A stretch of 64,000 bases of DNA from Spirochaetota bacterium (GCA_016214035.1 JACRPF010000007.1:124001-188000); one strand, 5' to 3'; positions 1 through 64,000 are shown, counted from the first letter of the stretch. Program-made: numbers and translations. The notes: generated from the letters alone by a model not told the origin.

Positions 1-1
1 A

Positions 2-1183
2 CCAGTGACACCGCGCGGTGCCGGCAGCGGACTTTCCGGCGGCTCGGTGCCATTGTCGAAAGGCATCGTCGTATGCCTCGACAAGATGAAAGCGATAAAG
101 TCCATCGATACCGTGAACCGCCTCATCACGCTTGAAGCGGGCGTCATCACATCGGATATCGATGCTGCGGTGAACCCGAAAGGGCTTTTCTTTCCGCCTG
201 ACCCAGGCAGCACGCTCTTTTCAACCATCGGCGGTAATGTTGCCGAAAACGCCGGCGGACTGCGCGGGCTCAAATACGGAGTAACCAAAGACTATGTAAA
301 GACCATACGCGTGGTGCTTCCCTCGGGAGAAGCGGTAACACTCGGCGCAAAAACGGTCAAACATGTTGCCGGTTTCAATGTTGAACAGCTCTTCGTCGGC
401 AGCGAAGGACTTCTGGGTATTTTTACCGAGTTCACACTGTCGCTCCTGCCGCTGCCGGAACACCGTGAATCGGCGCTTGCCGTCTATGCGTCGCTTGACG
501 ATGCGGCAAAGACCGTGGCTGCCATCATCGAAGCCGGTGTAACACCGTCAACACTTGAGATCATGGACCGGTTCACGATAAACGCCATCGAGGATTACAA
601 ACCGTGCGGACTGCCGCGCGACGCCGAAGCGGTGCTCATCATCGAGACCGACGGTTATCGCGAATCCGCCATACGCGAAATGGAGAAAGTGCAGACGGTC
701 GCCGCGAAACACGCAGTCACCCGGTTTGTCCGCGCCAAGGACGCCGCTGAACGGGAAATGCTCTTCGAGGGCCGGCGCGTGTCGCTCTCGGCGCTCGCCC
801 GCGTTAAGCCGACAACGATTCTCGAGGACGCCACCGTCATGCGCAGCCGCGTACCCGACCTCGTCCGCGCAATACAGTCCATCGCGAAAAAGTACGACCT
901 TATGGTTGGCACCTTCGGCCATGCCGGTGACGGCAATCTGCACCCCACATTTCTCGTAGACAAGAATGACAAGGACATGATGCACCGCTGCGAGATGGCT
1001 GTAAAAGAACTTTTCGCCGCGACTATCGCCATGGAAGGAACGATATCCGGCGAACACGGCATCGGCATCGAAAAAAAACCGTTCCTCAAGGACCAGCTCG
1101 GCGATGCGGGCGTAAAACTTCTGCGGGACATCAAGAAGACGCTTGACCCGAACGGAATCTTGAATCCAGGAAAGATGTTTTAA
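2..1183 (+). CDS. glcD: FAD-linked glycolate/D-lactate oxidase subunit GlcD (5' partial)
   Basis: FAD-binding subunit of a GlcD-type 2-hydroxyacid dehydrogenase, which oxidises glycolate or lactate and passes electrons to an iron-sulfur partner. The frame is open to the left edge and begins inside the PCMH FAD-binding motif (PRGAGSGLSGG), so about the first 70 residues of a ~460-residue protein lie outside the window; the GTG at 5 is an internal codon, not a start. The C-terminal FAD-oxidase domain carries the typical GHAGDGNLHP and GEHGIGIEKK motifs. The stop overlaps the next start (TAATG), coupling it to glcF. With larA two genes on, D-lactate is the likeliest substrate (inference). Confidence 0.9.
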   Translation, partial: PVTPRGAGSGLSGGSVPLSKGIVVCLDKMKAIKSIDTVNRLITLEAGVITSDIDAAVNPKGLFFPPDPGSTLFSTIGGNVAENAGGLRGLKYGVTKDYVKTIRVVLPSGEAVTLGAKTVKHVAGFNVEQLFVGSEGLLGIFTEFTLSLLPLPEHRESALAVYASLDDAAKTVAAIIEAGVTPSTLEIMDRFTINAIEDYKPCGLPRDAEAVLIIETDGYRESAIREMEKVQTVAAKHAVTRFVRAKDAAEREMLFEGRRVSLSALARVKPTTILEDATVMRSRVPDLVRAIQSIAKKYDLMVGTFGHAGDGNLHPTFLVDKNDKDMMHRCEMAVKELFAATIAMEGTISGEHGIGIEKKPFLKDQLGDAGVKLLRDIKKTLDPNGILNPGKMF

Positions 1184-2484
1184 TGAACGCGCACGAACAG
1201 GCCCGCGAACATCTCCTCATCGCCGCAAAGGAATTCGACCGGTGCATCAAATGCGGCAAATGCCGTTCGGTATGTCCGGTATTCCGTGTCATGGCCAACG
1301 AACTCTTCGTCGCCCGCGGCAAGCTGAAAATTGCGCAGATGGTGGCCGACGGCACGCTGCCTATCACCAAACGAGTCCGCGAGGCGCTTGACGAATGCCT
1401 CATCTGCAAGACCTGTACGGCGAACTGTCCGTCGGGCGTGAGAACAGAAGAGGTCGTTCTGCGCCTGCGCTGGTACATCACTACGATGAAAGGGCTTCAT
1501 TTCGTCAAAGCGATCATTTTTCGCTTCATACTCTGGCAGCGCTGGCCGCTCACCATCGGCGCAAAATGCATAGGTCTTGCACAGCGGATATTCTTCGGCA
1601 TCGGGCCGAAAAATCCCGTACGGCTACTCTTCCCGCTCTTCGGTATTTCACATCGCCGCAATTTCCCGAAGTTCGCGCTCCGGTCGACGCTCGGCAAATA
1701 TCCGGAAGTAGTACCCGCTGTCGGGAAACCGAAAATGCGCGTGGGCTATTTCGTAGGCTGCGCGGCGAATTTCATCTACACCAAAACAGCTGACGCCGTC
1801 ATCGACGTGCTCACTCATTACGGCTATGAGGTGGTCATACCCAAAGCGCAGAAATGCAACGGCACGCCGGTGTTCGCCAACGGCGATTACGACGGCGCGA
1901 AAAAGTTCATGGAGCATAATTTCGCGCTCTTCGACAGATACAAACTCGACGCCATCGTCGTCGCATGTTCGTCATGCGGATTGTCGCTGAAAAAAGAAAT
2001 AGCACACTTCATACCTGATACGGCACAGCGCCGTGAGTTCACCGGTAAAGTATACGATATCCACGAGTTCATCGAGAAGCATATAACGCTTGCCCCGAAA
2101 GACCTCGCGCCGCTGAACAAAAGCGTCACCTATCACGATCCGTGTCATCTGGGCCGCGGGCAGGGCGTCACCAAAGAACCGCGCGCGATTCTTAAAAAAA
2201 TACCCGGCGTGAACTTCGTCGAGATGAAAAACCCGGACGTATGCTGCGGCGGCGCGGGCAGTTATTCGGTGACGCATTACACCAACTCGGTTGCCATCAA
2301 CCGGCAGAAGACGACTGATATTAAAAACGCGGATACCGAACTTGTCGCCACCGGATGCCCCATCTGCGTCATGCATATGCAGGACAATCTCATTCAGAAC
2401 AATCTCCCCCAGCAGACGACATTCGTCATTGAACTCCTCGCCGAATCGCTGCGTAAAAAACGTGAAACGGAGCCGGTACGATGA
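1183..2484 (+). CDS. glcF: Iron-sulfur subunit GlcF/LldE-like with CCG domains
   Basis: Electron-accepting partner of GlcD. The N-terminus has two ferredoxin-type [4Fe-4S] motifs, CIKCGKCRSVCP (about residue 22) and CLICKTCTANCP (about residue 71). The C-terminal half has two cysteine-rich CCG domains; the second reads CCGGAGSYSV and is followed by GCPICVMHM. At 433 residues it has full family length. The start overlaps the glcD stop by one base and the stop overlaps larA by four (ATGA), so the three are co-translated. The middle stretch (residues 100-150) is hydrophobic and basic, which fits peripheral contact with the membrane. Substrate is not readable from this subunit. Confidence 0.9.
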   Translation: MNAHEQAREHLLIAAKEFDRCIKCGKCRSVCPVFRVMANELFVARGKLKIAQMVADGTLPITKRVREALDECLICKTCTANCPSGVRTEEVVLRLRWYITTMKGLHFVKAIIFRFILWQRWPLTIGAKCIGLAQRIFFGIGPKNPVRLLFPLFGISHRRNFPKFALRSTLGKYPEVVPAVGKPKMRVGYFVGCAANFIYTKTADAVIDVLTHYGYEVVIPKAQKCNGTPVFANGDYDGAKKFMEHNFALFDRYKLDAIVVACSSCGLSLKKEIAHFIPDTAQRREFTGKVYDIHEFIEKHITLAPKDLAPLNKSVTYHDPCHLGRGQGVTKEPRAILKKIPGVNFVEMKNPDVCCGGAGSYSVTHYTNSVAINRQKTTDIKNADTELVATGCPICVMHMQDNLIQNNLPQQTTFVIELLAESLRKKRETEPVR

Positions 2485-3755
2485 AAATACATCTCGCCTA
2501 CGGCAAGGACGGGATTGACGTCGATGTTCCCGACGCTAATCTCAAAAAAGTGCTTCGCATGAAAGAGGCGAAACCGGTGGCCGATGTCGATACGCTCATG
2601 AGCCAGGTATTGAGAAATCCCATCGGATGTGAGCCGCTCAACACGATAGCCAAAGGCAGAAAAAACGCCTGTGTCGTCATCACCGACGTGACGCGCCCCA
2701 CACCCAACAGCATCATACTCCCGCCGCTTCTCACTGCGCTCGAGGACGCGGGGCTTCACCGGAGCGACATCACGATACTCGTCGCCACCGGCACGCACGA
2801 ACCCAACGAAGGCGAAACACTTCGCGGCATGGTGGGCGATTTTGTCTTCAAGAACTACCGCATCATCAATCATAGGTCAAAAGAAAAGAAGGATATGGTC
2901 GACCTCGGCACCACACCGGCAGGTTCGCCGGTACGTATCAATAAACACTATGTGAACGCCGACTTGAAAATAACCACCGGGCTTATCGAACCGCATTTCA
3001 TGGCGGGCTTCTCCGGCGGCAGAAAGCTGATATGTCCCGGCATAGCGGCAGCAGAAACGGTGCATGCGATGCATTCACCGATATTCCTTGAGGACGCGCG
3101 TTCCAAGAACGGCAATCTCGGCGGCAATCCCTTTCATATGGAGATAAGCGAAGTGGCGCGCATGGCGGGCGGTGCTGACTTTATCGTCAACGTGACCATA
3201 GACGAGGAAAAGCGCATCACGAATATATTCGCCGGCGACATGACCGCTGCCCACCAGGCCGGTGTGGCATTCGTACAGTCGCATGCGAAAGACTATATCG
3301 ATGCCCCCGCTGATGTTGTCATCACCACGAACTCGGGATATCCGCTCGATCTGAATTTTTATCAGACCGTAAAAGGTATGGTGTGCGCACTCGACGTTGT
3401 ACGCGAAGGCGGGACCATCATCATCGCAAGCCGCTGTCACGCCGGTATCGGCAGCGACGATTTCAAGAAACTCCTCGACGGCTTCACCACACCGAAGGCA
3501 TTTCTGGACATGATTCATAAGCCCGGGTTCTTCGCTTCGGAACAGTGGGAAGTGGAAGAACTCTGCATGGCCTTGAACAAAGCGAAGATAATGTTATATA
3601 CTGAAGGCATATCGCCTGATGATATCAGCAGGTACGGCGTCACGCCGGTATCGTCGGTTGAGGACGGTATTGCACGATGCCTGAAAGAATACGGTCCATC
3701 GGCATCTATCGCGGTAATTCCGAAAGGTCCGTATGTAATCGCGGGCGTCATATAA
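2481..3755 (+). CDS. larA: LarA-family nickel-dependent lactate racemase
   Basis: Homologue of LarA, which interconverts D- and L-lactate with a nickel-pincer cofactor tethered to lysine. The catalytic set of the Lactobacillus enzyme (Asp72, His108, His174, Lys184, His200) aligns with a constant offset of two: Asp69 in TDVTRPTP, His106 in ATGTHEPN, His172 in EPHFMAGFSGGRK, Lys182 in the same motif, and His198 in HAMHSP. Length (424) is normal. Co-translation with glcDF fits lactate oxidation in which racemisation presents the right enantiomer. The cofactor genes larB, larC and larE are not in the window. Other 2-hydroxyacid epimerase substrates are known in this family, so lactate is an inference. 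Confidence 0.9.
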   Translation: MKIHLAYGKDGIDVDVPDANLKKVLRMKEAKPVADVDTLMSQVLRNPIGCEPLNTIAKGRKNACVVITDVTRPTPNSIILPPLLTALEDAGLHRSDITILVATGTHEPNEGETLRGMVGDFVFKNYRIINHRSKEKKDMVDLGTTPAGSPVRINKHYVNADLKITTGLIEPHFMAGFSGGRKLICPGIAAAETVHAMHSPIFLEDARSKNGNLGGNPFHMEISEVARMAGGADFIVNVTIDEEKRITNIFAGDMTAAHQAGVAFVQSHAKDYIDAPADVVITTNSGYPLDLNFYQTVKGMVCALDVVREGGTIIIASRCHAGIGSDDFKKLLDGFTTPKAFLDMIHKPGFFASEQWEVEELCMALNKAKIMLYTEGISPDDISRYGVTPVSSVEDGIARCLKEYGPSASIAVIPKGPYVIAGVI

Positions 3756-3775
3756 TATAATTCCGGGAGCCTATC

Positions 3776-5092
3776 ATGAAAGCATTTCCGATCATTGCCG
3801 CTCTGCTGCTAACCGCATGCATACTTACCGCCCAGGAAAAGACGAACGGGGCGCCCTGTACCCTGAAAATAACCGCCGACAAGCCGGACGCCATATACGC
3901 CATCAATGAGACGATAACCTTTACGATATCCTTTGCCGACACGAACGGAGCTCAGATCCCCGGCAAAAAGATGCGCGCCTATATCGAACGAGAGACACTG
4001 CCGGCGCAGGTATTCGATATCGTGACCGCGGATGAGCCGCTGACGATAACCACCACGCTTGACCGACCCGGTTTTGCGCTCTGCGTCATCTATTCCTATG
4101 AATATGAACCGGGTAAAAAACTCCCCAATGCATATGCGGGAGCCGGTGTGGATGTGACGAACATAAAACCTGGCCGCGCATGTCCTCCGGACTTCGACGA
4201 ATTCTGGAAATCGCAGAAGGCGCGGCTGGCAATGATACCGCTTAAATCAACGCTGACGCCGGTGGCCCTCCTCAACGCATCGTTCAACGACAAAGTGGAG
4301 ACCTTCGACGTACGCATCGATTGCGTTGATAATCTTCCCGTTTCGGGATATTACTCGCGTCCGTCGAATGCGGCACCGAAGTCGTGTCCGGCGCTCCTCT
4401 CGGTACAGGGCGCGGGTGTGCGAAGTTCATCGCGCATGGACAACCGCGCGCTCAACGGCCTTATCGCCATGGATATCAACGCGCACGGCATCGATAACGG
4501 CAAGTCCGCCGACTACTATAAGGAAATAGCCGACGGCAGACTGAAAGGCTACAGCGGCTTCAGCAATGACAACCGGAACACGACATACTTCAACGGCATG
4601 TTCCTCCGCGTGCTCCGTGCACTCGAATTCCTCAAAACACAGCCGGAATGGGACGGCAGAACGCTCATCATCACGGGCGGCAGCCAGGGCGGCGCTCAAT
4701 CCATCATGGGGGCAGCACTCGACCCCGATATCACCGCCTGCTACGCATACGTGACCGCGATGTGCAATCATAACGGTCCGTTGGGCGGAACGAAAGCGGG
4801 CTGGCCGCGCTGGGTGCCGTTCTCGAACGGCGCAACGACGAATACAGCGCAATCAGACGCGGCGCAATACTATGACATGTGCAACTTCGCCGCACGCATC
4901 AAGGCGAAAACATTCTGCAACGTGGGCTTCATTGACACCACCTGCGCGCCGGCAAGCGTCTATGCGATGTATAACAGCATCACGGCGCCGAAAAAGATGC
5001 TGCATTATATCGATTCAGGTCACGGTATTCCCCGCCAGGCGTATAGTGACGGGGAGAACGATCTCACTGAATACCTCAAGACGGTGAAATGA
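3776..5092 (+). CDS. Secreted acetyl xylan esterase (AXE1)-like hydrolase
   Basis: Exported alpha/beta hydrolase of the cephalosporin-C deacetylase / acetyl xylan esterase type. The N-terminus is a signal peptide with a possible lipobox (LLTAC, Cys15), so it may be a lipoprotein. Residues 25-120 look like an Ig-like N-terminal domain. The catalytic domain has SVQGAG in the oxyanion region, the nucleophile elbow GGSQGGAQS, an acid candidate in FIDTTCAP and the histidine in DSGHGIP. GGGAG lies before the ATG. It sits between larA and a beta-propeller gene, an odd place for a carbohydrate esterase unless the operon serves growth on acetylated sugars. Confidence 0.8.
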   Translation: MKAFPIIAALLLTACILTAQEKTNGAPCTLKITADKPDAIYAINETITFTISFADTNGAQIPGKKMRAYIERETLPAQVFDIVTADEPLTITTTLDRPGFALCVIYSYEYEPGKKLPNAYAGAGVDVTNIKPGRACPPDFDEFWKSQKARLAMIPLKSTLTPVALLNASFNDKVETFDVRIDCVDNLPVSGYYSRPSNAAPKSCPALLSVQGAGVRSSSRMDNRALNGLIAMDINAHGIDNGKSADYYKEIADGRLKGYSGFSNDNRNTTYFNGMFLRVLRALEFLKTQPEWDGRTLIITGGSQGGAQSIMGAALDPDITACYAYVTAMCNHNGPLGGTKAGWPRWVPFSNGATTNTAQSDAAQYYDMCNFAARIKAKTFCNVGFIDTTCAPASVYAMYNSITAPKKMLHYIDSGHGIPRQAYSDGENDLTEYLKTVK

Positions 5093-5130
5093 TGTCGTCG
5101 GCAGCAGGACTTCGGGAGGAAATAGCCACC

Positions 5131-6918
5131 ATGGATGAACATAAGCGCGATCATTTCTGGGCGTCAAAAGCACCGCTCCTGTACGCAAGCGCACGGACCA
5201 CAGCGTTCATCGCCGGTATCTTCTCCGCGATAGTAGCCGCCATGCTTCTGATCGGTTTTTTTCAGCGTATTGTCCTCAACCCGCTTTCGCTCCCGGCGAC
5301 TGAATCGGTCATCAGCGAGCTTAAGAACAATCCCGCGAACGAAACGATAAAATCGAGCGTACGCGAGCTCGATCTTCTCGCGCGGAAAGCGTTCTTTACG
5401 TCACTGTCATTCACCGACCGCGGCGCGCTGCTCCTTGCCGCAGGTATCGGCACACTGCTTCTCATGCTGCATCTTATGAAAGAGCTTCGCCCTGCTGTCC
5501 CTTCTGCGGGTCCGGGAACGGCGCCGGATCGTTCGCTCGTTAATTGGGCCATCGCCGGTGCGGGTGTCGTCATCGTCATCGCCGCACTCGCGGCACCGCG
5601 CATCATAGTCCCTTCATCAAAAAAGACCGTGCTCGCAGAAAAGCCCATACCGGAGGCAGCGGTGACGCCTGCACAAAAGAATGAACCGGTAAAAACCGCC
5701 GTCGATCAGAACAAGCCCGCCGAACCTGTCGCATCTGCGCAGACGGCAGCATCAGCCGCTCTTCCGCCGGTAGATAACCGCGAGATCATGAAACAATGGC
5801 CAAATCTCCGCGGCCCGTACGGACTCGGCATCGCCTACGGCCAGAAACCGCCGACGACATGGGATGTCGCTTCCGGAAAAAACATCAAATGGAAAACCGC
5901 CATACCGCTCGCGGGATTCAACTCGCCGGTGGTCTGGGGCTCGCGTGTATTTCTTACCGCCGCCGATGAAAAATCGCTGGACGTTTTCTGCATCGATGCC
6001 GACACCGGCAAGATAGTATGGAGAAAATCGGTTAGGAATGCGAAAGGCATATCACCGAAAGTGTCCGAAGACACCGGTTTCGCGGCATCGTCCGCAGCCA
6101 CCGACGGCAAACATGTATTCGCCGTATTCGCCACCGGGGATCTCGCCTGCTTTGACATCGACGGCAAATTGCGCTGGACAAAAGCGTTCGGTGAACCGGG
6201 CAATAATTACGGCTACGCTTCATCGCTCATCGTCTACAAATATCTTTTCGTGCAGATGGACACCGACAACGGCGGCACGGTCTACGCAATCAACCCCGAA
6301 ACGGGCGCCATTGTCTGGCAGAAACCGCGTAAGGTTGAGCCGTCATGGGCTTCTCCGGTCATCGTGAATCCGGCGGTGCGCCCGCTGGTGGCTCTTGCGG
6401 CAAATCCCAGAGTCGTCGCGTATGATGTCACCTCCGGCGCGGCCGTTTTCAGCGCAGAGTGCCTTTCCGGCGAAGTTGCTCCGTCCCCTGCATTCGCCCG
6501 CGGCACGATCGTCGTGGCGAATGAATACGCGTCTATCACCGCATTTTCGCTCACGTCGGGTAAAGAGATATGGAAAGGAGAGGACGATCTTCCGAACACC
6601 GCAAGTCCGCTTGCAACCGAGACGCATGTGTTCACCGCAAGTCCGTCAGGCGTCGTATCATGCTATGATATCGTCTCCGGCAAGCGCCTGTGGTTCCATG
6701 AGACCGATGACACGTTCTACTCATCGCCGGTTATCGCCGGCGGCAACATCTATCTCGCCTCAACAAAAGGAAAGATGTTTGTTTTTACACCGGCAAATGT
6801 ATTCACACCCAATGCGGGTATTCCCATGGGTGAAGCGGTATTCGCAACACCGGCGTTCGTCAACAATCGTATTTATATACGCACATCGGCGCATCTCTAC
6901 TGCATGGAGGCGCAATGA
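5131..6918 (+). CDS. Membrane-anchored PQQ-like beta-propeller protein
   Basis: The N-terminal ~190 residues hold three predicted membrane segments (near residues 20-45, 105-125 and 145-170). An Ala/Pro-rich linker follows, then a WD/PQQ-type propeller of about 380 residues. Repeat signatures such as DADTGKIVWRKS, INPETGAIVWQK and YDIVSGKRLWF recur at roughly 50-residue spacing. Similar propellers occur in quinoprotein dehydrogenases and in BamB. No catalytic PQQ residues could be assigned, so a scaffolding role is as likely as an enzyme. I prefer the ATG at 5131 because GGGAGGA lies 10 bases upstream; an in-frame ATG at 5089 would overlap the previous stop. Confidence 0.75.
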   Translation: MDEHKRDHFWASKAPLLYASARTTAFIAGIFSAIVAAMLLIGFFQRIVLNPLSLPATESVISELKNNPANETIKSSVRELDLLARKAFFTSLSFTDRGALLLAAGIGTLLLMLHLMKELRPAVPSAGPGTAPDRSLVNWAIAGAGVVIVIAALAAPRIIVPSSKKTVLAEKPIPEAAVTPAQKNEPVKTAVDQNKPAEPVASAQTAASAALPPVDNREIMKQWPNLRGPYGLGIAYGQKPPTTWDVASGKNIKWKTAIPLAGFNSPVVWGSRVFLTAADEKSLDVFCIDADTGKIVWRKSVRNAKGISPKVSEDTGFAASSAATDGKHVFAVFATGDLACFDIDGKLRWTKAFGEPGNNYGYASSLIVYKYLFVQMDTDNGGTVYAINPETGAIVWQKPRKVEPSWASPVIVNPAVRPLVALAANPRVVAYDVTSGAAVFSAECLSGEVAPSPAFARGTIVVANEYASITAFSLTSGKEIWKGEDDLPNTASPLATETHVFTASPSGVVSCYDIVSGKRLWFHETDDTFYSSPVIAGGNIYLASTKGKMFVFTPANVFTPNAGIPMGEAVFATPAFVNNRIYIRTSAHLYCMEAQ

Positions 6919-9254
6919 GCGACCACCGCTCCGCCGTAGTTTCTCTGGTCGAATCCATCGGCCGTACGCGCGGGCACATCATCCCGATACTTCAGGCGAT
7001 ACAGAAAAAGTATCACTATCTCCCTCCCGATGTACTCAAGGTTGTCTGCGAGCTTACGGATATCACACCGCACGACATCGCCGGGGTATCGACATTCTTC
7101 AATCAGTTCAAGCATGAGCCCTGCGGCAAACACACCATACGTGTCTGCGTGGGAACCGCATGTTACATCAAAGGGTCCGTCGCCGTATACGACGAGGTAA
7201 AAAAACACCTGAACATTCCCGCCGATGCATCAACCGACGCGCAGAAACTCTTCACCGTGGAACAGGTTGCCTGCCTCGGCTGCTGCACGCTCGCTCCGGC
7301 GATGCAGATTGACGATGTCACGTACGGCCATGTGGCGCCGAAAACCGTGGCCGCGATGATAACGAATTTTCTGTCGCTCGGAACAGAGAAAACGCATGCC
7401 GCAAAGCAGCGCCGGCACGCGCACGGTGCACATGCCGCGGAAGTGCGCATCGGACTCGGTTCATGCTGCACCGCGGGCGGGAGCGCCCATGTCAAAGACG
7501 CGCTTGAGAACACGATACGCCGCTATCATCTGCCGGTATCGGTAAAACGCGTAGGCTGCGTGGGCATGTGCCATCAGACGCCGCTCATGGAAGTGGTCAG
7601 CGCCGACGGCGTAAGCGCCCATTACGCCAAGGTATCGGCGGCCGAAGCTCCGGAAATACTCCTTCGTCATTTCCCGCCGCAAAGTACACTTGAGCGCATG
7701 TCCTATTCCGTCATCGATACCGTTTCGCGGCTGTACGACCCGGATACCGACGAAACCGTTGAACGATATGCGCTCGACGTACGCGACACGCCCGCCTGCG
7801 AGTTCCTCGGACCGCAGCGGCATATCGCCACCGAACATTCCGGTATCATCGACCCGCTCTCGCTTGACGAATATCAATCACACGGCGGATTCTCCGCACT
7901 AGGCACAGTACTTTCGCGTAAAGACCCGGATGCCGTTGTCACCGCAATATCCGAATCGCTGCTCCGCGGACGCGGCGGTGCTGGGTTTCACACGGGTAAA
8001 AAATGGGCGCTGGTGCGTGCAGCTTCCGGCGATAAACATCTCATCATGAACGGCGACGAGGGCGACCCCGGCGCATTCATGGACCGCATGCTGCTTGAAA
8101 GCTATCCATACCGCGTGCTCGAAGGCATTCTCATCGCGGCGTATGCAGTGGGCGCAGGTCACGGTGTGCTCTACATACGCGCGGAATATCCATTGGCGCT
8201 CCATCACATGCGTGAGGCGCTGCGCGTACTTGCTGACAACAATCTTATCGGCAATAATATTCTCGGCAGCGATTTTTCATTCCACGCCGAGATAGTCCAG
8301 GGCGCGGGGGCGTTCGTCTGCGGCGAAGAGACGGCACTCATGCAGGCCGTTGAGGGCCATCGCGGTTCACCGGTATTCCGTCCGCCGTTCCCCGCCGAAC
8401 ACGGGCTCTACGGAAAGCCGACGCTCATCAACAATGTGGAGACATATGCTGCCGTCCCCTGGATAATGACTAACGGCGCATCGTCATACGCGGCGATAGG
8501 TACGAGTACCAGCAAAGGCACCAAGGTTTTTTCGCTCACGGGCAAGATCAACCGCGGCGGCCTCATCGAAGTACCCATGGGAACATCCATCAGCGATATC
8601 GTGATGAAGATCGGCGGCGGCGTTTCGTCGGGACATTTCAAGGCGGTGCAGATAGGCGGTCCTTCGGGCGGCTGTATACCGGCGTCACTCGGTGATACTC
8701 CCGTGGATTACGAGGCCCTCACCTCGCTCGGCGCCATCATGGGCTCCGGCGGTATGGTGGTCCTCAACGACGACGACTGCATGGTTGACGTAGCCCGGTA
8801 TTTCATGTCGTTCACCCAGCGCGAATCGTGCGGCAAATGCACGTTCTGCCGCGTGGGAACGAAACGCATGCTTGAGATACTCGACGCGCTCACCGAAGGC
8901 CGCGCGCGGAAAGAAGATCTCGAAACGCTGAAAACGCTGAGCGAATCGATACGGACGGGCAGCCTCTGCGGACTCGGACGCACCGCGCCCAATCCGGTAT
9001 TATCGACACTGCGGTATTTTCACGACGAATATGAGGCACATGTCAACGGCACATGCCCCGCGATGAAATGCAAGGCGCTCATCCGCTATTTCATCAACGA
9101 AAAATGCATCGGCTGTACGCGATGTGCACAGGCGTGTCCCGTTGACGCAATCACACCGAATCCGTATCACCGGCATGAGATTGACCAGACAAAATGCACG
9201 AAATGCAACGCCTGCAAAGCGGCGTGTCCGGCATATGCGGTGGAAATCGGATAA
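6915..9254 (+). CDS. Fused NuoE-NuoF-type NADH-dehydrogenase/hydrogenase flavoprotein
   Basis: A single 779-residue protein joins two normally separate subunits. Residues 1-160 are a NuoE/HndA thioredoxin-like [2Fe-2S] domain (CVGTAC and CLGCC). Residues ~175-260 are a second thioredoxin-like [2Fe-2S] domain (SCCTAGGS, then CVGMC), as at the N-terminus of HndC/HydB. Residues ~320-690 are the NuoF core with the FMN site GRGGAGFHTGKKW, GDEGDPGAFMDR and the [4Fe-4S] motif ESCGKCTFCRVG. The C-terminus adds two ferredoxin clusters (CIGCTRCAQACP and CTKCNACKAACP). It should oxidise or reduce NAD(P)H through FMN and an iron-sulfur chain. The next gene probably encodes its partner. No hydrogenase catalytic subunit is present. 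Confidence 0.88.
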   Translation: MSDHRSAVVSLVESIGRTRGHIIPILQAIQKKYHYLPPDVLKVVCELTDITPHDIAGVSTFFNQFKHEPCGKHTIRVCVGTACYIKGSVAVYDEVKKHLNIPADASTDAQKLFTVEQVACLGCCTLAPAMQIDDVTYGHVAPKTVAAMITNFLSLGTEKTHAAKQRRHAHGAHAAEVRIGLGSCCTAGGSAHVKDALENTIRRYHLPVSVKRVGCVGMCHQTPLMEVVSADGVSAHYAKVSAAEAPEILLRHFPPQSTLERMSYSVIDTVSRLYDPDTDETVERYALDVRDTPACEFLGPQRHIATEHSGIIDPLSLDEYQSHGGFSALGTVLSRKDPDAVVTAISESLLRGRGGAGFHTGKKWALVRAASGDKHLIMNGDEGDPGAFMDRMLLESYPYRVLEGILIAAYAVGAGHGVLYIRAEYPLALHHMREALRVLADNNLIGNNILGSDFSFHAEIVQGAGAFVCGEETALMQAVEGHRGSPVFRPPFPAEHGLYGKPTLINNVETYAAVPWIMTNGASSYAAIGTSTSKGTKVFSLTGKINRGGLIEVPMGTSISDIVMKIGGGVSSGHFKAVQIGGPSGGCIPASLGDTPVDYEALTSLGAIMGSGGMVVLNDDDCMVDVARYFMSFTQRESCGKCTFCRVGTKRMLEILDALTEGRARKEDLETLKTLSESIRTGSLCGLGRTAPNPVLSTLRYFHDEYEAHVNGTCPAMKCKALIRYFINEKCIGCTRCAQACPVDAITPNPYHRHEIDQTKCTKCNACKAACPAYAVEIG

Positions 9255-9258
9255 CAGC

Positions 9259-10818
9259 ATGACGATAGTAATCGACAACACCCCCGTCACCGTCAATCCC
9301 GGCGACACCGTACTCGCCGCCGCGCGGTCGGCAGGGATAAACATCCCCACGATGTGCCACAAGGACGGCCTCCCCCATCACACCTCGTGCATGGTATGCG
9401 TGGTGAACGACGCAACTGCGAACAAGTTGATACCCTCATGCACCGCACCGGCAGCGGACGGCATGCGGATAGAGACCGCCACGGAATCCGTCATCGCCGC
9501 ACGCAAAGCGGCACTTGAACTGCTCCTGAGTGAACATGCAGGCGACTGCGAAGCACCATGCCAGCGCGCATGTCCCGCGCATATGGATATTCCCGCCATG
9601 ATTCGCGCCATCGCCGACGGGGATGACCGGGAGGCGATACGCATCGTCCGCGAACGCATCGCGCTGCCGTCAACGCTCGGGCGCATATGTCCGGCACCGT
9701 GCGAAAAGGTATGCCGCAGGAAGAATATCGACGCTCCGGTGAGCATCTGTCTTCTGAAACGTTTTGCCGGAGATAACGATTATCTTAAGACCAACATCAT
9801 CCCCGCGCCGAAACCGCCCACCGGTAAGCGTATTGCCGTTGTCGGCGCCGGCCCCGCGGGATTATCCGCCGCATACTATCTTCTTTTGAACGGACATGCA
9901 TGCACCGTCTATGAAACAACATCGCGTACCGGCGGTGCGCTGTATCATTCCGTATCGCCGGAAATACTTCCCCACGACATACTCGAAAAAGAAGTAGATG
10001 TCATACGCGCACTCGGCGCTCAGTTCATCATGAACACCGAGGTGGGTAAAGACATATCGCTCAGTGCGGTCCGCGAGCAGTCGGACGCCGTCGTCATCGC
10101 GTCGGGAAGCATGAACGCTAATTTCGGATTGGCGATGAAGGACAGCGACATCAGTGTAACCGCGGCATATGAGACCTCGGCACAGGGCATATTCGCCTGC
10201 GGGAACGCGGTAAGCACATCGCGCATGGCGATACGGTCGGCTGCGGAGGGATATGAGACCGCGGTGAGCGTGGACCATTGGCTGAAAACCGGAACGGCAC
10301 TGCATATGAAACGGCGGTTCAATTCGTCGCTGGGGAAATTACGGGCGGAGGATATCGCGGCAATAAAAACGCATGCATCGCCCGTCGAGCGCAACGACAA
10401 ACCGCACACCGCCGCACTTGACGGAGGACTCACTGAACCGGACGCCATGAAGGAAGCCGCACGATGTCTGCACTGCGACTGCAGGAAAAAGGACAGCTGC
10501 CGTCTCCGCGATCTGTCGGAAAGTCATCAGGCGTCGCAGAACACGTTCAGCGGTGAACGCGCCGCGCATATGTTCCGGGCTCTCAAACACGGCGTTGTGT
10601 TCGAACAGGGCAAATGCATCAAATGCGGCATATGCGTGCGTATCTGCGAGTCAGAAGAAATACCCGATGGATTTACCTTCATGCGGCGCGGTTTCGACAT
10701 CCGTGTTGACCTGCCGTTCGGCGACGTGTTCGAGAATAAAACGGTAATGCTCCGCTGCGCGTCATCGTGTCCCACCGGGGCGATTACGTCGGAGACTATT
10801 TCAGCCGCCGTGTCCTGA
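9259..10818 (+). CDS. Multi-Fe-S flavoprotein: NuoG-like [2Fe-2S] plus shortened GltD-like FAD module
   Basis: 519 residues. Residues 1-80 are a [2Fe-2S] ferredoxin domain (Cys33, 44, 47, 61). Residues 90-165 resemble the GltD N-terminal Fe-S domain (CEAPCQRACP, then CPAPCEKVC). Residues 191-340 are a FAD module (VVGAGPAGLSAA, later GIFACGNAV). The tail has EAARCLHCDC and a last cluster CIKCGICVRIC with CASSCPTGAI. The second Rossmann domain of GltD proteins, which binds NAD(P)H, is absent: only about 25 residues separate VVIASGS from GIFACGN. It follows the NuoEF fusion by four bases. It may route electrons from that NADH module to ferredoxin or another acceptor (inference). The ATG at 9259 is preferred because an upstream ATG at 9124 lies inside the previous gene. 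Confidence 0.8.
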   Translation: MTIVIDNTPVTVNPGDTVLAAARSAGINIPTMCHKDGLPHHTSCMVCVVNDATANKLIPSCTAPAADGMRIETATESVIAARKAALELLLSEHAGDCEAPCQRACPAHMDIPAMIRAIADGDDREAIRIVRERIALPSTLGRICPAPCEKVCRRKNIDAPVSICLLKRFAGDNDYLKTNIIPAPKPPTGKRIAVVGAGPAGLSAAYYLLLNGHACTVYETTSRTGGALYHSVSPEILPHDILEKEVDVIRALGAQFIMNTEVGKDISLSAVREQSDAVVIASGSMNANFGLAMKDSDISVTAAYETSAQGIFACGNAVSTSRMAIRSAAEGYETAVSVDHWLKTGTALHMKRRFNSSLGKLRAEDIAAIKTHASPVERNDKPHTAALDGGLTEPDAMKEAARCLHCDCRKKDSCRLRDLSESHQASQNTFSGERAAHMFRALKHGVVFEQGKCIKCGICVRICESEEIPDGFTFMRRGFDIRVDLPFGDVFENKTVMLRCASSCPTGAITSETISAAVS

Positions 10819-11221
10819 CTTCCAGGGCTATCGCGCGCGCCTTGATGATGATCAGCGCCGTATCCACATGAAGCCGGAGCGCAAAATCCACCAGCACATC
10901 GGTCTCTATCTTTTCCGCGCCGGCAGCATCAACCTCTCCCCCGGCAACAATAAGCGCCCAGGCGAGTATACGCACACGGTCCGCCGCCGATAACGGCAGC
11001 AGCGATGCGATGATGATATCATCAACATTCTGCGCGTTGTTCTTCACCAGCACTTCCCATTTGGCAAGTGTTTTTGCGAGTACATCCGCGGAAAGCTGCT
11101 CCATCGGCACAACAACCTCGGTGATATAGCTCCGCTCCTGATCCGACGCACCGTTTATCTGCGCCATATAAAAGCACATAACGAGAAGCGTTTCCTCTTT
11201 GGTGAAAACGATATGCGACAT
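10796..11221 (-). CDS. Small helical protein, weakly TerB-like
   Basis: A 141-residue, all-helical, probably cytosolic protein without signal peptide or cysteine motifs. Acidic helices and the stretch VAGGEVDAAGAE faintly resemble TerB-type helical domains, but this is too weak to name a function. It is the last gene of the folP-cdaA-cdaR run, three bases after cdaR, so co-transcription is likely. Its 3' end overlaps the convergent flavoprotein gene by 23 bases. Confidence 0.6.
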   Translation of the reverse strand: MSHIVFTKEETLLVMCFYMAQINGASDQERSYITEVVVPMEQLSADVLAKTLAKWEVLVKNNAQNVDDIIIASLLPLSAADRVRILAWALIVAGGEVDAAGAEKIETDVLVDFALRLHVDTALIIIKARAIALEVRTRRLK

Positions 11222-11224
11222 TTG

Positions 11225-12148
11225 TTACTTCTTTACCACAGCGTTTACATGAAGCTCGAACGATGCGGGCTCAACGAGTACAAGCTCAAAACCCTGCGGC
11301 AGAAGCACATCGACATTCGCCTTGAATGTTCCGGCTTTGGTGACGTCCTTCACGTTCAGCGACACCACGCACTGTTTCGCGGTGAGTTCAGCAAGCCTGT
11401 CCTTCGGCCCCTGCACCACGAGGCGCTTGACCACAATGGCGTTCCGGTTTGCGAGCGTCAGCCTTTTGCCGATATCAATTGCGGGAATGATATCGCGGAA
11501 TTCATTGGTTCCCATATCGGCGGTGATGAACACGCGGACGCGTACTTTCTGCACCGTGAGGAGCACATTCTCGCGCCCCACAAGCGCCGTCTCCGTGACC
11601 ACCGTATCCTTCATCTTGTCAAGCGATATCGTCTCCGTGGCAACCGAATCCATATCGCCGACGATGGATACCGGTCCGGTGACTTCCACGAGCGCCGGTT
11701 CAGCCGCATTGGATACCGCGGTATACCCGGGAACGGGCGAGCCGCTTATTACCGGTGCAACACGGACCATTTTTGTCGCCGGGCGTTCAAGGACCACTTC
11801 AACCACGGACGGCTTGAGCGACCATTTGATATCCTGCGGCTCCTGATTGAGCGTGAGTTTATACATCGCCTTGCCTTCGGCGCTTTTCGTAAGGTCAAGG
11901 TTCGCCTCAAGCACTTTCGGGTTCACCATGGTTATTTTGTTCTTCTTGCCTTTCACGATGACGGTCACTTCTTTCGGCGTGGGGGCGGCTATCATGAGGT
12001 CCTGCGGCACGTTCATGATGCGCAGCGGTATCTCGTATTCCCGATTCTCATCTTCCTGCGATGCGACATAGAGCGAGACAAGCACCGCAAGCACCAGCGA
12101 TATCACTTTTGCGACGATATTGTCGGTAAATATGTTCTTCCTACGCAT
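11225..12148 (-). CDS. cdaR: YbbR-domain protein CdaR, regulator of diadenylate cyclase
   Basis: Membrane-anchored protein with repeated YbbR domains that in other bacteria binds and modulates the diadenylate cyclase CdaA. One N-terminal membrane helix (residues ~12-32, VAKVISLVLAVLVSLYV) is followed by about 270 exported residues with three or four YbbR-like repeats (recurring patterns such as PEVTVIVKG and KMVRVAPVISG). I chose the ATG at 12148, which gives MRRKNIF before the helix; the longer frame would extend 28 residues into cdaA. The eight-base overlap with cdaA supports a CdaA-CdaR complex. Confidence 0.85.
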   Translation of the reverse strand: MRRKNIFTDNIVAKVISLVLAVLVSLYVASQEDENREYEIPLRIMNVPQDLMIAAPTPKEVTVIVKGKKNKITMVNPKVLEANLDLTKSAEGKAMYKLTLNQEPQDIKWSLKPSVVEVVLERPATKMVRVAPVISGSPVPGYTAVSNAAEPALVEVTGPVSIVGDMDSVATETISLDKMKDTVVTETALVGRENVLLTVQKVRVRVFITADMGTNEFRDIIPAIDIGKRLTLANRNAIVVKRLVVQGPKDRLAELTAKQCVVSLNVKDVTKAGTFKANVDVLLPQGFELVLVEPASFELHVNAVVKK

Positions 12149-12947
12149 GCTTGCGTTTGCGCCGCTCACGGTCAACCCCCAGGAATGTTTCAAGCTTGGC
12201 GCCGATGGCGTCGCGTTCGATGTTGTAATCAAGACGCCCGCTGTGCGCTATCGATACCGAGCCGGTCTCTTCGGAAACAACGATGACAACGGCATCCGAC
12301 TGCTCCGACAACCCGAGCGCCGCGCGGTGGCGCGTACCGAGCCTGCGGGAGCTGTTCTTCGCGTCGTATTCGGAAAGCGGCAGATACGCCGATGCGGCGA
12401 CAACACGGTTGCGGTCGATGATTACCGCGCCGTCATGCAGCGGATTGTGATGATAAAATATCGTTTCGATAAGTTCGCTCGATATCGCGGCATCAAGCGT
12501 GATGGCCCGGTCGAGGAGCCCCTTGAGGTCGACACGCCGCTGCAGCACGATGAGCGCGCCGTATCCCTTTTTGGATATCGTATACACCGCGTTGATGATG
12601 GTATACAGGTCCGATGTATCGAATGCGAAAAGATTTTTGAAAAATGTCCGTTCACCGAGCATGACCAGCGCGCGTTTTATCTCCGCCTGAAATATGACGA
12701 TGATGCCGAGGAGACTCACCGCAAGGACTTTATCCAGAAGCCAGTAGAGCGTCTGAAGATTGAGCAGACGGGCGACAAACGTGACTAAAAAGATTAACGC
12801 AATCCCCTGAAGGACGATGATACCGCGCGTATCGGCGAGCAGACGGTATATCTGGTAGAACGCAAAGGCGACGATGAGTATATCAAGAACAAGCATCACG
12901 CCCCTGACGGCGGGAATACCTAAAAAGTCGGCAAGAAAGCTGAACAT
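12141..12947 (-). CDS. cdaA: Diadenylate cyclase CdaA
   Basis: Makes cyclic di-AMP from two ATP. Three N-terminal membrane helices (residues ~15-35, 42-60, 70-88) precede the DAC domain, which has the catalytic DGA motif (residues 172-174, in HDGAVIIDRNR) and the ATP-binding GTRHRAALG (RHR at 206-208). The length of 268 is typical. The ATG at 12947 overlaps the folP stop (TGATG); an ATG 36 bases upstream would add a non-conserved leader. Second messenger roles in cell-wall and osmotic control are known from Firmicutes; here glmM is not adjacent and folP takes its place. Confidence 0.93.
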   Translation of the reverse strand: MFSFLADFLGIPAVRGVMLVLDILIVAFAFYQIYRLLADTRGIIVLQGIALIFLVTFVARLLNLQTLYWLLDKVLAVSLLGIIVIFQAEIKRALVMLGERTFFKNLFAFDTSDLYTIINAVYTISKKGYGALIVLQRRVDLKGLLDRAITLDAAISSELIETIFYHHNPLHDGAVIIDRNRVVAASAYLPLSEYDAKNSSRRLGTRHRAALGLSEQSDAVVIVVSEETGSVSIAHSGRLDYNIERDAIGAKLETFLGVDRERRKRKHA

Positions 12948-13819
12948 CAGCGGCAGCCCTCCCCTGCAGCGCCCGTACCGCATACAGCGGAGCTTACAGC
13001 CCAGGCTACTTTGACCGCATCAACCGTCTCGCGCACGTCATGCACGCGCAGTATATCGGCGCCGAGCGTCATTGCGGCAACAGCGGCACCGAGCGAACCG
13101 GCAAGCCGGTCCTCAACAGCGCGTCCGGTGATATCGCCGATAAAACGTTTGCGTGAAAGCCCCGCCACAAGCGGAAGTCCGAATGTTTTTTTGAAATGCG
13201 GTATCGCCCCGATGAGCGTACGATTATGTTCAAGCGTTTTCCCGAAACCGACGCCGGGGTCAAGTAAAAGACGCTCCCTGCCGATGCCGGCTGTGTTCGC
13301 CGCCGCTATGCGCTCATCAAAGTAGCGCGTCACTTCGGAAGTGACATCATCGTAGTGAGGACTGGCCTGCATGTCTTTCGGTGTTCCTTTCATGTGCATA
13401 AGTATCAAATGCGCGTCTGAGGCACCCACAACGGCAAGCATTGCATTGTCGTATGTCCCGGCGCTCACATCATTGATGATATCAGCCCCCGCTGCAATCC
13501 CGGCCCGTGCCACGGATGCCTTCCGTGTGTCGAGCGAGATGCCTATGTGCGGAAACACACGCCGCACCTCGCGCACCAGCGGCAGCACACGGTCACGTTC
13601 AGCCGCTTCGTCGACCGTCTCCGCTCCGGGCCGTGTGGACTCGCCGCCGATATCGATGATGCCGGCGCCGTCAGCAACAAAACGTGCAACGGCTGCGAGC
13701 GCTTCGTCCATTGCCGGCGTCCTGCTCGCGCCGTAAAACGAATCGCCGGTCACATTGACAATGCCCATGATGAGCGGCGCTTCATCCGCGTTGCGGCTGA
13801 TGGATCTTGTTACCGGCAT
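12947..13819 (-). CDS. folP: Dihydropteroate synthase FolP
   Basis: Condenses p-aminobenzoate with dihydropterin pyrophosphate in folate synthesis. The TIM-barrel signatures are present: MGIVNVTGDSFYGASR (residues ~18-33, with Gly where most have NVTPDSF), DIGGESTRPGAE, DPGVGFGKTLEHN and GLSRKRFIG. The length of 290 is normal. It is first in the operon with cdaA and cdaR, downstream of a sigma-70-type promoter in the shared divergent region. The Pro-to-Gly change in the pterin-site loop is unusual; effects on sulfonamide binding cannot be judged from sequence. Confidence 0.92.
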   Translation of the reverse strand: MPVTRSISRNADEAPLIMGIVNVTGDSFYGASRTPAMDEALAAVARFVADGAGIIDIGGESTRPGAETVDEAAERDRVLPLVREVRRVFPHIGISLDTRKASVARAGIAAGADIINDVSAGTYDNAMLAVVGASDAHLILMHMKGTPKDMQASPHYDDVTSEVTRYFDERIAAANTAGIGRERLLLDPGVGFGKTLEHNRTLIGAIPHFKKTFGLPLVAGLSRKRFIGDITGRAVEDRLAGSLGAAVAAMTLGADILRVHDVRETVDAVKVAWAVSSAVCGTGAAGEGCR

Positions 13820-13843
13820 GCCGTCTCCCGCGCTCTTTCCCGC

Positions 13844-13872
13844 AGTATATCATGGATATTTTTTTTGGTAAA
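13844..13872 (-). promoter_or_regulatory. Candidate sigma-70 promoter of folP-cdaA-cdaR
   Basis: On the minus strand a -35 box TTTACC (13867-13872) and a -10 box TATACT (13844-13849) are separated by 17 bases. The expected start site lies about 15 bases before the folP ATG. Confidence 0.5.
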
Positions 13873-13904
13873 GAATGCCCCGAGTGCAGAAATTCGTGTT
13901 CTGC

Positions 13905-13932
13905 TTGCAAAATCATCAATGCGTGATACAAT
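13905..13932 (+). promoter_or_regulatory. Candidate sigma-70 promoter of lipoprotein-thiC operon
   Basis: TTGCAA (13905-13910), a 16-base spacer and TACAAT (13927-13932) lie 30 bases upstream of the ATG at 13962. Together with the folP promoter it makes a compact divergent promoter region. Confidence 0.5.
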
Positions 13933-13961
13933 CTTTCGACCAATCGCCAAGGAGATATTTT

Positions 13962-14612
13962 ATGCGTTTCAGTATTTTCATCGCGCTTGCCGCAGTTCTT
14001 ATGCTTGTTTCCGGCTGCGACAAAACAGCCGCCGCCGATAAAGGCAAATGGATAGCCAAGATCGACAACAGCACCGTTTTTGAGAAAGATTTCGACGCTT
14101 TTCTGGCAGTGACACTTGAAAGCTCGGGTGTTCCCCGCGACCAGATCGCGATGTATAAGAACAACGCCAGCATCAAGCAGAAAGTGCTTGATGATTATAT
14201 CAGCAAATTCCTCATCGTGCGGAAGGCTGAAGCGGATAAATTCTTCGACACACGCGACGCAAAAGAGTTCATGGCGCTCGCGATGCAGAACATCAAATTC
14301 GAATATTATATCAGAAAAAAAATGCTCGAATATATACCCGAAGCGACCACGCAGGAAATAGATTTTTACTATCAGCAGCAGAAAGCCGCACTTGAAAAAC
14401 AATACGGCATCCGCACACTTGACGACAAAGTGCGCGCGCAGCTCGCCAATCTCATAAAGATGCAGCGCGTTCAGAAAAAACTCGCGCAGGTCACCGACGA
14501 CCTCAAATCATCCGCGGTCATCAAACGCAATAAAGAAGCAATCGGCGAACCGAATATCGAGTTCTCAACGCAGGACCCGAATGCGGCTATTCCTACACCA
14601 GCTCCCCGATAA
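13962..14612 (+). CDS. SurA/PrsA-like periplasmic chaperone lipoprotein
   Basis: A 216-residue lipoprotein with signal peptide and lipobox (LVSGC, about Cys20). The rest is helical and resembles the SurA N-terminal chaperone domain: DKGKWIAKIDNSTVFEKDF followed by long helices and a Gln/Lys-rich segment. No parvulin peptidyl-prolyl isomerase domain is present, so any role is chaperone-like only. I use the ATG at 13962, preceded by GGAGA, because the longer frame begins inside the promoter. thiC follows by nine bases. Confidence 0.65.
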   Translation: MRFSIFIALAAVLMLVSGCDKTAAADKGKWIAKIDNSTVFEKDFDAFLAVTLESSGVPRDQIAMYKNNASIKQKVLDDYISKFLIVRKAEADKFFDTRDAKEFMALAMQNIKFEYYIRKKMLEYIPEATTQEIDFYYQQQKAALEKQYGIRTLDDKVRAQLANLIKMQRVQKKLAQVTDDLKSSAVIKRNKEAIGEPNIEFSTQDPNAAIPTPAPR

Positions 14613-14621
14613 TCCGAGATC

Positions 14622-15920
14622 ATGACACAGCGTGAATACGCACTGAAAGGCACCATCACCGCCGAAATGCGCGCGGTGTGTGATACCGAAAAAATGTCCG
14701 TCGACACGCTGGCCGGACGAGTACGTTCCGGCGAGATCGCGATCGTAAAGAACCGTACGCACGCCATACAGCCTGTCGGTGTGGGTAAAGGCCTGTCGAC
14801 AAAGGTGAACGCGAACCTCGGCACCTCGAAACTCGCGTCCAATATCGACTTCGAACTCCAAAAGATGGAAGTCGCGCTCCGTCACGGCGCCGACGCCATC
14901 ATGGATCTTTCCACGGGCGGCGATGTGAACGCGATACGCAAGGCGATACTCGCCGGCTGCGGCAAACCGCTCGGTACCGTGCCGCTCTATCAGGTGGGAC
15001 ACGACGTGCTCAAATCGGGCAGACGCATGTTCGACATGACGCTTGACGACATGCTCGCCGTCATCGCTCAGCAGGCCGCCGAGGGCGTTGATTTCATGAC
15101 CATCCACAGCGGCATCAACCGGGATACGGTCGCGCGCTACGAAAAAAGCGACCGCATCACCGGATGTGTCTCGCGCGGCGGCGCCATACTCCTCGAATGG
15201 ATGGCGGTCAACGGCAAAGAAAATCCGCTCTTCGAACACTATGACGATGTGCTCGCGATACTCCACGACTACGATGTGACCATTTCGCTCGGCGACGGCA
15301 TGCGCCCCGGCTCACTTCACGATGCCACCGACCGCACGCAGGTAAGCGAGCTTATCGTACTCGGCGAGCTTGCCGAACGCGCGCTTGCCAAAGGCGTTCA
15401 GGTCATCATCGAAGGCCCCGGACATGTACCGCTCAATGAAATTGAAGCGAACATCCTGCTGCAGAAAAAGCTCTGCAATAATGTCCCGTTCTATGTGCTC
15501 GGTCCGCTCGTCACCGATGTCGCCCCCGGCTACGATCATATTACCGGCGCCATCGGCGGGGCTATCGCCGCAACCGCGGGTGCCGATTTCCTCTGCTATG
15601 TCACTCCTGCCGAACACCTCAAGCTTCCGGACCTTGAAGATGTCAAAGAAGGTGTGGTGGCATTCAAAATAGCCGCGCACGCAGCCGACATCGCGAAAGG
15701 CATACCCGGCGCCATCGACTGGGATATCGCCATGTCGAAGCGCCGTAAAGCGCTTGACTGGAAAGGACAGTTCGAGCTCGCCATGGACAGGGAAAAATGC
15801 GAACGATACCGCAGTTCCGCCACCGCCGACGGCGTTGAGGAATGCACCATGTGCGGCGAGTTCTGCTCCATGCAGCGGGACTCAAGTGTCAGGGCGAAAA
15901 ACTCCGAAATCAAAAAATAG
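14622..15920 (+). CDS. thiC: Phosphomethylpyrimidine synthase ThiC
   Basis: Radical SAM enzyme that rearranges aminoimidazole ribotide to hydroxymethylpyrimidine phosphate for thiamine. Diagnostic stretches are VGVGKGLSTKVNANLGTS, DLSTGGD, GDGMRPG, EGPGHVPLNEIE and the C-terminal non-canonical cluster motif CTMCGEFCSM. At 432 residues it is the short form common in anaerobes. The benzimidazole synthase BzaF is a close paralogue and cannot be excluded without a tree. No other thiamine or cobamide gene is near. Only nine bases separate it from the lipoprotein gene, so there is no room for its own TPP riboswitch. Confidence 0.9.
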   Translation: MTQREYALKGTITAEMRAVCDTEKMSVDTLAGRVRSGEIAIVKNRTHAIQPVGVGKGLSTKVNANLGTSKLASNIDFELQKMEVALRHGADAIMDLSTGGDVNAIRKAILAGCGKPLGTVPLYQVGHDVLKSGRRMFDMTLDDMLAVIAQQAAEGVDFMTIHSGINRDTVARYEKSDRITGCVSRGGAILLEWMAVNGKENPLFEHYDDVLAILHDYDVTISLGDGMRPGSLHDATDRTQVSELIVLGELAERALAKGVQVIIEGPGHVPLNEIEANILLQKKLCNNVPFYVLGPLVTDVAPGYDHITGAIGGAIAATAGADFLCYVTPAEHLKLPDLEDVKEGVVAFKIAAHAADIAKGIPGAIDWDIAMSKRRKALDWKGQFELAMDREKCERYRSSATADGVEECTMCGEFCSMQRDSSVRAKNSEIKK

Positions 15921-15995
15921 TCCGTTCCATATCCGGGTATTGCAGAAAAGCATACCGCATGATACCATGTTAACATAATATTATGGCAGTGTATC

Positions 15996-17750
15996 ATGAT
16001 TGAAACAACAGAAAAAATCCGGTCGCCCTACCTCAAAGAAAAACTCATCGCCTATATCGGCAACAAGCGCCGCCTCCTGCCGTTCATCGGGCGGACTATC
16101 GGGACGCTTATGGAACAGACCTCCGGAATGACGACATTCCTCGACCTGTTCGCAGGCAGCGGCAGCGTCTCCCGTCTGGCACGGCACCTCGGGTTTTCCG
16201 TTCATGCAAATGACTGGGAATATTATTCGTACGTCATGAATCATCCGCATCTCTCGCTTGTCCCCGGCGATGAGGAAAAACTGTTCGCGAACTGCGGCGG
16301 CCTCATCCGCGCGCTTGAGCGGCTGAACACAACTCCCGACCTTCCTCATGATGATTGGTATATCGCCGGTTTTTATGCACCCGCTGACGATGAGAATCCC
16401 GACACGCGCAACGAGCGGATGTTCTACACCAATCATAACGCGCGCCGCATCGACGCCATACGCACGGAGATTGAACGATGGCGCACCCGCGGCCTCATCG
16501 ACCGTGACGGATATCTGTATCTGCTCGCATCGCTCATATATGAAGCGGCAACGCATGCGAACACCTCGGGTGTGTTCAAGGGATTCCATAACGGCTTCGG
16601 CGGCAGGGGCAAGGACGCACTCGGGCGCATCTTCGGCGACGTGGCGCTCACACCGCTCACGCTGCATGACGGACCGCGGGGAAACGTCAGCCAGATGGAT
16701 GCGAACATGCTCGTACGGGAACATGCCGGCGGACGCACCGATATAGCCTACATTGACCCGCCGTATAATCAGCATCAGTACGGCAGCAACTATCACCTAC
16801 TCAACACCATTGCGCTCTGGGACAAGCCGACGGTGAACCGGGACATCTATGTGAACGGTAAAAAAACGAACAAGAGCGCCATCCGTCACGATTGGATAAA
16901 AACGAGATCGGGATACTGCTCACGGTCAAGTGCCGAAGCGCTGTTCAGCCAGCTCATCACATCATTAAACGCCCGCTATATCATGGTGAGTTATTCAACG
17001 GACGGCATCATTCCGGTCGACAGTATGATGGATATACTCAATGCACGCGGAGAAGTCTCAATCGAGAGCGAACAGTACACGCGCTACCGCGGGGCAAAAC
17101 AATCCATCGTCAACCGGACGAAGAACATCGAGTACCTGTTCATCGTCGACACAAAGAAACATTCGACCGCAAACTCCACAGCGTCGTTCATGACGGATAC
17201 GCTCCGTGAGAACATACGCCTCGCGCTTCATCGGACATTCTGCTGTGACAGCGACACGCTGGTTTTCACCTCAAAAGCGCTTTCGCTCACCATCGAACTG
17301 GCGTTCGGGCTTCACGCAAAGAACAGTAAAGAGATTATGCAAGCGGTCGCAGGCGCCGACAGAAATACGCTTACCGCGCTTCATGCGTTCATCCATGCGA
17401 ATACCGCGACGGACGTCCCCGAGACAATTGCGCGGTATCTCCGCCGGCTCTCCGGCCATGATCTGACACCGGCTCAGGCCGCAACCCTTGCCGAACCTTT
17501 GCCGATGCTCTACAACAAAGTGAACGGCAGACGCGGTAAACCGGTATTCGCCGACATCACTCAGGAATTCTGCAGCTTCTTCACTGAGTGGTTCTCGCGC
17601 GGCGGCAACGAGCTCATCCCCTGCGCTCTGAAGATCATCGCCGTTGCGCGGAAGAGTATACAGCACGGTATGGCTGCGGGAGACACGGCAGATTTCCTTA
17701 AGCACCAGATTGCGGGTATCGAAGCATACATCCGATCGAAGGCGGTATAG
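15996..17750 (+). CDS. Orphan D12-class adenine-specific DNA methyltransferase with long C-terminal extension
   Basis: N6-adenine DNA methyltransferase of the Dam/D12 type. The SAM-binding motif FLDLFAGSGSVSR (residues ~48-60) precedes the catalytic DPPY (253-256, in YIDPPYNQHQYG), and the N-terminal LKEKLIAYIGNKRRLLPFI is the usual entry motif. Residues after ~400 form a helical extension of some 185 residues not seen in Dam. No restriction endonuclase or Vsr gene is adjacent, so a role in epigenetic control or in protection from a distant system is possible. A hypothetical gene follows after three bases. Confidence 0.85.
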   Translation: MIETTEKIRSPYLKEKLIAYIGNKRRLLPFIGRTIGTLMEQTSGMTTFLDLFAGSGSVSRLARHLGFSVHANDWEYYSYVMNHPHLSLVPGDEEKLFANCGGLIRALERLNTTPDLPHDDWYIAGFYAPADDENPDTRNERMFYTNHNARRIDAIRTEIERWRTRGLIDRDGYLYLLASLIYEAATHANTSGVFKGFHNGFGGRGKDALGRIFGDVALTPLTLHDGPRGNVSQMDANMLVREHAGGRTDIAYIDPPYNQHQYGSNYHLLNTIALWDKPTVNRDIYVNGKKTNKSAIRHDWIKTRSGYCSRSSAEALFSQLITSLNARYIMVSYSTDGIIPVDSMMDILNARGEVSIESEQYTRYRGAKQSIVNRTKNIEYLFIVDTKKHSTANSTASFMTDTLRENIRLALHRTFCCDSDTLVFTSKALSLTIELAFGLHAKNSKEIMQAVAGADRNTLTALHAFIHANTATDVPETIARYLRRLSGHDLTPAQAATLAEPLPMLYNKVNGRRGKPVFADITQEFCSFFTEWFSRGGNELIPCALKIIAVARKSIQHGMAAGDTADFLKHQIAGIEAYIRSKAV

Positions 17751-17753
17751 CGC

Positions 17754-18473
17754 ATGCCGGTACGTTTCATTATCACCGTGTGCATGTTCACCGCGCTCCT
17801 CTCCGCGCAGCATGGAATAAGCGCCGCAAATATCGCATCGTTCGCATCAGAGCACTGCCTGCTTACCGGAACGGATACCGACGGCAGCACATTGCGCATC
17901 ATGATGGATACGGCTGCCGCCGTGGACGCGCGATCAAAAACCAGAACGTGGAACATTACTTCATTGCAGCACTTCCCCGGGATCAGCTCCGATAACCGTC
18001 TTTCCGTGCGTCTTTCCGATATGCAGCCGTTTCGCGCAACCAATGCGCGATTCTTCAAAGAGGGCGGATACGCCGAAACGTTCCTGCTCACCAATGAATC
18101 GGTGCCGAACGACAACCCGAAAGTGTTCTTTATCGCCTCGCCGCAGCTTGTCATGTATGTTCTCAGGGCATTCCCGTTCACCTCATCCACCAAAGAGATA
18201 ACCATACGTATGTTCGGCAGCAGAGAGAACGGATTCAATTTTACCATAAGGAATAACGGACTTAAGCGCGTCACCCTGAAAGGATTCGATGCCTGCGATG
18301 CCTATGAGCTCGAACTCGGGGTCGATATTCCGCTTTTTTCGGCGTTCATTCCGAAGTCGTATTACTATTTCCGCAACGACCCCCAGCGGTCGTTCGTCAA
18401 ATTCCGCGGCGCACTGATGCCCGGTGCGAAAGAAAGCGAGCTTGAACTTGCCGAATATTCCATTCAGCGCTGA
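17754..18473 (+). CDS. Exported protein of unknown function
   Basis: A 239-residue protein with a signal peptide (residues ~1-24, ending near SAA). The rest looks beta-rich, with patterns like RLSDMQPFRATNARFFKEGGY and KEITIRMFGSRENGF. I do not recognise the family; periplasmic DUF3108-like barrels are one possibility. It starts three bases after the methylase gene and is followed after 23 bases by the MBL hydrolase, so co-transcription is likely. Confidence 0.7.
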   Translation: MPVRFIITVCMFTALLSAQHGISAANIASFASEHCLLTGTDTDGSTLRIMMDTAAAVDARSKTRTWNITSLQHFPGISSDNRLSVRLSDMQPFRATNARFFKEGGYAETFLLTNESVPNDNPKVFFIASPQLVMYVLRAFPFTSSTKEITIRMFGSRENGFNFTIRNNGLKRVTLKGFDACDAYELELGVDIPLFSAFIPKSYYYFRNDPQRSFVKFRGALMPGAKESELELAEYSIQR

Positions 18474-18496
18474 ACATTACCATCAAGGATATCTCC

Positions 18497-19108
18497 ATGC
18501 CGTTTGAAATAGCAATCGCGACCATAGGACCGTTGATCACAAACTGCTATGTAGCCGGCGATGAGACGAATGCGGTCATCATCGATCCCGCATGGGAACC
18601 GGACACGGATACGATCATCTCATTCGTCAACGGGCGCACCGTGCGGGCGATAGTGCTCACCCACGGACATTTCGATCACCTTGCCGGACTCGGCGCGGTA
18701 CGTGAACAGTACAAAGCCGATGTCTCTATTCATCAGGCGGACGCGGATATGGTGACGGACGCGGGAAGGAATTTATCCTCGTTTTTCGGCACACCGGTAC
18801 AGTTCAGCGCGGCCGAGCGCATCCTTACCGACGGAGATATCATAAACTGCGAGACATTTTCATTGAAGGTTATTCACACGCCGGGCCATACCGCAGGCTC
18901 CATTTGCCTGTATACTGACGGCCATCTGTTCTCCGGCGACACGCTCTTCGCAGCCGGTGTGGGCCGCACCGATTTTCCCGGCGGTGACCATGAGGCGCTC
19001 ATGCGGTCGATCAAGGAACGCATCTACTCGCTTCCGGGCGCAACGCTCTTCTATCCCGGCCATGACGACTGCGGCATCACGCTTGACGAACGAAAAGAGC
19101 GGATATAA
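18497..19108 (+). CDS. MBL-fold metallohydrolase (glyoxalase II-like)
   Basis: A compact 203-residue metallo-beta-lactamase fold hydrolase. Metal ligands are visible in THGHFDHLAG, in HTPGHTAGS, in FSGDTLFAAGVGRTDF and in the last histidine of YPGHDDCG. The size and the GRTDFPGG segment match the small glyoxalase-II-like group (YcbL type), which hydrolyse thioesters such as S-lactoylglutathione; the true substrate is unknown. SD AAGGA lies ahead of the ATG. It ends at the terminator end of the antisense ncRNA. Confidence 0.85.
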   Translation: MPFEIAIATIGPLITNCYVAGDETNAVIIDPAWEPDTDTIISFVNGRTVRAIVLTHGHFDHLAGLGAVREQYKADVSIHQADADMVTDAGRNLSSFFGTPVQFSAAERILTDGDIINCETFSLKVIHTPGHTAGSICLYTDGHLFSGDTLFAAGVGRTDFPGGDHEALMRSIKERIYSLPGATLFYPGHDDCGITLDERKERI

Positions 19109-19298
19109 AAAAAGCCTCCATTCATGCCGTGTGTAATTGTTTATGCACCTGACTAATGTCAGGTGGGTTCCCGCACGATGCTTTTGCCTTCTCTATACCC
19201 GCAAGCGGGCGAGCCTGACAGCCGACACCGGATTTGGGATCCCTATTGTAAGGGAATAAAGGTGCACGACGACATTACATCACGAACACAACAGAGGC
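19107..19298 (-). ncRNA. ssrS: Probable 6S RNA
   Basis: A minus-strand RNA of about 190 nt with a near-consensus promoter and a closing stem. The 5' GCCTC (19294-19298) pairs with GAGGC (19114-19118), followed directly by seven U. Inside, TGTAAT pairs with ATTACA and GCACC with GGTGC, leaving a large central region. The 3' arm has a strong hairpin (CACCTGAC, loop ATTA, GTCAGGTG), as in many 6S RNAs. Size, long-rod folding and strong promoter fit 6S RNA, which sequesters sigma-70 holoenzyme. I cannot run a covariance search, so the family name is less certain than the existence of an RNA gene. Confidence 0.6.
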
Positions 19299-19304
19299 AT
19301 TTTT

Positions 19305-19333
19305 AATATACTAACACTTATCAACTTTGTCAA
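19305..19333 (-). promoter_or_regulatory. Near-consensus sigma-70 promoter of the ncRNA
   Basis: On the minus strand TTGACA (19328-19333) and TATATT (19305-19310) are separated by exactly 17 bases. The -10 box ends seven bases before the start of the GCCTC closing stem. Confidence 0.85.
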
Positions 19334-19367
19334 TGACATATAGTCCGCAACGACTCCGCAGCGGCTC

Positions 19368-19395
19368 TTGCATTTTAGCCGATTTGCCGTACTAT
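19368..19395 (+). promoter_or_regulatory. Candidate promoter of the coiled-coil gene
   Basis: TTGCAT (19368-19373), 16 bases, TACTAT (19390-19395), about 29 bases before the ATG at 19424. The remainder of the 19109-19423 gap is taken up by the ncRNA on the other strand and its promoter. Confidence 0.45.
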
Positions 19396-19423
19396 TGCAA
19401 AATATCGGTACCGAGGTAATTGT

Positions 19424-20032
19424 ATGCGTACGCGAATCATGACATTACTGCTCGCGAATCTCGTCGCGATAATCGTGCTGTCCTATGTGCTCGACGTGTT
19501 CGGTATCGTCAACTATTATTCACTGATGCAGCGCTATCTGTTTTCAAGCATGCCGTTCGTGCCGCAGAAAAAAAGACTGCAGGACACCTACCTCCTCGAA
19601 AAAGAAGAGATCGCGAAGATGCGTATGATATTCCTCGAGCGTGAGAAAGACCTCAAGGCGAAAGAAACGCAGCTTATTGAAAAAGAAAAGGACATCGTCA
19701 GCCGCGAGGATTCGCTCAATGACGGCAAAAAGCAGCTTGCAGTCGCGTGGCAGAGCTATACGAACAAACAGAAGACCGATCTCACCTATGTCGCCATTAC
19801 GAAAGACCTCGCCGTCAAGTGGAAGGAAATGCCGCCCGAAAAAACGGTGCTCATCATTCAGGAGCATGCGAAAAACGGCGAAGATCAGCTCATACTCGAC
19901 GTACTGCTTGAGATGGACAAACAGGCCGCGGCCGAGGGCGCACAGTCGATAACCTCATATCTGCTGAGTTTATTGCCGGCCGATCTTTCGGCACGTCTGC
20001 TTGAGAAATATCGGGCGAGGGCGCAGTCATGA
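19424..20032 (+). CDS. MotE/FlbB-like membrane-anchored coiled-coil protein
   Basis: A 202-residue protein with one N-terminal membrane helix (residues ~6-28), a charged coiled coil (residues ~55-105, rich in KEKE-type heptads such as EREKDLKAKETQLIEKEKD) and a helical C-terminal domain (residues ~115-200). The last part resembles the MgtE-N domain of MotE/FlbB, flagellar proteins that link stator and basal body, notably in spirochaetes. There are no flagellar genes here, so the name rests on architecture alone. GAGG lies upstream of the ATG. Confidence 0.55.
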   Translation: MRTRIMTLLLANLVAIIVLSYVLDVFGIVNYYSLMQRYLFSSMPFVPQKKRLQDTYLLEKEEIAKMRMIFLEREKDLKAKETQLIEKEKDIVSREDSLNDGKKQLAVAWQSYTNKQKTDLTYVAITKDLAVKWKEMPPEKTVLIIQEHAKNGEDQLILDVLLEMDKQAAAEGAQSITSYLLSLLPADLSARLLEKYRARAQS

Positions 20033-20126
20033 CACGGTTCTCCAAGCCGATATTGAATCATTGATGAACACTCAAACCGCGCCGGATGCGCGACAGTAAT
20101 GAAAAACGGACTTCATCCGTGTCAAC

Positions 20127-20151
20127 CGCTAGCGCAAGCGATGCTGGATGC
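20127..20151 (+). repeat. REP-like 25-bp dispersed repeat, copy 1
   Basis: The 25 bases starting CGCTAGCGC and ending TGCTGGATGC recur on the opposite strand at 40673-40697 with 23 of 25 identities. Both copies are intergenic. The rest of the 20033-20232 gap shows a small ACGG/CCGT hairpin near 20107 and nothing else recognisable. Confidence 0.55.
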
Positions 20152-20232
20152 CGTTGCGGAGCCGTACTCGGCGACCACGCGAAAGCGACATCAAAATTTC
20201 GCCAATCATCTTTCCGGGAATATCCTATCGTA

Positions 20233-21081
20233 ATGTATACCCACCGCATCGCCATTATCTATGAAGACGACGCCATTCTGGTCGTCAACAAGGGCCCCGG
20301 CATTGAAGTGGACACACCGCGCGGCGGCACAGAACCGAACAACATCGTCACCATACTGCCGGATCATTTCCCGTTTTTGAAGGGAAAGACACTCATACCG
20401 GTGCACCGCATCGATAAATTCACGAGCGGCATCGTCGTGCTCGCAAAAACGAAAGAGGACGCGGCCGCACTGGAAGAACAGTTCCGTAAAAGAAAAGTGG
20501 AAAAGGCCTACCACGCCATTGTCACCGGAACCGTGCGCATACCGCGCAACAGCATCATCAGACCTATAGAAAGGGATCCGCGTGAACCGAAAAAATTCGC
20601 CGTTGTAAGCAGCGGACGCCCCGCAGTCACGCATTACCAAGTGGAACGGAAACTGCGCGGACACACACTCGTCAAACTGTATCCGAAAACCGGACGCACG
20701 CATCAGCTGCGCGTCCATATGAGCTACATCGGGCATCCCATCGCGGGAGACCGCGTATATTCCCGCAATGCACGCGATTATCCGCTTGAGGGATTCGCGC
20801 TCCTGGCAAAGCGGATAAAATTCGAACATCCGCGTACAAAAAAGGAAATGACGTTTGAAGTGGAATATCCCGCGGATTTCAAACAGCTTATCGCGATGTT
20901 ATCTGATGGTCCCCGGCATGAGACGAAGCGCGTTGAGCCGAGCGCACCGTTCCCCCATTCCAACCGCAAGCCGAAGGGATTCCCCCCCAAGAAAGGCGGC
21001 AAAAAAACCGGCCGCAAACGAATCGCCCGACCCGATAGGGTTCACCGGAACGATTCGCGTCGGAACAAACACTCGCACTGA
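20233..21081 (+). CDS. RluA/RluD-family RNA pseudouridine synthase
   Basis: Converts uridine to pseudouridine in rRNA or tRNA. The catalytic motif HRIDKFTSGIVVLAKT (Asp at about residue 60) is followed by PKTGRTHQLRVHM, both diagnostic. There is no S4 domain. The ATG at 20233 gives YTHRIAIIYEDD, the usual domain start; an upstream ATG would add 49 low-complexity residues. After the fold ends (about residue 220) comes a very basic tail (KPKGFPPKKGGKKTGRKR). That tail is read entirely antisense to the 3' end of the convergent kinase gene. Confidence 0.88.
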   Translation: MYTHRIAIIYEDDAILVVNKGPGIEVDTPRGGTEPNNIVTILPDHFPFLKGKTLIPVHRIDKFTSGIVVLAKTKEDAAALEEQFRKRKVEKAYHAIVTGTVRIPRNSIIRPIERDPREPKKFAVVSSGRPAVTHYQVERKLRGHTLVKLYPKTGRTHQLRVHMSYIGHPIAGDRVYSRNARDYPLEGFALLAKRIKFEHPRTKKEMTFEVEYPADFKQLIAMLSDGPRHETKRVEPSAPFPHSNRKPKGFPPKKGGKKTGRKRIARPDRVHRNDSRRNKHSH

Positions 21082-21789
21082 ACCCCTGTCGGTATACAAT
21101 ATCGCCTGCGCACCGCGCGTCACAATGACAACGGTATCGTATTGTTCCGCAATATCGAGCATTTTCTTTTTTACATCGTCCGAGGTTACTGCAGAACGTT
21201 TTCCCGGGAAGAACGTATCAATAAATTCGCGGTAATTGGGCTTCACCGCATCGGGGCGATGCGTGAGCGACGAGAGAAGATCATCTCCGCGGTAATCGAG
21301 CAGCACTTTTTTACCGGCGGCTTTCGATTCTTTCACCATGATGGGGAAAAGGTTCCTGCTGAAACCGGGCGCCTTCGACCCGCTGATGACCACCGCACGG
21401 CATCGTTTCAGTTCACGGCGAAACACCGCCAAAATGCGGCGTTCAGTACCGGCATTTACGCGCGCACCTTCTTCAACAATTTCCGTGGCGGTATGCTTTT
21501 TTTTATTGATGAGCGTATAGCAGAAACGCAATTCAGCGCCCGACGGCACCGCAATGATGTGATATGGTTCGCGTAATGCGAGTGTATCGAAAATGGGTTC
21601 GAACATGCCGTCTTTTATTGTGATATGCGTAACCCGTTCACCGAGCTGTGCCAGCACACGTGAAACGTGTATACCCTTGCCGGCGACATGTAAATGGTAA
21701 TCACCGCTGCGGTTCACCTCTCCCTCTTCCAGCCCCGTGAGTACGATGGTCTTCTGCAGTACCGGATTAAGGCAGACGGTGAGTATCAC
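20899..21789 (-). CDS. PfkB-family sugar kinase (1-phosphofructokinase/tagatose-6-P kinase-like)
   Basis: Ribokinase-fold kinase. It starts with the LTVCLNPVLQKT type of 1-phosphofructokinases and has HVAGKGIHVSRVLAQLG for sugar-phosphate binding. It ends with the PfkB signature NPIGSGDSFAAGFF containing the catalytic Asp, about 45 residues from the C-terminus. I take GTG at 21789 as start: the frame's first ATG lies deep inside pyrE, and 21789 follows the pyrE stop by 11 bases. The 3' 183 bases overlap the convergent pseudouridine synthase gene. Fructose-1-phosphate or tagatose-6-phosphate are candidate substrates; the latter would suit galactose metabolism. Confidence 0.85.
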   Translation of the reverse strand: MILTVCLNPVLQKTIVLTGLEEGEVNRSGDYHLHVAGKGIHVSRVLAQLGERVTHITIKDGMFEPIFDTLALREPYHIIAVPSGAELRFCYTLINKKKHTATEIVEEGARVNAGTERRILAVFRRELKRCRAVVISGSKAPGFSRNLFPIMVKESKAAGKKVLLDYRGDDLLSSLTHRPDAVKPNYREFIDTFFPGKRSAVTSDDVKKKMLDIAEQYDTVVIVTRGAQAILYTDRGSVRVFVPTRIVPVNPIGSGDSFAAGFFAAFLGGESLRLAVGMGERCARLNALRLMPGTIR

Positions 21790-21800
21790 GCCGTTGTCCG

Positions 21801-22376
21801 TTACTTTCTGCTGCCGGGCTTCACCGGTTTTCCGCCGGCCTTGCAGAGCGGACACTCGTCGGCCTTCCACGAGGTTGCGGCCACCGAATGCAGCCATTCT
21901 TTGCGCATACCGAGGGCTGCACCTTCCGGCTGCGAACGGTCGATGATGGATGCCGCGCCGGCCACAATGCCGCCGTATGAATCGACAAGTGTCTTCACCT
22001 CAAGGATGCTCTTGCCGGTGGTACACACGTCTTCGGCGATAAGCACGCGCTCGCCCTTGGCAATGAAAAATCCGCGTCTGAGCGCGAATACGTTATCAAC
22101 ACGCTCAGCGAAAATGTTACGCACACCCAGCACACGCGCTATTTCATATGCAATGAGAATACCGCCGAACGCCCCTCCGATGACGACGTCAACGTTCTCA
22201 TTTTTATACAGTGCCGCCAGCTTTTCAGCCACATATGCGGCATGTTCGGGATACATGGTAAGCTTTGCGCACTGCACGTATTGATTCGAGTGCAGCCCGC
22301 TTGAGAGCAGAAAATGCCCTTCAAGCAGCGCCTCGGATTTTTTCAAAAGACCAAGCAGATGTTCATCAGTGCGCAT
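21801..22376 (-). CDS. pyrE: Orotate phosphoribosyltransferase PyrE
   Basis: Forms orotidine 5'-phosphate from orotate and PRPP in pyrimidine synthesis. The fold begins with FLLSSGLHSNQYVQC, has VIGGAFGGILIAYEIAR, and the PRPP loop VLIAEDVCTTGKSILE. The length of 191 is typical. A short cysteine pair near the C-terminus (CPLCKAGGKP) is an extension seen in some anaerobes. It sits 54 bases after the MORN lipoprotein and 11 before the PfkB kinase. Confidence 0.92.
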   Translation of the reverse strand: MRTDEHLLGLLKKSEALLEGHFLLSSGLHSNQYVQCAKLTMYPEHAAYVAEKLAALYKNENVDVVIGGAFGGILIAYEIARVLGVRNIFAERVDNVFALRRGFFIAKGERVLIAEDVCTTGKSILEVKTLVDSYGGIVAGAASIIDRSQPEGAALGMRKEWLHSVAATSWKADECPLCKAGGKPVKPGSRK

Positions 22377-22430
22377 TATAATTGTCCTACGGATTGATTT
22401 TCTATATACTGCAATACCGGAATGACTGTG

Positions 22431-23729
22431 CTATTTCATCATATCGGCTTTATTCTCGCCAAGCAGCCATTGCTCCGTCTTGATGACGCCGCCCTGCGCA
22501 TTATAGTCGGTCCATGTGCCGTGCTTGCTGCCCATCTTGTACACGCCGGTGGTCTTTTTGGTAACACCGTCGTCGAAGTACTTGATGTAGGTGCCGTTAT
22601 AATCCTTGGGGGTTATCTGATCGATCTCTTTCATGGAGACATCAACTTCGAAGTCCTTCTTGCCGTCCTTGTAGAACACGCAGCGTCCGTTCGCGAACTC
22701 GCCGCGCTGCGTCAAATCGCGGTCTGGTGCGCCGGTCTCGAGATAGTATTTCCACATATTGCGCTTCGAACCGTTCTCGTAAACGCCTATGCCCTTTATT
22801 TTCAATCCGGGATAATATTCCTTCCACTCGCCTTCGCGCCGGCCGCCTTTATATCCGCCCGCCATGGACATGAACCCTTTCGGGTTGTACATCTTCCATG
22901 CGCCGTCGCGTTTTCCAGCCGCGTAGCTCCCCTCGGCGGCCATACCCGCGTTCGAGAAATACGACACTTCCGGCCCCTCAAGCACATTGCTCACATAGGT
23001 CGATTTTTTCTGTATCTTCCCGTTCTCAAAATAGAATTCGCATTCGCCATTGGTGATATTATTGACGAACATAATCTTCTCACGGAGCATGTCGTTCTCA
23101 TATCTGCTCCAAGCACCGTTCGTGACACCGTTCTCATACGTGCCGACATACTCGATGCCGCCGCTTTCAAAATACGATTTGTATTCGCCGGTCTGTTTGC
23201 CGTCTTTATAGCTTGTCAGTGACTTGATCTTGCCGTTCTTGTAGTATTCTTTCCAGAGCCCCTGACGCTCATCGGCGCCATACTGCCCCTCAAGCGATTT
23301 TTCTCCGGTATCGTAATAGCGGGTGCTGGAACCTTCCAGTTTACCGGCGGTATAACTTACCGTCCGTTCCGTTTTCCCGTTCGGATGATACACGAGCCAC
23401 GTCCCCGACATTGCGCCCTTTTCATAGGCGCCTTTCATCTTTGCCGAACCGGTGTCATAATAGAATGTCCAGGTGCCCGTCTGCGCATCGGCTTCATAAT
23501 CGCCTTTCGACTCAACAGCTCCGTTCTCGTAATATGATGTCCACGTTCCGGTCTTCTGCGCGTTAGTCATCATACCTGTTAACTTCACTTTACCGTTCTT
23601 ATGCATTTCCTTTACAGGGCCATTGACGACTTTCGGATCGTCCTTTTTCTGCGGGCCGCCGCATGACACCAGTGCAACAGCAAGCATTGCCGTGAACGAG
23701 AATAGAATGATTGTTCTTAAATGTTTCAT
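22431..23729 (-). CDS. MORN-repeat lipoprotein (YwqK-like)
   Basis: Surface or periplasmic lipoprotein with lipobox VALVSC (Cys about 23). The mature part consists of about 13 tandem MORN-type repeats of ~22-24 residues with the pattern G-x-W-x-x-Y-Y-x-x-G-x-x-x, for example GTWTFYYDTGSAKMKG and GLWKEYYKNGKIKS. Such proteins are often called toxin-antitoxin YwqK family, but no toxin is adjacent. The ATG at 23729 follows GGAGG; the longer frame would begin 21 residues upstream, inside the promoter. Confidence 0.85.
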   Translation of the reverse strand: MKHLRTIILFSFTAMLAVALVSCGGPQKKDDPKVVNGPVKEMHKNGKVKLTGMMTNAQKTGTWTSYYENGAVESKGDYEADAQTGTWTFYYDTGSAKMKGAYEKGAMSGTWLVYHPNGKTERTVSYTAGKLEGSSTRYYDTGEKSLEGQYGADERQGLWKEYYKNGKIKSLTSYKDGKQTGEYKSYFESGGIEYVGTYENGVTNGAWSRYENDMLREKIMFVNNITNGECEFYFENGKIQKKSTYVSNVLEGPEVSYFSNAGMAAEGSYAAGKRDGAWKMYNPKGFMSMAGGYKGGRREGEWKEYYPGLKIKGIGVYENGSKRNMWKYYLETGAPDRDLTQRGEFANGRCVFYKDGKKDFEVDVSMKEIDQITPKDYNGTYIKYFDDGVTKKTTGVYKMGSKHGTWTDYNAQGGVIKTEQWLLGENKADMMK

Positions 23730-23754
23730 AATCCGCCTCCGCTTTGATTGTTTG

Positions 23755-23782
23755 ATTATAGAAGATGATGCTATTTTGTCAA
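23755..23782 (-). promoter_or_regulatory. Consensus sigma-70 promoter of MORN lipoprotein
   Basis: Minus-strand TTGACA (23777-23782) and TATAAT (23755-23760), both perfect, with a 16-base spacer. It lies in the short gap after the upstream hydrolase gene and should drive the lipoprotein, and perhaps pyrE and the kinase by read-through. Confidence 0.85.
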
Positions 23783-23785
23783 CAT

Positions 23786-24652
23786 TCAGCAATACCTATT
23801 GAACCATGCAAGCGCTGTTCCCGACGATGCAGCAAGATGCTCGCCTTCATAGACGCTGAAATGCCGCGCCTTCGGAATTATTGACATCTCTTTCGGTTCG
23901 TTCGCAGCCGCAAATAACGCATGCGTTTCGGATACCGGGCAGACGATATCATTCTCCGCGCCGATGATGCACACCGGTACACGTACCCTGCGTATAGCAT
24001 CTTCGGGTTTGTACTCGATGATATGCTTAAGCGTGAACAGCGGAATTTTCACCGCAAGCAATGGATACTGCTTCATCGCATTGCCGTAAAACGTTTTTGA
24101 GTCATCATCAGTTAGTATCTGGTCCGGCGTAAGCGCCATGACCTTATTCGTCGTGACCGCACGCTCCCATACTTTTTCTATCGTCGAGAGTACCTTCGCG
24201 CGTCCCGCTGCGTCCTGTCCGCCGAGCACCATGCGCTCCCCGCTCGCGTAGGTTATTTGAGCAACCACGCATTGAACGCGTTCGTCGACAGCGGCTGCAT
24301 GAATAGCGTTCGCCGCCCCGAAACTTGAACCCCAAAGCGCGATGTGATCCCGGCTCACCTCGGGACATGTCCGGATATAGGTGATTGCATTGCGTATATC
24401 AGCCACCTGCTCCGCGGGAACCAGCCGCCCGCGATCGCCTTCACTTTCACCGAATCCGCGATAATCGAAGACGAGCGATGCATAACCTTCTTTTGCATAC
24501 GCCTCGGCGTATCCGGGCAGAAGTATTTCCTTGATTCCGGCAAATCCGTGACAGAGTACGACCGTCTTGCACGGACCGGCCGCATTATCGGGGATATACA
24601 GATGACCCGCCAGTTTTTTCCCTTCGGAATAGAACGAAATATCTTTTCTCAT
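23786..24652 (-). CDS. Alpha/beta hydrolase (acylpeptide hydrolase/esterase-like)
   Basis: A cytosolic 288-residue hydrolase. HG of the oxyanion region is in VLCHGFAGIKE, the nucleophile elbow in LWGSSFGAANAIH, the acid near IIGAENDIVCPVSE and the histidine in KARHFSVYEG. The DYRGFGESEGDRG segment is typical of dienelactone-hydrolase or YfhR-like proteins. The substrate is unknown. It is monocistronic by position; the next gene has its own promoter. Confidence 0.8.
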   Translation of the reverse strand: MRKDISFYSEGKKLAGHLYIPDNAAGPCKTVVLCHGFAGIKEILLPGYAEAYAKEGYASLVFDYRGFGESEGDRGRLVPAEQVADIRNAITYIRTCPEVSRDHIALWGSSFGAANAIHAAAVDERVQCVVAQITYASGERMVLGGQDAAGRAKVLSTIEKVWERAVTTNKVMALTPDQILTDDDSKTFYGNAMKQYPLLAVKIPLFTLKHIIEYKPEDAIRRVRVPVCIIGAENDIVCPVSETHALFAAANEPKEMSIIPKARHFSVYEGEHLAASSGTALAWFNRYC

Positions 24653-24783
24653 TGCGTCCGCCTTGTAAAATGCTCCGGCAATACTATCATAACGCAGTCA
24701 AACCCGCAATACGATGTACGTTTTTGATTAATGTCGCAATGTTCACCGCGCATGCCGATGTCGAAAAAATCACTGTTTGCCGC

Positions 24784-24811
24784 TTGACAAATCATCACGA
24801 TATTGTATTAT
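24784..24811 (+). promoter_or_regulatory. Sigma-70 promoter of rpsB-tsf-pyrH
   Basis: TTGACA (24784-24789), 16 bases, TATTAT (24806-24811). The predicted start near 24818 leaves a leader of about 115 bases before rpsB. Confidence 0.75.
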
Positions 24812-24817
24812 TCTCGG

Positions 24818-24934
24818 CAACACTCCCAAGGTGTAAATCTCCCGGGACGCCACTGGCCGAACGGTGTAATAATTGTCTGAAGCAATGAGAGTACGCCCAT
24901 GGGTTGTACTCTTTTTTATTTTTAAGGAGCATAT
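24818..24934 (+). promoter_or_regulatory. Structured leader of rpsB with terminator-like hairpin (attenuator candidate)
   Basis: The leader has small hairpins (ACAC/GTGT near 24830; CACT/GGTG near 24851; ATTG/CAAT near 24872). It ends with a strong stem AGAGTAC (24888-24894) to GTACTCT (24906-24912), extended inside by GCCC/GGGT, and followed by TTTTTTATTTTT. Only then come the SD AAGGAG and the ATG. An intrinsic terminator between promoter and S2 implies regulated read-through, or autoregulation by S2. Confidence 0.65.
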
Positions 24935-25759
24935 ATGCCGTTACCAAGCATGAAGGAACTTCTCGAAGCGGGCGTTCATTTCGGACACCAGACACGCAAA
25001 TGGAACCCGAAGATGAAGCCCTATATCTTCCAGGAACGTAATAACATCTACATCATCGACCTGATGAAGACGATCAACTATGTCAAATCGGCATATGAAA
25101 AAGTGAAGGAAGTGGCACGCGCCGGCGGCGAATTCCTTTTCGTCGGCACGAAGAAACAGGCATCAAAGAGCATCGAAGACGCGGCAAAGAAATGCGGCGC
25201 ATTCTATATCTCCAACCGCTGGCTCGGCGGCATGCTTACCAATTTCTCGACCATCAAGAACAGCATCGGCCGTTATAAACGCATCGAGCGCATGGAAGTT
25301 GACGGTACGTTCGAAAGCCTCCCGAAACGCGAAGTCGTATATCTTCTCAAGGAAAAAGTAAAGCTCGAGAAGAACCTCATCGGCATCAAGGACATGGAAA
25401 AGCTCCCGGACATGATTTTCATCATCGACCCGGTTGAGGAAGCCATCGCGGTCGAAGAAGCCCGCCGCAGCCATATACCCATCGTCTCCGTCGTCGATAC
25501 CAACTGCAACCCGGACCTCATCGACGTCATCATCCCGGGCAACGACGATGCAATACGCGCGATCAACCTCTTCACGAACGTCATCGCAGACGCGATCATC
25601 GACGGCCAGAACGAAGCAGGCAAGGAAACGCTCACAACCGCAACGGCTGAAGCAGCCGAAAGCGCACCTGAAAACGCCGCGGCAGAGAACACAACCGCTC
25701 CCGCGGAAAGCGCACCGGTTGCAGCGGCACCTGAAGGCGACGCAAAGGTAGAAGCATAA
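24935..25759 (+). CDS. rpsB: 30S ribosomal protein S2
   Basis: Small-subunit protein that binds late at the neck of the 30S head. The start [17 protein letters not shown] and the stretches [11 protein letters not shown] and [16 protein letters not shown] are diagnostic. The protein has 274 residues, about 35 more than E. coli S2, because of an Ala/Glu/Pro-rich C-terminal tail (from about residue 232). SD AAGGAG is well placed. First gene of the conserved rpsB-tsf-pyrH operon. Confidence 0.97.
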
Positions 25760-25810
25760 CGGCTCTGCACAATACGCATTGAGCCGATCAATCTAAGGAG
25801 AAGCATTACA

Positions 25811-26404
25811 ATGGAAGTCACGAATGAAATGGTAAAAGAACTGCGCGAGCGCACTAATGTGGGCATCATGGACTGCAAAAAAGCCCTCGCGGAATCCAAC
25901 GGCGACATGGAAAACGCCATACGCATCCTCAAAGAAAAAGGGATGATAACCGCCGCCAAGAAAGCGGGCCGCTCCGCCAAGGAAGGCATGCTCGGGACCT
26001 ATCTCCATCACGACAAAAAACTCGGCGTTTTCGTCGAAGTGTTCTGCGAAACCGATTTCGTCGCAAAAAACGAGATCTTCATAAAACTCGCGACCGACAT
26101 CGCCATGCACATTGCGGCGCAGACACCGCTTGCGACAAAAAAAGAAGACCTCGATCCGGCCGTGGTGAAAGATCAGAAAGAGATTTTTATAAAGCTCACC
26201 CGCGAATCGGGCAAACCGGAAAATATGATTGAAAAGATCGCCGAAGGACGCCTTAACAAATGGTATTCCGAGGTATGTCTGCTCGATCAGCCGTTCTTCG
26301 TTGAAGGCAAACAGACTATCACCGAGATGGTCAACGAAGCCATCCAGAAAACCGGCGAAAATATCACGATTGGCAAATTCTACCGGGTGCAGATGGGCGC
26401 ATAA
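25811..26404 (+). CDS. tsf: Elongation factor Ts (short form)
   Basis: Nucleotide exchange factor of EF-Tu. The N-terminal UBA-like domain (LRERTNVGIMDCKKALAE) and the core motif CETDFVAKNEIF are present. At 197 residues it is the short form with a single core subdomain, as in Thermus, instead of the ~283 of E. coli. SD AAGGAG lies before the ATG. pyrH follows after three bases. Confidence 0.96.
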   Translation: MEVTNEMVKELRERTNVGIMDCKKALAESNGDMENAIRILKEKGMITAAKKAGRSAKEGMLGTYLHHDKKLGVFVEVFCETDFVAKNEIFIKLATDIAMHIAAQTPLATKKEDLDPAVVKDQKEIFIKLTRESGKPENMIEKIAEGRLNKWYSEVCLLDQPFFVEGKQTITEMVNEAIQKTGENITIGKFYRVQMGA

Positions 26405-26407
26405 AAA

Positions 26408-27112
26408 ATGCCCCGCAGGCGCGTTTTACTTAAAATATCCGGCGAAGCACTGCTCGGTTCGCAGGAGTTCGGCATCGACAGCGCCGTAGTTAACCGTATC
26501 GCGGCTGAGATATCCGAGGCGCGGACACACGGCGTGGAAATAGCCCTTATCATGGGCGGCGGAAACATTTTCCGCGGCGCGGAGATTGCCGGCGATACGC
26601 TCAAACGCGCCACCGCAGATGCAGTAGGCATGCTCGCCACTGTTATGAACGCGCTCACCCTCGCCGACGGATTTTCGAAAAACGGCATCCCGTCTGTTGT
26701 ATTATCAGCCGTAGCCATCGGCAACCTTGTGCCGGCGTTCGAACGCGGCCATGCCATGCGGCTGCTTTCGGAAAAAAACGTGGTGCTCATTCCCGGCGGG
26801 ACGTCGAATCCGTTCTTTACAACAGACACCGCCGCGGTGCTTCGCGCGCTTGAAACGGAATGTGATATCGTGTTCAAGGGAACCAAAGTTGACGGCGTTT
26901 ACAGCGCCGATCCGAAAAAACATGCAGACGCCGTGCGATATGAAAAGCTGTCCTATAATGAAGCTATAGAAAAACGCCTCATGGTTATGGATACAAGCGC
27001 ATTCACGCTCGCGCGCGACCATAACATGCCGATTTGCGTATTTGATATGCAGCAACCGGGCAATATTGCGAAAGCGCTGGCCGGTGAAGTTATCGGAACG
27101 ATAGTTTCATAG
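26408..27112 (+). CDS. pyrH: Uridylate kinase PyrH
   Basis: Phosphorylates UMP to UDP; hexameric amino-acid-kinase fold. RVLLKISGEALLG, LIMGGGNIFRG, IPGGTSNPFFTTDTAAVLRA and FKGTKVDGVYSADPKK are diagnostic. The length of 234 is standard. Last gene of the rpsB operon. A six-bp GC-rich hairpin follows the stop. Confidence 0.96.
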   Translation: MPRRRVLLKISGEALLGSQEFGIDSAVVNRIAAEISEARTHGVEIALIMGGGNIFRGAEIAGDTLKRATADAVGMLATVMNALTLADGFSKNGIPSVVLSAVAIGNLVPAFERGHAMRLLSEKNVVLIPGGTSNPFFTTDTAAVLRALETECDIVFKGTKVDGVYSADPKKHADAVRYEKLSYNEAIEKRLMVMDTSAFTLARDHNMPICVFDMQQPGNIAKALAGEVIGTIVS

Positions 27113-27113
27113 C

Positions 27114-27129
27114 GCGGAACATTTTCCGC
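27114..27129. terminator. Hairpin between convergent pyrH and radical SAM gene
   Basis: GCGGAA (27114-27119), loop CATT, TTCCGC (27124-27129). It sits in the 22-base gap between convergent stops. There is no strong U tract on either strand, so termination is only suggested. Confidence 0.35.
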
Positions 27130-27134
27130 AGCCG

Positions 27135-28124
27135 CTACAAAAATCGATAATAATCGTGCGGCGATAATTCCGCAGGCCTCAGATTTTTTTCAAGCACCAT
27201 GAATTTTCGTATTGCAAGACACAGATGGCATTTTGAGAGATATGCCTCTTCCGGAATAAAACCATACTCCCGCTTTGCATAGTCAAGAAATGCGCCGATG
27301 CCGTCGGTATGCATCATCGTGATAATGGGATATTCACGGAAATCGAGCTCTTCGTCAAGGTCGTCGAGCGCTATCGTAAAACCGCTGCAGAGGCCGGGTA
27401 TATACCGCTCGAACAGATCGATATGAAAATGCGATGTACTTGCAAGCTCACGGCATCCCCTGTTCTCGAGTATCTCAGCAAGCGGCTTCAGCGTAAACAC
27501 GGTGCGGTACGTCTCAATCGCCCGTCCGCGCAGATTAAGCGGATAGCGCACGGGAATATCGCGCAGATAGTTCTTCCCGAACTTCGCGGCATATTCACTC
27601 AGGCTGTGCACCTTATCGTCATCAAGCGCGCTCAGGTCCTTATAGAAATCCCTCGTCCACGGAAATACCATGATATCGGCACGCTCGCAGGCGCCGATGA
27701 CACCGCGAACTTTCCTGAACGGAATATATTCATTATGGAATGGACTGATGGAGATGAGGAGCGTGGTAAGGCCGTGTTTTTTGAGTGCGAGCAGCGTGCG
27801 CGTTGCGCTCTCTTCATCATGAAACCATGAGGAATTCGTCTCAACGTATTCTATGGCGACCTTTTCCTCATGCGCGGTCTTCAGTATCTCTTCGAGCGCG
27901 GGGATATTGAGAAACGGCTCTCCCCCGCCGATGTGCACCGCATCGCAGCCGAGCGACCGTATCGTGCGGAATATGCGCGCGGCAGATGCCGGATTCATAT
28001 AACGCTTCTCCCACTGCGGCGACGAAGCGTAGAGACAATGCGCGCATTTCGATGAGCAGTAGTAATTCGTGATGATGCCGCCGGACGCAAGGTCATCAAT
28101 CGTGAGCGATTCCATCGCGGTCAT
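27135..28124 (-). CDS. Radical SAM protein of unknown function
   Basis: A 329-residue radical SAM enzyme. The cluster motif is CSSKCAHC (CxxxCxxC, about residue 24) and the SAM-binding GGEPF follows (AVHIGGGEPFLNIP). A second Cys pair in KCHLCLAIR near the C-terminus could bind an auxiliary cluster. Substrate unknown. The ATG overlaps the suhB stop (ATGA), making it the last gene of the carD-PIN/TRAM-suhB operon. No short peptide precursor is adjacent, so a peptide-modifying role has no support here. Confidence 0.8.
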   Translation of the reverse strand: MTAMESLTIDDLASGGIITNYYCSSKCAHCLYASSPQWEKRYMNPASAARIFRTIRSLGCDAVHIGGGEPFLNIPALEEILKTAHEEKVAIEYVETNSSWFHDEESATRTLLALKKHGLTTLLISISPFHNEYIPFRKVRGVIGACERADIMVFPWTRDFYKDLSALDDDKVHSLSEYAAKFGKNYLRDIPVRYPLNLRGRAIETYRTVFTLKPLAEILENRGCRELASTSHFHIDLFERYIPGLCSGFTIALDDLDEELDFREYPIITMMHTDGIGAFLDYAKREYGFIPEEAYLSKCHLCLAIRKFMVLEKNLRPAELSPHDYYRFL

Positions 28125-28936
28125 TTCCCCCTGAGCGTTTTGATAAACGGTTTATGCAGATAACCATTGCTTGCGGCAACATACCCGCGGCTTTCAAGCA
28201 CATAGGGCTTGCCGTCAAGACCGCTCACCGTACCGCCGGCCTGCACCACGATGATGGCGCCGGCGCAGATATCCCACGGCGCGAGGCCGAGCTCCCAAAA
28301 ACCTTCACAGACGCCTTCAGCCACGCGGCAGAAATCGATGACCGCCGCGCCGTCGCGTCGTACACCCTGCGTCGCCTTGACCATGCGTTTGAACTCGGGC
28401 ATATTGTCATGTACGCCCCTGTCGCGCGCCGTGTAGTAAAACCCGGTTATCATGAGGGCATTGATGAGCTTTTTCACCGGCGAAACATGTATGGACCTGC
28501 CGTTCTTCTCGGAATGCATGTAGGTATGCGCGCAATAGAGGTTCTTCGTCAGCGGCTCATAGATACAGCCGAGCACGATGGCACCGCGGAACCTGAGCCC
28601 GAGCGATACGCCGTAGCAGGGATAGCCGTGCACGAAATTCGTCGTCCCGTCGACCGGATCGACTATCCATTGATAGCCCTCCGTATTGCCGTCATTCCCG
28701 GTCTCTTCGCCGAAAAAGCCATGTGATGGATAGCGTGTATGGATCGCCTTACGGATGATATCCTCGGATTTTTTATCCACCTCGGTGACAAGATCGATGG
28801 CGCCTTTACGGCGCACCGAACGCGGTTTGCCGAAGTTTTTGACAGAATATTCACCCGCGGAAACGGCGGCCCGCTGAGCTACAGCGAGCATACCGTCGAG
28901 TTCTTTTTTAGTGGGCAGCAACGTGGAAGCAGACAT
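28121..28936 (-). CDS. suhB: Inositol-1-monophosphatase family protein (SuhB-like)
   Basis: Mg2+-dependent phosphatase. Metal-site motifs are GFFGEETGN, WIVDPVDGTTNFVHG and APWDICAGAIIV. The length of 271 is standard. Substrates in the family include inositol phosphates, fructose-1,6-bisphosphate and histidinol phosphate; sequence alone does not decide. It lies between the PIN/TRAM gene (17-base gap) and the radical SAM gene (overlap). Confidence 0.88.
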   Translation of the reverse strand: MSASTLLPTKKELDGMLAVAQRAAVSAGEYSVKNFGKPRSVRRKGAIDLVTEVDKKSEDIIRKAIHTRYPSHGFFGEETGNDGNTEGYQWIVDPVDGTTNFVHGYPCYGVSLGLRFRGAIVLGCIYEPLTKNLYCAHTYMHSEKNGRSIHVSPVKKLINALMITGFYYTARDRGVHDNMPEFKRMVKATQGVRRDGAAVIDFCRVAEGVCEGFWELGLAPWDICAGAIIVVQAGGTVSGLDGKPYVLESRGYVAASNGYLHKPFIKTLRGK

Positions 28937-28953
28937 CGTAGTGCGAAGTCCGG

Positions 28954-29952
28954 TCAGGCGGTATGTGTACCACGGGGAGCGCGTCCGCCGCCGCCCATAC
29001 GTGACAGTTCGCCGAATATCATTCTGCCCGCCGAAGTCTGACGCACCGTGAGCACCTTCACATCAACGGTCTTTCCGATGCTGCGATCAGCGTTCTCAAC
29101 GACGACCATGGTGCCGTCCTCGAGGTGTCCCACCGCCTGGTGTTTATCGGTGCCGCCGCGTATCAGTTCAATCTTGATCACATCGCCGGCAAGAACATCG
29201 GAACGGAGCGTCGCCGCGAGGTCGTTGATATTGAGCACTTCGACATCGTGAATGGAAGCGACTTTATTGAGATTATAATCGTTCGTGATGACCTTGCCGT
29301 TGAGCGCCTTGGCAAGTTCGATGAGCTTGAGATCAACTTCAGGCACATTCGGAAAATCGATATCCGATATGGAAACCGGTATTTTTTTTGACGCTTTCAT
29401 CTTATTGAGGATATCAAGTGCACGCCGTCCACGGATGCGTTTCTGCGGGTCGGCGGAATCGCTCAGATATTGGATCTCTTTCAGAACGAACTGCGGAATG
29501 ATGAACATACCGTCGATGAAACCCGTCTCGGCGATGAGCGCAAGACGTCCATCGATGATGACGCTCGTGTCGATGATCTTGCTGTCCTTGGCGGCATCAT
29601 TCTGCTTGAACGACAGCATGAGCCGGTTTGTCTGCGGCGCAAGCGCGAACACCGCGCCGAGCACGAGATATGCCGTTCCGAAAAAGATGAATGAACGCAG
29701 CCACACAGCCGGTTCCGTCAGCACCGGGGCGAGTGCCGCGGTAATGAGCAGATAGATGATGAACGTGAAGAGCACACCGGCGAGCGCGAAGATGATACCC
29801 CGGGCTGACGTACGCTTAAACACGAAAAACTCGACTGCGAACAGCACCGCCGCGGTCGCGCCGAGCGCTATTGCATGCGCGGGGACAACGGTGAACTGGT
29901 CGATGCAGAAAACAACGGCGGCAACGGCCGCCAACATGATCAAACGCCACAT
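28954..29952 (-). CDS. PIN/TRAM-domain membrane protein (YacL-like)
   Basis: The N-terminal ~110 residues hold four membrane helices. A PIN-type RNase domain follows (residues ~130-245; acidic residues in KIIDTSVIIDGRL, VLKEIQ, KVITNDYNLNKVA) and then a TRAM domain (ending near VKVLTVRQTSAGRMIF). Homologues accompany CarD in spirochaetes and Firmicutes. It is likely a membrane-tethered RNA-binding nuclease of uncertain role. It follows carD by 24 bases. Confidence 0.9.
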   Translation of the reverse strand: MWRLIMLAAVAAVVFCIDQFTVVPAHAIALGATAAVLFAVEFFVFKRTSARGIIFALAGVLFTFIIYLLITAALAPVLTEPAVWLRSFIFFGTAYLVLGAVFALAPQTNRLMLSFKQNDAAKDSKIIDTSVIIDGRLALIAETGFIDGMFIIPQFVLKEIQYLSDSADPQKRIRGRRALDILNKMKASKKIPVSISDIDFPNVPEVDLKLIELAKALNGKVITNDYNLNKVASIHDVEVLNINDLAATLRSDVLAGDVIKIELIRGGTDKHQAVGHLEDGTMVVVENADRSIGKTVDVKVLTVRQTSAGRMIFGELSRMGGGGRAPRGTHTA

Positions 29953-29976
29953 AATGGACTTCCTTACTTACTTTAC

Positions 29977-30480
29977 TTATTTATGCTCGAATTTCTTTGC
30001 GGATTTTTCGAGCGCACCAGAAACGATATCTTCGATAGATTCCTTGTCTTTCTTCAGTGCAATGCTTATTTCGTCTACGATGAACTGGTATGCCTTCTCA
30101 TACAAACGCTTTTCCGACGACGAAAGCTCCTTGAAACGGTTGCGTATGAACAATCCCCGCGCGACCTCGATGGCCTCTTTGATGCGCCCGGTCTTGAGCT
30201 TATCGACGTTCTCCTGATACCGGATCTTCCAGTTATCTTCAATGTCGGCGGGTTTCCGCTGGAGCATCTTAAGAAACTCATCGGCTTCAGTGCGGCTGAT
30301 GATTTTGCGAATCCCCATATTTTTGACGCCGTCAACGGGTACTTTCAGCGTAATGTTTTCCATCTCGCATTCGAGCACGTAGAATTCAATCGTCTTGCCG
30401 TCGAATTTATGCTTCTCCATTGCGGTGACCTGACATACTCCGTACATCGGGTAGACGACATATGCTTTTTTCTTGAACAT
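29977..30480 (-). CDS. carD: CarD/CdnL-family RNA polymerase-binding regulator
   Basis: Global transcription factor that binds RNA polymerase beta and stabilises open complexes. The N-terminal RNAP-interaction domain is clear (AYVVYPMYGVCQVTAME, then VPVDGVKNMGIR). The C-terminal part is helical with a conserved Trp (about 83) and KTGRIKEAIEVARGLF. The length of 167 is typical. SD AAGGA precedes the ATG. It is likely the first gene of a four-gene operon. Confidence 0.93.
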   Translation of the reverse strand: MFKKKAYVVYPMYGVCQVTAMEKHKFDGKTIEFYVLECEMENITLKVPVDGVKNMGIRKIISRTEADEFLKMLQRKPADIEDNWKIRYQENVDKLKTGRIKEAIEVARGLFIRNRFKELSSSEKRLYEKAYQFIVDEISIALKKDKESIEDIVSGALEKSAKKFEHK

Positions 30481-30507
30481 GGCTGGCTTTTCCTTAACGT
30501 AGTAAAT

Positions 30508-31098
30508 TTATGAGAGCTTCACGCCGAGTGTGAATGATAGTCTCCAGTCGTAATCGGAATCACTGTCGAAATCATATCCGAATATACCGCTCATATTATC
30601 CCAGCGGAATATCCTGCTTTGACCGGGAATGAAATACATAGCCGCGTACGGTACAACACCGAACATGGGAACATCAAGTTGCAGGATAAGGCCTGTTCTT
30701 ATGCTATTGCGGTGACCGGTATCATTCCCGAGTTGTATTGTAGTGTATGCACGCGCCCCCGCACTCAGCCGGAAAGGTGCATTTGTCTCACTGATATAAA
30801 ATCGCACAGCCCAATCTATAAGCAGATATCGTGCATACCCGTTTAATACCGCCGGGTCATAGCCTTCGGTATAACCCGTACCCACAGTCAGGGATAGTAG
30901 CCGATCGAATGCATACATCTCACCGCCGGCTCCGAGCCATTTTGCCCCGCCGACTTCGGCATATGCAGAAAAATGCACCCATTCGAATTCCGCCGATGCG
31001 AACGGCGCTGCAAGAAGCATGAAACAGACTATATAGCGAATGATATGCGCAGATACCTTGAACGGTAATCTGACAACCGCATTTCTATTACTCATCAT
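30508..31098 (-). CDS. Exported beta-barrel-like protein of unknown function
   Basis: A 196-residue protein with signal peptide (cleavage near APFASA, residue ~36). Alternating aromatic and polar strands follow (VHFSAYAEVGGAKWLGAGG, RLSAGARAYTTIQLG, WRLSFTLGVKLS), ending in a barrel-like C-terminal strand. A small outer-membrane beta-barrel is likely. It has its own good promoter and lies 27 bases before carD. Confidence 0.6.
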   Translation of the reverse strand: MMSNRNAVVRLPFKVSAHIIRYIVCFMLLAAPFASAEFEWVHFSAYAEVGGAKWLGAGGEMYAFDRLLSLTVGTGYTEGYDPAVLNGYARYLLIDWAVRFYISETNAPFRLSAGARAYTTIQLGNDTGHRNSIRTGLILQLDVPMFGVVPYAAMYFIPGQSRIFRWDNMSGIFGYDFDSDSDYDWRLSFTLGVKLS

Positions 31099-31106
31099 TA
31101 AACGCT

Positions 31107-31134
31107 ATTGTATGCAAAAATGCGATTTTGTCAA
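31107..31134 (-). promoter_or_regulatory. Sigma-70 promoter of barrel-like protein
   Basis: Minus-strand TTGACA (31129-31134), 16-base spacer, TACAAT (31107-31112), a few bases ahead of the start codon at 31098. The short leader means the real start may be a downstream Met. Confidence 0.7.
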
Positions 31135-31149
31135 TCTTTTTTAATATTT

Positions 31150-31172
31150 CCGGGGAATTGGCATTCCCGGTG
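31150..31172 (-). terminator. Hairpin after the URO-D-like gene
   Basis: Minus strand CCGGGAAT, short loop, ATTCCCCGG with one bulged C, just after the stop of the URO-D-like gene. The following sequence is A/T-rich but not a clean U tract. Confidence 0.35.
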
Positions 31173-31176
31173 CTCT

Positions 31177-32403
31177 TTAAGCGTCTATCGCCTCACGTAC
31201 GGCGGAAACCCATCGCCTGAGCCGTGACGGGTCACGTTCTACCGTCTGAATATCCTTCAGTGTAATATCTGTATGACATCCCTTCGCATCGCCAAGCGCC
31301 TGACGCACGATGCGCTTGACGTTATCGGGTTCAAAGCCGCAGCATACCATCTCGGCCGGGTTCGGACGCCATGAAAACACATACGATGCGCCGATCTGTT
31401 CTGCGCATGCACGCACATTCGCCCGCGGCGCGACGGCAATTCGTCTGAGATTCTTTACTTTTCGAAGGATGTCGATTTTCCGTGTCAGGTCTTCACAGCA
31501 GCCGTATGATATAAGACCGAAATTCGCCATGATAGGCATCTGATACCGCAGCATGAACTCGTCATGCATCTCCGGTGATATGAGCGTCAATTCCTGCGCG
31601 GCAACATGTGCCCAAAGGCTTTTGCGTGTCACCGGGGTATTATCCGCAGACGGGTCGGACAGATCATCCGCGTAACACATAGCCTGATTATTATTGTCGT
31701 ACCGGTGCCAATCACCGGCCGTTTCGGCCTCCGCCTGCGCTTTGAGTATACCGTCGCGCATGAATGCAAGTACGCCGTGAAGCCAAGCAGGATCGTCATA
31801 CATATCCATCATGAGCGTTTCCATGCCGCGAAGCTTGGTGAGCTCGGTGGAAATATCGGCGTTCCAGTGGCGCCAGACCGGTGCCCGCGACAGCACCACG
31901 GGGATTATATCGCCTACCGCTTCGCGTATACGCGCAAAGTCTTCTGCCGTCTTTTTTTCATCGATGCGGTGCGCAGGTACGGTCATCTTTTTTGCATCGT
32001 CATGGCTTTTTATCGGCGCATCGTGGTAAAAATTACGTCCGCCTTCTTCGTTCCCGCTCTGCTCTACATGAACCTCTAATCCCCACACCCCTTTTCCCGG
32101 AAGAATATACGACGCCTGCTGCACCAGATACGGCTCAAATATATAATCGTCGCCGATGGTTTCCTGAAACAGCATGGCCCGGAAAAAACGCTCGTGTCTC
32201 CTGAATAACGGGTCGGTACAGGATAGGTTCACAAGTTCCGGGATTTCCTTCCACGCCTCACCCTCACGGACATAGATGAGCGGCCGTGTGGGCTTCAAGG
32301 CATTATGCCGCCGCCAGAGATCGCGCCGTTCCTGCTGCACCGGCATGGCGCATATTTCACGGTATCGTTTCGCAAGTTCACGAAGTATCGTTATATCGCT
32401 CAT
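31177..32403 (-). CDS. Uroporphyrinogen-decarboxylase-superfamily protein (MtaA-like)
   Basis: A 408-residue TIM-barrel protein of the URO-D superfamily. In accessory regions of anaerobes these are usually cobalamin methyltransferase relatives (MtaA/CmuA group) or uncharacterised, not haem enzymes. Visible segments are VVLSRAPVWRHW, LISYGCCEDLTRKID and SYVFSWRPNPAEMVC; the His/Cys residues could bind zinc. I use the ATG at 32403 because AAGGA lies upstream. A 13-bp palindrome (CGCAT-TTT-ATGCG, 32438-32450) precedes it and may be an operator. Confidence 0.65.
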   Translation of the reverse strand: MSDITILRELAKRYREICAMPVQQERRDLWRRHNALKPTRPLIYVREGEAWKEIPELVNLSCTDPLFRRHERFFRAMLFQETIGDDYIFEPYLVQQASYILPGKGVWGLEVHVEQSGNEEGGRNFYHDAPIKSHDDAKKMTVPAHRIDEKKTAEDFARIREAVGDIIPVVLSRAPVWRHWNADISTELTKLRGMETLMMDMYDDPAWLHGVLAFMRDGILKAQAEAETAGDWHRYDNNNQAMCYADDLSDPSADNTPVTRKSLWAHVAAQELTLISPEMHDEFMLRYQMPIMANFGLISYGCCEDLTRKIDILRKVKNLRRIAVAPRANVRACAEQIGASYVFSWRPNPAEMVCCGFEPDNVKRIVRQALGDAKGCHTDITLKDIQTVERDPSRLRRWVSAVREAIDA

Positions 32404-32437
32404 ACGCTGTCCTTGCACTAAATGATGGATATATCAT

Positions 32438-32450
32438 CGCATTTTATGCG
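32438..32450. promoter_or_regulatory. Small palindrome upstream of URO-D-like gene
   Basis: CGCAT (32438-32442), TTT, ATGCG (32446-32450), 35 bases before the start at 32403. It could be a regulator site; the regulator is unknown. Confidence 0.3.
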
Positions 32451-32513
32451 GAATTTGACATGGACAAAGCGCAAAACGACATGGATATTCGGCTGGAACA
32501 CGGTCATCGTGCT

Positions 32514-35426
32514 CTATTTTGCCACGATCACCTTCATCGTTCTTGACCCGAGTGATGATCGCAATATACAGAGATATACGCCGGGACTTAGTGATGAGCC
32601 GCCATTCTTCTTTGCATCCCAGACGATTCGTCCATTCGATGCATATAACTCCTCCGACAGCAATGAGCCGGAGATCGAATATATCTTAGCCGATGTGTCT
32701 TTGGTAAGATTGACAAAGACAACACCGCCGGCTTCCCCATGGTAGGGATTATTCACGATGCATACATTGCCAAGATCCGCGGCTGTGGAAAACAGCGTAT
32801 GTACCGTGACGGAAGATATTATAAAAACACCTTCGGCGTAACCATTCGATGCGACAATGCGGATATCGTACTTCTTTGCCGTATCGATCGACGGGGAAAT
32901 CCATGCATTGACCTGGTCACTGTTTGTCGCACACAGCAATATACCGGACACCTGCGCCGACGGTATATCTTTCCACAACGCCGATGCGGTTTCGGCATAT
33001 GAAAAACGGATTGAAACAGGGGCACTGAAATTTTTTGAAAGCGAATACCGGAGCTGGATCATATTTGACAACGGCATCACGAGGGCTGCGCCGTTGGAAA
33101 CCGCGATACGCAGCGGTATCATATTCGACGCAGGCCCGCCGGCAGCCGATTCACCGGCTTCGTTCGTGGCCGATACTTTATAGTAATATATAATGCCTGC
33201 AACTAATCCGGTATTATCGTACGATGTGGCGTTTGCAGCTGCTGTGCCGAGAAACGAATACTGAGTATTATTGGTGCTTCGATAGACACGGAAACAATCT
33301 TCATTGACCGAGGTATCCGTCCACCGGACCTGAAGCATATTATCACCGGTTTTCACAACGGATATTCCAGTCGGCACCGATGGTTTGGAAACCGTAATAG
33401 TGTAATAATTTGAGTTGGTCGCCGTGCAGTTACCGAGAACATCTTTCGCATATGAATGGAACGATGTTGACCGCTGCACACTCACTGAAGTCCCGGCGGT
33501 CGTATACTGCTGATACGGACCTGCGGCACCGTTCGTCGACCAGTACCCGTAATTTTCATTCACATCCAGCGTTAGTGTAAACAGCGCATTCGTTGTCAGA
33601 TTGCTCATCACACCCGTAATACTCGGAGCAACGGTGTCGAAGGTATACGTCCGTGTGTTTGTGGGACCGCAGTTCCCGGTTCCGTCATCACCGTAATAGA
33701 GAAGCGTTGTAGTCCGCGCAATTGTTATAGAAACACCATTCGTCGTGAATTGATGGAATCCTCCCGTACCGTTGGTCGACCAGTAACCGTAGTTCTTATC
33801 GACATCAAGCATGACGGTAAATGATTTGTTCGTTATAATATTCCCCGCAGCGCCTGTGACGACCGGAGCAGCTGTTCCCGTACGATAGGTGACAAAGATG
33901 GGCGTCTCACCGAGCATGACAATTACACGCGCATTGGCAGTACCGGGATTTATCACCGTCAGGGCGGAATCAGTTCCCGTTACACTGCCGTTTATACACA
34001 TCGTCTGCGTAGCCACGGTCATATACGGGACGATCAATGTATAATTTGTCGTAATCCCTTCATCATAGACTGTGTTCGCTTTAGTACACCAGAGCATCGA
34101 AGTCCGGACGATATTTCCGCTGTCTTTGAATGAATACGAGAATACCCAGGGACTTCCCAACGCATAACTATCTACTCTATCAAAATACATCGGGCCGATG
34201 ACATGCTGCATGGCCGCAAGATAGTAATATGATGTCCGCGGCGTCGGCGGTGAGCCGGACTTTTGGACGACGCCGGATGTGGAGAACCGTCCCGGTCCGG
34301 TACCCGGATCCCGATACATGAACATGAAAGCCTTTTGTATGCCGAGTCCGCACAGGATGGCATAACTTCTCATAAGATAGTTCGCCTGCGCCCGGTTCGG
34401 ATCACCATACGAGTTACGGGCGAACGTATCTGAATGCTTTCCGTTGGACAAAGTAGTATCCCATCCGAATTCGGTGCACCATATCGGCGTTCCCGGCGAA
34501 TAGGTGTTACGCCAGTTTACAATGGGTTCAGTGACCGCTTTAAGACCTTTGGCCGCATGCTCCGGAGCCGTACCGCCGAATCCCATGTTCTCATCCACCA
34601 GCCCGTCGCCGTCCAGCGTATCATAATAACAGCAATAGTGATGGAAATTGATTATCTCAACAGCCTCTTTAAATCGGGCTGCGCCGAGATTCGAGTATAC
34701 GGCGTTGAGCGTTTTGATGTTCGCACCCGCCATACCGCCCTGAACATGCACCGCCAGCGGGTCGCCGTTCTTTATGCCCAATAGCGGATGTGATGCATTC
34801 GTTGAAATATCAATACCGTCGTGCACGGCGCTCACATGCGCGGCATATGCGGCAAGCGGCCAGACGCCGGGCCAGCCGAGATCAGGCTCGTTACAGTCTT
34901 CAAAGTAGCGGCAGTAATCGAGCGCCGTGAGATGATCGCCGAACGTCTTTCCTGACGGCTGCGCAGTCCTTCCGAACCGCGCCGTCAACTGACCGAAACA
35001 TGCCGCACGCTCCAGATAACTTTTCGTGTTATACCCGGTGTTTCCGTTGGTGCTGTCGTACGGCCACCAATCCTGATAGGTATTGAGCGCGCCGTTCCTG
35101 TTGCCGTTCATCAAAGCCGAAAGTATATTGATGCCGTTCGAATTGCATATCCGGTAGAAGTTATGGATGCGCGGCCAGCTTGCCGTCCAGTTATACGATG
35201 TTGTATCCGTCTGTATCCAGCTCCAGAGCAGGTAGTCGCGCAGCCATTTGAACGTCGTTTTGAATTGCGCATAATACTGCCCGTCATCAATATCGACATT
35301 CTGATTCGCTCCGATAAAATCCGACATCGTTCCATGGTATTCCGTATAGCCGCTTGCCGGACGTATTCCGCCGAATCCCATGAGGACCACACAGAGGATA
35401 TACGTTGCGCCCTGTATTCTTTTCAT
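32514..35426 (-). CDS. Secreted multidomain glycoside hydrolase (clan GH-A-like)
   Basis: 970 residues. Signal peptide to about residue 26, then a TIM-barrel catalytic domain. The acid/base candidate is Glu180 in FEDCNEPDLGWPG and the nucleophile candidate Glu319 in TPIWCTEFGWD, the N-E and E pairing of clan GH-A. Two ~75-residue modules with NYGYWSTNG follow (about 530-680). A fibronectin type III domain comes next (about 685-770, IYYYKVSATNEAGES), and the end is a FlgD-like Ig domain (WDAKKNGGSSLSPGVYLCIL). The barrel family (cellulase or GH39-like) cannot be fixed by eye. Probably surface- or extracellular-acting on plant or algal glycans. Confidence 0.75.
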   Translation of the reverse strand: MKRIQGATYILCVVLMGFGGIRPASGYTEYHGTMSDFIGANQNVDIDDGQYYAQFKTTFKWLRDYLLWSWIQTDTTSYNWTASWPRIHNFYRICNSNGINILSALMNGNRNGALNTYQDWWPYDSTNGNTGYNTKSYLERAACFGQLTARFGRTAQPSGKTFGDHLTALDYCRYFEDCNEPDLGWPGVWPLAAYAAHVSAVHDGIDISTNASHPLLGIKNGDPLAVHVQGGMAGANIKTLNAVYSNLGAARFKEAVEIINFHHYCCYYDTLDGDGLVDENMGFGGTAPEHAAKGLKAVTEPIVNWRNTYSPGTPIWCTEFGWDTTLSNGKHSDTFARNSYGDPNRAQANYLMRSYAILCGLGIQKAFMFMYRDPGTGPGRFSTSGVVQKSGSPPTPRTSYYYLAAMQHVIGPMYFDRVDSYALGSPWVFSYSFKDSGNIVRTSMLWCTKANTVYDEGITTNYTLIVPYMTVATQTMCINGSVTGTDSALTVINPGTANARVIVMLGETPIFVTYRTGTAAPVVTGAAGNIITNKSFTVMLDVDKNYGYWSTNGTGGFHQFTTNGVSITIARTTTLLYYGDDGTGNCGPTNTRTYTFDTVAPSITGVMSNLTTNALFTLTLDVNENYGYWSTNGAAGPYQQYTTAGTSVSVQRSTSFHSYAKDVLGNCTATNSNYYTITVSKPSVPTGISVVKTGDNMLQVRWTDTSVNEDCFRVYRSTNNTQYSFLGTAAANATSYDNTGLVAGIIYYYKVSATNEAGESAAGGPASNMIPLRIAVSNGAALVMPLSNMIQLRYSLSKNFSAPVSIRFSYAETASALWKDIPSAQVSGILLCATNSDQVNAWISPSIDTAKKYDIRIVASNGYAEGVFIISSVTVHTLFSTAADLGNVCIVNNPYHGEAGGVVFVNLTKDTSAKIYSISGSLLSEELYASNGRIVWDAKKNGGSSLSPGVYLCILRSSLGSRTMKVIVAK

Positions 35427-35477
35427 ACTGCCTCACCTATCGTACATCTTTAGTACCCAACAGCGTTTCGTATATTC

Positions 35478-37829
35478 TCATGGGTGCACCATGATCTTCA
35501 CAATGATCGTTTCAGAATTTGATGTCAGATGACAAAGATAAACACCCGGAACTACCTTTTGCCCATTCGTCGTGGTGAGATCCCAGGTGACACGCCCCGC
35601 CGAACGGTCAGCATCGGTGGGTGTTACAACAGCAACACGTTTGCCGGAAACGGAATATACCACGGCTACAACATTCTCAGGCACCTGTGTGATCACCGCA
35701 TCTCCGCTGAGACGACACGGATTATTGAGCATCACCGCTCCTGTCAACTTCTTAACCGGTGCAGACAAACTGACGTTGGTGATAAATGTCGATACGGTGT
35801 TCGTTCCGACAACAGCTGTTATTCTGATCGTATAGCGCTGCAGTATGTCCATCGACAAAGGGTAATGCCAATCATTGGTAAAACTGCCGCCGGTATTCAG
35901 AGTGATCGGACCGGTCAAATCATGAGATAAAACAGCAATCCACACTCCGGCATTCGACACAGCCGCATATGCAATTGACAGCATAGCGGCATTCGTGCAG
36001 TTCTTCATCATCGAATAGGACAGTGACAGTGTCCGTGTATCCGACCGTGGTATTACTGCGGAATTACTGAGACTGAGAATTACGGCCGGCTGCTTGGATA
36101 CACCTGCGGTACGTGCCGACTCACCGCCGCTGTTGGTCGCCGACACCTTGTACCAATAGGTCACTCCGGCGGACAGAGACGAATCGGTGTATACGGCGGT
36201 GTTTGCACCCGCACTTGCGATATACGCAAATGATGAACCGTTCGTGCTGCGGTAAATCCTGAATGCGTTTTCGTTCGCCGACTTGTCCGTCCACGTCAGC
36301 CGCAGCGCCATCGCTCCCGTATCCTGCAATGTCAGATTTGTCGGTGCCGCGGGCGGTGTGACGACAAGCGTATACAGGTATGTGTTGGTTGCGCTATTGT
36401 TGCCCAGCGAATCGCGGCCGTACACGGAAAGCGATGTGGTATTTTCAATATCGATCGATGTACCGTTCGTGGTGAATTGATTCCATACCGCTTGCGCTGA
36501 GCCTGTCGAAGCGTTGGTCGACCAGTATCCATAGGTCTCATTCACATCAAGCGTGACAGTAAACGGAGCGTTCGTCGAAAACGCTGACGGAGCGCCGGTG
36601 ACGATGGGCGCGTTTGTATCAAAACCGTATGAAATGGAATTCGTTGCGCCCGACACGTGCAGTAGGTCTTTGCCATAGTAACGCAGTACGGTACTCCGGC
36701 TTATCGTAATAACAGCACCGCTCGTCGTGAATTGATAAAACACAGAGCCGTTGGTCGACCAGAAGCCGTAATTCCTGTCGACATGAAGCGTAATCTGAAA
36801 CGTCTTATTCGTCGTGAATGCTTTCGGTGCACCGGTGACCTTCGGCGTCTGCGATTGGCTGAGCAGCCAGTCCCACACATTGTAGTTGCTGTACACCTTA
36901 GTCCATGCGCCGTGACCGCCGCTCGGATACAGGGTAACCCGCAGCGGATAGTCTCCATTCGTCACGACATTCGGTTCCCATGTCCACCCCGGCGTGCCTG
37001 ATGAAAAGAGGCCGGTCATGGTATTTGCCGCAGGCAGGTTTACGTTGTTCGACAGATGCGGGTACAACGCAAGCGGATCGGCGGTGTAATCCGCAAGCGC
37101 ACCGGAGATCGCACGCGCCCAGTCGATGGTGAGCGTACGGCTTACGGTTGCATCATCCCAGTTATGAAATGCCCAGACTGATACGCCGATGAAATGATCG
37201 GCATTGGTCGGATTCCACGACGCGCCGCATATCGGTATGACCGCGGCCAATCGCCCCGAATAATCGCGCACATAATCCCACGTACGTCCGCCGCCCATAC
37301 TGAGACCGGTCAGATACAGACGCGATGCATCGAGACGGTATGCAGACTCAAGGTACGTTAAAAACCCGTTCATCTCCCAGGGATCGAACCAGGCGTTGCT
37401 GTGCGCCTGCGGTGTTATTACAACGACTTCATTCGTCCCGAAATAGGGCGTCCGTCCCGCAGCCAGATCATTTTTGATGATCAGCATAGGTCCGATAGCG
37501 GCACTCTGCAGATGTCCCGTCGCCGTTGCGCCATAGATACCGTCACCGCCGCTGCCGACACCATGCAGCGCCACGATGAGCGGATAACGTTTTGTTGTAT
37601 TCATGTCATAACCCGGCGGAAGATATTCAATATATCCGAACGTGGACGATGTTGTTCCGAGATCTTTATATATCATCGCATTGTCTGCTGAGGCTATACG
37701 CGGGAATGTAAATATGATCACGAATAGACATACGGCAAATACCGACCTGTATGAAGAACCGGCACCGCTTCGGCTATACTGCATTCGTGCTGACATAGAA
37801 CACGCTGTTTGCATATCTTGTAAATTCAT
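35478..37829 (-). CDS. Secreted multidomain esterase (CE1/PHB-depolymerase-like)
   Basis: 783 residues. The signal peptide is preceded by a ~25-residue extension. The catalytic domain starts YIEYLPPGYD, with LHGVGSGGDG (oxyanion) and the Ser177 elbow GLSMGGGRT, as in feruloyl/acetyl esterases of CE1 type; His is likely in GGHGAWTKVY. Two modules with YGYWSTN or FWSTNG follow, then fibronectin type III (TYWYKVSATNSGGES) and a C-terminal FlgD-like domain (VTWDLTTTNGQKVVPGVYLC). The layout is shared with the next gene downstream, so both products should be exported and attached in the same manner. Confidence 0.75.
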   Translation of the reverse strand: MNLQDMQTACSMSARMQYSRSGAGSSYRSVFAVCLFVIIFTFPRIASADNAMIYKDLGTTSSTFGYIEYLPPGYDMNTTKRYPLIVALHGVGSGGDGIYGATATGHLQSAAIGPMLIIKNDLAAGRTPYFGTNEVVVITPQAHSNAWFDPWEMNGFLTYLESAYRLDASRLYLTGLSMGGGRTWDYVRDYSGRLAAVIPICGASWNPTNADHFIGVSVWAFHNWDDATVSRTLTIDWARAISGALADYTADPLALYPHLSNNVNLPAANTMTGLFSSGTPGWTWEPNVVTNGDYPLRVTLYPSGGHGAWTKVYSNYNVWDWLLSQSQTPKVTGAPKAFTTNKTFQITLHVDRNYGFWSTNGSVFYQFTTSGAVITISRSTVLRYYGKDLLHVSGATNSISYGFDTNAPIVTGAPSAFSTNAPFTVTLDVNETYGYWSTNASTGSAQAVWNQFTTNGTSIDIENTTSLSVYGRDSLGNNSATNTYLYTLVVTPPAAPTNLTLQDTGAMALRLTWTDKSANENAFRIYRSTNGSSFAYIASAGANTAVYTDSSLSAGVTYWYKVSATNSGGESARTAGVSKQPAVILSLSNSAVIPRSDTRTLSLSYSMMKNCTNAAMLSIAYAAVSNAGVWIAVLSHDLTGPITLNTGGSFTNDWHYPLSMDILQRYTIRITAVVGTNTVSTFITNVSLSAPVKKLTGAVMLNNPCRLSGDAVITQVPENVVAVVYSVSGKRVAVVTPTDADRSAGRVTWDLTTTNGQKVVPGVYLCHLTSNSETIIVKIMVHP

Positions 37830-37883
37830 TCGGATACCCTATTCCCCAGATCGACATTTATGTAGGTACATATATGCACTTTT

Positions 37884-37913
37884 ATTATAAAAAAAGGGTG
37901 AAATATCAGTCAA
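37884..37913 (-). promoter_or_regulatory. Candidate promoter of the esterase-hydrolase pair
   Basis: Minus-strand TTGACT (37908-37913), 18 bases including a seven-T run, TATAAT (37884-37889). The -35 box overlaps the stop of the preceding gene. It should transcribe the esterase and, 51 bases on, the GH-A-like gene. Confidence 0.5.
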
Positions 37914-39081
37914 TTGTTGTATCATTTGTCGTTTCCGGGATGGTCACCGGTCCTCCATGAGCGTCGCCGTACTTCATCGCTTCGTTGTTGATTGTATTTC
38001 CCTGAAGGAAAATACGTTTACTCGTATTACCGAGCCACATACCGCGCCGCACTCCTTCTGCAACGATAATCCTGTTACTGTATATTCTGATATTATCATG
38101 TCCGGTGTCATTTTTGAACTTCTGCGTGTTCGGATAGGTAAGCCATATCCCGGCACGCACCCACCATGTCTTTGCGGCTTCTTTTTCGCTGATCGGATAA
38201 TCGTTGGTCAGATCGTTATAGGCAATGCTCACATTGCTGCAGCGGAAAAACAATGATGCGCATGCATTCCTGGTATTGCGCGCCGTATTGCTGATGATCG
38301 CGGAATCGCTGCACCATTCCAGATCAAGTCCGACATCTTTCGCCCCGTCGACATGATTATATGCCATGAGCACATTGCTTGCGCCGGTCCCCCAGATAGC
38401 GCCTCCCCCGCCATTGCGCACCGTATTCCCGATAATGGTTATGTTCGATGACTTCTGCTGCTCGAACTTCCAGTTACCCCAGAACTGTATGCCGTGTTCC
38501 GTGCAATCATACACGTTATTACTGACAATGAGCATATCTCCGCAGAAATTCAGGTCTGTAGCCCGACGGACATTTGATATGAAACACGCTTGAATGATAA
38601 TAGCGGAACTATTATCAAGCCCTATGCCCATGCCTTTTGAATTTATAATCGTCACATTTGAAAGTGAAACATTACTCGATTTGAACGCATAAATGCCGTT
38701 GACGGCTTTACCCCGACAATCGATTCGAATACCTGAAAGAGAACAACCGCTGCTGATCTTGAAAAAGTTCTTTCCCGCCTCTTCCGTCGGAACTATACAC
38801 GCGCCGCCCTCGCCTCGTATGGATTTCCCCGCCGGCACGACGAGTTCTTTTACGGCAAACGTTCCGTTCGGGATCGTGACCGATGACGATGCGGCGAATG
38901 CCTTTTGAAACGCTGCCGTTGCATCACTCGTCCCGTCGGGATTTGCACCGTATGCGGTAATATCCGAGACTGATCTCATATCTGCGGGGAAAGCATTCTC
39001 TGCATTGAGAACACCGGCGAAACAGCATATGCACGCTAATGCCATCATACTTGAGTGAAATCCATTGCGCATCTGCTTCAT
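37906..39081 (-). CDS. Secreted right-handed parallel beta-helix protein (pectate-lyase-like)
   Basis: A 391-residue exported beta-helix. Signal peptide (residues 1-27, ending GVLNA) is followed by the pectate-lyase-superfamily opening DITAYGANPDGTSDATAAFQKAF. Beta-helix coils have recurring N-V-x-I patterns (SNVSLSNVTIINSKG, SNNVYDCTEHGIQ, ISNTARNTRNA). No lyase or hydrolase catalytic set could be assigned. Start at 39081 is preferred over the ATG 30 bases upstream because AAGG precedes it. Confidence 0.75.
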   Translation of the reverse strand: MKQMRNGFHSSMMALACICCFAGVLNAENAFPADMRSVSDITAYGANPDGTSDATAAFQKAFAASSSVTIPNGTFAVKELVVPAGKSIRGEGGACIVPTEEAGKNFFKISSGCSLSGIRIDCRGKAVNGIYAFKSSNVSLSNVTIINSKGMGIGLDNSSAIIIQACFISNVRRATDLNFCGDMLIVSNNVYDCTEHGIQFWGNWKFEQQKSSNITIIGNTVRNGGGGAIWGTGASNVLMAYNHVDGAKDVGLDLEWCSDSAIISNTARNTRNACASLFFRCSNVSIAYNDLTNDYPISEKEAAKTWWVRAGIWLTYPNTQKFKNDTGHDNIRIYSNRIIVAEGVRRGMWLGNTSKRIFLQGNTINNEAMKYGDAHGGPVTIPETTNDTTID

Positions 39082-39144
39082 ATCATTGCACCTTTTCCCC
39101 AAAACTGTCACGAGCGAATCGAGTTACCATAATTATCACGACCT

Positions 39145-40620
39145 CTACTTTCCTGACGGTGCTATCACCGGTTCAATTTTTGTGACGGGCAATTGCCACC
39201 GTGCCGGTTCATCTTTGCGCTGCTGTTCCAGCCATGCAAGCGCGGCTGCGTGTATTATCACGTGTCCTCCATCAAATACCGATATGCGTGTATTCCCCGA
39301 TATCTTCCGGAATAACACCGGCGCTTTACCGTAATAGGGATCATTTTCCGGCTTTTGATATTTTGTGGGCACCGACCTGTTCGCCGTCATGAAGTCGATA
39401 TCATCGGCAGGAATTCTATCCGCCTCAGCCGCCGCCATATTATACGCAAGCAATGAATGACTTACCGGCACGCTCCCCGTATGACCGTCATGAATTCCGG
39501 CATTGATGTCCAGCGGCAGTTTTTTCGCAGAAGCAATATATATTATGGGCGAACGCCGCGCATACTCATCATCAACAGACGACGATTCCCCGGGAGTACC
39601 CGAACAGACCTTTTTCAGCATGTCGGCATAATTCAGTTTTGCGGCGCGTGTCTGCACATACCATTCCTTCAGATCGGATATTCCGCACCAGGCCGACACC
39701 GCAGCCCATGTCTCCGGACTTCTGCCCGCCATGAGCATGGCCATATGCCCGCCGCCGGAGGCACCGACAAGATATACACGAGTTTGATCGATATTCGCCA
39801 GTGTCTTTGCGTAGGTCACTGCACTCAGAATATCCTTTACCGCGTGTTCTGAACCGCATGCCTCAGGATTGTTATTCGGTCCGCGAAAATTCGGATGCAG
39901 CATCGCCCAGCCATGCGCTATACACCATTTCGCATATTCCGGTTCTGCCTGCATATAATTACCGCCCCACGTGTGAAGCGCAACTAAAAGCGGTACCGGT
40001 TCCGTGGCATCGGGTCTATAGAACAGCGCCGGCTGCTCCGTAGCATCAGCATCACTGTGATAGACGATCTTTTTCACCCCTGCCGGCCATCCGGGGACTT
40101 CAGGGACAATTGCCCCTCCACGTACCTCGCCGTCCGTGATCGTACCGAATGTGACCTCCCGAATTGCCGGCTGTTTATTGTGCGCTTTGTCCGTAAATAC
40201 AAACTTTATAAACCTTGCTGATTTATTCAGTGTCAGAACGGCCGGTGTAACATTCGGCAGGGTACCGGCTTCATTCATGTGCTCGACATCATCACCGATA
40301 TGCACTACCGCCGATCGGGCCATGAATACATCTGAAAAATATTCGACACGTATTCCGGGTATCATCATTACCGAATCTAGGTCAAATAAAAGCGCCCATG
40401 TATTTGCCGCCGGGTCACCGGCCCAGGTTGTGTTGGTATTCCCATCGATCAGACATCCCGCATCGCCCTTACCGCCGGGATACACCGAGCTCGCTTTCAC
40501 GCTGATTGTCCCGATTCGTGCCGTCAATTTTTTTGATTCATCGGCTGCGGATAATAATCCGGCATACAAGGCCCAGGTCATAATGGCGATGACCGCTGAT
40601 GATATATTATTCCTTCTCAT
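39145..40620 (-). CDS. Secreted F5/8C-like plus alpha/beta hydrolase (carbohydrate esterase-like)
   Basis: 491 residues. Signal peptide, then a discoidin-like domain (about 30-175; KASSVYPGGKGDAGCLIDGNTNTTWAGD is characteristic), then a prolyl-oligopeptidase-type hydrolase with LHTWGGNY (oxyanion), the elbow VGASGGGHMAM, an acid in NAGIHDGHTG and His in FDGGHVIIH. Likely releases esters or short oligomers from bound glycans. The ATG at 40620 gives a proper signal peptide; the open frame extends 68 residues upstream into a hairpin-rich region. Confidence 0.75.
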   Translation of the reverse strand: MRRNNISSAVIAIMTWALYAGLLSAADESKKLTARIGTISVKASSVYPGGKGDAGCLIDGNTNTTWAGDPAANTWALLFDLDSVMMIPGIRVEYFSDVFMARSAVVHIGDDVEHMNEAGTLPNVTPAVLTLNKSARFIKFVFTDKAHNKQPAIREVTFGTITDGEVRGGAIVPEVPGWPAGVKKIVYHSDADATEQPALFYRPDATEPVPLLVALHTWGGNYMQAEPEYAKWCIAHGWAMLHPNFRGPNNNPEACGSEHAVKDILSAVTYAKTLANIDQTRVYLVGASGGGHMAMLMAGRSPETWAAVSAWCGISDLKEWYVQTRAAKLNYADMLKKVCSGTPGESSSVDDEYARRSPIIYIASAKKLPLDINAGIHDGHTGSVPVSHSLLAYNMAAAEADRIPADDIDFMTANRSVPTKYQKPENDPYYGKAPVLFRKISGNTRISVFDGGHVIIHAAALAWLEQQRKDEPARWQLPVTKIEPVIAPSGK

Positions 40621-40667
40621 ATTATGCACATAGTGCGCAATGATACTCAAAACATATTGCCGCTCTC

Positions 40668-40792
40668 GCGGTGCATCCAGCACCGCTGGCGCTAGCGAAG
40701 CGCGGGAGTTCATCATGATTCCGCACATCCATGTGCGAATTTTTCTTGGCATACCATCTTTCAAGCCATTGAGATTGCGGGATACGTCCCGC
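40668..40792. repeat. Cluster of short palindromes including REP-like repeat copy 2 (40673-40697)
   Basis: The 251-base gap holds three perfect hairpins: GCGGTGC/GCACCGC (40668-40686), GCGCT/AGCGC (40689-40703) and GCGGGA/TCCCGC (40777-40792). The 25 bases at 40673-40697 repeat those at 20127-20151 in inverse orientation with two mismatches. This looks like a REP-type intergenic element. Confidence 0.5.
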
Positions 40793-40871
40793 GCTATGCC
40801 TAAGTGTATCCATAACTGCTCCACACGGGCATGATAGATTGCCGTTCAGTGAAAGAAAAACGAGATGGCGG

Positions 40872-42422
40872 CTATTTTCCGAGCTTAACCACCGATGCAT
40901 CATTCATATATGTTTCGATATTCGGCTTAGCTCCGTTCTCGAATTTCTCATCGAGTATGGAGAATACCCCATGCGGCGTTCCCGGGATGTAGTTCCTGGC
41001 ATTTATGTAAATATCTCTTTTTGAATTTCCGGCATATAGATTTCGAGTCAGCACGCATCCGCTCGAGTTGGAAAAGTTCATGGTGCCGTCGATCTTGATG
41101 CCGTACGGATTCCGCAAAAAGGTGTTCGATTGTATCGTCGAATCATACACAGTCGTACATATCAATCCGGCCATCGCATTGTCGGTGCACCTGTTCTTGG
41201 CCACAACCGCGCCGCGAAGTCCGGTGGAGCCTTTGCCGGCGCCGTTGAGCAGAATGCCTATTCTGAAATTCGACATCGCGGTATTGTCCTGTATCTTTGC
41301 GCCGACGCCCCACCCGATGAAAATGCCGTCAACGCCGTTATACCGCGCCGTATGATATTGCACCGTGATGTCGCGTCCCCGGTTGATGTCGATGCCATTA
41401 TTGATGTTCCCGTCGGTGGTGCAGTTGCTCGCGATAAGACCATTGGGCTTGTCCGAGTTCCCCAATCCGATGTAGTTATTCTCGTTCGCGATGACATTCG
41501 CATAGAGCGTCTTCGCTGTCGCACGGTTGAATATCCCGAAATGGGAGTTCGAGCTGTAATTCCCGCCGATAACCGTGAACGCTTTACCGCTCCCCTCGAT
41601 ATACACTCCGTTGTACGGGTCTTTCGACATCGCAACCGGCGCACCGGATATCTTCGACTGGTTCACACCGTTCTCCGGTTTCCTGACGCCGGTGTCAGAA
41701 GGAAATGTGATCGTCTTTTTATCATAGTCGATGCTTTCTATTTTATATCGAGCGTCACCGAACCAGATGCGCGGATTGACCGGATTCTCAGCGGTCCAGA
41801 CGACGAATTGCGACGGTATCTCCGCCAGCGGTATCACCGGCGTATTCGCGTCTACAGGTGCTGATAATTTCGCACGCTGATAGGCACCGCTGCCGATGAC
41901 CTCGCAATTGCTCATGATGAGAACAGCATTTGCTCCGGAAAGTTTGATATAGATACCCTGCTTCGGTGCGTCCGGAACTTTCACATTGTTGAGCGTGATC
42001 GTATTGTCACCGCTCAAAACGATGATGACACCCGTTTCGCGCGGCGTTGACTTCGGCGTGTACGGTGTTGTGGGTGACAGAGTAGTAATATCGCTGATAA
42101 CTACTTCTTTTTCACGATATGAATCGCCGTTGATCGTCAGCGCAGGTCTGTCCTGATGCATCTGTTTGATCGCAGCGTTTTTCAAATGAACCGGCTTTCC
42201 GACAACCGCATTATCCAGTGCAACCGTAATTCCATGAAAATCGATTACGGAATCATCTGCGGCCGCATCAATCAGTGTTTTGAACGCGGCATTATCGTCG
42301 GTCCCGCCTATCCCGGATGTACGCGCATCGATCGATTGACCGGTGCCGCCTGAAAATAGCGACTGGGTCACAAAAACAACGAAGCAGACCATACCTGCTG
42401 CATAAACCCGTGCGTGTTTCAT
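40872..42422 (-). CDS. Secreted right-handed parallel beta-helix protein
   Basis: A 516-residue exported protein. The signal peptide ends near LFSGG. A beta-helix occupies residues ~60-500 (for example GVIIVLSGDNTITLNNVKVP, NNYIGLGNSDKPNGLIASNC, DGIFIGWGVGAKIQDNTAMS). Such folds occur in polysaccharide lyases, epimerases and GH28/GH110 enzymes; no catalytic motif was recognisable. The ATG at 42422 has a perfect SD (GGAGG). It follows the IclR gene by 47 bases on the same strand and is a likely co-transcribed target. Confidence 0.75.
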   Translation of the reverse strand: MKHARVYAAGMVCFVVFVTQSLFSGGTGQSIDARTSGIGGTDDNAAFKTLIDAAADDSVIDFHGITVALDNAVVGKPVHLKNAAIKQMHQDRPALTINGDSYREKEVVISDITTLSPTTPYTPKSTPRETGVIIVLSGDNTITLNNVKVPDAPKQGIYIKLSGANAVLIMSNCEVIGSGAYQRAKLSAPVDANTPVIPLAEIPSQFVVWTAENPVNPRIWFGDARYKIESIDYDKKTITFPSDTGVRKPENGVNQSKISGAPVAMSKDPYNGVYIEGSGKAFTVIGGNYSSNSHFGIFNRATAKTLYANVIANENNYIGLGNSDKPNGLIASNCTTDGNINNGIDINRGRDITVQYHTARYNGVDGIFIGWGVGAKIQDNTAMSNFRIGILLNGAGKGSTGLRGAVVAKNRCTDNAMAGLICTTVYDSTIQSNTFLRNPYGIKIDGTMNFSNSSGCVLTRNLYAGNSKRDIYINARNYIPGTPHGVFSILDEKFENGAKPNIETYMNDASVVKLGK

Positions 42423-42469
42423 AAATCCTCCGGAAAATGTTTTTATCGAACGATACTTTTTCCCCATGA

Positions 42470-43216
42470 TCAACCCTGCACCATATTTTCGTTTTCAATC
42501 CGCTTCGCGCACGATACGGCAAGTGATATCAGTTTGCTGCGGTTTGCTTCACTGTCACGGATGCCCAGCGTTGCGATGATCTCCCCCGAAGCGCCGAATA
42601 TCGGTGCGGCAACCGGATATGAATCCGGAATGATATCGGGAGCCGAATATCCCTCACTGCGTATCTTCGCAAGATATGATTCCAGCGCTTCAGGTGTATT
42701 CCAGAAATGCGCGCCGAATACGTTAAACGGGTACACGATGCGGTAATTGCGGCGCTGCTCGTCGGTCCAGAAAGCCTGAAACAACAGCGACGATGCCATT
42801 CCATATGGATGCGATATTTTCTCGAACGGCTGCTGTATGATACCCGGCCGCTCCGGGGACAGACGCATCGTCATGACAATATCAAAACCCGACTGCTCCG
42901 CGATGCTCACGGTGGCTGAAGGGAATGCATCATGCATTTCGCGCATGAAAGGCATGAGCTTTTGACGCAATCCCGACTGCTGCTGACGGCGGGCAATGGA
43001 AATGAATTTCTCACCGACGGCATAGCGGATCGGGTCCTGACGCTGATCCAGAAAACCCTCCGCGATAAGCGTACGCGCAAGATTATGCAGCGTAGTCTTT
43101 TTCATACCGGTCCGTTCCATCAACTGAGCCAGCGTCATTCCATCGGGGGCATCCGCCACGATCTCAAGGATCATCAGCCCTCGCTGCAATGATTGAACCA
43201 TCTCATTATATGCCAT
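42470..43216 (-). CDS. IclR-family transcriptional regulator
   Basis: A 248-residue regulator. The N-terminal winged helix is typical (VQSLQRGLMILEIVADAPDGMTLAQLMERTGMKKTTLHNLARTL, residues ~7-50), followed by the effector-binding GAF-like domain (residues ~75-245). IclR proteins commonly control catabolism of sugars, uronates and aromatics. Its promoter carries a perfect inverted repeat between -35 and -10, suggesting autorepression. It is adjacent to beta-helix genes on both sides. Confidence 0.9.
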   Translation of the reverse strand: MAYNEMVQSLQRGLMILEIVADAPDGMTLAQLMERTGMKKTTLHNLARTLIAEGFLDQRQDPIRYAVGEKFISIARRQQQSGLRQKLMPFMREMHDAFPSATVSIAEQSGFDIVMTMRLSPERPGIIQQPFEKISHPYGMASSLLFQAFWTDEQRRNYRIVYPFNVFGAHFWNTPEALESYLAKIRSEGYSAPDIIPDSYPVAAPIFGASGEIIATLGIRDSEANRSKLISLAVSCAKRIENENMVQG

Positions 43217-43251
43217 AAACGTTCCGTTATGATGGATATTAGTACATCTAT

Positions 43252-43280
43252 AATATACGACATTTGAGAGTAAATGTCAA
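43252..43280 (-). promoter_or_regulatory. iclR promoter with internal palindromic operator
   Basis: Minus-strand TTGACA (43275-43280), 17 bases, TATATT (43252-43257). A perfect 7-bp inverted repeat GACATTT (43259-43265) and AAATGTC (43272-43278) fills the spacer and touches the -35 box, a classical repressor position. Nothing else is recognisable between 43281 and 43401. Confidence 0.7.
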
Positions 43281-43401
43281 GGAAAAAATGAAATTTTATT
43301 GTATTAAGCTATTGCACTTAGTAATTATGCAATTTATCAGGAAAGCGTCATATTCGATTCACAATGACAATTCTATGCGGCGCAATAAAGAAACACCACA
43401 A

Positions 43402-45042
43402 CTATCTGTCTGAGTTCACATTCGCGCAATGTTCCGCTGTCAGCGCCTGCTTCATCCGTTCACGCGGTTTATAAGACACTGTCTTTTCCATGATATTACC
43501 GGTAAACGATAATCCGTCGACCGAACGGGCATACACGAGTCCTGTGTCGAATGTCCTGAACAGATTTTGCTCTATGCGGATATTTCTATGGTAACACTTG
43601 TCTGAAAATTCCGGCATCTCAGGATCGATATCGATGACCGCGCGGCCCCAGACGCCGTAATTGCAGTCGATGAATTTGTTATTACGTATCGTCACATCAC
43701 TCACGGCGCCTGATTCATACCATGAGTTCGCGTCACCGGATATTTTGAGCGCAGAACCCGGCGTTGACAGTGTGTTGTTCTCAACAATAACTTTTCCCGC
43801 CGTCGTGATCAGAAAACCGCGCGCACGATTACGCCGTGCCGTGGTCCCGGTGATGATGAGATCAGGAACACGGTTCATGTTTTCGATGACATCTCCCGGC
43901 GAAAATTGCGGCAGCGCATCAAACGTCACGAGCATGCGGTCGACGTTCAGAATGCGCACACCGGTCACGGTACTTTCAGCGAACGGCAGAAGCGTCCTGT
44001 TGCTGACAAACCGCATCCGTTCTCCGGCCTTTGCAATATTTATCCCCACCTGTTCATGATGCACCAGCCGCACCAGCGCTGTCTTTTCATCGATGCGTTC
44101 ATCCAGCCGTCCGTAAATGCCATGCACGTTTCCCGGATCGTCAAGCTGGTTCTCGAACAGACAATTCTCGATGCGTATCATTCCGCGGCAGTATACAAAA
44201 TGCGTGGCGTCAGCCGATGCGCTGAACATGCGATCTCCGGACGGCGTCACCGAGCAATGCGAGAGCGTGATATTTTCCGTATTCTGTCCGATGAATCCCA
44301 TACCGCCGCAGTGATTGACCGTAACGTTCGTGAAACGGACATCTCTGCTTTCATCGATGAATATTCCCGGCGAATGGCGCGTACCGGTACGGAGCACCAT
44401 CACGTTGTTCTTTTTCGGCGGTGTTTTCATATCGGCGAAGATGCGTACAGCGCCGCCGGCAAGCGCTTCAGCCCTGCGTTCGATATGCCACGGAGAACCG
44501 GCATTATCAAGAGCCATATAAGCGACAGCGCGTGTAGCCGGATCGAATTCGAGAAAGTGCGTGAGCGGAAATTCGCATCCTTCACCTGGAAATACTAATA
44601 CATCTTTTTTGATCGCATAGGGAAACGCCGATGGAATTTTCATATCAAAGTGTTTCTCAGATGCGTCGACGACATCACCCTGTGCATAGAACGGATGTTC
44701 CCAATCGATAGAAATATCTTCTATTGTAACATCTGACGAAGCCGAGATGATGACACCCATCATGATGCCATGCATCACCAACCGGCTGCCGTTGCCTTTC
44801 ACCGTAAGCCCGTTCAACCCGAGGAGCGGGAGCGCGCATCGTTTAAGCCCGTGACTGTTATTCGAAATGGCGGCATACATCTCATGCGCGGTCTCGGGAT
44901 AGAAATGATAATCACCTTTGGGAAACACCAGGACGGCATCGACCGAAGCACGGCACGCGGCAAGCGCCGACAAAACAGCAAGTGTTGCATCGCTTCTGTC
45001 GGGCTTTGCGCCGAAGTCACGGACATTTATTTCAATACTCAT
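43402..45042 (-). CDS. GH110-like alpha-galactosidase (beta-helix)
   Basis: A 546-residue right-handed beta-helix without signal peptide. It opens with NVRDFGAKPDRSDATLAV and has DISIDWEHPFYAQGDV. The segment SADATHFVYCRG...ENCLFENQLDDPGNVHG has an Asp and an Asp-Asp pair 23/24 residues apart, matching the catalytic spacing I recall for GH110 (Asp321, Asp344/345). GH110 enzymes are inverting exo-alpha-1,3-galactosidases. Absence of a signal peptide suggests cytoplasmic action on imported oligosaccharides. Last gene of the operon running from 52089. Confidence 0.7.
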   Translation of the reverse strand: MSIEINVRDFGAKPDRSDATLAVLSALAACRASVDAVLVFPKGDYHFYPETAHEMYAAISNNSHGLKRCALPLLGLNGLTVKGNGSRLVMHGIMMGVIISASSDVTIEDISIDWEHPFYAQGDVVDASEKHFDMKIPSAFPYAIKKDVLVFPGEGCEFPLTHFLEFDPATRAVAYMALDNAGSPWHIERRAEALAGGAVRIFADMKTPPKKNNVMVLRTGTRHSPGIFIDESRDVRFTNVTVNHCGGMGFIGQNTENITLSHCSVTPSGDRMFSASADATHFVYCRGMIRIENCLFENQLDDPGNVHGIYGRLDERIDEKTALVRLVHHEQVGINIAKAGERMRFVSNRTLLPFAESTVTGVRILNVDRMLVTFDALPQFSPGDVIENMNRVPDLIITGTTARRNRARGFLITTAGKVIVENNTLSTPGSALKISGDANSWYESGAVSDVTIRNNKFIDCNYGVWGRAVIDIDPEMPEFSDKCYHRNIRIEQNLFRTFDTGLVYARSVDGLSFTGNIMEKTVSYKPRERMKQALTAEHCANVNSDR

Positions 45043-45059
45043 GGTACGGCTCCTTATTA

Positions 45060-46157
45060 TCAGAGATACTTCTTGATGAAAGTCCGGGTCTTCTCGCCGT
45101 CCCAGCGATGCGGCCCGGCAAATACATGATGAAGCAGATGTTCCTCCGCATTGAAAAGCTGATACGCTTCCCGTGTTATGGCAACCTGCTCTTCCACATT
45201 TTTCAGCCCCTTAGTCGCGCCGTTGAGCGGATCGATGTTTCCCGTTTCTATCAGGAACGGACGCGGTGCGATGAGGGCGCCGATGTCGCCCATATCGACA
45301 GTCTCCCACAGATGCGGCACATAATTACAGCTGCAGTTATTCGATAAGCGGAGCAGCGCATCTTCATAGCCGTAAAAATAACCGCTGGTCACCGCAAGCT
45401 TCACGCGATCGTCGAGCGCCGCAAGCCACAGCGTCTGAAGCCCGCCGCCCGACAGACCGGCACAGGCAAGACGTTCGCTCCGGCAGTCATCGCGCGACTG
45501 TATGTAATCGATCAGCCTCATATTGTCCCATGCCCAGAGTCCGGTGAGCGACCGCCCCAGCGATATGGCCATATGATTCAGCGCCATGCAGGAACTCGAC
45601 ATCAGGAACTTTTCATCCTGATGCATCCATTCACGGCGGTCACCGAAACCGCGGGCGTCCGGACAGAAAACGATATAACCGGCCTCAGCAAAACGTCTGC
45701 CGTAATCATGGTGCGTCACCGCGAGGCGCTCGCGAATCGGGTCTATGTCCGCCCGCCCCGTTGTGCTCAGCCGTCCGCCGCTGCTGTGACCGTGTGGCGC
45801 AATAATGGGAATGCGCCTGTCAGATGGACCGCAGCCGTCCGGAACAAGCACATCGAAGGGCATTGCTACGTCCGGCTCTGTCCATATCAGGAATGTATCA
45901 CGGCGATATCCGTCACATGCGATGCTTTCAATATGCTCCGGCTTAAGATCGCTCTTTTCCATGCGGTTAAGACCGGTGATCTCCCATAATCGTGCACGGA
46001 CCTTCTGCTTCCATGCCGCATACGCCTCCAGGCTCCCTGTCGCCACGGGATACTGCCGCGCCTCCTTCCTGAACAATGCTATGAATCGTTCCGTCGATGT
46101 ATAGAATTGCCGGATACCGAATGTGCCTTTTTCCGATTCCATATCACCACATCCCAT
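45060..46157 (-). CDS. Cytosolic alpha/beta hydrolase (Abhydrolase_7/acetyl esterase-like)
   Basis: A 365-residue hydrolase without signal peptide. It has APHGHSSGG (oxyanion), FCPDARGFGDRREW, the elbow CAGLSGGGLQTLW, the acid in ETGNIDPLNG and His in FAGPHRWDG. Similar proteins occur in polysaccharide-utilisation loci and are thought to be deacetylases. The ATG at 46157 overlaps the upstream stop (TAATG); a Met at 46142 is an alternative. It sits between two GH110-like genes. Confidence 0.75.
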   Translation of the reverse strand: MGCGDMESEKGTFGIRQFYTSTERFIALFRKEARQYPVATGSLEAYAAWKQKVRARLWEITGLNRMEKSDLKPEHIESIACDGYRRDTFLIWTEPDVAMPFDVLVPDGCGPSDRRIPIIAPHGHSSGGRLSTTGRADIDPIRERLAVTHHDYGRRFAEAGYIVFCPDARGFGDRREWMHQDEKFLMSSSCMALNHMAISLGRSLTGLWAWDNMRLIDYIQSRDDCRSERLACAGLSGGGLQTLWLAALDDRVKLAVTSGYFYGYEDALLRLSNNCSCNYVPHLWETVDMGDIGALIAPRPFLIETGNIDPLNGATKGLKNVEEQVAITREAYQLFNAEEHLLHHVFAGPHRWDGEKTRTFIKKYL

Positions 46158-47941
46158 TACTTTTCAATTCGGTTATTGCGTTCGACAAAGACATCGCAAT
46201 CATTCGTCGCAAGCCACGGTATATCGCCGCGCGTCTCGCGAATGGTATTTCCGATGAACGTTACGGCGGATGTGTTGGTGATGCGCACGGCGACATTGGT
46301 CGATCCGCGCGCCTCCGGCCATTTCGCCGCCATCTCGATAATGTTGTTCTCTATCGTCACGTTCGACGCCGAGTGAATATTGATGGCCATCGACAGCGGC
46401 CGTATGATCGCATTGCTCGCGATAATGATGTCGCGCATGCCGCGCCATGCGCCGGTCTTCCCGCCGAGCATATGTGTATCGATCCAAATACCGCCGCCGC
46501 GCCGAGGCGTATTGCCGTCGATGCCGCAGTCGCGTATCACATTATTGCGCACGACGATGCGTTCCGCCACAAAACCCTCCGGCCAGTCCGGTTCATTCGC
46601 CATGATGATAGCGGTGCTGCCGAGACCTTCATACACATTGCCCTCGATGATGCCGTCATGCGTCTTGATATAATTGCCGTAGCGCCGCGAGTTCCTGAAA
46701 ATATTGTTGCGTATGACGAAGTGCGAACTCATCGCGTTCATATTGTAAACGTGGTCGGCGTCTTTCGATCTGCCGAACGTCAGCGATGATGTTACGACGG
46801 GGTCGAGCACAAGCGCGAACAGCCCGTTCGAATTGACCAGCGTAACTATCTTTGCCTCATGCACCAAGAGCCCCTGACGCGGATTAAATATGCGGAGCAC
46901 GTCGCCTACGACCATGGATTGCTGGCGTGTCACTGAAAGCGTGCCGTTCTCGTTCGATACGGGATACGACGGTATCGTATAGAAATTAACTCCGTCATCG
47001 GCTATCCCCTCAAACACGCAGTCCTCAACCCACGGACCGATGCGGTTCTGCTGCACGTGAACGCCGTCGGCGGCGGACGATGCCCAGCGTCCGGGTTTAA
47101 GCAGCACCGCGCATGAGAGAAAGCTCAGCCGTGAACTCTGGCTTGCCACATAGTTTGCACCCGGTGATGAATAATTGGTGATGCCGATGAAACTTACATT
47201 TTCGCTTGAGTAAGTCCCCGACAGCGAAGCGATGCGCGCATACTGAACAAAGCGATCACCGACGGCGAAGGCGCGTATGACGTCCTTGCGTTTGAGACGA
47301 AAGCGATAAATATCCGGCGCCACGTTACTGAAACCTTCGTTCTGAAAGAAATCATCCACCGCCGCTTTCATGCGTCCGGGAATGTTTTTATCCTTCAGCA
47401 TACCGAATGACGGCCGCGCGAAATACGGCTCTTTGAGTGAAGGAAATCCCGCGTCAAGATGCAGATCGAATGTGCTGTTTACCGCATCTACCGCTTCGAC
47501 AATACCCTGCGTGAACGGCAGCGGATCCCAATCGACGACAAAATGCTTCACGATGATATTCGTAGCATATCGTATCTTGAGAAACGATACTTCCGGATGC
47601 TTCATGATTATTTCAGCACCGTTGCCGCTGACCACAAGATTATTCATATTACTCAGCTCTAGCGCAGCGCGGTTCGTCGGTTCGCAGTCGAAGATATACC
47701 GCCCCGGCTCAAAGCGGATTTCCACCGGTACTCCGGCGTTTCGCGCAGCTGTTATCGCCGCTTCAACCGCAGGCAGATCGTTCACCGCGTCATCCGGTTT
47801 GGCGCCGAATGATGCTACGGCAATGCTCTTTACCGTTATCAGGTTCGTGTACGGCGGCGGTCGATCGAGCGGGAAAAGTATCGCTATGAAAAACGATGCC
47901 ATTAGCAGCAAATGAACAGTACCGCAGCGTATTCCGGGCAT
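46157..47941 (-). CDS. GH110-like alpha-galactosidase, exported
   Basis: 594 residues with an N-terminal signal or anchor (residues ~8-24). The beta-helix has VDWDPLPFTQGIVEAVD, and the triad segment ADGVHVQQ...EDCVFEGIADDGVNFY gives Asp, then Asp-Asp at +23/+24, the spacing of GH110 catalytic residues. Later coils read NNLVVSGNGAEIIM and NVTIENNIIEM. I use the ATG at 47941 because AAGGAT lies upstream within the previous stop region; the longer frame overlaps the O-acetylesterase. Probably removes terminal alpha-linked galactose outside the inner membrane. Confidence 0.7.
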   Translation of the reverse strand: MPGIRCGTVHLLLMASFFIAILFPLDRPPPYTNLITVKSIAVASFGAKPDDAVNDLPAVEAAITAARNAGVPVEIRFEPGRYIFDCEPTNRAALELSNMNNLVVSGNGAEIIMKHPEVSFLKIRYATNIIVKHFVVDWDPLPFTQGIVEAVDAVNSTFDLHLDAGFPSLKEPYFARPSFGMLKDKNIPGRMKAAVDDFFQNEGFSNVAPDIYRFRLKRKDVIRAFAVGDRFVQYARIASLSGTYSSENVSFIGITNYSSPGANYVASQSSRLSFLSCAVLLKPGRWASSAADGVHVQQNRIGPWVEDCVFEGIADDGVNFYTIPSYPVSNENGTLSVTRQQSMVVGDVLRIFNPRQGLLVHEAKIVTLVNSNGLFALVLDPVVTSSLTFGRSKDADHVYNMNAMSSHFVIRNNIFRNSRRYGNYIKTHDGIIEGNVYEGLGSTAIIMANEPDWPEGFVAERIVVRNNVIRDCGIDGNTPRRGGGIWIDTHMLGGKTGAWRGMRDIIIASNAIIRPLSMAINIHSASNVTIENNIIEMAAKWPEARGSTNVAVRITNTSAVTFIGNTIRETRGDIPWLATNDCDVFVERNNRIEK

Positions 47942-47951
47942 ATGAATATCC

Positions 47952-49871
47952 TTACTCGACATATTCGATCGACGGATCCCACATAGTATAATCGTTCGAA
48001 TTATTATTGTCGATAGCCTGAACGATAAAGCAGACCGCATCACCGGCCGCGACCGCCGCAGTGACCTCATGAACGACCGCTTCGCTCTTCTTATCAGGCA
48101 GAATATCGTCGGTCCATATTTTTTCAGCGTTCTTCATTATAGTAAGCGATATCCCTTTCACCGTTCCGGTAGACCTGGCGCTACCCATAATGCGGAGCGT
48201 TCCGTTTTTCGGCGCCGTCCATTTCCGCACCGAGCCCGCGGTGTTGCCGGGATGCTGCGCATTCTGATAAACGTGGCAATAAGGCTCCGTGCCTTCCCAG
48301 CGTCCATTGGTATATTTCATCTCGCTGTAATTCGTCCCGTCAAACGACAGAAAATGCCATCCCTTCCTGCCCTGTCTGTCGGCATAGCCGTCTGAAGCCT
48401 GATAGGAAGCCCAATCGTCGGTGCGGAATGGTGTCGCGGGTAGCCCCGCTCTGTTGTAAAGGCCGACGTCAGGATTACTCGCCCATGCGTACCGGACGGC
48501 AGCGGGAACCGGAACTTTTTCACTTGAAACGACGACACGCGCACCGTCTATCACCGCTTTCGCCCAGACGAACTTTTTATCCTTTCCCGCAATGGCAAAA
48601 CCCGGCATACTGCCGGCAATCGCGTTCGAAGCGATAAGTCCGCCGTCGATATGATCGAACGAGAGACGGACAGTAGAGCCATCTACCTTCATCGAACGAT
48701 ACTGCGGACCGGAATATACGATACCGCTCACGCCGTAAGTCTTCGCGAGCGCGGGAAGCGCAAGCCGATAGCCCACCGTCTGTTTGTCCTTTGGATGGAT
48801 ATTCGTCGTATTGCCGATGTCGATGATGACCGCCATCCCGGTGTTGGTGACCGCGAGCACCGCCGTCTGCGATTCACGGAGATCGGCCCAGCCGCTTTCG
48901 CCCGGCTCGGTGCTCTTCGCCTGATAGTTGGCCAGCTGCACCAGATAAAATGGAAAATCGCCGATATCCCATCGCTCTCGCCATGACGTGATGAGTAGCG
49001 GCAGCAAACGCCGGTATTGTTTCGCACGGCTACGCGGGCCGGCATTGTTCTCACCCTGATACCAAATCGCCCCGCGCATGACATAATTGGTGAGCGGCGC
49101 TATCATGCCGTTGAAAAGCGTCGTGGTGGTCATGCGGAGCTGTATGATCTCTTTTGTGTTTGTCACCGCATCGGGGTTCGGATATTTCGCCATGGCGGAT
49201 GTAAGCCCGTTGGTAAGTTCATAAAACTCGGACGACGCGGCAAGTGTTTCGATGGGCATCCACGCTTCCGCCGGAGTTCCGCCCCAGGTACTCCGGAGTA
49301 TACCCACAGGCACGCCGAGATTCGTATGCAGCGTGCGTGCATAGAAATATGCCGTAGCTGAAAATCCGCGCACCGTGTCCGATCGGCAGACAATCCAGTT
49401 CCCCTTCACATCGTTCGTTGGCTGATAGCGTATCTTATTATTGAATGAAAAATATCGTATTCCCGGATAGTCGGCGTGATTCGTCTCGTAATCAAGATTG
49501 TCGCATCCGCCTACGCTCATTTCCATATTCGACTGCCCGGACGCCAGCCACACTTCGCCGATAAGTATGTTCTTTATCGTAATCGTATTCTTTCCCTTTA
49601 CGGTCATCTCGAACGGACCGCCGGCTTTCATCGGTTTAAGTTTCAACCGCCATGTCCCGTCGGCATCGGCAGTTGCCGTCACCGTCTGATCGGCGATACT
49701 CACCGTCACTGCTTCGCCGGGCTCGGCCCAGCCCCAGACACGAAGCGGCATCTCATGCTGCAGCATCATGTTGTCGCTGAAGAGAGCCGGCAGACGTACA
49801 TCGGCGGCAAGCGGCAACGCAAGCATTATCGAAACGAACAGAGCTATGTGATAACGGCTTATTGATGCCAT
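47952..49871 (-). CDS. Sialate O-acetylesterase (SASA)-type carbohydrate esterase with C-terminal module
   Basis: 639 residues. Signal peptide (ALPLAA), then an SGNH-type domain with the nucleophile in ASGQSNMEMSVGG, GAIWYQGENNAG and the DIGNTTNIHPKDK Asp/His block. Such enzymes deacetylate sialic acids or, in glycan-degradation loci, xylan and pectin. The last ~125 residues (after about 510) form a beta-sandwich-like module (YCHVYQNAQHPG, WDPSIEYVE) also found at the end of the next upstream gene. Four bases separate it from that gene, so it is operonic. Confidence 0.85.
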   Translation of the reverse strand: MASISRYHIALFVSIMLALPLAADVRLPALFSDNMMLQHEMPLRVWGWAEPGEAVTVSIADQTVTATADADGTWRLKLKPMKAGGPFEMTVKGKNTITIKNILIGEVWLASGQSNMEMSVGGCDNLDYETNHADYPGIRYFSFNNKIRYQPTNDVKGNWIVCRSDTVRGFSATAYFYARTLHTNLGVPVGILRSTWGGTPAEAWMPIETLAASSEFYELTNGLTSAMAKYPNPDAVTNTKEIIQLRMTTTTLFNGMIAPLTNYVMRGAIWYQGENNAGPRSRAKQYRRLLPLLITSWRERWDIGDFPFYLVQLANYQAKSTEPGESGWADLRESQTAVLAVTNTGMAVIIDIGNTTNIHPKDKQTVGYRLALPALAKTYGVSGIVYSGPQYRSMKVDGSTVRLSFDHIDGGLIASNAIAGSMPGFAIAGKDKKFVWAKAVIDGARVVVSSEKVPVPAAVRYAWASNPDVGLYNRAGLPATPFRTDDWASYQASDGYADRQGRKGWHFLSFDGTNYSEMKYTNGRWEGTEPYCHVYQNAQHPGNTAGSVRKWTAPKNGTLRIMGSARSTGTVKGISLTIMKNAEKIWTDDILPDKKSEAVVHEVTAAVAAGDAVCFIVQAIDNNNSNDYTMWDPSIEYVE

Positions 49872-49875
49872 ACTA

Positions 49876-52089
49876 TTATTGACCCACTTCTATGATCGGA
49901 TCCCATGAGGTGTAATCACCGCTGTTGTTCTGTCCGCAATTAACGATAAAGAACAGTACATCGCCCGTACCGACACGCACCGTCACCTCGTGCGGAACAC
50001 CGGCGCGGTTCTTAACCGGCGATGTCCATATCGTTTCAGTATTTTTCATTATCCGGCACACCACGCCATCGCTGCCGGAACTTGACGGCCTGCCGGTGAT
50101 CCGCAGCGTTGCCGTTCCTGAAGACGTCCAGCTTCGTACCGAATCGGTTTTATTTCCCGGATGCTGTGCGCCGGCATACACATGGCAGTACTGCTCGCCT
50201 CCCTCCCACATATTTTTTGAGGCATTGTAGGTCATCGCCGAATATGAACTGCCGTCCCAGGAAAGATATCGCCAGTCATTCCTGCCCGCTTCGCCCGAAA
50301 AGCCCTTCGATGCGAGTATACGTTTTTTATGTTTGATATCAGCTCCGCTCACGCCGGAAACGTCCTCACTCGCACCGATGAACGTGTCCCCGAACGGCCC
50401 CATGCGTTCAAGTTTGTTGCCTGAGAAACTGACATCGCTGACGCGGTCAAGCCATACAACGGCCTTCGTATCAACCCCGCGGCCTTCGCCCCTGCGCCAC
50501 TCCGCCGAATGCGTATCCCGGAAGATATTGCCGTTCACCGTCACATTACTCGCCGCGGCGATGACTAGATTCACGCCGAAACATTTCTCAACGGTATTGC
50601 CGACGATATCGATATTGCGCTGCGAACCGGGAGCTGCATAGCCGTTCGCACCGTTCGCGATGACGGATATCATGCCGGCCTGCGAACTATCCGTCGATGC
50701 GCGTTCATAACCGCAATTGCGTATCGTATTGCTCCTGATGACCACGTTCCATGAGTTCCCCGCTTCCATCCAGTATCCGAGTTCGGGGGCGATGATGATA
50801 CCGGCAATGGAGCTTCCGTCGATGACATTGTTCTCGATAATGCCGTCTGACGCCTTGATGAGAATACCGCGTGCGCGGTGATTGCGTATCGTATTCCCGC
50901 GGACGATGAAGCCGTCGCCGTTCTTTGCAGGACAGTCGATGCCGTCACCCGATGTTACCGATACTGATCTGTCGAGTATTACGTCATAATAATTTTTTAT
51001 CGAGGCTGCAATGTTCTTATTGTCAATTCTAATACCGCTTTTGATCGCTTCGCATCTGCTTTTATCCGCACCGGACACCGGAGCTATCGACAGGACGTTC
51101 GCCTCGGCATAGACCGTGCCGTCGGAAGCACGCGTCAGCCGTACCGTGCTGTTCGTCGTAAACGGCAGCGTATCGCCTTTGGGTGAAACGACAATACGGT
51201 CACCCTCGCCGGTCATCACCATCGCGTAATGGCCATGAATGGCGATGCCGTCGTCACTGTGACCCTCGATGAGACAGTTCTCGATACGCGGCCCCGGCAT
51301 GGATGATATGACATGTATACCGTCGGCGGTGTTCGCTTTCAATCTGGCTTCGGCAGCACCCGGCGGCACCGGGCCGGGAGTGATGCGGCAGTTGAGATAC
51401 CGGTTGCCGCCGCCGTTGTAGTCGAGCACAGCGAACGTGGGTCCGGTAAATAACGTAACTCCATCCAATGTACAATTGAACGAATTACCCAGTATGGTCA
51501 CATGCGCGGCTTTCTGTCTGCATTTTATGACGATAAGGTCACCCTTTTCGATACCGAGACGGGCATTGACGCCGTCAGTCGTTCCGTGCACCGTTCTTCC
51601 GTTCAATTTCAGCGAAGCGCTCGTTCCTGACGTCATCATGTTCTTTTTCCAATGACGCGTTGTCCGATCATACACATACAAACCCGCAGAGCCTTCCGGC
51701 GGGAGCGGATAGCCTTCGTGAAGCGCAAGGTCGAACCACTTGTCATCCTTGTCTATATCGGTCACCTCGCCCTGCGTAAACGGCAGCGGGTCGTAATCCA
51801 CGGTGAGTCCGCGGACGGTGACGTTGGTGCAGTTACGAAGCGAAAACGATGTACTTACCTCGGTACAGACTATCGTCACACCGGCGGCATTCACCGTGAA
51901 ATCAGTCATATTGGACAGCTGTACATGCACATTGCCGTGCGTCGACGGCGGTTTCAGGCGATAGGTCCCCGGCGCTATCGTCACTTCTTTTTTGCCGGAC
52001 GCATACGCCTCATAGATGATTGCTTCAATATCCTGTGCCTGAAGCATCATCGCCGATACCGTGATCAGCACGAGTAAAACAGTTTTCAT
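49876..52089 (-). CDS. GH110-like alpha-galactosidase with C-terminal binding-like module, exported
   Basis: 737 residues. Signal peptide (MLQAQ at about 15-19), then a beta-helix with VDYDPLPFTQGEVTDID. TADGIHVISS...ENCLIEGHSDDGIAIHG has the Asp and Asp-Asp at +23/+24 spacing of GH110. The C-terminal ~125 residues (YCHVYAGAQHPG, RITGRPSSSG, DYTSWDPIIEVG) are homologous to the end of the neighbouring O-acetylesterase and may bind the shared substrate. SD GGAGG precedes the ATG. First gene of the five-gene operon, divergent from the AraC regulator. Confidence 0.72.
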   Translation of the reverse strand: MKTVLLVLITVSAMMLQAQDIEAIIYEAYASGKKEVTIAPGTYRLKPPSTHGNVHVQLSNMTDFTVNAAGVTIVCTEVSTSFSLRNCTNVTVRGLTVDYDPLPFTQGEVTDIDKDDKWFDLALHEGYPLPPEGSAGLYVYDRTTRHWKKNMMTSGTSASLKLNGRTVHGTTDGVNARLGIEKGDLIVIKCRQKAAHVTILGNSFNCTLDGVTLFTGPTFAVLDYNGGGNRYLNCRITPGPVPPGAAEARLKANTADGIHVISSMPGPRIENCLIEGHSDDGIAIHGHYAMVMTGEGDRIVVSPKGDTLPFTTNSTVRLTRASDGTVYAEANVLSIAPVSGADKSRCEAIKSGIRIDNKNIAASIKNYYDVILDRSVSVTSGDGIDCPAKNGDGFIVRGNTIRNHRARGILIKASDGIIENNVIDGSSIAGIIIAPELGYWMEAGNSWNVVIRSNTIRNCGYERASTDSSQAGMISVIANGANGYAAPGSQRNIDIVGNTVEKCFGVNLVIAAASNVTVNGNIFRDTHSAEWRRGEGRGVDTKAVVWLDRVSDVSFSGNKLERMGPFGDTFIGASEDVSGVSGADIKHKKRILASKGFSGEAGRNDWRYLSWDGSSYSAMTYNASKNMWEGGEQYCHVYAGAQHPGNKTDSVRSWTSSGTATLRITGRPSSSGSDGVVCRIMKNTETIWTSPVKNRAGVPHEVTVRVGTGDVLFFIVNCGQNNSGDYTSWDPIIEVGQ

Positions 52090-52120
52090 CGATGTTCCTC
52101 CAAAATCCGGTCATAATGAT

Positions 52121-52149
52121 AGTCTATACGGAAGTGCCTTCATCGTCAA
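52121..52149 (-). promoter_or_regulatory. Candidate promoter of the GH110 operon
   Basis: Minus-strand TTGACG (52144-52149), 17 bases, TAGACT (52121-52126). The weak -10 box fits an activator-dependent promoter, and an AraC activator is divergently encoded. Confidence 0.4.
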
Positions 52150-52194
52150 TGGACAGCATAAATTCAGCTATGTACAAAACTAAGATTATTGCGG

Positions 52195-52216
52195 GTATAC
52201 CGTAAATACGGTATAC
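52195..52216. promoter_or_regulatory. Perfect 22-bp palindrome at the araC-type gene start
   Basis: Arms GTATACCGT (52195-52203) and ACGGTATAC (52208-52216) flank AAAT. The repeat ends seven bases before the ATG, where a SD would be expected. It could be a protein operator or an mRNA hairpin hiding the start. Confidence 0.7.
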
Positions 52217-52223
52217 TGTATCC

Positions 52224-53069
52224 ATGAAACACGCCGCAGCGCCGCTCTTCGACCATGCCGGGTCGCATTGCATATCGTCGTTTGAAGACGAGTTCTTCAA
52301 TAATCTTTCCATCGACCTGAAAGAATACGGGTATGTATCCTATCTCCGGGACGAGACCATCGAGCGCCGCGGTCCCTATAACGAGATACAGCTCATCATC
52401 GGCGGCACCGGACATGTGATACGCGGCAGAAAGCGTTTCCGTCTCGACGCGCCGCTTGTCTCATTCCTGCCGTTAAGCGATCCGGTAACGATTGAGAATC
52501 ATGCGAAGCTCATGAAAGTCTTCTTCCAATGCAACATACGCTACAGCGGTGTTGATATCCTTCTCAATGAATCGCCGCTGTTCCTCCCGCTTACTGAAAA
52601 TACCGATACGTGGTGGGACCGTGCCGTGCGGGCCATAGACAGCGCCAACAGATTATCGGTATATGCGCTTCTGTATGACGCTCTCGCCTGCGCTGAAGCT
52701 GAACTTACCGCCATCGCAAAACGCAAACGCGCACCCTATAAACGTTTTGAACGGTACTTTGAGTATGTGCGCCGCACACCGCTCCGGTCGATATCGCTCC
52801 CGGATGTAGCCGCAGAATACGGACTGCACCGGAATTACTTTTCGCAGGAGTTCAAGCGGCAGTTCGGAATGCCGGCAAAGGCATACGCGCTCATGGAAAA
52901 GCTTCGCGCAGCAAAGGCAATGCTGCTGGAAACGGACGATGAAATACCATCCATTTCCGAAGTGCTCGGCTTCTTCGACCGATTCCATTTTTCAAAGCTT
53001 TTCAAAAAGCACACCGGCTGTACACCGGTCGAGTTCAGAAAGCGCCATGAAACAGGAGCCGCACGCTGA
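52224..53069 (+). CDS. AraC-family transcriptional regulator (GH110 operon)
   Basis: 281 residues. The N-terminal cupin-like sensing domain (residues ~15-160; YNEIQLIIGGTGHVIRG) is followed by the double helix-turn-helix (residues ~180-278; ISLPDVAAEYGLHRNYFSQEFKRQFG and FFDRFHFSKLFKKHTGCTPVEFRK). It is divergent from the GH110-like operon, so a role as its glycan-responsive activator is likely. There is no recognisable SD; the start is embedded next to the 22-bp palindrome. Confidence 0.9.
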   Translation: MKHAAAPLFDHAGSHCISSFEDEFFNNLSIDLKEYGYVSYLRDETIERRGPYNEIQLIIGGTGHVIRGRKRFRLDAPLVSFLPLSDPVTIENHAKLMKVFFQCNIRYSGVDILLNESPLFLPLTENTDTWWDRAVRAIDSANRLSVYALLYDALACAEAELTAIAKRKRAPYKRFERYFEYVRRTPLRSISLPDVAAEYGLHRNYFSQEFKRQFGMPAKAYALMEKLRAAKAMLLETDDEIPSISEVLGFFDRFHFSKLFKKHTGCTPVEFRKRHETGAAR

Positions 53070-53136
53070 CCGCAGGTCATATCCCGCCGCGCCGTATTCT
53101 ATTCCCTTTTTTGCATATGCATAGTACAGTTGCCGT

Positions 53137-54060
53137 ATGAAGCACATCATCCTTCTTTACTGGCTCACCGCCATCATCAGCGGGACTGCGGCAATCTCGG
53201 TAGGATTGTTCCTCTACCGCAATACGCGCAACAATATACTGAAATGTTTTCTGCTGCTGTTCATATCGCTGTTCCCGCTTGTCATCCTGCTGGGAATCTA
53301 TTATTACTGTGTCATCAATGACGTCAGCCCCGGTGATGGATACGGCTGGCTGAACCGCTTCACCGCGCTTTTCACCGCGTTTGTACCATACACCACCGTC
53401 CGTTTCCGCAATGCCTTTGAGGATGTTCCGAATCATGCCCTGATAACCAGGATTACATTGTTCATCTCCATCGCATTAGCCGTTCAATATATCATCGGAT
53501 GTATTGCCGCGCCAGGTCTTGCCATGCTGTTCCTGCGACCGGTATTCATCGCGCTCGTGCTTGCCATCATCTATGCGGCAGGAAGCGGCGTTGTGCTCAC
53601 CGTGCTGCGCCGGAATCAGCCGAAAACCGCAAACCGCTTTCACGACCGCATCGGCATTGCCGTCTCATTCATATCGCTGGCGTCGCTGCCGTTGTTCATC
53701 GCGGTGGATTTCTGGTTCTACACCATAGCCGGCATTGAATCAACGCACGGCCTGGGTATTCTGCCGGGATTTTTCATACTCATATCCATATCGTTCCTCG
53801 TATTGATCACCGGCCGGAAGGAAACAGTGCTGTTCCCCGCGGCAGTCGTCACCGATGCATTCCGTACAAGATTCAAGCTTACCGATCGTGAGACACAGAT
53901 AATAGCATTCCTGGTCAACGGAGAACGGTATCACGCCATTGCCGATATGCTCGGCATATCACTCGTAACCGTAAAGACGCACGTTGGCAATGTGTACCAA
54001 AAAACCGGTGTCCGCAGCAAGGTCGATCTCCTGAAGATATTGTCTCATACTAAAGTATAG
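53137..54060 (+). CDS. Membrane-anchored LuxR-type regulator (7TM-HTH)
   Basis: 307 residues. About seven hydrophobic helices fill residues 1-225. They are followed directly by a LuxR/FixJ helix-turn-helix (residues ~240-300; KLTDRETQIIAFLVNGERYHAIADMLGISLVTVKTHVGNVYQKTGV). A DNA-binding domain fused to an integral-membrane sensor with no kinase suggests direct one-component signalling from the membrane. No phospho-acceptor domain is present. It lies between the AraC gene and the exbB-exbD-tonB operon. Confidence 0.82.
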   Translation: MKHIILLYWLTAIISGTAAISVGLFLYRNTRNNILKCFLLLFISLFPLVILLGIYYYCVINDVSPGDGYGWLNRFTALFTAFVPYTTVRFRNAFEDVPNHALITRITLFISIALAVQYIIGCIAAPGLAMLFLRPVFIALVLAIIYAAGSGVVLTVLRRNQPKTANRFHDRIGIAVSFISLASLPLFIAVDFWFYTIAGIESTHGLGILPGFFILISISFLVLITGRKETVLFPAAVVTDAFRTRFKLTDRETQIIAFLVNGERYHAIADMLGISLVTVKTHVGNVYQKTGVRSKVDLLKILSHTKV

Positions 54061-54079
54061 GTCCGGCCTTTCCGGCGAA

Positions 54080-54099
54080 AATCATACATTGGTATGATT
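54080..54099 (+). terminator. Hairpin after the LuxR-type gene
   Basis: Perfect 8-bp stem AATCATAC (54080-54087), loop ATTG, GTATGATT (54092-54099), followed by GTATTTTTG. A probable intrinsic terminator 20 bases after the stop. Confidence 0.55.
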
Positions 54100-54180
54100 G
54101 TATTTTTGAGAGAAAGCAGTACATTTGGTACAGATAAAAAAAGCGCAGCAGCGGTAACACTTTTTTGTGTTTCCGGTGTT

Positions 54181-54186
54181 TATAAT
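54181..54186 (+). promoter_or_regulatory. Candidate -10 box of exbB-exbD-tonB
   Basis: TATAAT at 54181-54186, 29 bases before the ATG. No good -35 at the right distance; repeated GTGTTT/GGTGTT stretches upstream (54165-54180) may be an activator site. Confidence 0.4.
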
Positions 54187-54215
54187 GGTGCCTCATAATA
54201 TCAAGGAGTTATCGC

Positions 54216-54839
54216 ATGTTTGAAGGAAAGACGGTTTTCGATATCCTCTCTATGGGGGGATTTACAATGTACATTCTCCTCGCCTGTTCCATTATAGCGG
54301 TAAGCATAACACTGGAACGGGTATGGCATTACCGTAAGGCAGGCAAGGTATCCCGCGCCATGTGCATGAAAACGGTACGTGAAAAGCTTGCCGCGAACGA
54401 CCGGAGCGGCGCATCTGAATACTGTGTAACTACAAAATCGCCCTTCGCACGCGTCGTCCACCAGGGACTCGGCGCCGGTGAGAATGAAAAGAACATCGAG
54501 GATGCGATGGCGCGGCAGGTAAGCGCGGAAACCGCCGATCTTGAACGTTGGACGAACATACTCGGGACGTTCGGCGGTACGGTGGTATATATCGGTCTTT
54601 TCGGCACGGTGATAGGCATCATCCGCGCATTCAAGGACATAGCGCTCACCGCATCGGGAGCGGGAGGCATGAGCATGGTCATCACCGGCATCGCCGAAGC
54701 GCTTGTCTGCACGGCAAGCGGCATTGCGGTGGCAGTGTATTCGGTCATCGCCTACAACATCATCGTAAAGCATATCGAAAAACAGCGTCTTGAGATGGAA
54801 CTTACGGCGAACGAAACGCTCTCGCTGCTCCGAAAATAG
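54216..54839 (+). CDS. exbB: ExbB/TolQ-family proton channel
   Basis: 207 residues with three membrane helices (about 12-32, 110-135, 155-178). The core signature GTFGGTVVYIGLFGTVIGIIRAF and the last helix ITGIAEALVCTASGIAVAV are typical of ExbB/TolQ/MotA channels. With ExbD it uses proton motive force to energise TonB. SD AAGGAG is upstream. First gene of an operon leading to the TonB-dependent receptor, which argues for ExbB rather than TolQ. Confidence 0.9.
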   Translation: MFEGKTVFDILSMGGFTMYILLACSIIAVSITLERVWHYRKAGKVSRAMCMKTVREKLAANDRSGASEYCVTTKSPFARVVHQGLGAGENEKNIEDAMARQVSAETADLERWTNILGTFGGTVVYIGLFGTVIGIIRAFKDIALTASGAGGMSMVITGIAEALVCTASGIAVAVYSVIAYNIIVKHIEKQRLEMELTANETLSLLRK

Positions 54840-54852
54840 GACGGGATAAATC

Positions 54853-55323
54853 ATGGGAATGCCGTCAAACGGAAATAAAAAACTTCTCGTGGATATCAAC
54901 ATCACGCCGTTCACCGACGTGGTGCTGGTGCTCCTCATCATCTTCATGGTCGCGACACCGCTCATCTATCAGAACACGATAAAGATCAATCTTCCCGCGT
55001 CGAAAACGCGCGAGGTCGATGAACGCCCGCGCAAGATCACCGTCATGCTCGACAAGGACGGCGTGGCATATGTGAACAATAAGCCGTATGCCATCACCAA
55101 CGAGGACGGCATCGAGGTGATGCAGAACCTCGTACACGGGCTCGTTGCGGGCACAACGGAATCAAGCCTCATCATCAAGGGCGATAAGGACACGCGGTAT
55201 GACTACATCGTTACGCTCGTTGACATCGCCAAACAGGAAAAGATAAAGCGCGTACTCCTTGAAACGAAAGCGGCAAATGCCGCAAAACCGGCAATACCGG
55301 TCGCGACGGAGAAAACGAACTGA
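54853..55323 (+). CDS. exbD: ExbD/TolR-family transport protein
   Basis: 156 residues. One membrane helix (residues ~15-38) contains the proton-relay Asp in ITPFTDVVLVLLIIFMV. The periplasmic domain has LPASKTREVDERPRKITVMLDKDG and ends with the usual DYIVTLVDIAKQ. It lies 13 bases after exbB and one base before tonB. Confidence 0.9.
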   Translation: MGMPSNGNKKLLVDINITPFTDVVLVLLIIFMVATPLIYQNTIKINLPASKTREVDERPRKITVMLDKDGVAYVNNKPYAITNEDGIEVMQNLVHGLVAGTTESSLIIKGDKDTRYDYIVTLVDIAKQEKIKRVLLETKAANAAKPAIPVATEKTN

Positions 55324-55324
55324 C

Positions 55325-55852
55325 ATGAGAAAACGTTTTCTAATTTTATCGGCTATACTGCACGCGGTGGTATTCGGCATCACCGCCATCGTCACGCAGG
55401 TGCAGCTCAGCAGCTACGTACCGATATCGGCGGCGAACTCGGTGCCGTTCATCAGTGTGGGCTCGAAAAGCGACGGGGATGATGAAGAACCTATCGAACG
55501 CACGTTGAAAATAACAAACATCGCTCCGGTGGAACAGAAACGTTCCGTATCCGCCGAGGGAGAATATTCACCGGCGGGCATCATGCAGGAAGTGCCTGTC
55601 GCCCTTGCGCCGATACGGCCCGCCTATCCCGACTACGCGCGACGCACCGGGCTTGAAGGAACGGTAACCGCGGAGCTTTTCATAGACGCCGCCGGCACGG
55701 TGCGGAAAGTGAACATCATACGGTCGCCGCATGAAACACTTTCAACCGCAGCCGAGAACGCATTACGCGCGACACCGTTCTCACCCGCACGCATCAACGG
55801 CGAAACGAGGAATGTACGGATGAGGATTAACGTAAGGTTTACACTAGAATAG
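55325..55852 (+). CDS. tonB: TonB-like energy transducer with very short linker
   Basis: 175 residues. An N-terminal anchor (residues ~4-26) is followed by a ~65-residue linker, acidic at first (SDGDDEEPIERTL) and without the long Pro-Lys/Pro-Glu repeats of classical TonB. The C-terminal TonB domain is clear (PDYARRTGLEGTVTAELFID, ALRATPFSPARINGE). It transmits energy from ExbBD to the receptor encoded next. The ATG at 55325 follows the exbD stop directly; the longer frame overlaps exbD. Confidence 0.85.
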   Translation: MRKRFLILSAILHAVVFGITAIVTQVQLSSYVPISAANSVPFISVGSKSDGDDEEPIERTLKITNIAPVEQKRSVSAEGEYSPAGIMQEVPVALAPIRPAYPDYARRTGLEGTVTAELFIDAAGTVRKVNIIRSPHETLSTAAENALRATPFSPARINGETRNVRMRINVRFTLE

Positions 55853-55878
55853 AAAAAATTTAGTATCGGAGTTTAAAA

Positions 55879-58236
55879 ATGAACGGATTGAAAAGGCCTC
55901 TAGGACACGTGTGCGCACTGATTATTATTTTCACAGCAGCGCTTCTGCCGTTATCGGTGACCGTCAACGTAAACGACGGCATAAAACAGGTGCCGGATGC
56001 TGCGGTGCTCATCAAAGAAACGGGCATTGAGAACTATTCAGACGCCCAGGGAAAAGCTGTCTTCAAGGACGTAAAGCCGGGAGTATACTCGATAACCGCA
56101 GTACTCGGCGGATTTGAAAAGAAAGAACTGTCACTCGCCGTGAGCAACAACACCAATGTATCGATCACACTGATCCCTGTCGTGATGCAGGCCCGCGACG
56201 TTACCGTGCGAGCCAAGCGCAATAAAGGAAGCGTAACCTCGCAGACGACAATACGAAAAGAAGACCTTTCGCGTACCACGCAGTCGTTCATGAACGACGC
56301 GCTCAAGGCGGTGCAGGCGATGCCCGGTGTCTCCACATCGGGTTCCACGTTCGACAGCAGGATGTACATACAGGGCGGCGGCGTCTATGAATGGCTGCCG
56401 ACGATAGACGGCACGTATGTAATCAATCCGTACCGCTGGGGCGGCAACACGTCGATGTTCAACCCGAACACGATAGAATCAATCGATCTGTATACTGCCG
56501 GATATCCGGCATCGTATGCGCAATGCCTCTCGGGCGTACTCGATGTGAAAACGCTCAATCCCGCGAGTGAAGGCTGGCACGGCATATTCGATCTATCCTC
56601 GGCTACCATGGAAGGAGTGCTCCGCGGGGCGTTCTCGTCGAATGTCCGCATGGTGGCAAGCGTTCGCGGCACGTTCTATGACTGGGTAGCACCGTTGTTC
56701 GTTAAAAACGGCAGCGGCATCCAGTTCCCGTATCTCTGGGACGGAATGCTGAAACTTATCTTCGACGTCACACCGCGCGATACGATAACGCTGCTCGGCA
56801 TGGGTTCGCTCGAAGGAATGAAATGGGACCTCGGGATTAACGCCGGCGACAACGGCGGACCGCCCGCGGGCATGAGCGGTAATTTTTTCTACCGCACCAT
56901 CAACGTCATCGCCAGCGCGGGCTATGAACACCGGTTCTCCGACAGCAACACGATAAAAGCGATTGCCGCGTTCACCCCGCAGATCACCGATCTCCGCACC
57001 ACCGGCAGCGGCGTCACCTGGCTCAATGACCTGTCATTCACCCAGTATGTGCTTGAAACGGGCGTTGACTGGCACTTCGGTGAACTTACCGGGCACCGGT
57101 TCTCGAGCGGTCTTGCGTCGTACTGGTTCAACGCCTTCGGCAGCATCGCCATGACGAATTACTGGATCAACGAGCTCGGCCAGTGGACGAACAACGGAAC
57201 AAAAACCACCTTTGACAAAATCAACGACTGGCTGTACGGCGCCGCATATGCCATGGACGATATCACCGTGGTCCCCGGCCTCATCATGCAGCTCGGGGCA
57301 CGGGGCGAATATTTCCTGCGCACGAAAGAATGGATAGCCGAACCGCGCGGCGGGCTCAAGATAGAAGCGACGAGTGATCTTGACATATTCCTTCGCGGCG
57401 GTCTCTATGCGTTCTATCCTTTCTCCATGCAGATGCTCGAAGGTAATACCGGCAACCCGGAGCTCAAAGCGGACAAAGCGATACACGGCATCACCGGTGT
57501 GGATTTCGCCAACGATATATTTACGGCACGTGTAGAGGGATTTTACAAACATTACTACGACATCGCCGAGAGCGATACCGTCGATCATTTCCGCAATAAC
57601 GGCGAGCGCAACATCTACGGCGGCGACATCTATCTCCAGAAAAAATCCGCATCGAACGACTGGATCAACGGTTGGGTTTCATACACCTACATCAACGGCC
57701 GCGAGCGCGTCACCAACCGTTCACCGGAGACGCCCACAGCGACCTACGAAGTTGCCGACGGGTTCTGGTTTACGCCGTCGTATGTGCGCGAACACACCGT
57801 CTCGGCGATTCTTGAACTCACCTACAGGAGCAACACCGTCACGCCGTATTTCAACTGGCTTGAAGGCTGGAAGATATCGTTCGACTTCCGCATGCTCTCG
57901 GGCAAACCCTACACGCCGGTGACCAATTACATCGCGCTCTATGTCCCCGGCTTCGGCACCAATTACCGCTTCATCAACGGAGAATATCTTTCCGAACGCA
58001 CACCGTGGACACAGAAGCTTGACCTCAAGATCACCATGCCGTATTCGCCGTTCTCGTTCCTGTCGCTGTTCGGCATCAATCTCAAGAACTCGTCGTACAT
58101 ATCGCTTCTGAACGTATACAATCACGAGAACATCGTGGACTATTACTACTACGTGAACAAGAGCGGCGACCTTACACGGACAGCGACGAAGGATTTCGGG
58201 TTCATGGTGCTGGGCGGGTTCAGGACGGAGTGGTAG
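55879..58236 (+). CDS. TonB-dependent receptor with carboxypeptidase-regulatory-like N-terminal domain
   Basis: 785-residue outer-membrane transporter. Signal peptide, then a CarboxypepD_reg/CNA-B-like domain (residues ~30-110; AVLIKETGIENYSDAQGKAVFKDVKPGVYSI). The plug domain follows (about 120-240; MPGVSTSGSTFDSRMYIQGGGVYE, NTIESIDLYTAGYPASY) and then a barrel of long aromatic-rich strands. No SusD partner is adjacent. Import of oligosaccharides released by neighbouring enzymes is the likely job; vitamin B12 or siderophore uptake cannot be excluded. Confidence 0.88.
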   Translation: MNGLKRPLGHVCALIIIFTAALLPLSVTVNVNDGIKQVPDAAVLIKETGIENYSDAQGKAVFKDVKPGVYSITAVLGGFEKKELSLAVSNNTNVSITLIPVVMQARDVTVRAKRNKGSVTSQTTIRKEDLSRTTQSFMNDALKAVQAMPGVSTSGSTFDSRMYIQGGGVYEWLPTIDGTYVINPYRWGGNTSMFNPNTIESIDLYTAGYPASYAQCLSGVLDVKTLNPASEGWHGIFDLSSATMEGVLRGAFSSNVRMVASVRGTFYDWVAPLFVKNGSGIQFPYLWDGMLKLIFDVTPRDTITLLGMGSLEGMKWDLGINAGDNGGPPAGMSGNFFYRTINVIASAGYEHRFSDSNTIKAIAAFTPQITDLRTTGSGVTWLNDLSFTQYVLETGVDWHFGELTGHRFSSGLASYWFNAFGSIAMTNYWINELGQWTNNGTKTTFDKINDWLYGAAYAMDDITVVPGLIMQLGARGEYFLRTKEWIAEPRGGLKIEATSDLDIFLRGGLYAFYPFSMQMLEGNTGNPELKADKAIHGITGVDFANDIFTARVEGFYKHYYDIAESDTVDHFRNNGERNIYGGDIYLQKKSASNDWINGWVSYTYINGRERVTNRSPETPTATYEVADGFWFTPSYVREHTVSAILELTYRSNTVTPYFNWLEGWKISFDFRMLSGKPYTPVTNYIALYVPGFGTNYRFINGEYLSERTPWTQKLDLKITMPYSPFSFLSLFGINLKNSSYISLLNVYNHENIVDYYYYVNKSGDLTRTATKDFGFMVLGGFRTEW

Positions 58237-58265
58237 GCGGCGAGCGCGGGACGCGCTTATCGTTC

Positions 58266-58437
58266 GGGGAGAGATATATTTCTTCGCACCGCGTATGCGG
58301 CTCAGCCGTCCTTCCGTGGACGGATTCGCCGCGATCGCGCCATCGTGGCGCTCGCTCATTTTTATCGCAAACTATTACTGCCGCAATGCGAGGTTATATT
58401 GATAATTAACGCGGTGCGAAGAAACACATCTCTCCCC
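58266..58437. mobile_element. 172-bp MITE-like element with 28-bp terminal inverted repeats
   Basis: The left end (58266-58293, beginning GGGGAGAGAT and ending TCGCACCGCG) and the right end (58410-58437) are inverted repeats, 26 of 28 identical. The inside is non-coding and holds nested hairpins such as CCGTCC/GGACGG near 58305. No transposase and no clear target duplication (at most TC) were seen. It lies after the TonB receptor gene. Confidence 0.6.
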
Positions 58438-58587
58438 TCACATTACGTGCTGGTGAAATAGATGGTGGTATTGTAATTCCATGTTATTGACATTCCAACG
58501 CTCGAACGCCGTTTTGTCTTCTGGTTTACAATTACTTGAATGTGAATGATTAAAAAGAGTATCGGCTTTCATCATTCAATAGGCGCA

Positions 58588-58616
58588 CTCCTTTCCCTGC
58601 ACAGCGGGGAAAGGAG
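58588..58616. repeat. Isolated 10-bp inverted repeat
   Basis: CTCCTTTCCC (58588-58597) and GGGAAAGGAG (58607-58616) with a nine-base loop. No T tract follows, so it is not an obvious terminator. The rest of 58438-58690 shows no gene or further recognisable signal. Confidence 0.45.
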
Positions 58617-58690
58617 CTGGAGAATAGGGGCGCAATCATAACCGTATCAGCACCGTCGCAGTCGAATCCGGCACTCAACCAGTCACACAT

Positions 58691-58942
58691 CCCCGTGGGG
58701 CGGTCACGCATCCCCGTGGGGCGGTCACGCATCCCCGTGGGGCGGTCACGCATCCCCGTGGGGCGGTCACGCATCCCCGTGGGGCAGTCACGCATCCCCG
58801 TGGGGCAGTCACGCATCCCCGTGGGGCGGTCACGCATCCCCGTGGGGCGGTCACGCATCCTCGTGGGGCGGTCATGCATCCCCGTGGGGCGGTCACGCAT
58901 CCCCGTGGGGTGGTCACGCATCCCCGTGGGGTGGTCATTCTT
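58691..58942. repeat. Tandem repeat: twelve 21-bp units
   Basis: Twelve contiguous units start at 58691 and every 21 bases to 58922. Each has a palindromic core CCCCGTGGGG followed by CGGTCACGCAT. Units 5 and 6 read CAGTC, unit 9 has CCTCG and CATGC, and units 11 and 12 have TGGTC. The unit length is a multiple of three without stops, giving spurious open frames on both strands. There are no spacers, so it is not CRISPR. Confidence 0.9.
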
Positions 58943-59005
58943 AATGATAGGGGTTCGCGTAATATAACGATCTTTTTCGCAATGCAACACCTTTTCGTAT
59001 ACAAC

Positions 59006-59068
59006 ATTGTAAGCCCGATGAAGAAACTGACGCGGCGCGCACGGAAGTGTATCCGTCCGGCTTACAAT
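59006..59068 (+). promoter_or_regulatory. Long inverted repeat in the leader of the 59090 gene
   Basis: ATTGTAAGCC (59006-59015) and GGCTTACAAT (59059-59068) form a perfect 10-bp stem, with an inner ACGGA/TCCGT hairpin (59041-59056). It ends 21 bases before the ATG. It may be a structured leader or the ends of a small inserted element. Confidence 0.5.
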
Positions 59069-59089
59069 AAAACAAAAAGGAGGCACTAT

Positions 59090-59476
59090 ATGCCTAAACT
59101 CAACGAACCGACGAAACGTGAATTCGCGCTCAGAATGCTCAACATCCTCGCGTCCAGCAACGATGTCGTGAAAGCAGCGGGAGTGGATGCCGTGGTAAAA
59201 ACAGCGATGCTCAGGACGCTTGTGGATGCAGCGTTTACAGCCGAAGATGCGCAGATCAGAATAACCGCCGACTGCCGGAATGCCACCGAGCTCTCGCGCA
59301 CCACCGCGGATGAAGCGTATGCGGCCGCATCGGGCGTGCTTGATATCATCGCCGGAACGGTCGGCAGAAACCATGCACTTTCCCGGAGACTGAGAAAGCT
59401 CAGAAAAGAGCTCTCACGGAATCCGCTGAAGACAACAACGGCAGACGGATCTATGACCGATACAAAGATTGCGTAG
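59090..59476 (+). CDS. Small helical protein of unknown function
   Basis: 128 residues, no signal peptide, mostly Ala-rich helices (VVKAAGVDAVVKTAMLRTLVDAAF, TADEAYAAASGVLDIIAGTV) with a basic stretch (RRLRKLRKELSR) before the end. Family not recognised. The ATG at 59090 has a strong SD (AGGAGG); the open frame runs upstream into the tandem repeat but that part is not credible. A terminator follows the stop. Confidence 0.7.
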   Translation: MPKLNEPTKREFALRMLNILASSNDVVKAAGVDAVVKTAMLRTLVDAAFTAEDAQIRITADCRNATELSRTTADEAYAAASGVLDIIAGTVGRNHALSRRLRKLRKELSRNPLKTTTADGSMTDTKIA

Positions 59477-59498
59477 CATGAGCATCGAATCACGTCAT

Positions 59499-59537
59499 CC
59501 CGGACGGAATATTATATCCCGCCCGGGTTTCTTATTT
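59499..59537 (+). terminator. Intrinsic terminator of the 59090 gene
   Basis: CCCGG-A-CGG pairs with CCG-C-CCGGG (59499 to 59527) and is followed by TTTCTTATTTTT. It lies 22 bases after the stop. Confidence 0.75.
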
Positions 59538-59546
59538 TTCCTGCAA

Positions 59547-61703
59547 TCAATAAGAGTTTGTTTTTCCCGATGCTTCGACGATCTTAATATTCCTCACAAA
59601 ACCATTCGTACTGATCATCATATTCTCAAACGTCTTCATGTTCGTTCCCAGAACCGTTACGTTATCGAAGGTGATATTCTCGATGGTATGTTCCGCGTCG
59701 GCACCGCGAATCGTCGTTATCGGGAAATGCGGCGCATCGAACAACTGTATATTCCTGAACGTGATGTTCCGCATATAGCCGGGTAGTTTCGTCTTTGAAT
59801 AAACGTTGGGCTTCACCTCGAGCTGGATGAAATCGACATTGCCGTTCACGAGTGCCTTCGACAGCGACTCGATGCGTATGTCGGTGAAGGTGACGTCATG
59901 TACGGTGCCGTTATCGCCCACGTGTATCGCGAGCGCGCGTGATTTGTGCGCGGGCTGACGAACATGCAGGATGTCGATGTTCGTGAACATTACATTGTAT
60001 ATATTATTGAGCACTTCGGTGCCAATGGTGAGCGGATGCGCGAGGTCGGTCCAGATGACGGCGTTCTCTGCGAGAATGTCGTGACAGTGCTGATCCTTCA
60101 CCTCGATGGCGAGTTTGAGCACGATGCCGTCGTCATAGCCGCGATAGAACACATCGGACACATGCACGCGCTGGCAGCCTACGATGTCGTTCTGGTCGGT
60201 GTTGCCGTCCTTGGCGATAACCTTAACATTGCGGATGCGTACATCATGCGACTTGCGATAGACGGTGCAGAACGTATCGGAGTCGAGAAAGGTGACGCCC
60301 TCGACGGTGAGATTGTTCGCATTCCATGCGGAGAGGCAGTGCCCCGTCGTGGGGTCCTTCTGATAATTATTGAACCGTGCCGCGGTATCCACAATGCCGC
60401 GGCCGCGCACGGTGACATTATCGCTGTCCCGGATGCTGATGCGTGAACGATAGAGATACGCACCGCCTGCGATATACACCGTCTGCCTGTTCGTCGGGGC
60501 AATGGCGATGTTTTCGTAATATCCGGGCGCGAAATAGATCACGCTGTCGTTGCTGCCGACCGGCGGATTTTTCTCGAGGGGATTGACGAAGATGATGATC
60601 GCATCGTCGATGCCGCCATTCAGTTCAACGATATATTTCCCCGGCCCGGTAATATCAAATTGTATCCTGCCGTCCGATAATTTCGGAGTTATCTTTTTGG
60701 ACAACGGACGCACTATAACAGACGTTACCGATATATCGGAAACGGCAACCGATATCGTCGCAGGCATATTGCAATCGATACCGCCGTGATACGCCGCACC
60801 GCCCCATACCGGTGTTGTGTAGAGCGGAATATCGTATGACTTCCCGCCTTTCATAAGAACCGCTTTTCTTCCCTCGAACACCGGCGAACCCTGCGGTGCC
60901 GGGTATGATCGTATATCGGCTGACGTTCTGTCTTCAAGGTCGTCGTAATTCCGGGAATGTTTATACGGCGCATTCGTTACGATGCGAAGCTCGGTCGTAT
61001 ACGCAGTCGATGCGGCCGGCATTGATACAGATGCCTGTACCGATGTTTGAACCGGTGCTGACAGAGACGCCGGCAACGCTTTTTCAGCGGCATCAGGATT
61101 CAGCACCGGCGCAAGCGGTTTGTCCGTGACGGCGTCCATATAGACAACGCCGCCGTCATCGAGTTTCACACTCGCGATGCCGAGGAATATGCGCGTGATG
61201 ACTGAAGGATCTATCTTCGTTTTCGTTCCCGGCAGGGAAAGTATATCACCCGCATTGAGCGCCACGGCGACATAACCGTCGGCCGCTTTACGGAAATCCT
61301 TCAGCTGCATCACTGCGTTCGCGCCCGGAGATTCAATGAGCAGATAAAAACTTCCCGACGCCGGGAGCTGGGGCGCCTTGAAATGGATATAGGCCGTGCC
61401 TTTGATGAGATTGAGCACACCGCGGGGAATATACATATCAAGCCGGACATAATCACCGGTGTTCTTCACATCGGTATGCCTGAACTTCAATCCCACAGCG
61501 GCATCGCCTTCTATCGCATGCTCCTTCGACTCCTTGATTGCAATTTCAAAGGATGTCTCCGGCGAACCTACCGCCTTGATCGTGATCGCGCCGGTGAGCG
61601 CATCGGCAGAAATTATAGTCGCGCCGGATACGGACCGTGTTGATGCGGCAGCGACCATGATTGCCGCACAGAGTATCGTTGTGAGAATTCGTTGTCTGCT
61701 CAT
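59547..61703 (-). CDS. Secreted GH28-like (polygalacturonase-type) beta-helix hydrolase
   Basis: 718 residues. Signal peptide (SVSGA). An N-terminal beta-sandwich (residues ~30-190) resembles a carbohydrate-binding module. A low-complexity linker (about 200-235) leads to an Ig-like part and then the beta-helix (about 380-700). The GH28 layout is recognisable though divergent: DGNTDQNDIVGC for the NTD motif and FYRGYDDGIVLK for the DD motif, with GIVDTAARFNNY before. A role on pectin-like or other uronate glycans is an inference; GH49-like dextranases share the fold. Confidence 0.72.
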   Translation of the reverse strand: MSRQRILTTILCAAIMVAAASTRSVSGATIISADALTGAITIKAVGSPETSFEIAIKESKEHAIEGDAAVGLKFRHTDVKNTGDYVRLDMYIPRGVLNLIKGTAYIHFKAPQLPASGSFYLLIESPGANAVMQLKDFRKAADGYVAVALNAGDILSLPGTKTKIDPSVITRIFLGIASVKLDDGGVVYMDAVTDKPLAPVLNPDAAEKALPASLSAPVQTSVQASVSMPAASTAYTTELRIVTNAPYKHSRNYDDLEDRTSADIRSYPAPQGSPVFEGRKAVLMKGGKSYDIPLYTTPVWGGAAYHGGIDCNMPATISVAVSDISVTSVIVRPLSKKITPKLSDGRIQFDITGPGKYIVELNGGIDDAIIIFVNPLEKNPPVGSNDSVIYFAPGYYENIAIAPTNRQTVYIAGGAYLYRSRISIRDSDNVTVRGRGIVDTAARFNNYQKDPTTGHCLSAWNANNLTVEGVTFLDSDTFCTVYRKSHDVRIRNVKVIAKDGNTDQNDIVGCQRVHVSDVFYRGYDDGIVLKLAIEVKDQHCHDILAENAVIWTDLAHPLTIGTEVLNNIYNVMFTNIDILHVRQPAHKSRALAIHVGDNGTVHDVTFTDIRIESLSKALVNGNVDFIQLEVKPNVYSKTKLPGYMRNITFRNIQLFDAPHFPITTIRGADAEHTIENITFDNVTVLGTNMKTFENMMISTNGFVRNIKIVEASGKTNSY

Positions 61704-61813
61704 GGTATGACCTCAGCTTCATTCATCATTCGTTATCAGTATAATCCGCTTTTCAATATATGTCTTGCACATTCCGGCATCTGCCAAAATAGCTGTAACG
61801 TATCAAGCGGCGG

Positions 61814-62710
61814 TCAGGCGAATGTACCCGGCGATGATTGATAATCCCGCGGCGATTGGCCCGTATACCGCTTGAAAATCCTTGTGAAATATTGACTCGA
61901 TGAAAACCCCGATGCGTAGGCGACTGAGGTAAGATCGCTCCCGCCGCGCCGTATCCTTTCGGCGGCGATACGCACACGCTCGCGCATGAGATATTCCTTC
62001 GGCGCCATGCCCGTCTCGCGCAGGAAACGATGCCGGAACCCTGACGGCGTCAGATTCGTCCGTGCCGAAAGCGCATCCACGTCGAACCGCTCGCACGCGT
62101 GTTTTTCAATATAGCTGCTGCTTAAGCGAATCTCCCGTGACAGCGGCCGCTGCTGCGGCGATGCCTCAGCGTCGAACAGCGCGATGAGCATGTCGGTGAT
62201 GCACATCCGATAGCGCAGCACCGCATAAGGGTCGCCACGATCGATGCGCCGTATACGGTTGAAGCATTCAAGCACACGCGGCCCCGCATAGAAACGCCGG
62301 CGCTTCATCGTACGTATCCCGCGGCCGAGTATTCGTGCGCTCTCAGGCTCTAACCCGGTAAGCGAACCGTCTTTTTCAAACCCGAGCATCAGCATGCATG
62401 CAACCGTGCGGGCATGTGTGCAGTACCCGTTCCCATGCCGTTCACCCGGCATGGCGATGAGCGCGTCATTCGCTGAAAGGAATTCAACGCCTCGTTCTGT
62501 GTGAAATACCATACGGCCCCGTGCTATGAAATGCATCTCGCAGGAATCATGCGCGTGGGAGATATGCGGCGGTTCGGGATGCTTAAGCTCGATTACCGTG
62601 CAGTACGGATAGACATGCGCGTATTTATGACGGCCGACACAGTAACTCGATTCGGTATTCCCCGACCTGTTTACTACGTGAAATGCCGTATACGGAGAAC
62701 TATTCTTCAT
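61814..62710 (-). CDS. AraC-family transcriptional regulator
   Basis: 298 residues. The N-terminal cupin domain (PPHISHAHDSCEMHFIARGRM, residues ~47-67) senses a ligand. The C-terminal double HTH (residues ~195-292; FDVDALSARTNLTPSGFRHRFLRETGMAPKEYLM and SVAYASGFSSSQYFTRIFKRYTGQSPRDY) binds DNA. It lies upstream of the GH28-like gene on the same strand with a 110-base gap, and is a candidate regulator of it. Confidence 0.9.
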   Translation of the reverse strand: MKNSSPYTAFHVVNRSGNTESSYCVGRHKYAHVYPYCTVIELKHPEPPHISHAHDSCEMHFIARGRMVFHTERGVEFLSANDALIAMPGERHGNGYCTHARTVACMLMLGFEKDGSLTGLEPESARILGRGIRTMKRRRFYAGPRVLECFNRIRRIDRGDPYAVLRYRMCITDMLIALFDAEASPQQRPLSREIRLSSSYIEKHACERFDVDALSARTNLTPSGFRHRFLRETGMAPKEYLMRERVRIAAERIRRGGSDLTSVAYASGFSSSQYFTRIFKRYTGQSPRDYQSSPGTFA

Positions 62711-62773
62711 TCAGATATTGTTTGTATATAATACGATTCAACAGCATGACCGGATGATGCATTGCATGCCCGA

Positions 62774-64000
62774 TCATTCGATCGGCGGCGCACCGGTTGA
62801 ACCGGTGTAGGTGCCGACAACATGGATACGCCCCAGACTGCCGTTGCCGCCCTTGCTTCCGGGACCGGTGCTGTCACCAAGCTTGCCGCCGGCATAACCG
62901 GCACCGCCCGCGCTGCGATTCCCGCCGCCGGCCCCGCCGCCGCAGCCGGTCGTGTAATCGGATTGTATTATCGGATCGCCGTAATTCGATCCAATACCGC
63001 CGGCACATGACATCTTGCTTGTCCCGAGCCTCGCATTCATACTTTCAATATATATCGTACCGCCGGCACCGCCGCCGCCGCATCCCGTCGCGATGTAGCC
63101 GCTATTGTCATAACTCACCCCTTTCGCACCATCAAGACCGCCGCATTGTATCAGACCCGTCGCCGTATCGAATGCGACGGCATAGATGCGCACCGCACCG
63201 CCGCCGTCACCGCCGCGCGCACCGTCGCTGCCGTCATAGAAGTTGCCGCCGCCGCCGCCGCCCGAACCGAAGATCGCATCCCATGCCGCATTTGTGCAGG
63301 GGATGCCCGTACTTCCGCAGCTAGCACCCGCAGTACCACCTGCAGTATTCATGTGGTCCCCGGTTGGTTGTGGTGTGCCTGAGCCGCCATTCCCCGGGCC
63401 TGTCGCAAAAAAGCCTCCGGAAAATCTCATGCTGCCGCCGTTAAACCCTTTGCCGTTAAGATCGAGCAGGCCGGCATTTGAAAACATGGCGCGGGCCGCG
63501 ATCCATACGATGCCGTATGCTTCATTCGTGGCGCCGCCGTCGGTCTTGTGCTTCTTTGCAGTCAGTGTCGCTCCGGACTCGACGATGAACGTCTTCGCCT
63601 GGATGAACACACCGGTCTTCGGCTGATAGGTGCCGGCGCCGTGATTGAGGCCCTTGTTGGTGCCGCGATACGTTATCACGCCGATGACGCTGTCAAGATT
63701 GTATATGTCGTCAACACTGACGGTGTTGCCGCTTACGACGGTAATATTGCTGTCCGATCCATCTCCGTACTGCGCAGGAAGCGCCGAAACAGTGACACTC
63801 ACATTCTTTGTGGCAATGTTAGTCCTGCTGTCACGCATCTGGATACGGACCGTATATGCTGCCGGAGTAGAGAAACTATGCGTATGCACCAGCCCATTGG
63901 TCCAGGCGACATCCCACATGCCGTCGTTCTGCCAGTCTATCTGCACCTGCAATTGGGAATTGTCGGTGAAATCGTCCGAGGAACCGCGCAGGTCGAACTG
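62774..64000 (-). CDS. Secreted PKD/glycine-rich surface protein (5' partial)
   Basis: The frame is open to the right window edge, so the N-terminus is missing; at least 408 residues are present. The visible start is a PKD-like domain (VQIDWQNDGMWDVAW, TYTVRIQMRDSRTN). Then comes a region opening YNLDSVIGVITYRG, and a long glycine-rich part with runs such as FGSGGGGGGNFYDGSDGARGGDGGGAV and GCGGGAGGGNRSAGGAG. This looks like an extracellular adhesin or structural surface protein. It ends with an acidic IE at 62777. No stop or start anomalies were seen. Confidence 0.65.
   Translation of the reverse strand, partial: QFDLRGSSDDFTDNSQLQVQIDWQNDGMWDVAWTNGLVHTHSFSTPAAYTVRIQMRDSRTNIATKNVSVTVSALPAQYGDGSDSNITVVSGNTVSVDDIYNLDSVIGVITYRGTNKGLNHGAGTYQPKTGVFIQAKTFIVESGATLTAKKHKTDGGATNEAYGIVWIAARAMFSNAGLLDLNGKGFNGGSMRFSGGFFATGPGNGGSGTPQPTGDHMNTAGGTAGASCGSTGIPCTNAAWDAIFGSGGGGGGNFYDGSDGARGGDGGGAVRIYAVAFDTATGLIQCGGLDGAKGVSYDNSGYIATGCGGGGAGGTIYIESMNARLGTSKMSCAGGIGSNYGDPIIQSDYTTGCGGGAGGGNRSAGGAGYAGGKLGDSTGPGSKGGNGSLGRIHVVGTYTGSTGAPPIE

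Follow-up and report, generated by a model that had tools for sequence, protein, structure and literature searches.

We describe five genes of a Spirochaetota bacterium that likely form one operon, in which an enzyme of glycoside hydrolase family GH110 (A) is encoded together with two esterases (SASA and Abh) and two beta-helix proteins (B and C). By family-specific tests B and C are not members of GH110, and yet their sequences mark them as relatives of this family. We think it somewhat more probable than not that the operon, which is linked to an AraC-type regulator, serves to deacylate a heteroglycan and to cut off its alpha-linked terminal sugars, first outside the cell and later within it. 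A further-reaching proposal, which we offer tentatively as possible rather than probable, is that B and C represent one or two new glycoside hydrolase families of the GH110 or clan GH-N type whose end sugar is not plain galactose, that these two proteins, a CE20-type esterase and a cytoplasmic GH110 make up a gene set conserved across a Spirochaetota lineage and Verrucomicrobiota, and that the C-terminal module shared by C and the esterase binds carbohydrate and is of a new kind. GH110 enzymes are considered for the conversion of group B red cells, and they perform a key step when lambda-carrageenan is broken down. A sister group with kept catalytic machinery and a changed sugar pocket would lead directly to new exo-glycosidase specificities, and from the repeated occurrence of esterase, B and GH110 genes together comes a testable prediction of enzymes that work together.

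Gene organisation and regulation

The window, meaning the whole stretch of 64,000 nucleotides that was analysed, contains at 43402-52089 five co-directional ORFs on the minus strand, transcribed in the order C, SASA, B, Abh, A. These genes and the features within and around them are:

49876..52089, minus strand: C, encoding an exported beta-helix protein of the GH110-sister type (737 aa; triad D256, D279, D280)
51250..51324, minus strand: codons D256 to D279-D280 of C
49879..50319, minus strand: module of about 143 aa at the C-terminus of C, putatively carbohydrate-binding, 51% identity with the SASA C-terminus
47952..49871, minus strand: SASA, exported SASA / CE20-type carbohydrate esterase with Ser114 (GQSN), His359 and Asn357
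47955..48404, minus strand: the C-terminal module again, carried by the SASA esterase, found by profile search
46157..47941, minus strand: B, encoding an exported beta-helix protein of the GH110-sister type (594 aa; triad D292, D315, D316)
46994..47068, minus strand: codons D292 to D315-D316 of B
45060..46157, minus strand: Abh, Abhydrolase_7 esterase without signal peptide (Pfam 1.2e-13)
43402..45042, minus strand: A, GH110 without signal peptide, 546 aa, triad D278, D301, D302
44137..44211, minus strand: codons D278 to D301-D302 of A
52121..52149, minus strand: promoter-like TTGACG-17-TAGACT upstream of C (consensus scan only)
52195..52216, no strand: palindrome GTATACCGTAAATACGGTATAC, candidate operator between C and the AraC gene
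52224..53069, plus strand: AraC-family regulator, divergent from C
42470..43216, minus strand: IclR regulator, the next gene after A, with its own promoter-like TTGACA-17-TATATT at 43280-43252
59547-61703: GH28 gene, in another transcription unit

C and SASA are 4 bp apart, Abh and A 17 bp, B and Abh overlap, and the start of B (ATG 47941) lies ten bases past the stop of SASA with AAGGA upstream of it. Because these gaps and overlaps are so tight, the five genes likely constitute one operon. In the consensus scan the promoter-like site before IclR was stronger than the one before C, and the number of promoter-like sites in the region was not clearly higher than in shuffles. As such a site is located upstream of IclR, the last gene of the operon is probably A, and IclR probably starts the next transcription unit outside of it. 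Among the five operon genes there is no sulfatase, and none of them encodes an endo-acting enzyme or a transporter. We infer that the divergent AraC-type regulator probably switches the operon. The palindrome GTATACCGTAAATACGGTATAC is a single site in the window with 0 expected in shuffles, allowing up to three mismatches; it was rejected as a conserved operator, being absent from the AraC-C spacers of the related genomes G001 and G040.

Relationship of the three beta-helix proteins to GH110

Judged by its sequence, A is a true GH110 and the only one among the three proteins. It matches GLAA-B barrels I (3.4e-20) and II (4.2e-14) of Pfam above the curated cut-offs as well as all GH110 entries of the PDB, with E values from 1.9e-103 (7jw4) to 6.1e-48, and in the phylogenetic tree it groups with 7jw4 and Spirochaetota orthologues in the GH110 clade. 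The roles of the -1-subsite residues in GH110 have been described (PMC7939477, PMC12549532), and in our residue alignment A keeps N85, R265, N348, R451, R453, W486 and E488 along with the catalytic triad. The sole -1-subsite residue that is not kept lies at the variable position 480, where A has a Ser; at this position the Glu of PdGH110B blocks the 6-sulfate pocket and the Arg of GH110A allows 6-sulfate (PMC12549532). A is like the GH110 exo-alpha-1,3-galactosidases (PdGH110B 7jw4, AmGH110 8pvs, PpaGal 9i4f, AgaBb 8yk1) in sequence, GLAA-B barrels, triad and -1 subsite, and differs from them in Ser480 and in having no signal peptide, which is also missing from its orthologues in G001 and G040. 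Its probable reaction is the release of alpha-1,3-linked galactose.

A preliminary description of the locus had listed three GH110-like enzymes and named a CAZy/HMM assignment to GH110 as a way to check this. With the Pfam models such an assignment holds for A with its two GLAA-B barrels but not for B and C, and to speak of three GH110 enzymes would be too strong. In neither of them was a GLAA-B Pfam domain found at E values up to 1, and their Pfam matches are generic Beta_helix and NosD only (for C Beta_helix, with no GH110-specific domain); even the relatives of B in the loci L140 and L141 gave a GLAA-B match of only 0.03-0.06. A phmmer search against the PDB returned GH110 as the best but weak match for both (B 3.3e-16, C 2.7e-13), and with hhalign both matched a GH110 alignment over their full length, B with 8e-50 across 511 columns and C with 5.6e-39 across 490. 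The profile-profile comparison of B with C gave 2.2e-59, so that by this measure as well as in the tree the distance between B and C is smaller than that of either to GH110. The tree, a quick maximum-likelihood search with midpoint root, places them in two other deep clades outside the characterised GH110 with SH-aLRT values of 95-99.

AlphaFold2 models of B and C, built from five-row alignments and with a pLDDT of 72, were compared to known structures with Foldseek, and the top 15 matches were all GH110 chains (1e-26 to 1e-22), followed by matches of 1e-9 or weaker. The GH110-type fold that had been proposed for all three proteins is therefore retained, and the models indicate that B and C share it. 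The clan GH-N families GH28 and GH49 (GH87 has been proposed as a further member) also possess a right-handed beta-helix in which one Asp serves as acid and two as base at a spacing of about one rung, but their Foldseek scores were many orders weaker. Assignments of B and C to GH28, GH87, GH141 or lyases were rejected on the Foldseek results, and GH28 was also rejected for B by profile comparison, in which the profile of the GH28 neighbour from the same window did not match B.

While B and C are like the GH110 exo-alpha-1,3-galactosidases in overall fold and catalytic triad, they are without the Pfam barrels, Asn85 and other contacts of the -1 subsite. Asn85 in the ISNN segment is missing in both, R453 is replaced by Tyr in B, and C carries Ala for N348 and Lys for R265. 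R451, W486 and E488 are kept in B and C, and their equivalents are kept together with the triad in most relatives from two phyla. With an altered -1 subsite, no GLAA-B domains and a position outside the GH110 clade, galactose specificity is not transferable to B and C, and since they differ at sugar-contact residues their sugar may be one other than galactose.

The Asp and Asp-Asp at +23/+24 that had been noted in A, B and C were confirmed in all three, with the ORFs in the expected place and on one strand. The bare D-x22-DD pattern alone is weak evidence and occurs in 9-14% of composition shuffles; with its AD-x2-H context it is found in 0.02-0.05% of them. In full-length alignments the triad residues of A, B and C fall into homologous columns and align with Asp321, Asp344 and Asp345 of PdGH110B, of which Asp344 is the proposed acid (PMC7939477), in agreement with the earlier reading of these residues as catalytic. 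Counted from the longest ORF the triad of B would be D335/D358/D359, instead of D292/D315/D316 from the likely start. For B and C a pocket position of the triad was checked at the level of the alignment and of the residue spacing, which corresponds to about one rung of the beta-helix. The triad is present in most of the relatives, which come from two phyla, and a few have lost an Asp, e.g. the L133 copy. The sequence contexts are less strict than originally worded: ADGxH...ENC does exist but reads ADATH, ADGVH or ADGIH with ENC, EDC or ENC, and (Y/W)-(D/E)-x-P-F-x-Q-G-x-V is recovered only with one-residue shifts (WEHPFYAQGDV, WDPLPFTQGIV, YDPLPFTQGEV).

Esterases, shared module and predicted localisation

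Both genes that had been taken for esterases are predicted to be so by homology. SASA matches the Pfam family of this name (1.4e-17) and the CE20 structure 9h4u (5.4e-115) across the N- and C-sandwiches and the SGNH core. It is like the CE20 esterases XacXaeA (7kmm) and Fl8CE20_II (9h4u) in its beta-sandwiches, SGNH core, GQSN Ser (Ser114, GQSNM) and block V His (His359), and differs in Asn357, which replaces the Asp of DxH at a position where Asp or Asn is allowed, in the extra C-terminal module shared with C, and in the absence of the ancillary insert (residues 219-246 of the query face 220-405 of the 9h4u chain), which only some CE20 members have and which is not a membership requirement. 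Abh matches Abhydrolase_7 with 51.6 bits against a Pfam cut-off of 21, has putative acetyl xylan esterases as its nearest solved relatives (PDB 3nuz, 1e-10), and possesses the GLSGGG nucleophile motif and the GPHRW His. The two esterases would point to an O-acetylated glycan.

According to a profile search the C-terminal module exists in exactly two copies in the 5.2 Mb genome, on C and SASA, and in the family-mate G001 it is found on C and the adjacent B. It had no match in Pfam or NCBIfam, and its weak match to a Xyn-Y xylanase domain (E 0.03) is not significant. Signal-like hydrophobic stretches are found at the start of C, SASA and B, and A and Abh are without a signal peptide. This supports the division into outside and inside steps made in the preliminary description, where one of the three beta-helix proteins had been seen as lacking a signal peptide and two as exported. 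The shared module and the cytoplasmic GH110 appear to be among what is new in this locus.

Distribution of the gene set

C-type genes are rare in Spirochaetota, as the model of C matched 5 of 393 genomes. The head-to-head AraC-C pair is kept in three genomes (55% identity in G001 and 45% in G040), and in one further genome, G001, B comes directly after C; neither G001 nor G040 has A, B and C all in one place. No relative of C was present in the viral contigs searched. The genome itself encodes about 12 GH110-fold proteins and about 30 sulfatases, none of the latter in this operon.

In the Verrucomicrobiota locus L142 we found SASA, B and GH110 in the order and on the strand of the window, with B and GH110 overlapping. 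Other arrangements of B with SASA and/or GH110 occur in L133/L141, L140, L138 and L151, and likewise L135 has a B-type gene beside GH110 and/or SASA. GH110 enzymes without signal peptide are also encoded in L130, L131, L135, L141 and L151; among those adjoining B the signal peptide is missing in L135, L141 and L151 and present in L142. MFS_2 sugar transporters were detected by Pfam in L140 and L141. SASA lies within 8 kb of 5 of the 23 B-type and 0 of the 25 C-type loci (Fisher p = 0.02, post hoc and uncorrected for ancestry). A mixed B model matching 106 of 289 Verrucomicrobiota genomes was rejected as a count of B, as it also finds A itself. The recurrence of part of the gene set in Verrucomicrobiota suggests a shared carbohydrate food.

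At several of these Verrucomicrobiota B loci S1 sulfatases adjoin, which had not been foreseen in the preliminary description. Given these sulfatases and the many in the Spirochaetota genome itself, B-type enzymes may act on ester-decorated glycans in general.

Proposed pathway and alternatives

In the pathway that we propose, the CE20-type esterase SASA would strip O-acyl, probably acetyl, groups outside the cytoplasm, where C and B would act as inverting exo-glycosidases of GH110 fold and remove alpha-linked terminal sugars, with one Asp as the acid and two Asp holding the water. The shared C-terminal module might keep C and SASA on the same polymer. Oligosaccharides would then enter via a transporter encoded outside the operon, Abh would remove leftover esters in the cytoplasm, and A would release alpha-1,3-linked galactose there.

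That A, B and C all release galactose would fit the common fold and triad, the known multi-GH110 loci (PMC12549532) and the sulfatases adjoining B-type genes in relatives. We nevertheless regard it as unlikely, because B and C have lost -1 residues described as "remarkably conserved" across GH110 (McGuire et al., PMC7939477), have no GLAA-B Pfam domains and form separate clades nearer to each other than to GH110, and because the operon is without a sulfatase. The altered -1 subsite could instead mean that the sugar recognised by B and C is an acidic or deoxy one, in a pectin-like or a fucose/rhamnose-containing glycan, and that A is the sole galactosidase, and with this the GH28 gene nearby and the GH78-type rhamnosidases encoded next to the B-type genes of L138 and L140 would agree; as the GH28 gene belongs to another transcription unit, however, and the neighbours vary between relatives, we consider this unlikely as well.

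Generic Pfam matches such as those of B and C would also be expected from beta-helix lyases, epimerases or binding proteins, but the Foldseek and profile matches point to GH110 and not to lyases, and the triad and the W486/E488/R451 equivalents are kept in most relatives across two phyla, which makes non-hydrolytic proteins very improbable. Nor do we see much reason to assume a chance neighbourhood: the gene order is lost in G001 and G040, where only the AraC-C and C-B pairs remain, but tight spacing and overlaps, the recurrence of SASA-B-GH110 in another phylum and a shared module of which the genome has no further copy render this highly improbable.

In the literature searched, which included few subscription papers, we found neither this gene set nor any sister family akin to GH110 described. 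Two-GH110 loci are known for lambda-carrageenan (PMC12549532), and therefore the presence of several GH110-fold enzymes in a single locus has a precedent; new would be the sister group and the way in which it recurs alongside a CE20-type esterase and a GH110. The lambda-carrageenan locus of Pseudoalteromonas distincta (GH110A, GH110B, GH2, GH150 and S1 sulfatases) is similar in that it combines several GH110-fold exo-enzymes with ester-removing partners. It differs in having sulfatases where acyl esterases are found here, in its GH150 and GH2, which have no counterpart here, and in its GH110 pair, as the family tests place B and C outside GH110.

GH110-fold genes in the genome and surroundings of the operon

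The Spirochaetota genome from which the window comes holds about 12 GH110-fold beta-helix genes (loci L117-L129), which is an unusual expansion within a single genome of this phylum. AraC-type regulators adjoin several of these genes. S1-type sulfatase genes number about 30 in the same genome (PF00884, 33 matches), and only one of them is located on the contig of the window, more than 140 kb away from the operon. Further features of the window are:

19111-19300, minus strand, 6S RNA (Rfam RF00013, 69 bits)
35478-42473, second carbohydrate gene group, beyond the IclR gene
52195-52216, palindrome GTATACCGTAAATACGGTATAC with 10 bp arms, immediately ahead of the AraC start codon
54216-58236, consecutive ExbB-like, ExbD-like, TonB-like and TonB-dependent receptor genes
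59547-61703, beta-helix protein of the GH28 family, carrying a D-D motif

The ExbB-to-receptor row is a possible importer of the operon products. The palindrome was not found in the AraC-C spacers of G001 and G040, two relatives' genomes keeping this head-to-head pair. The second carbohydrate group encodes two beta-helix proteins that are unclassified, an esterase with an F5/8 domain and an esterase-like protein that bears fn3. Another AraC gene (61814-62710) lies close to the GH28-family gene. Between 58550 and 59374 many near-identical RPTGMRD-type repeats make up both the ORF and the DNA, and this stretch is probably a non-coding tandem array.
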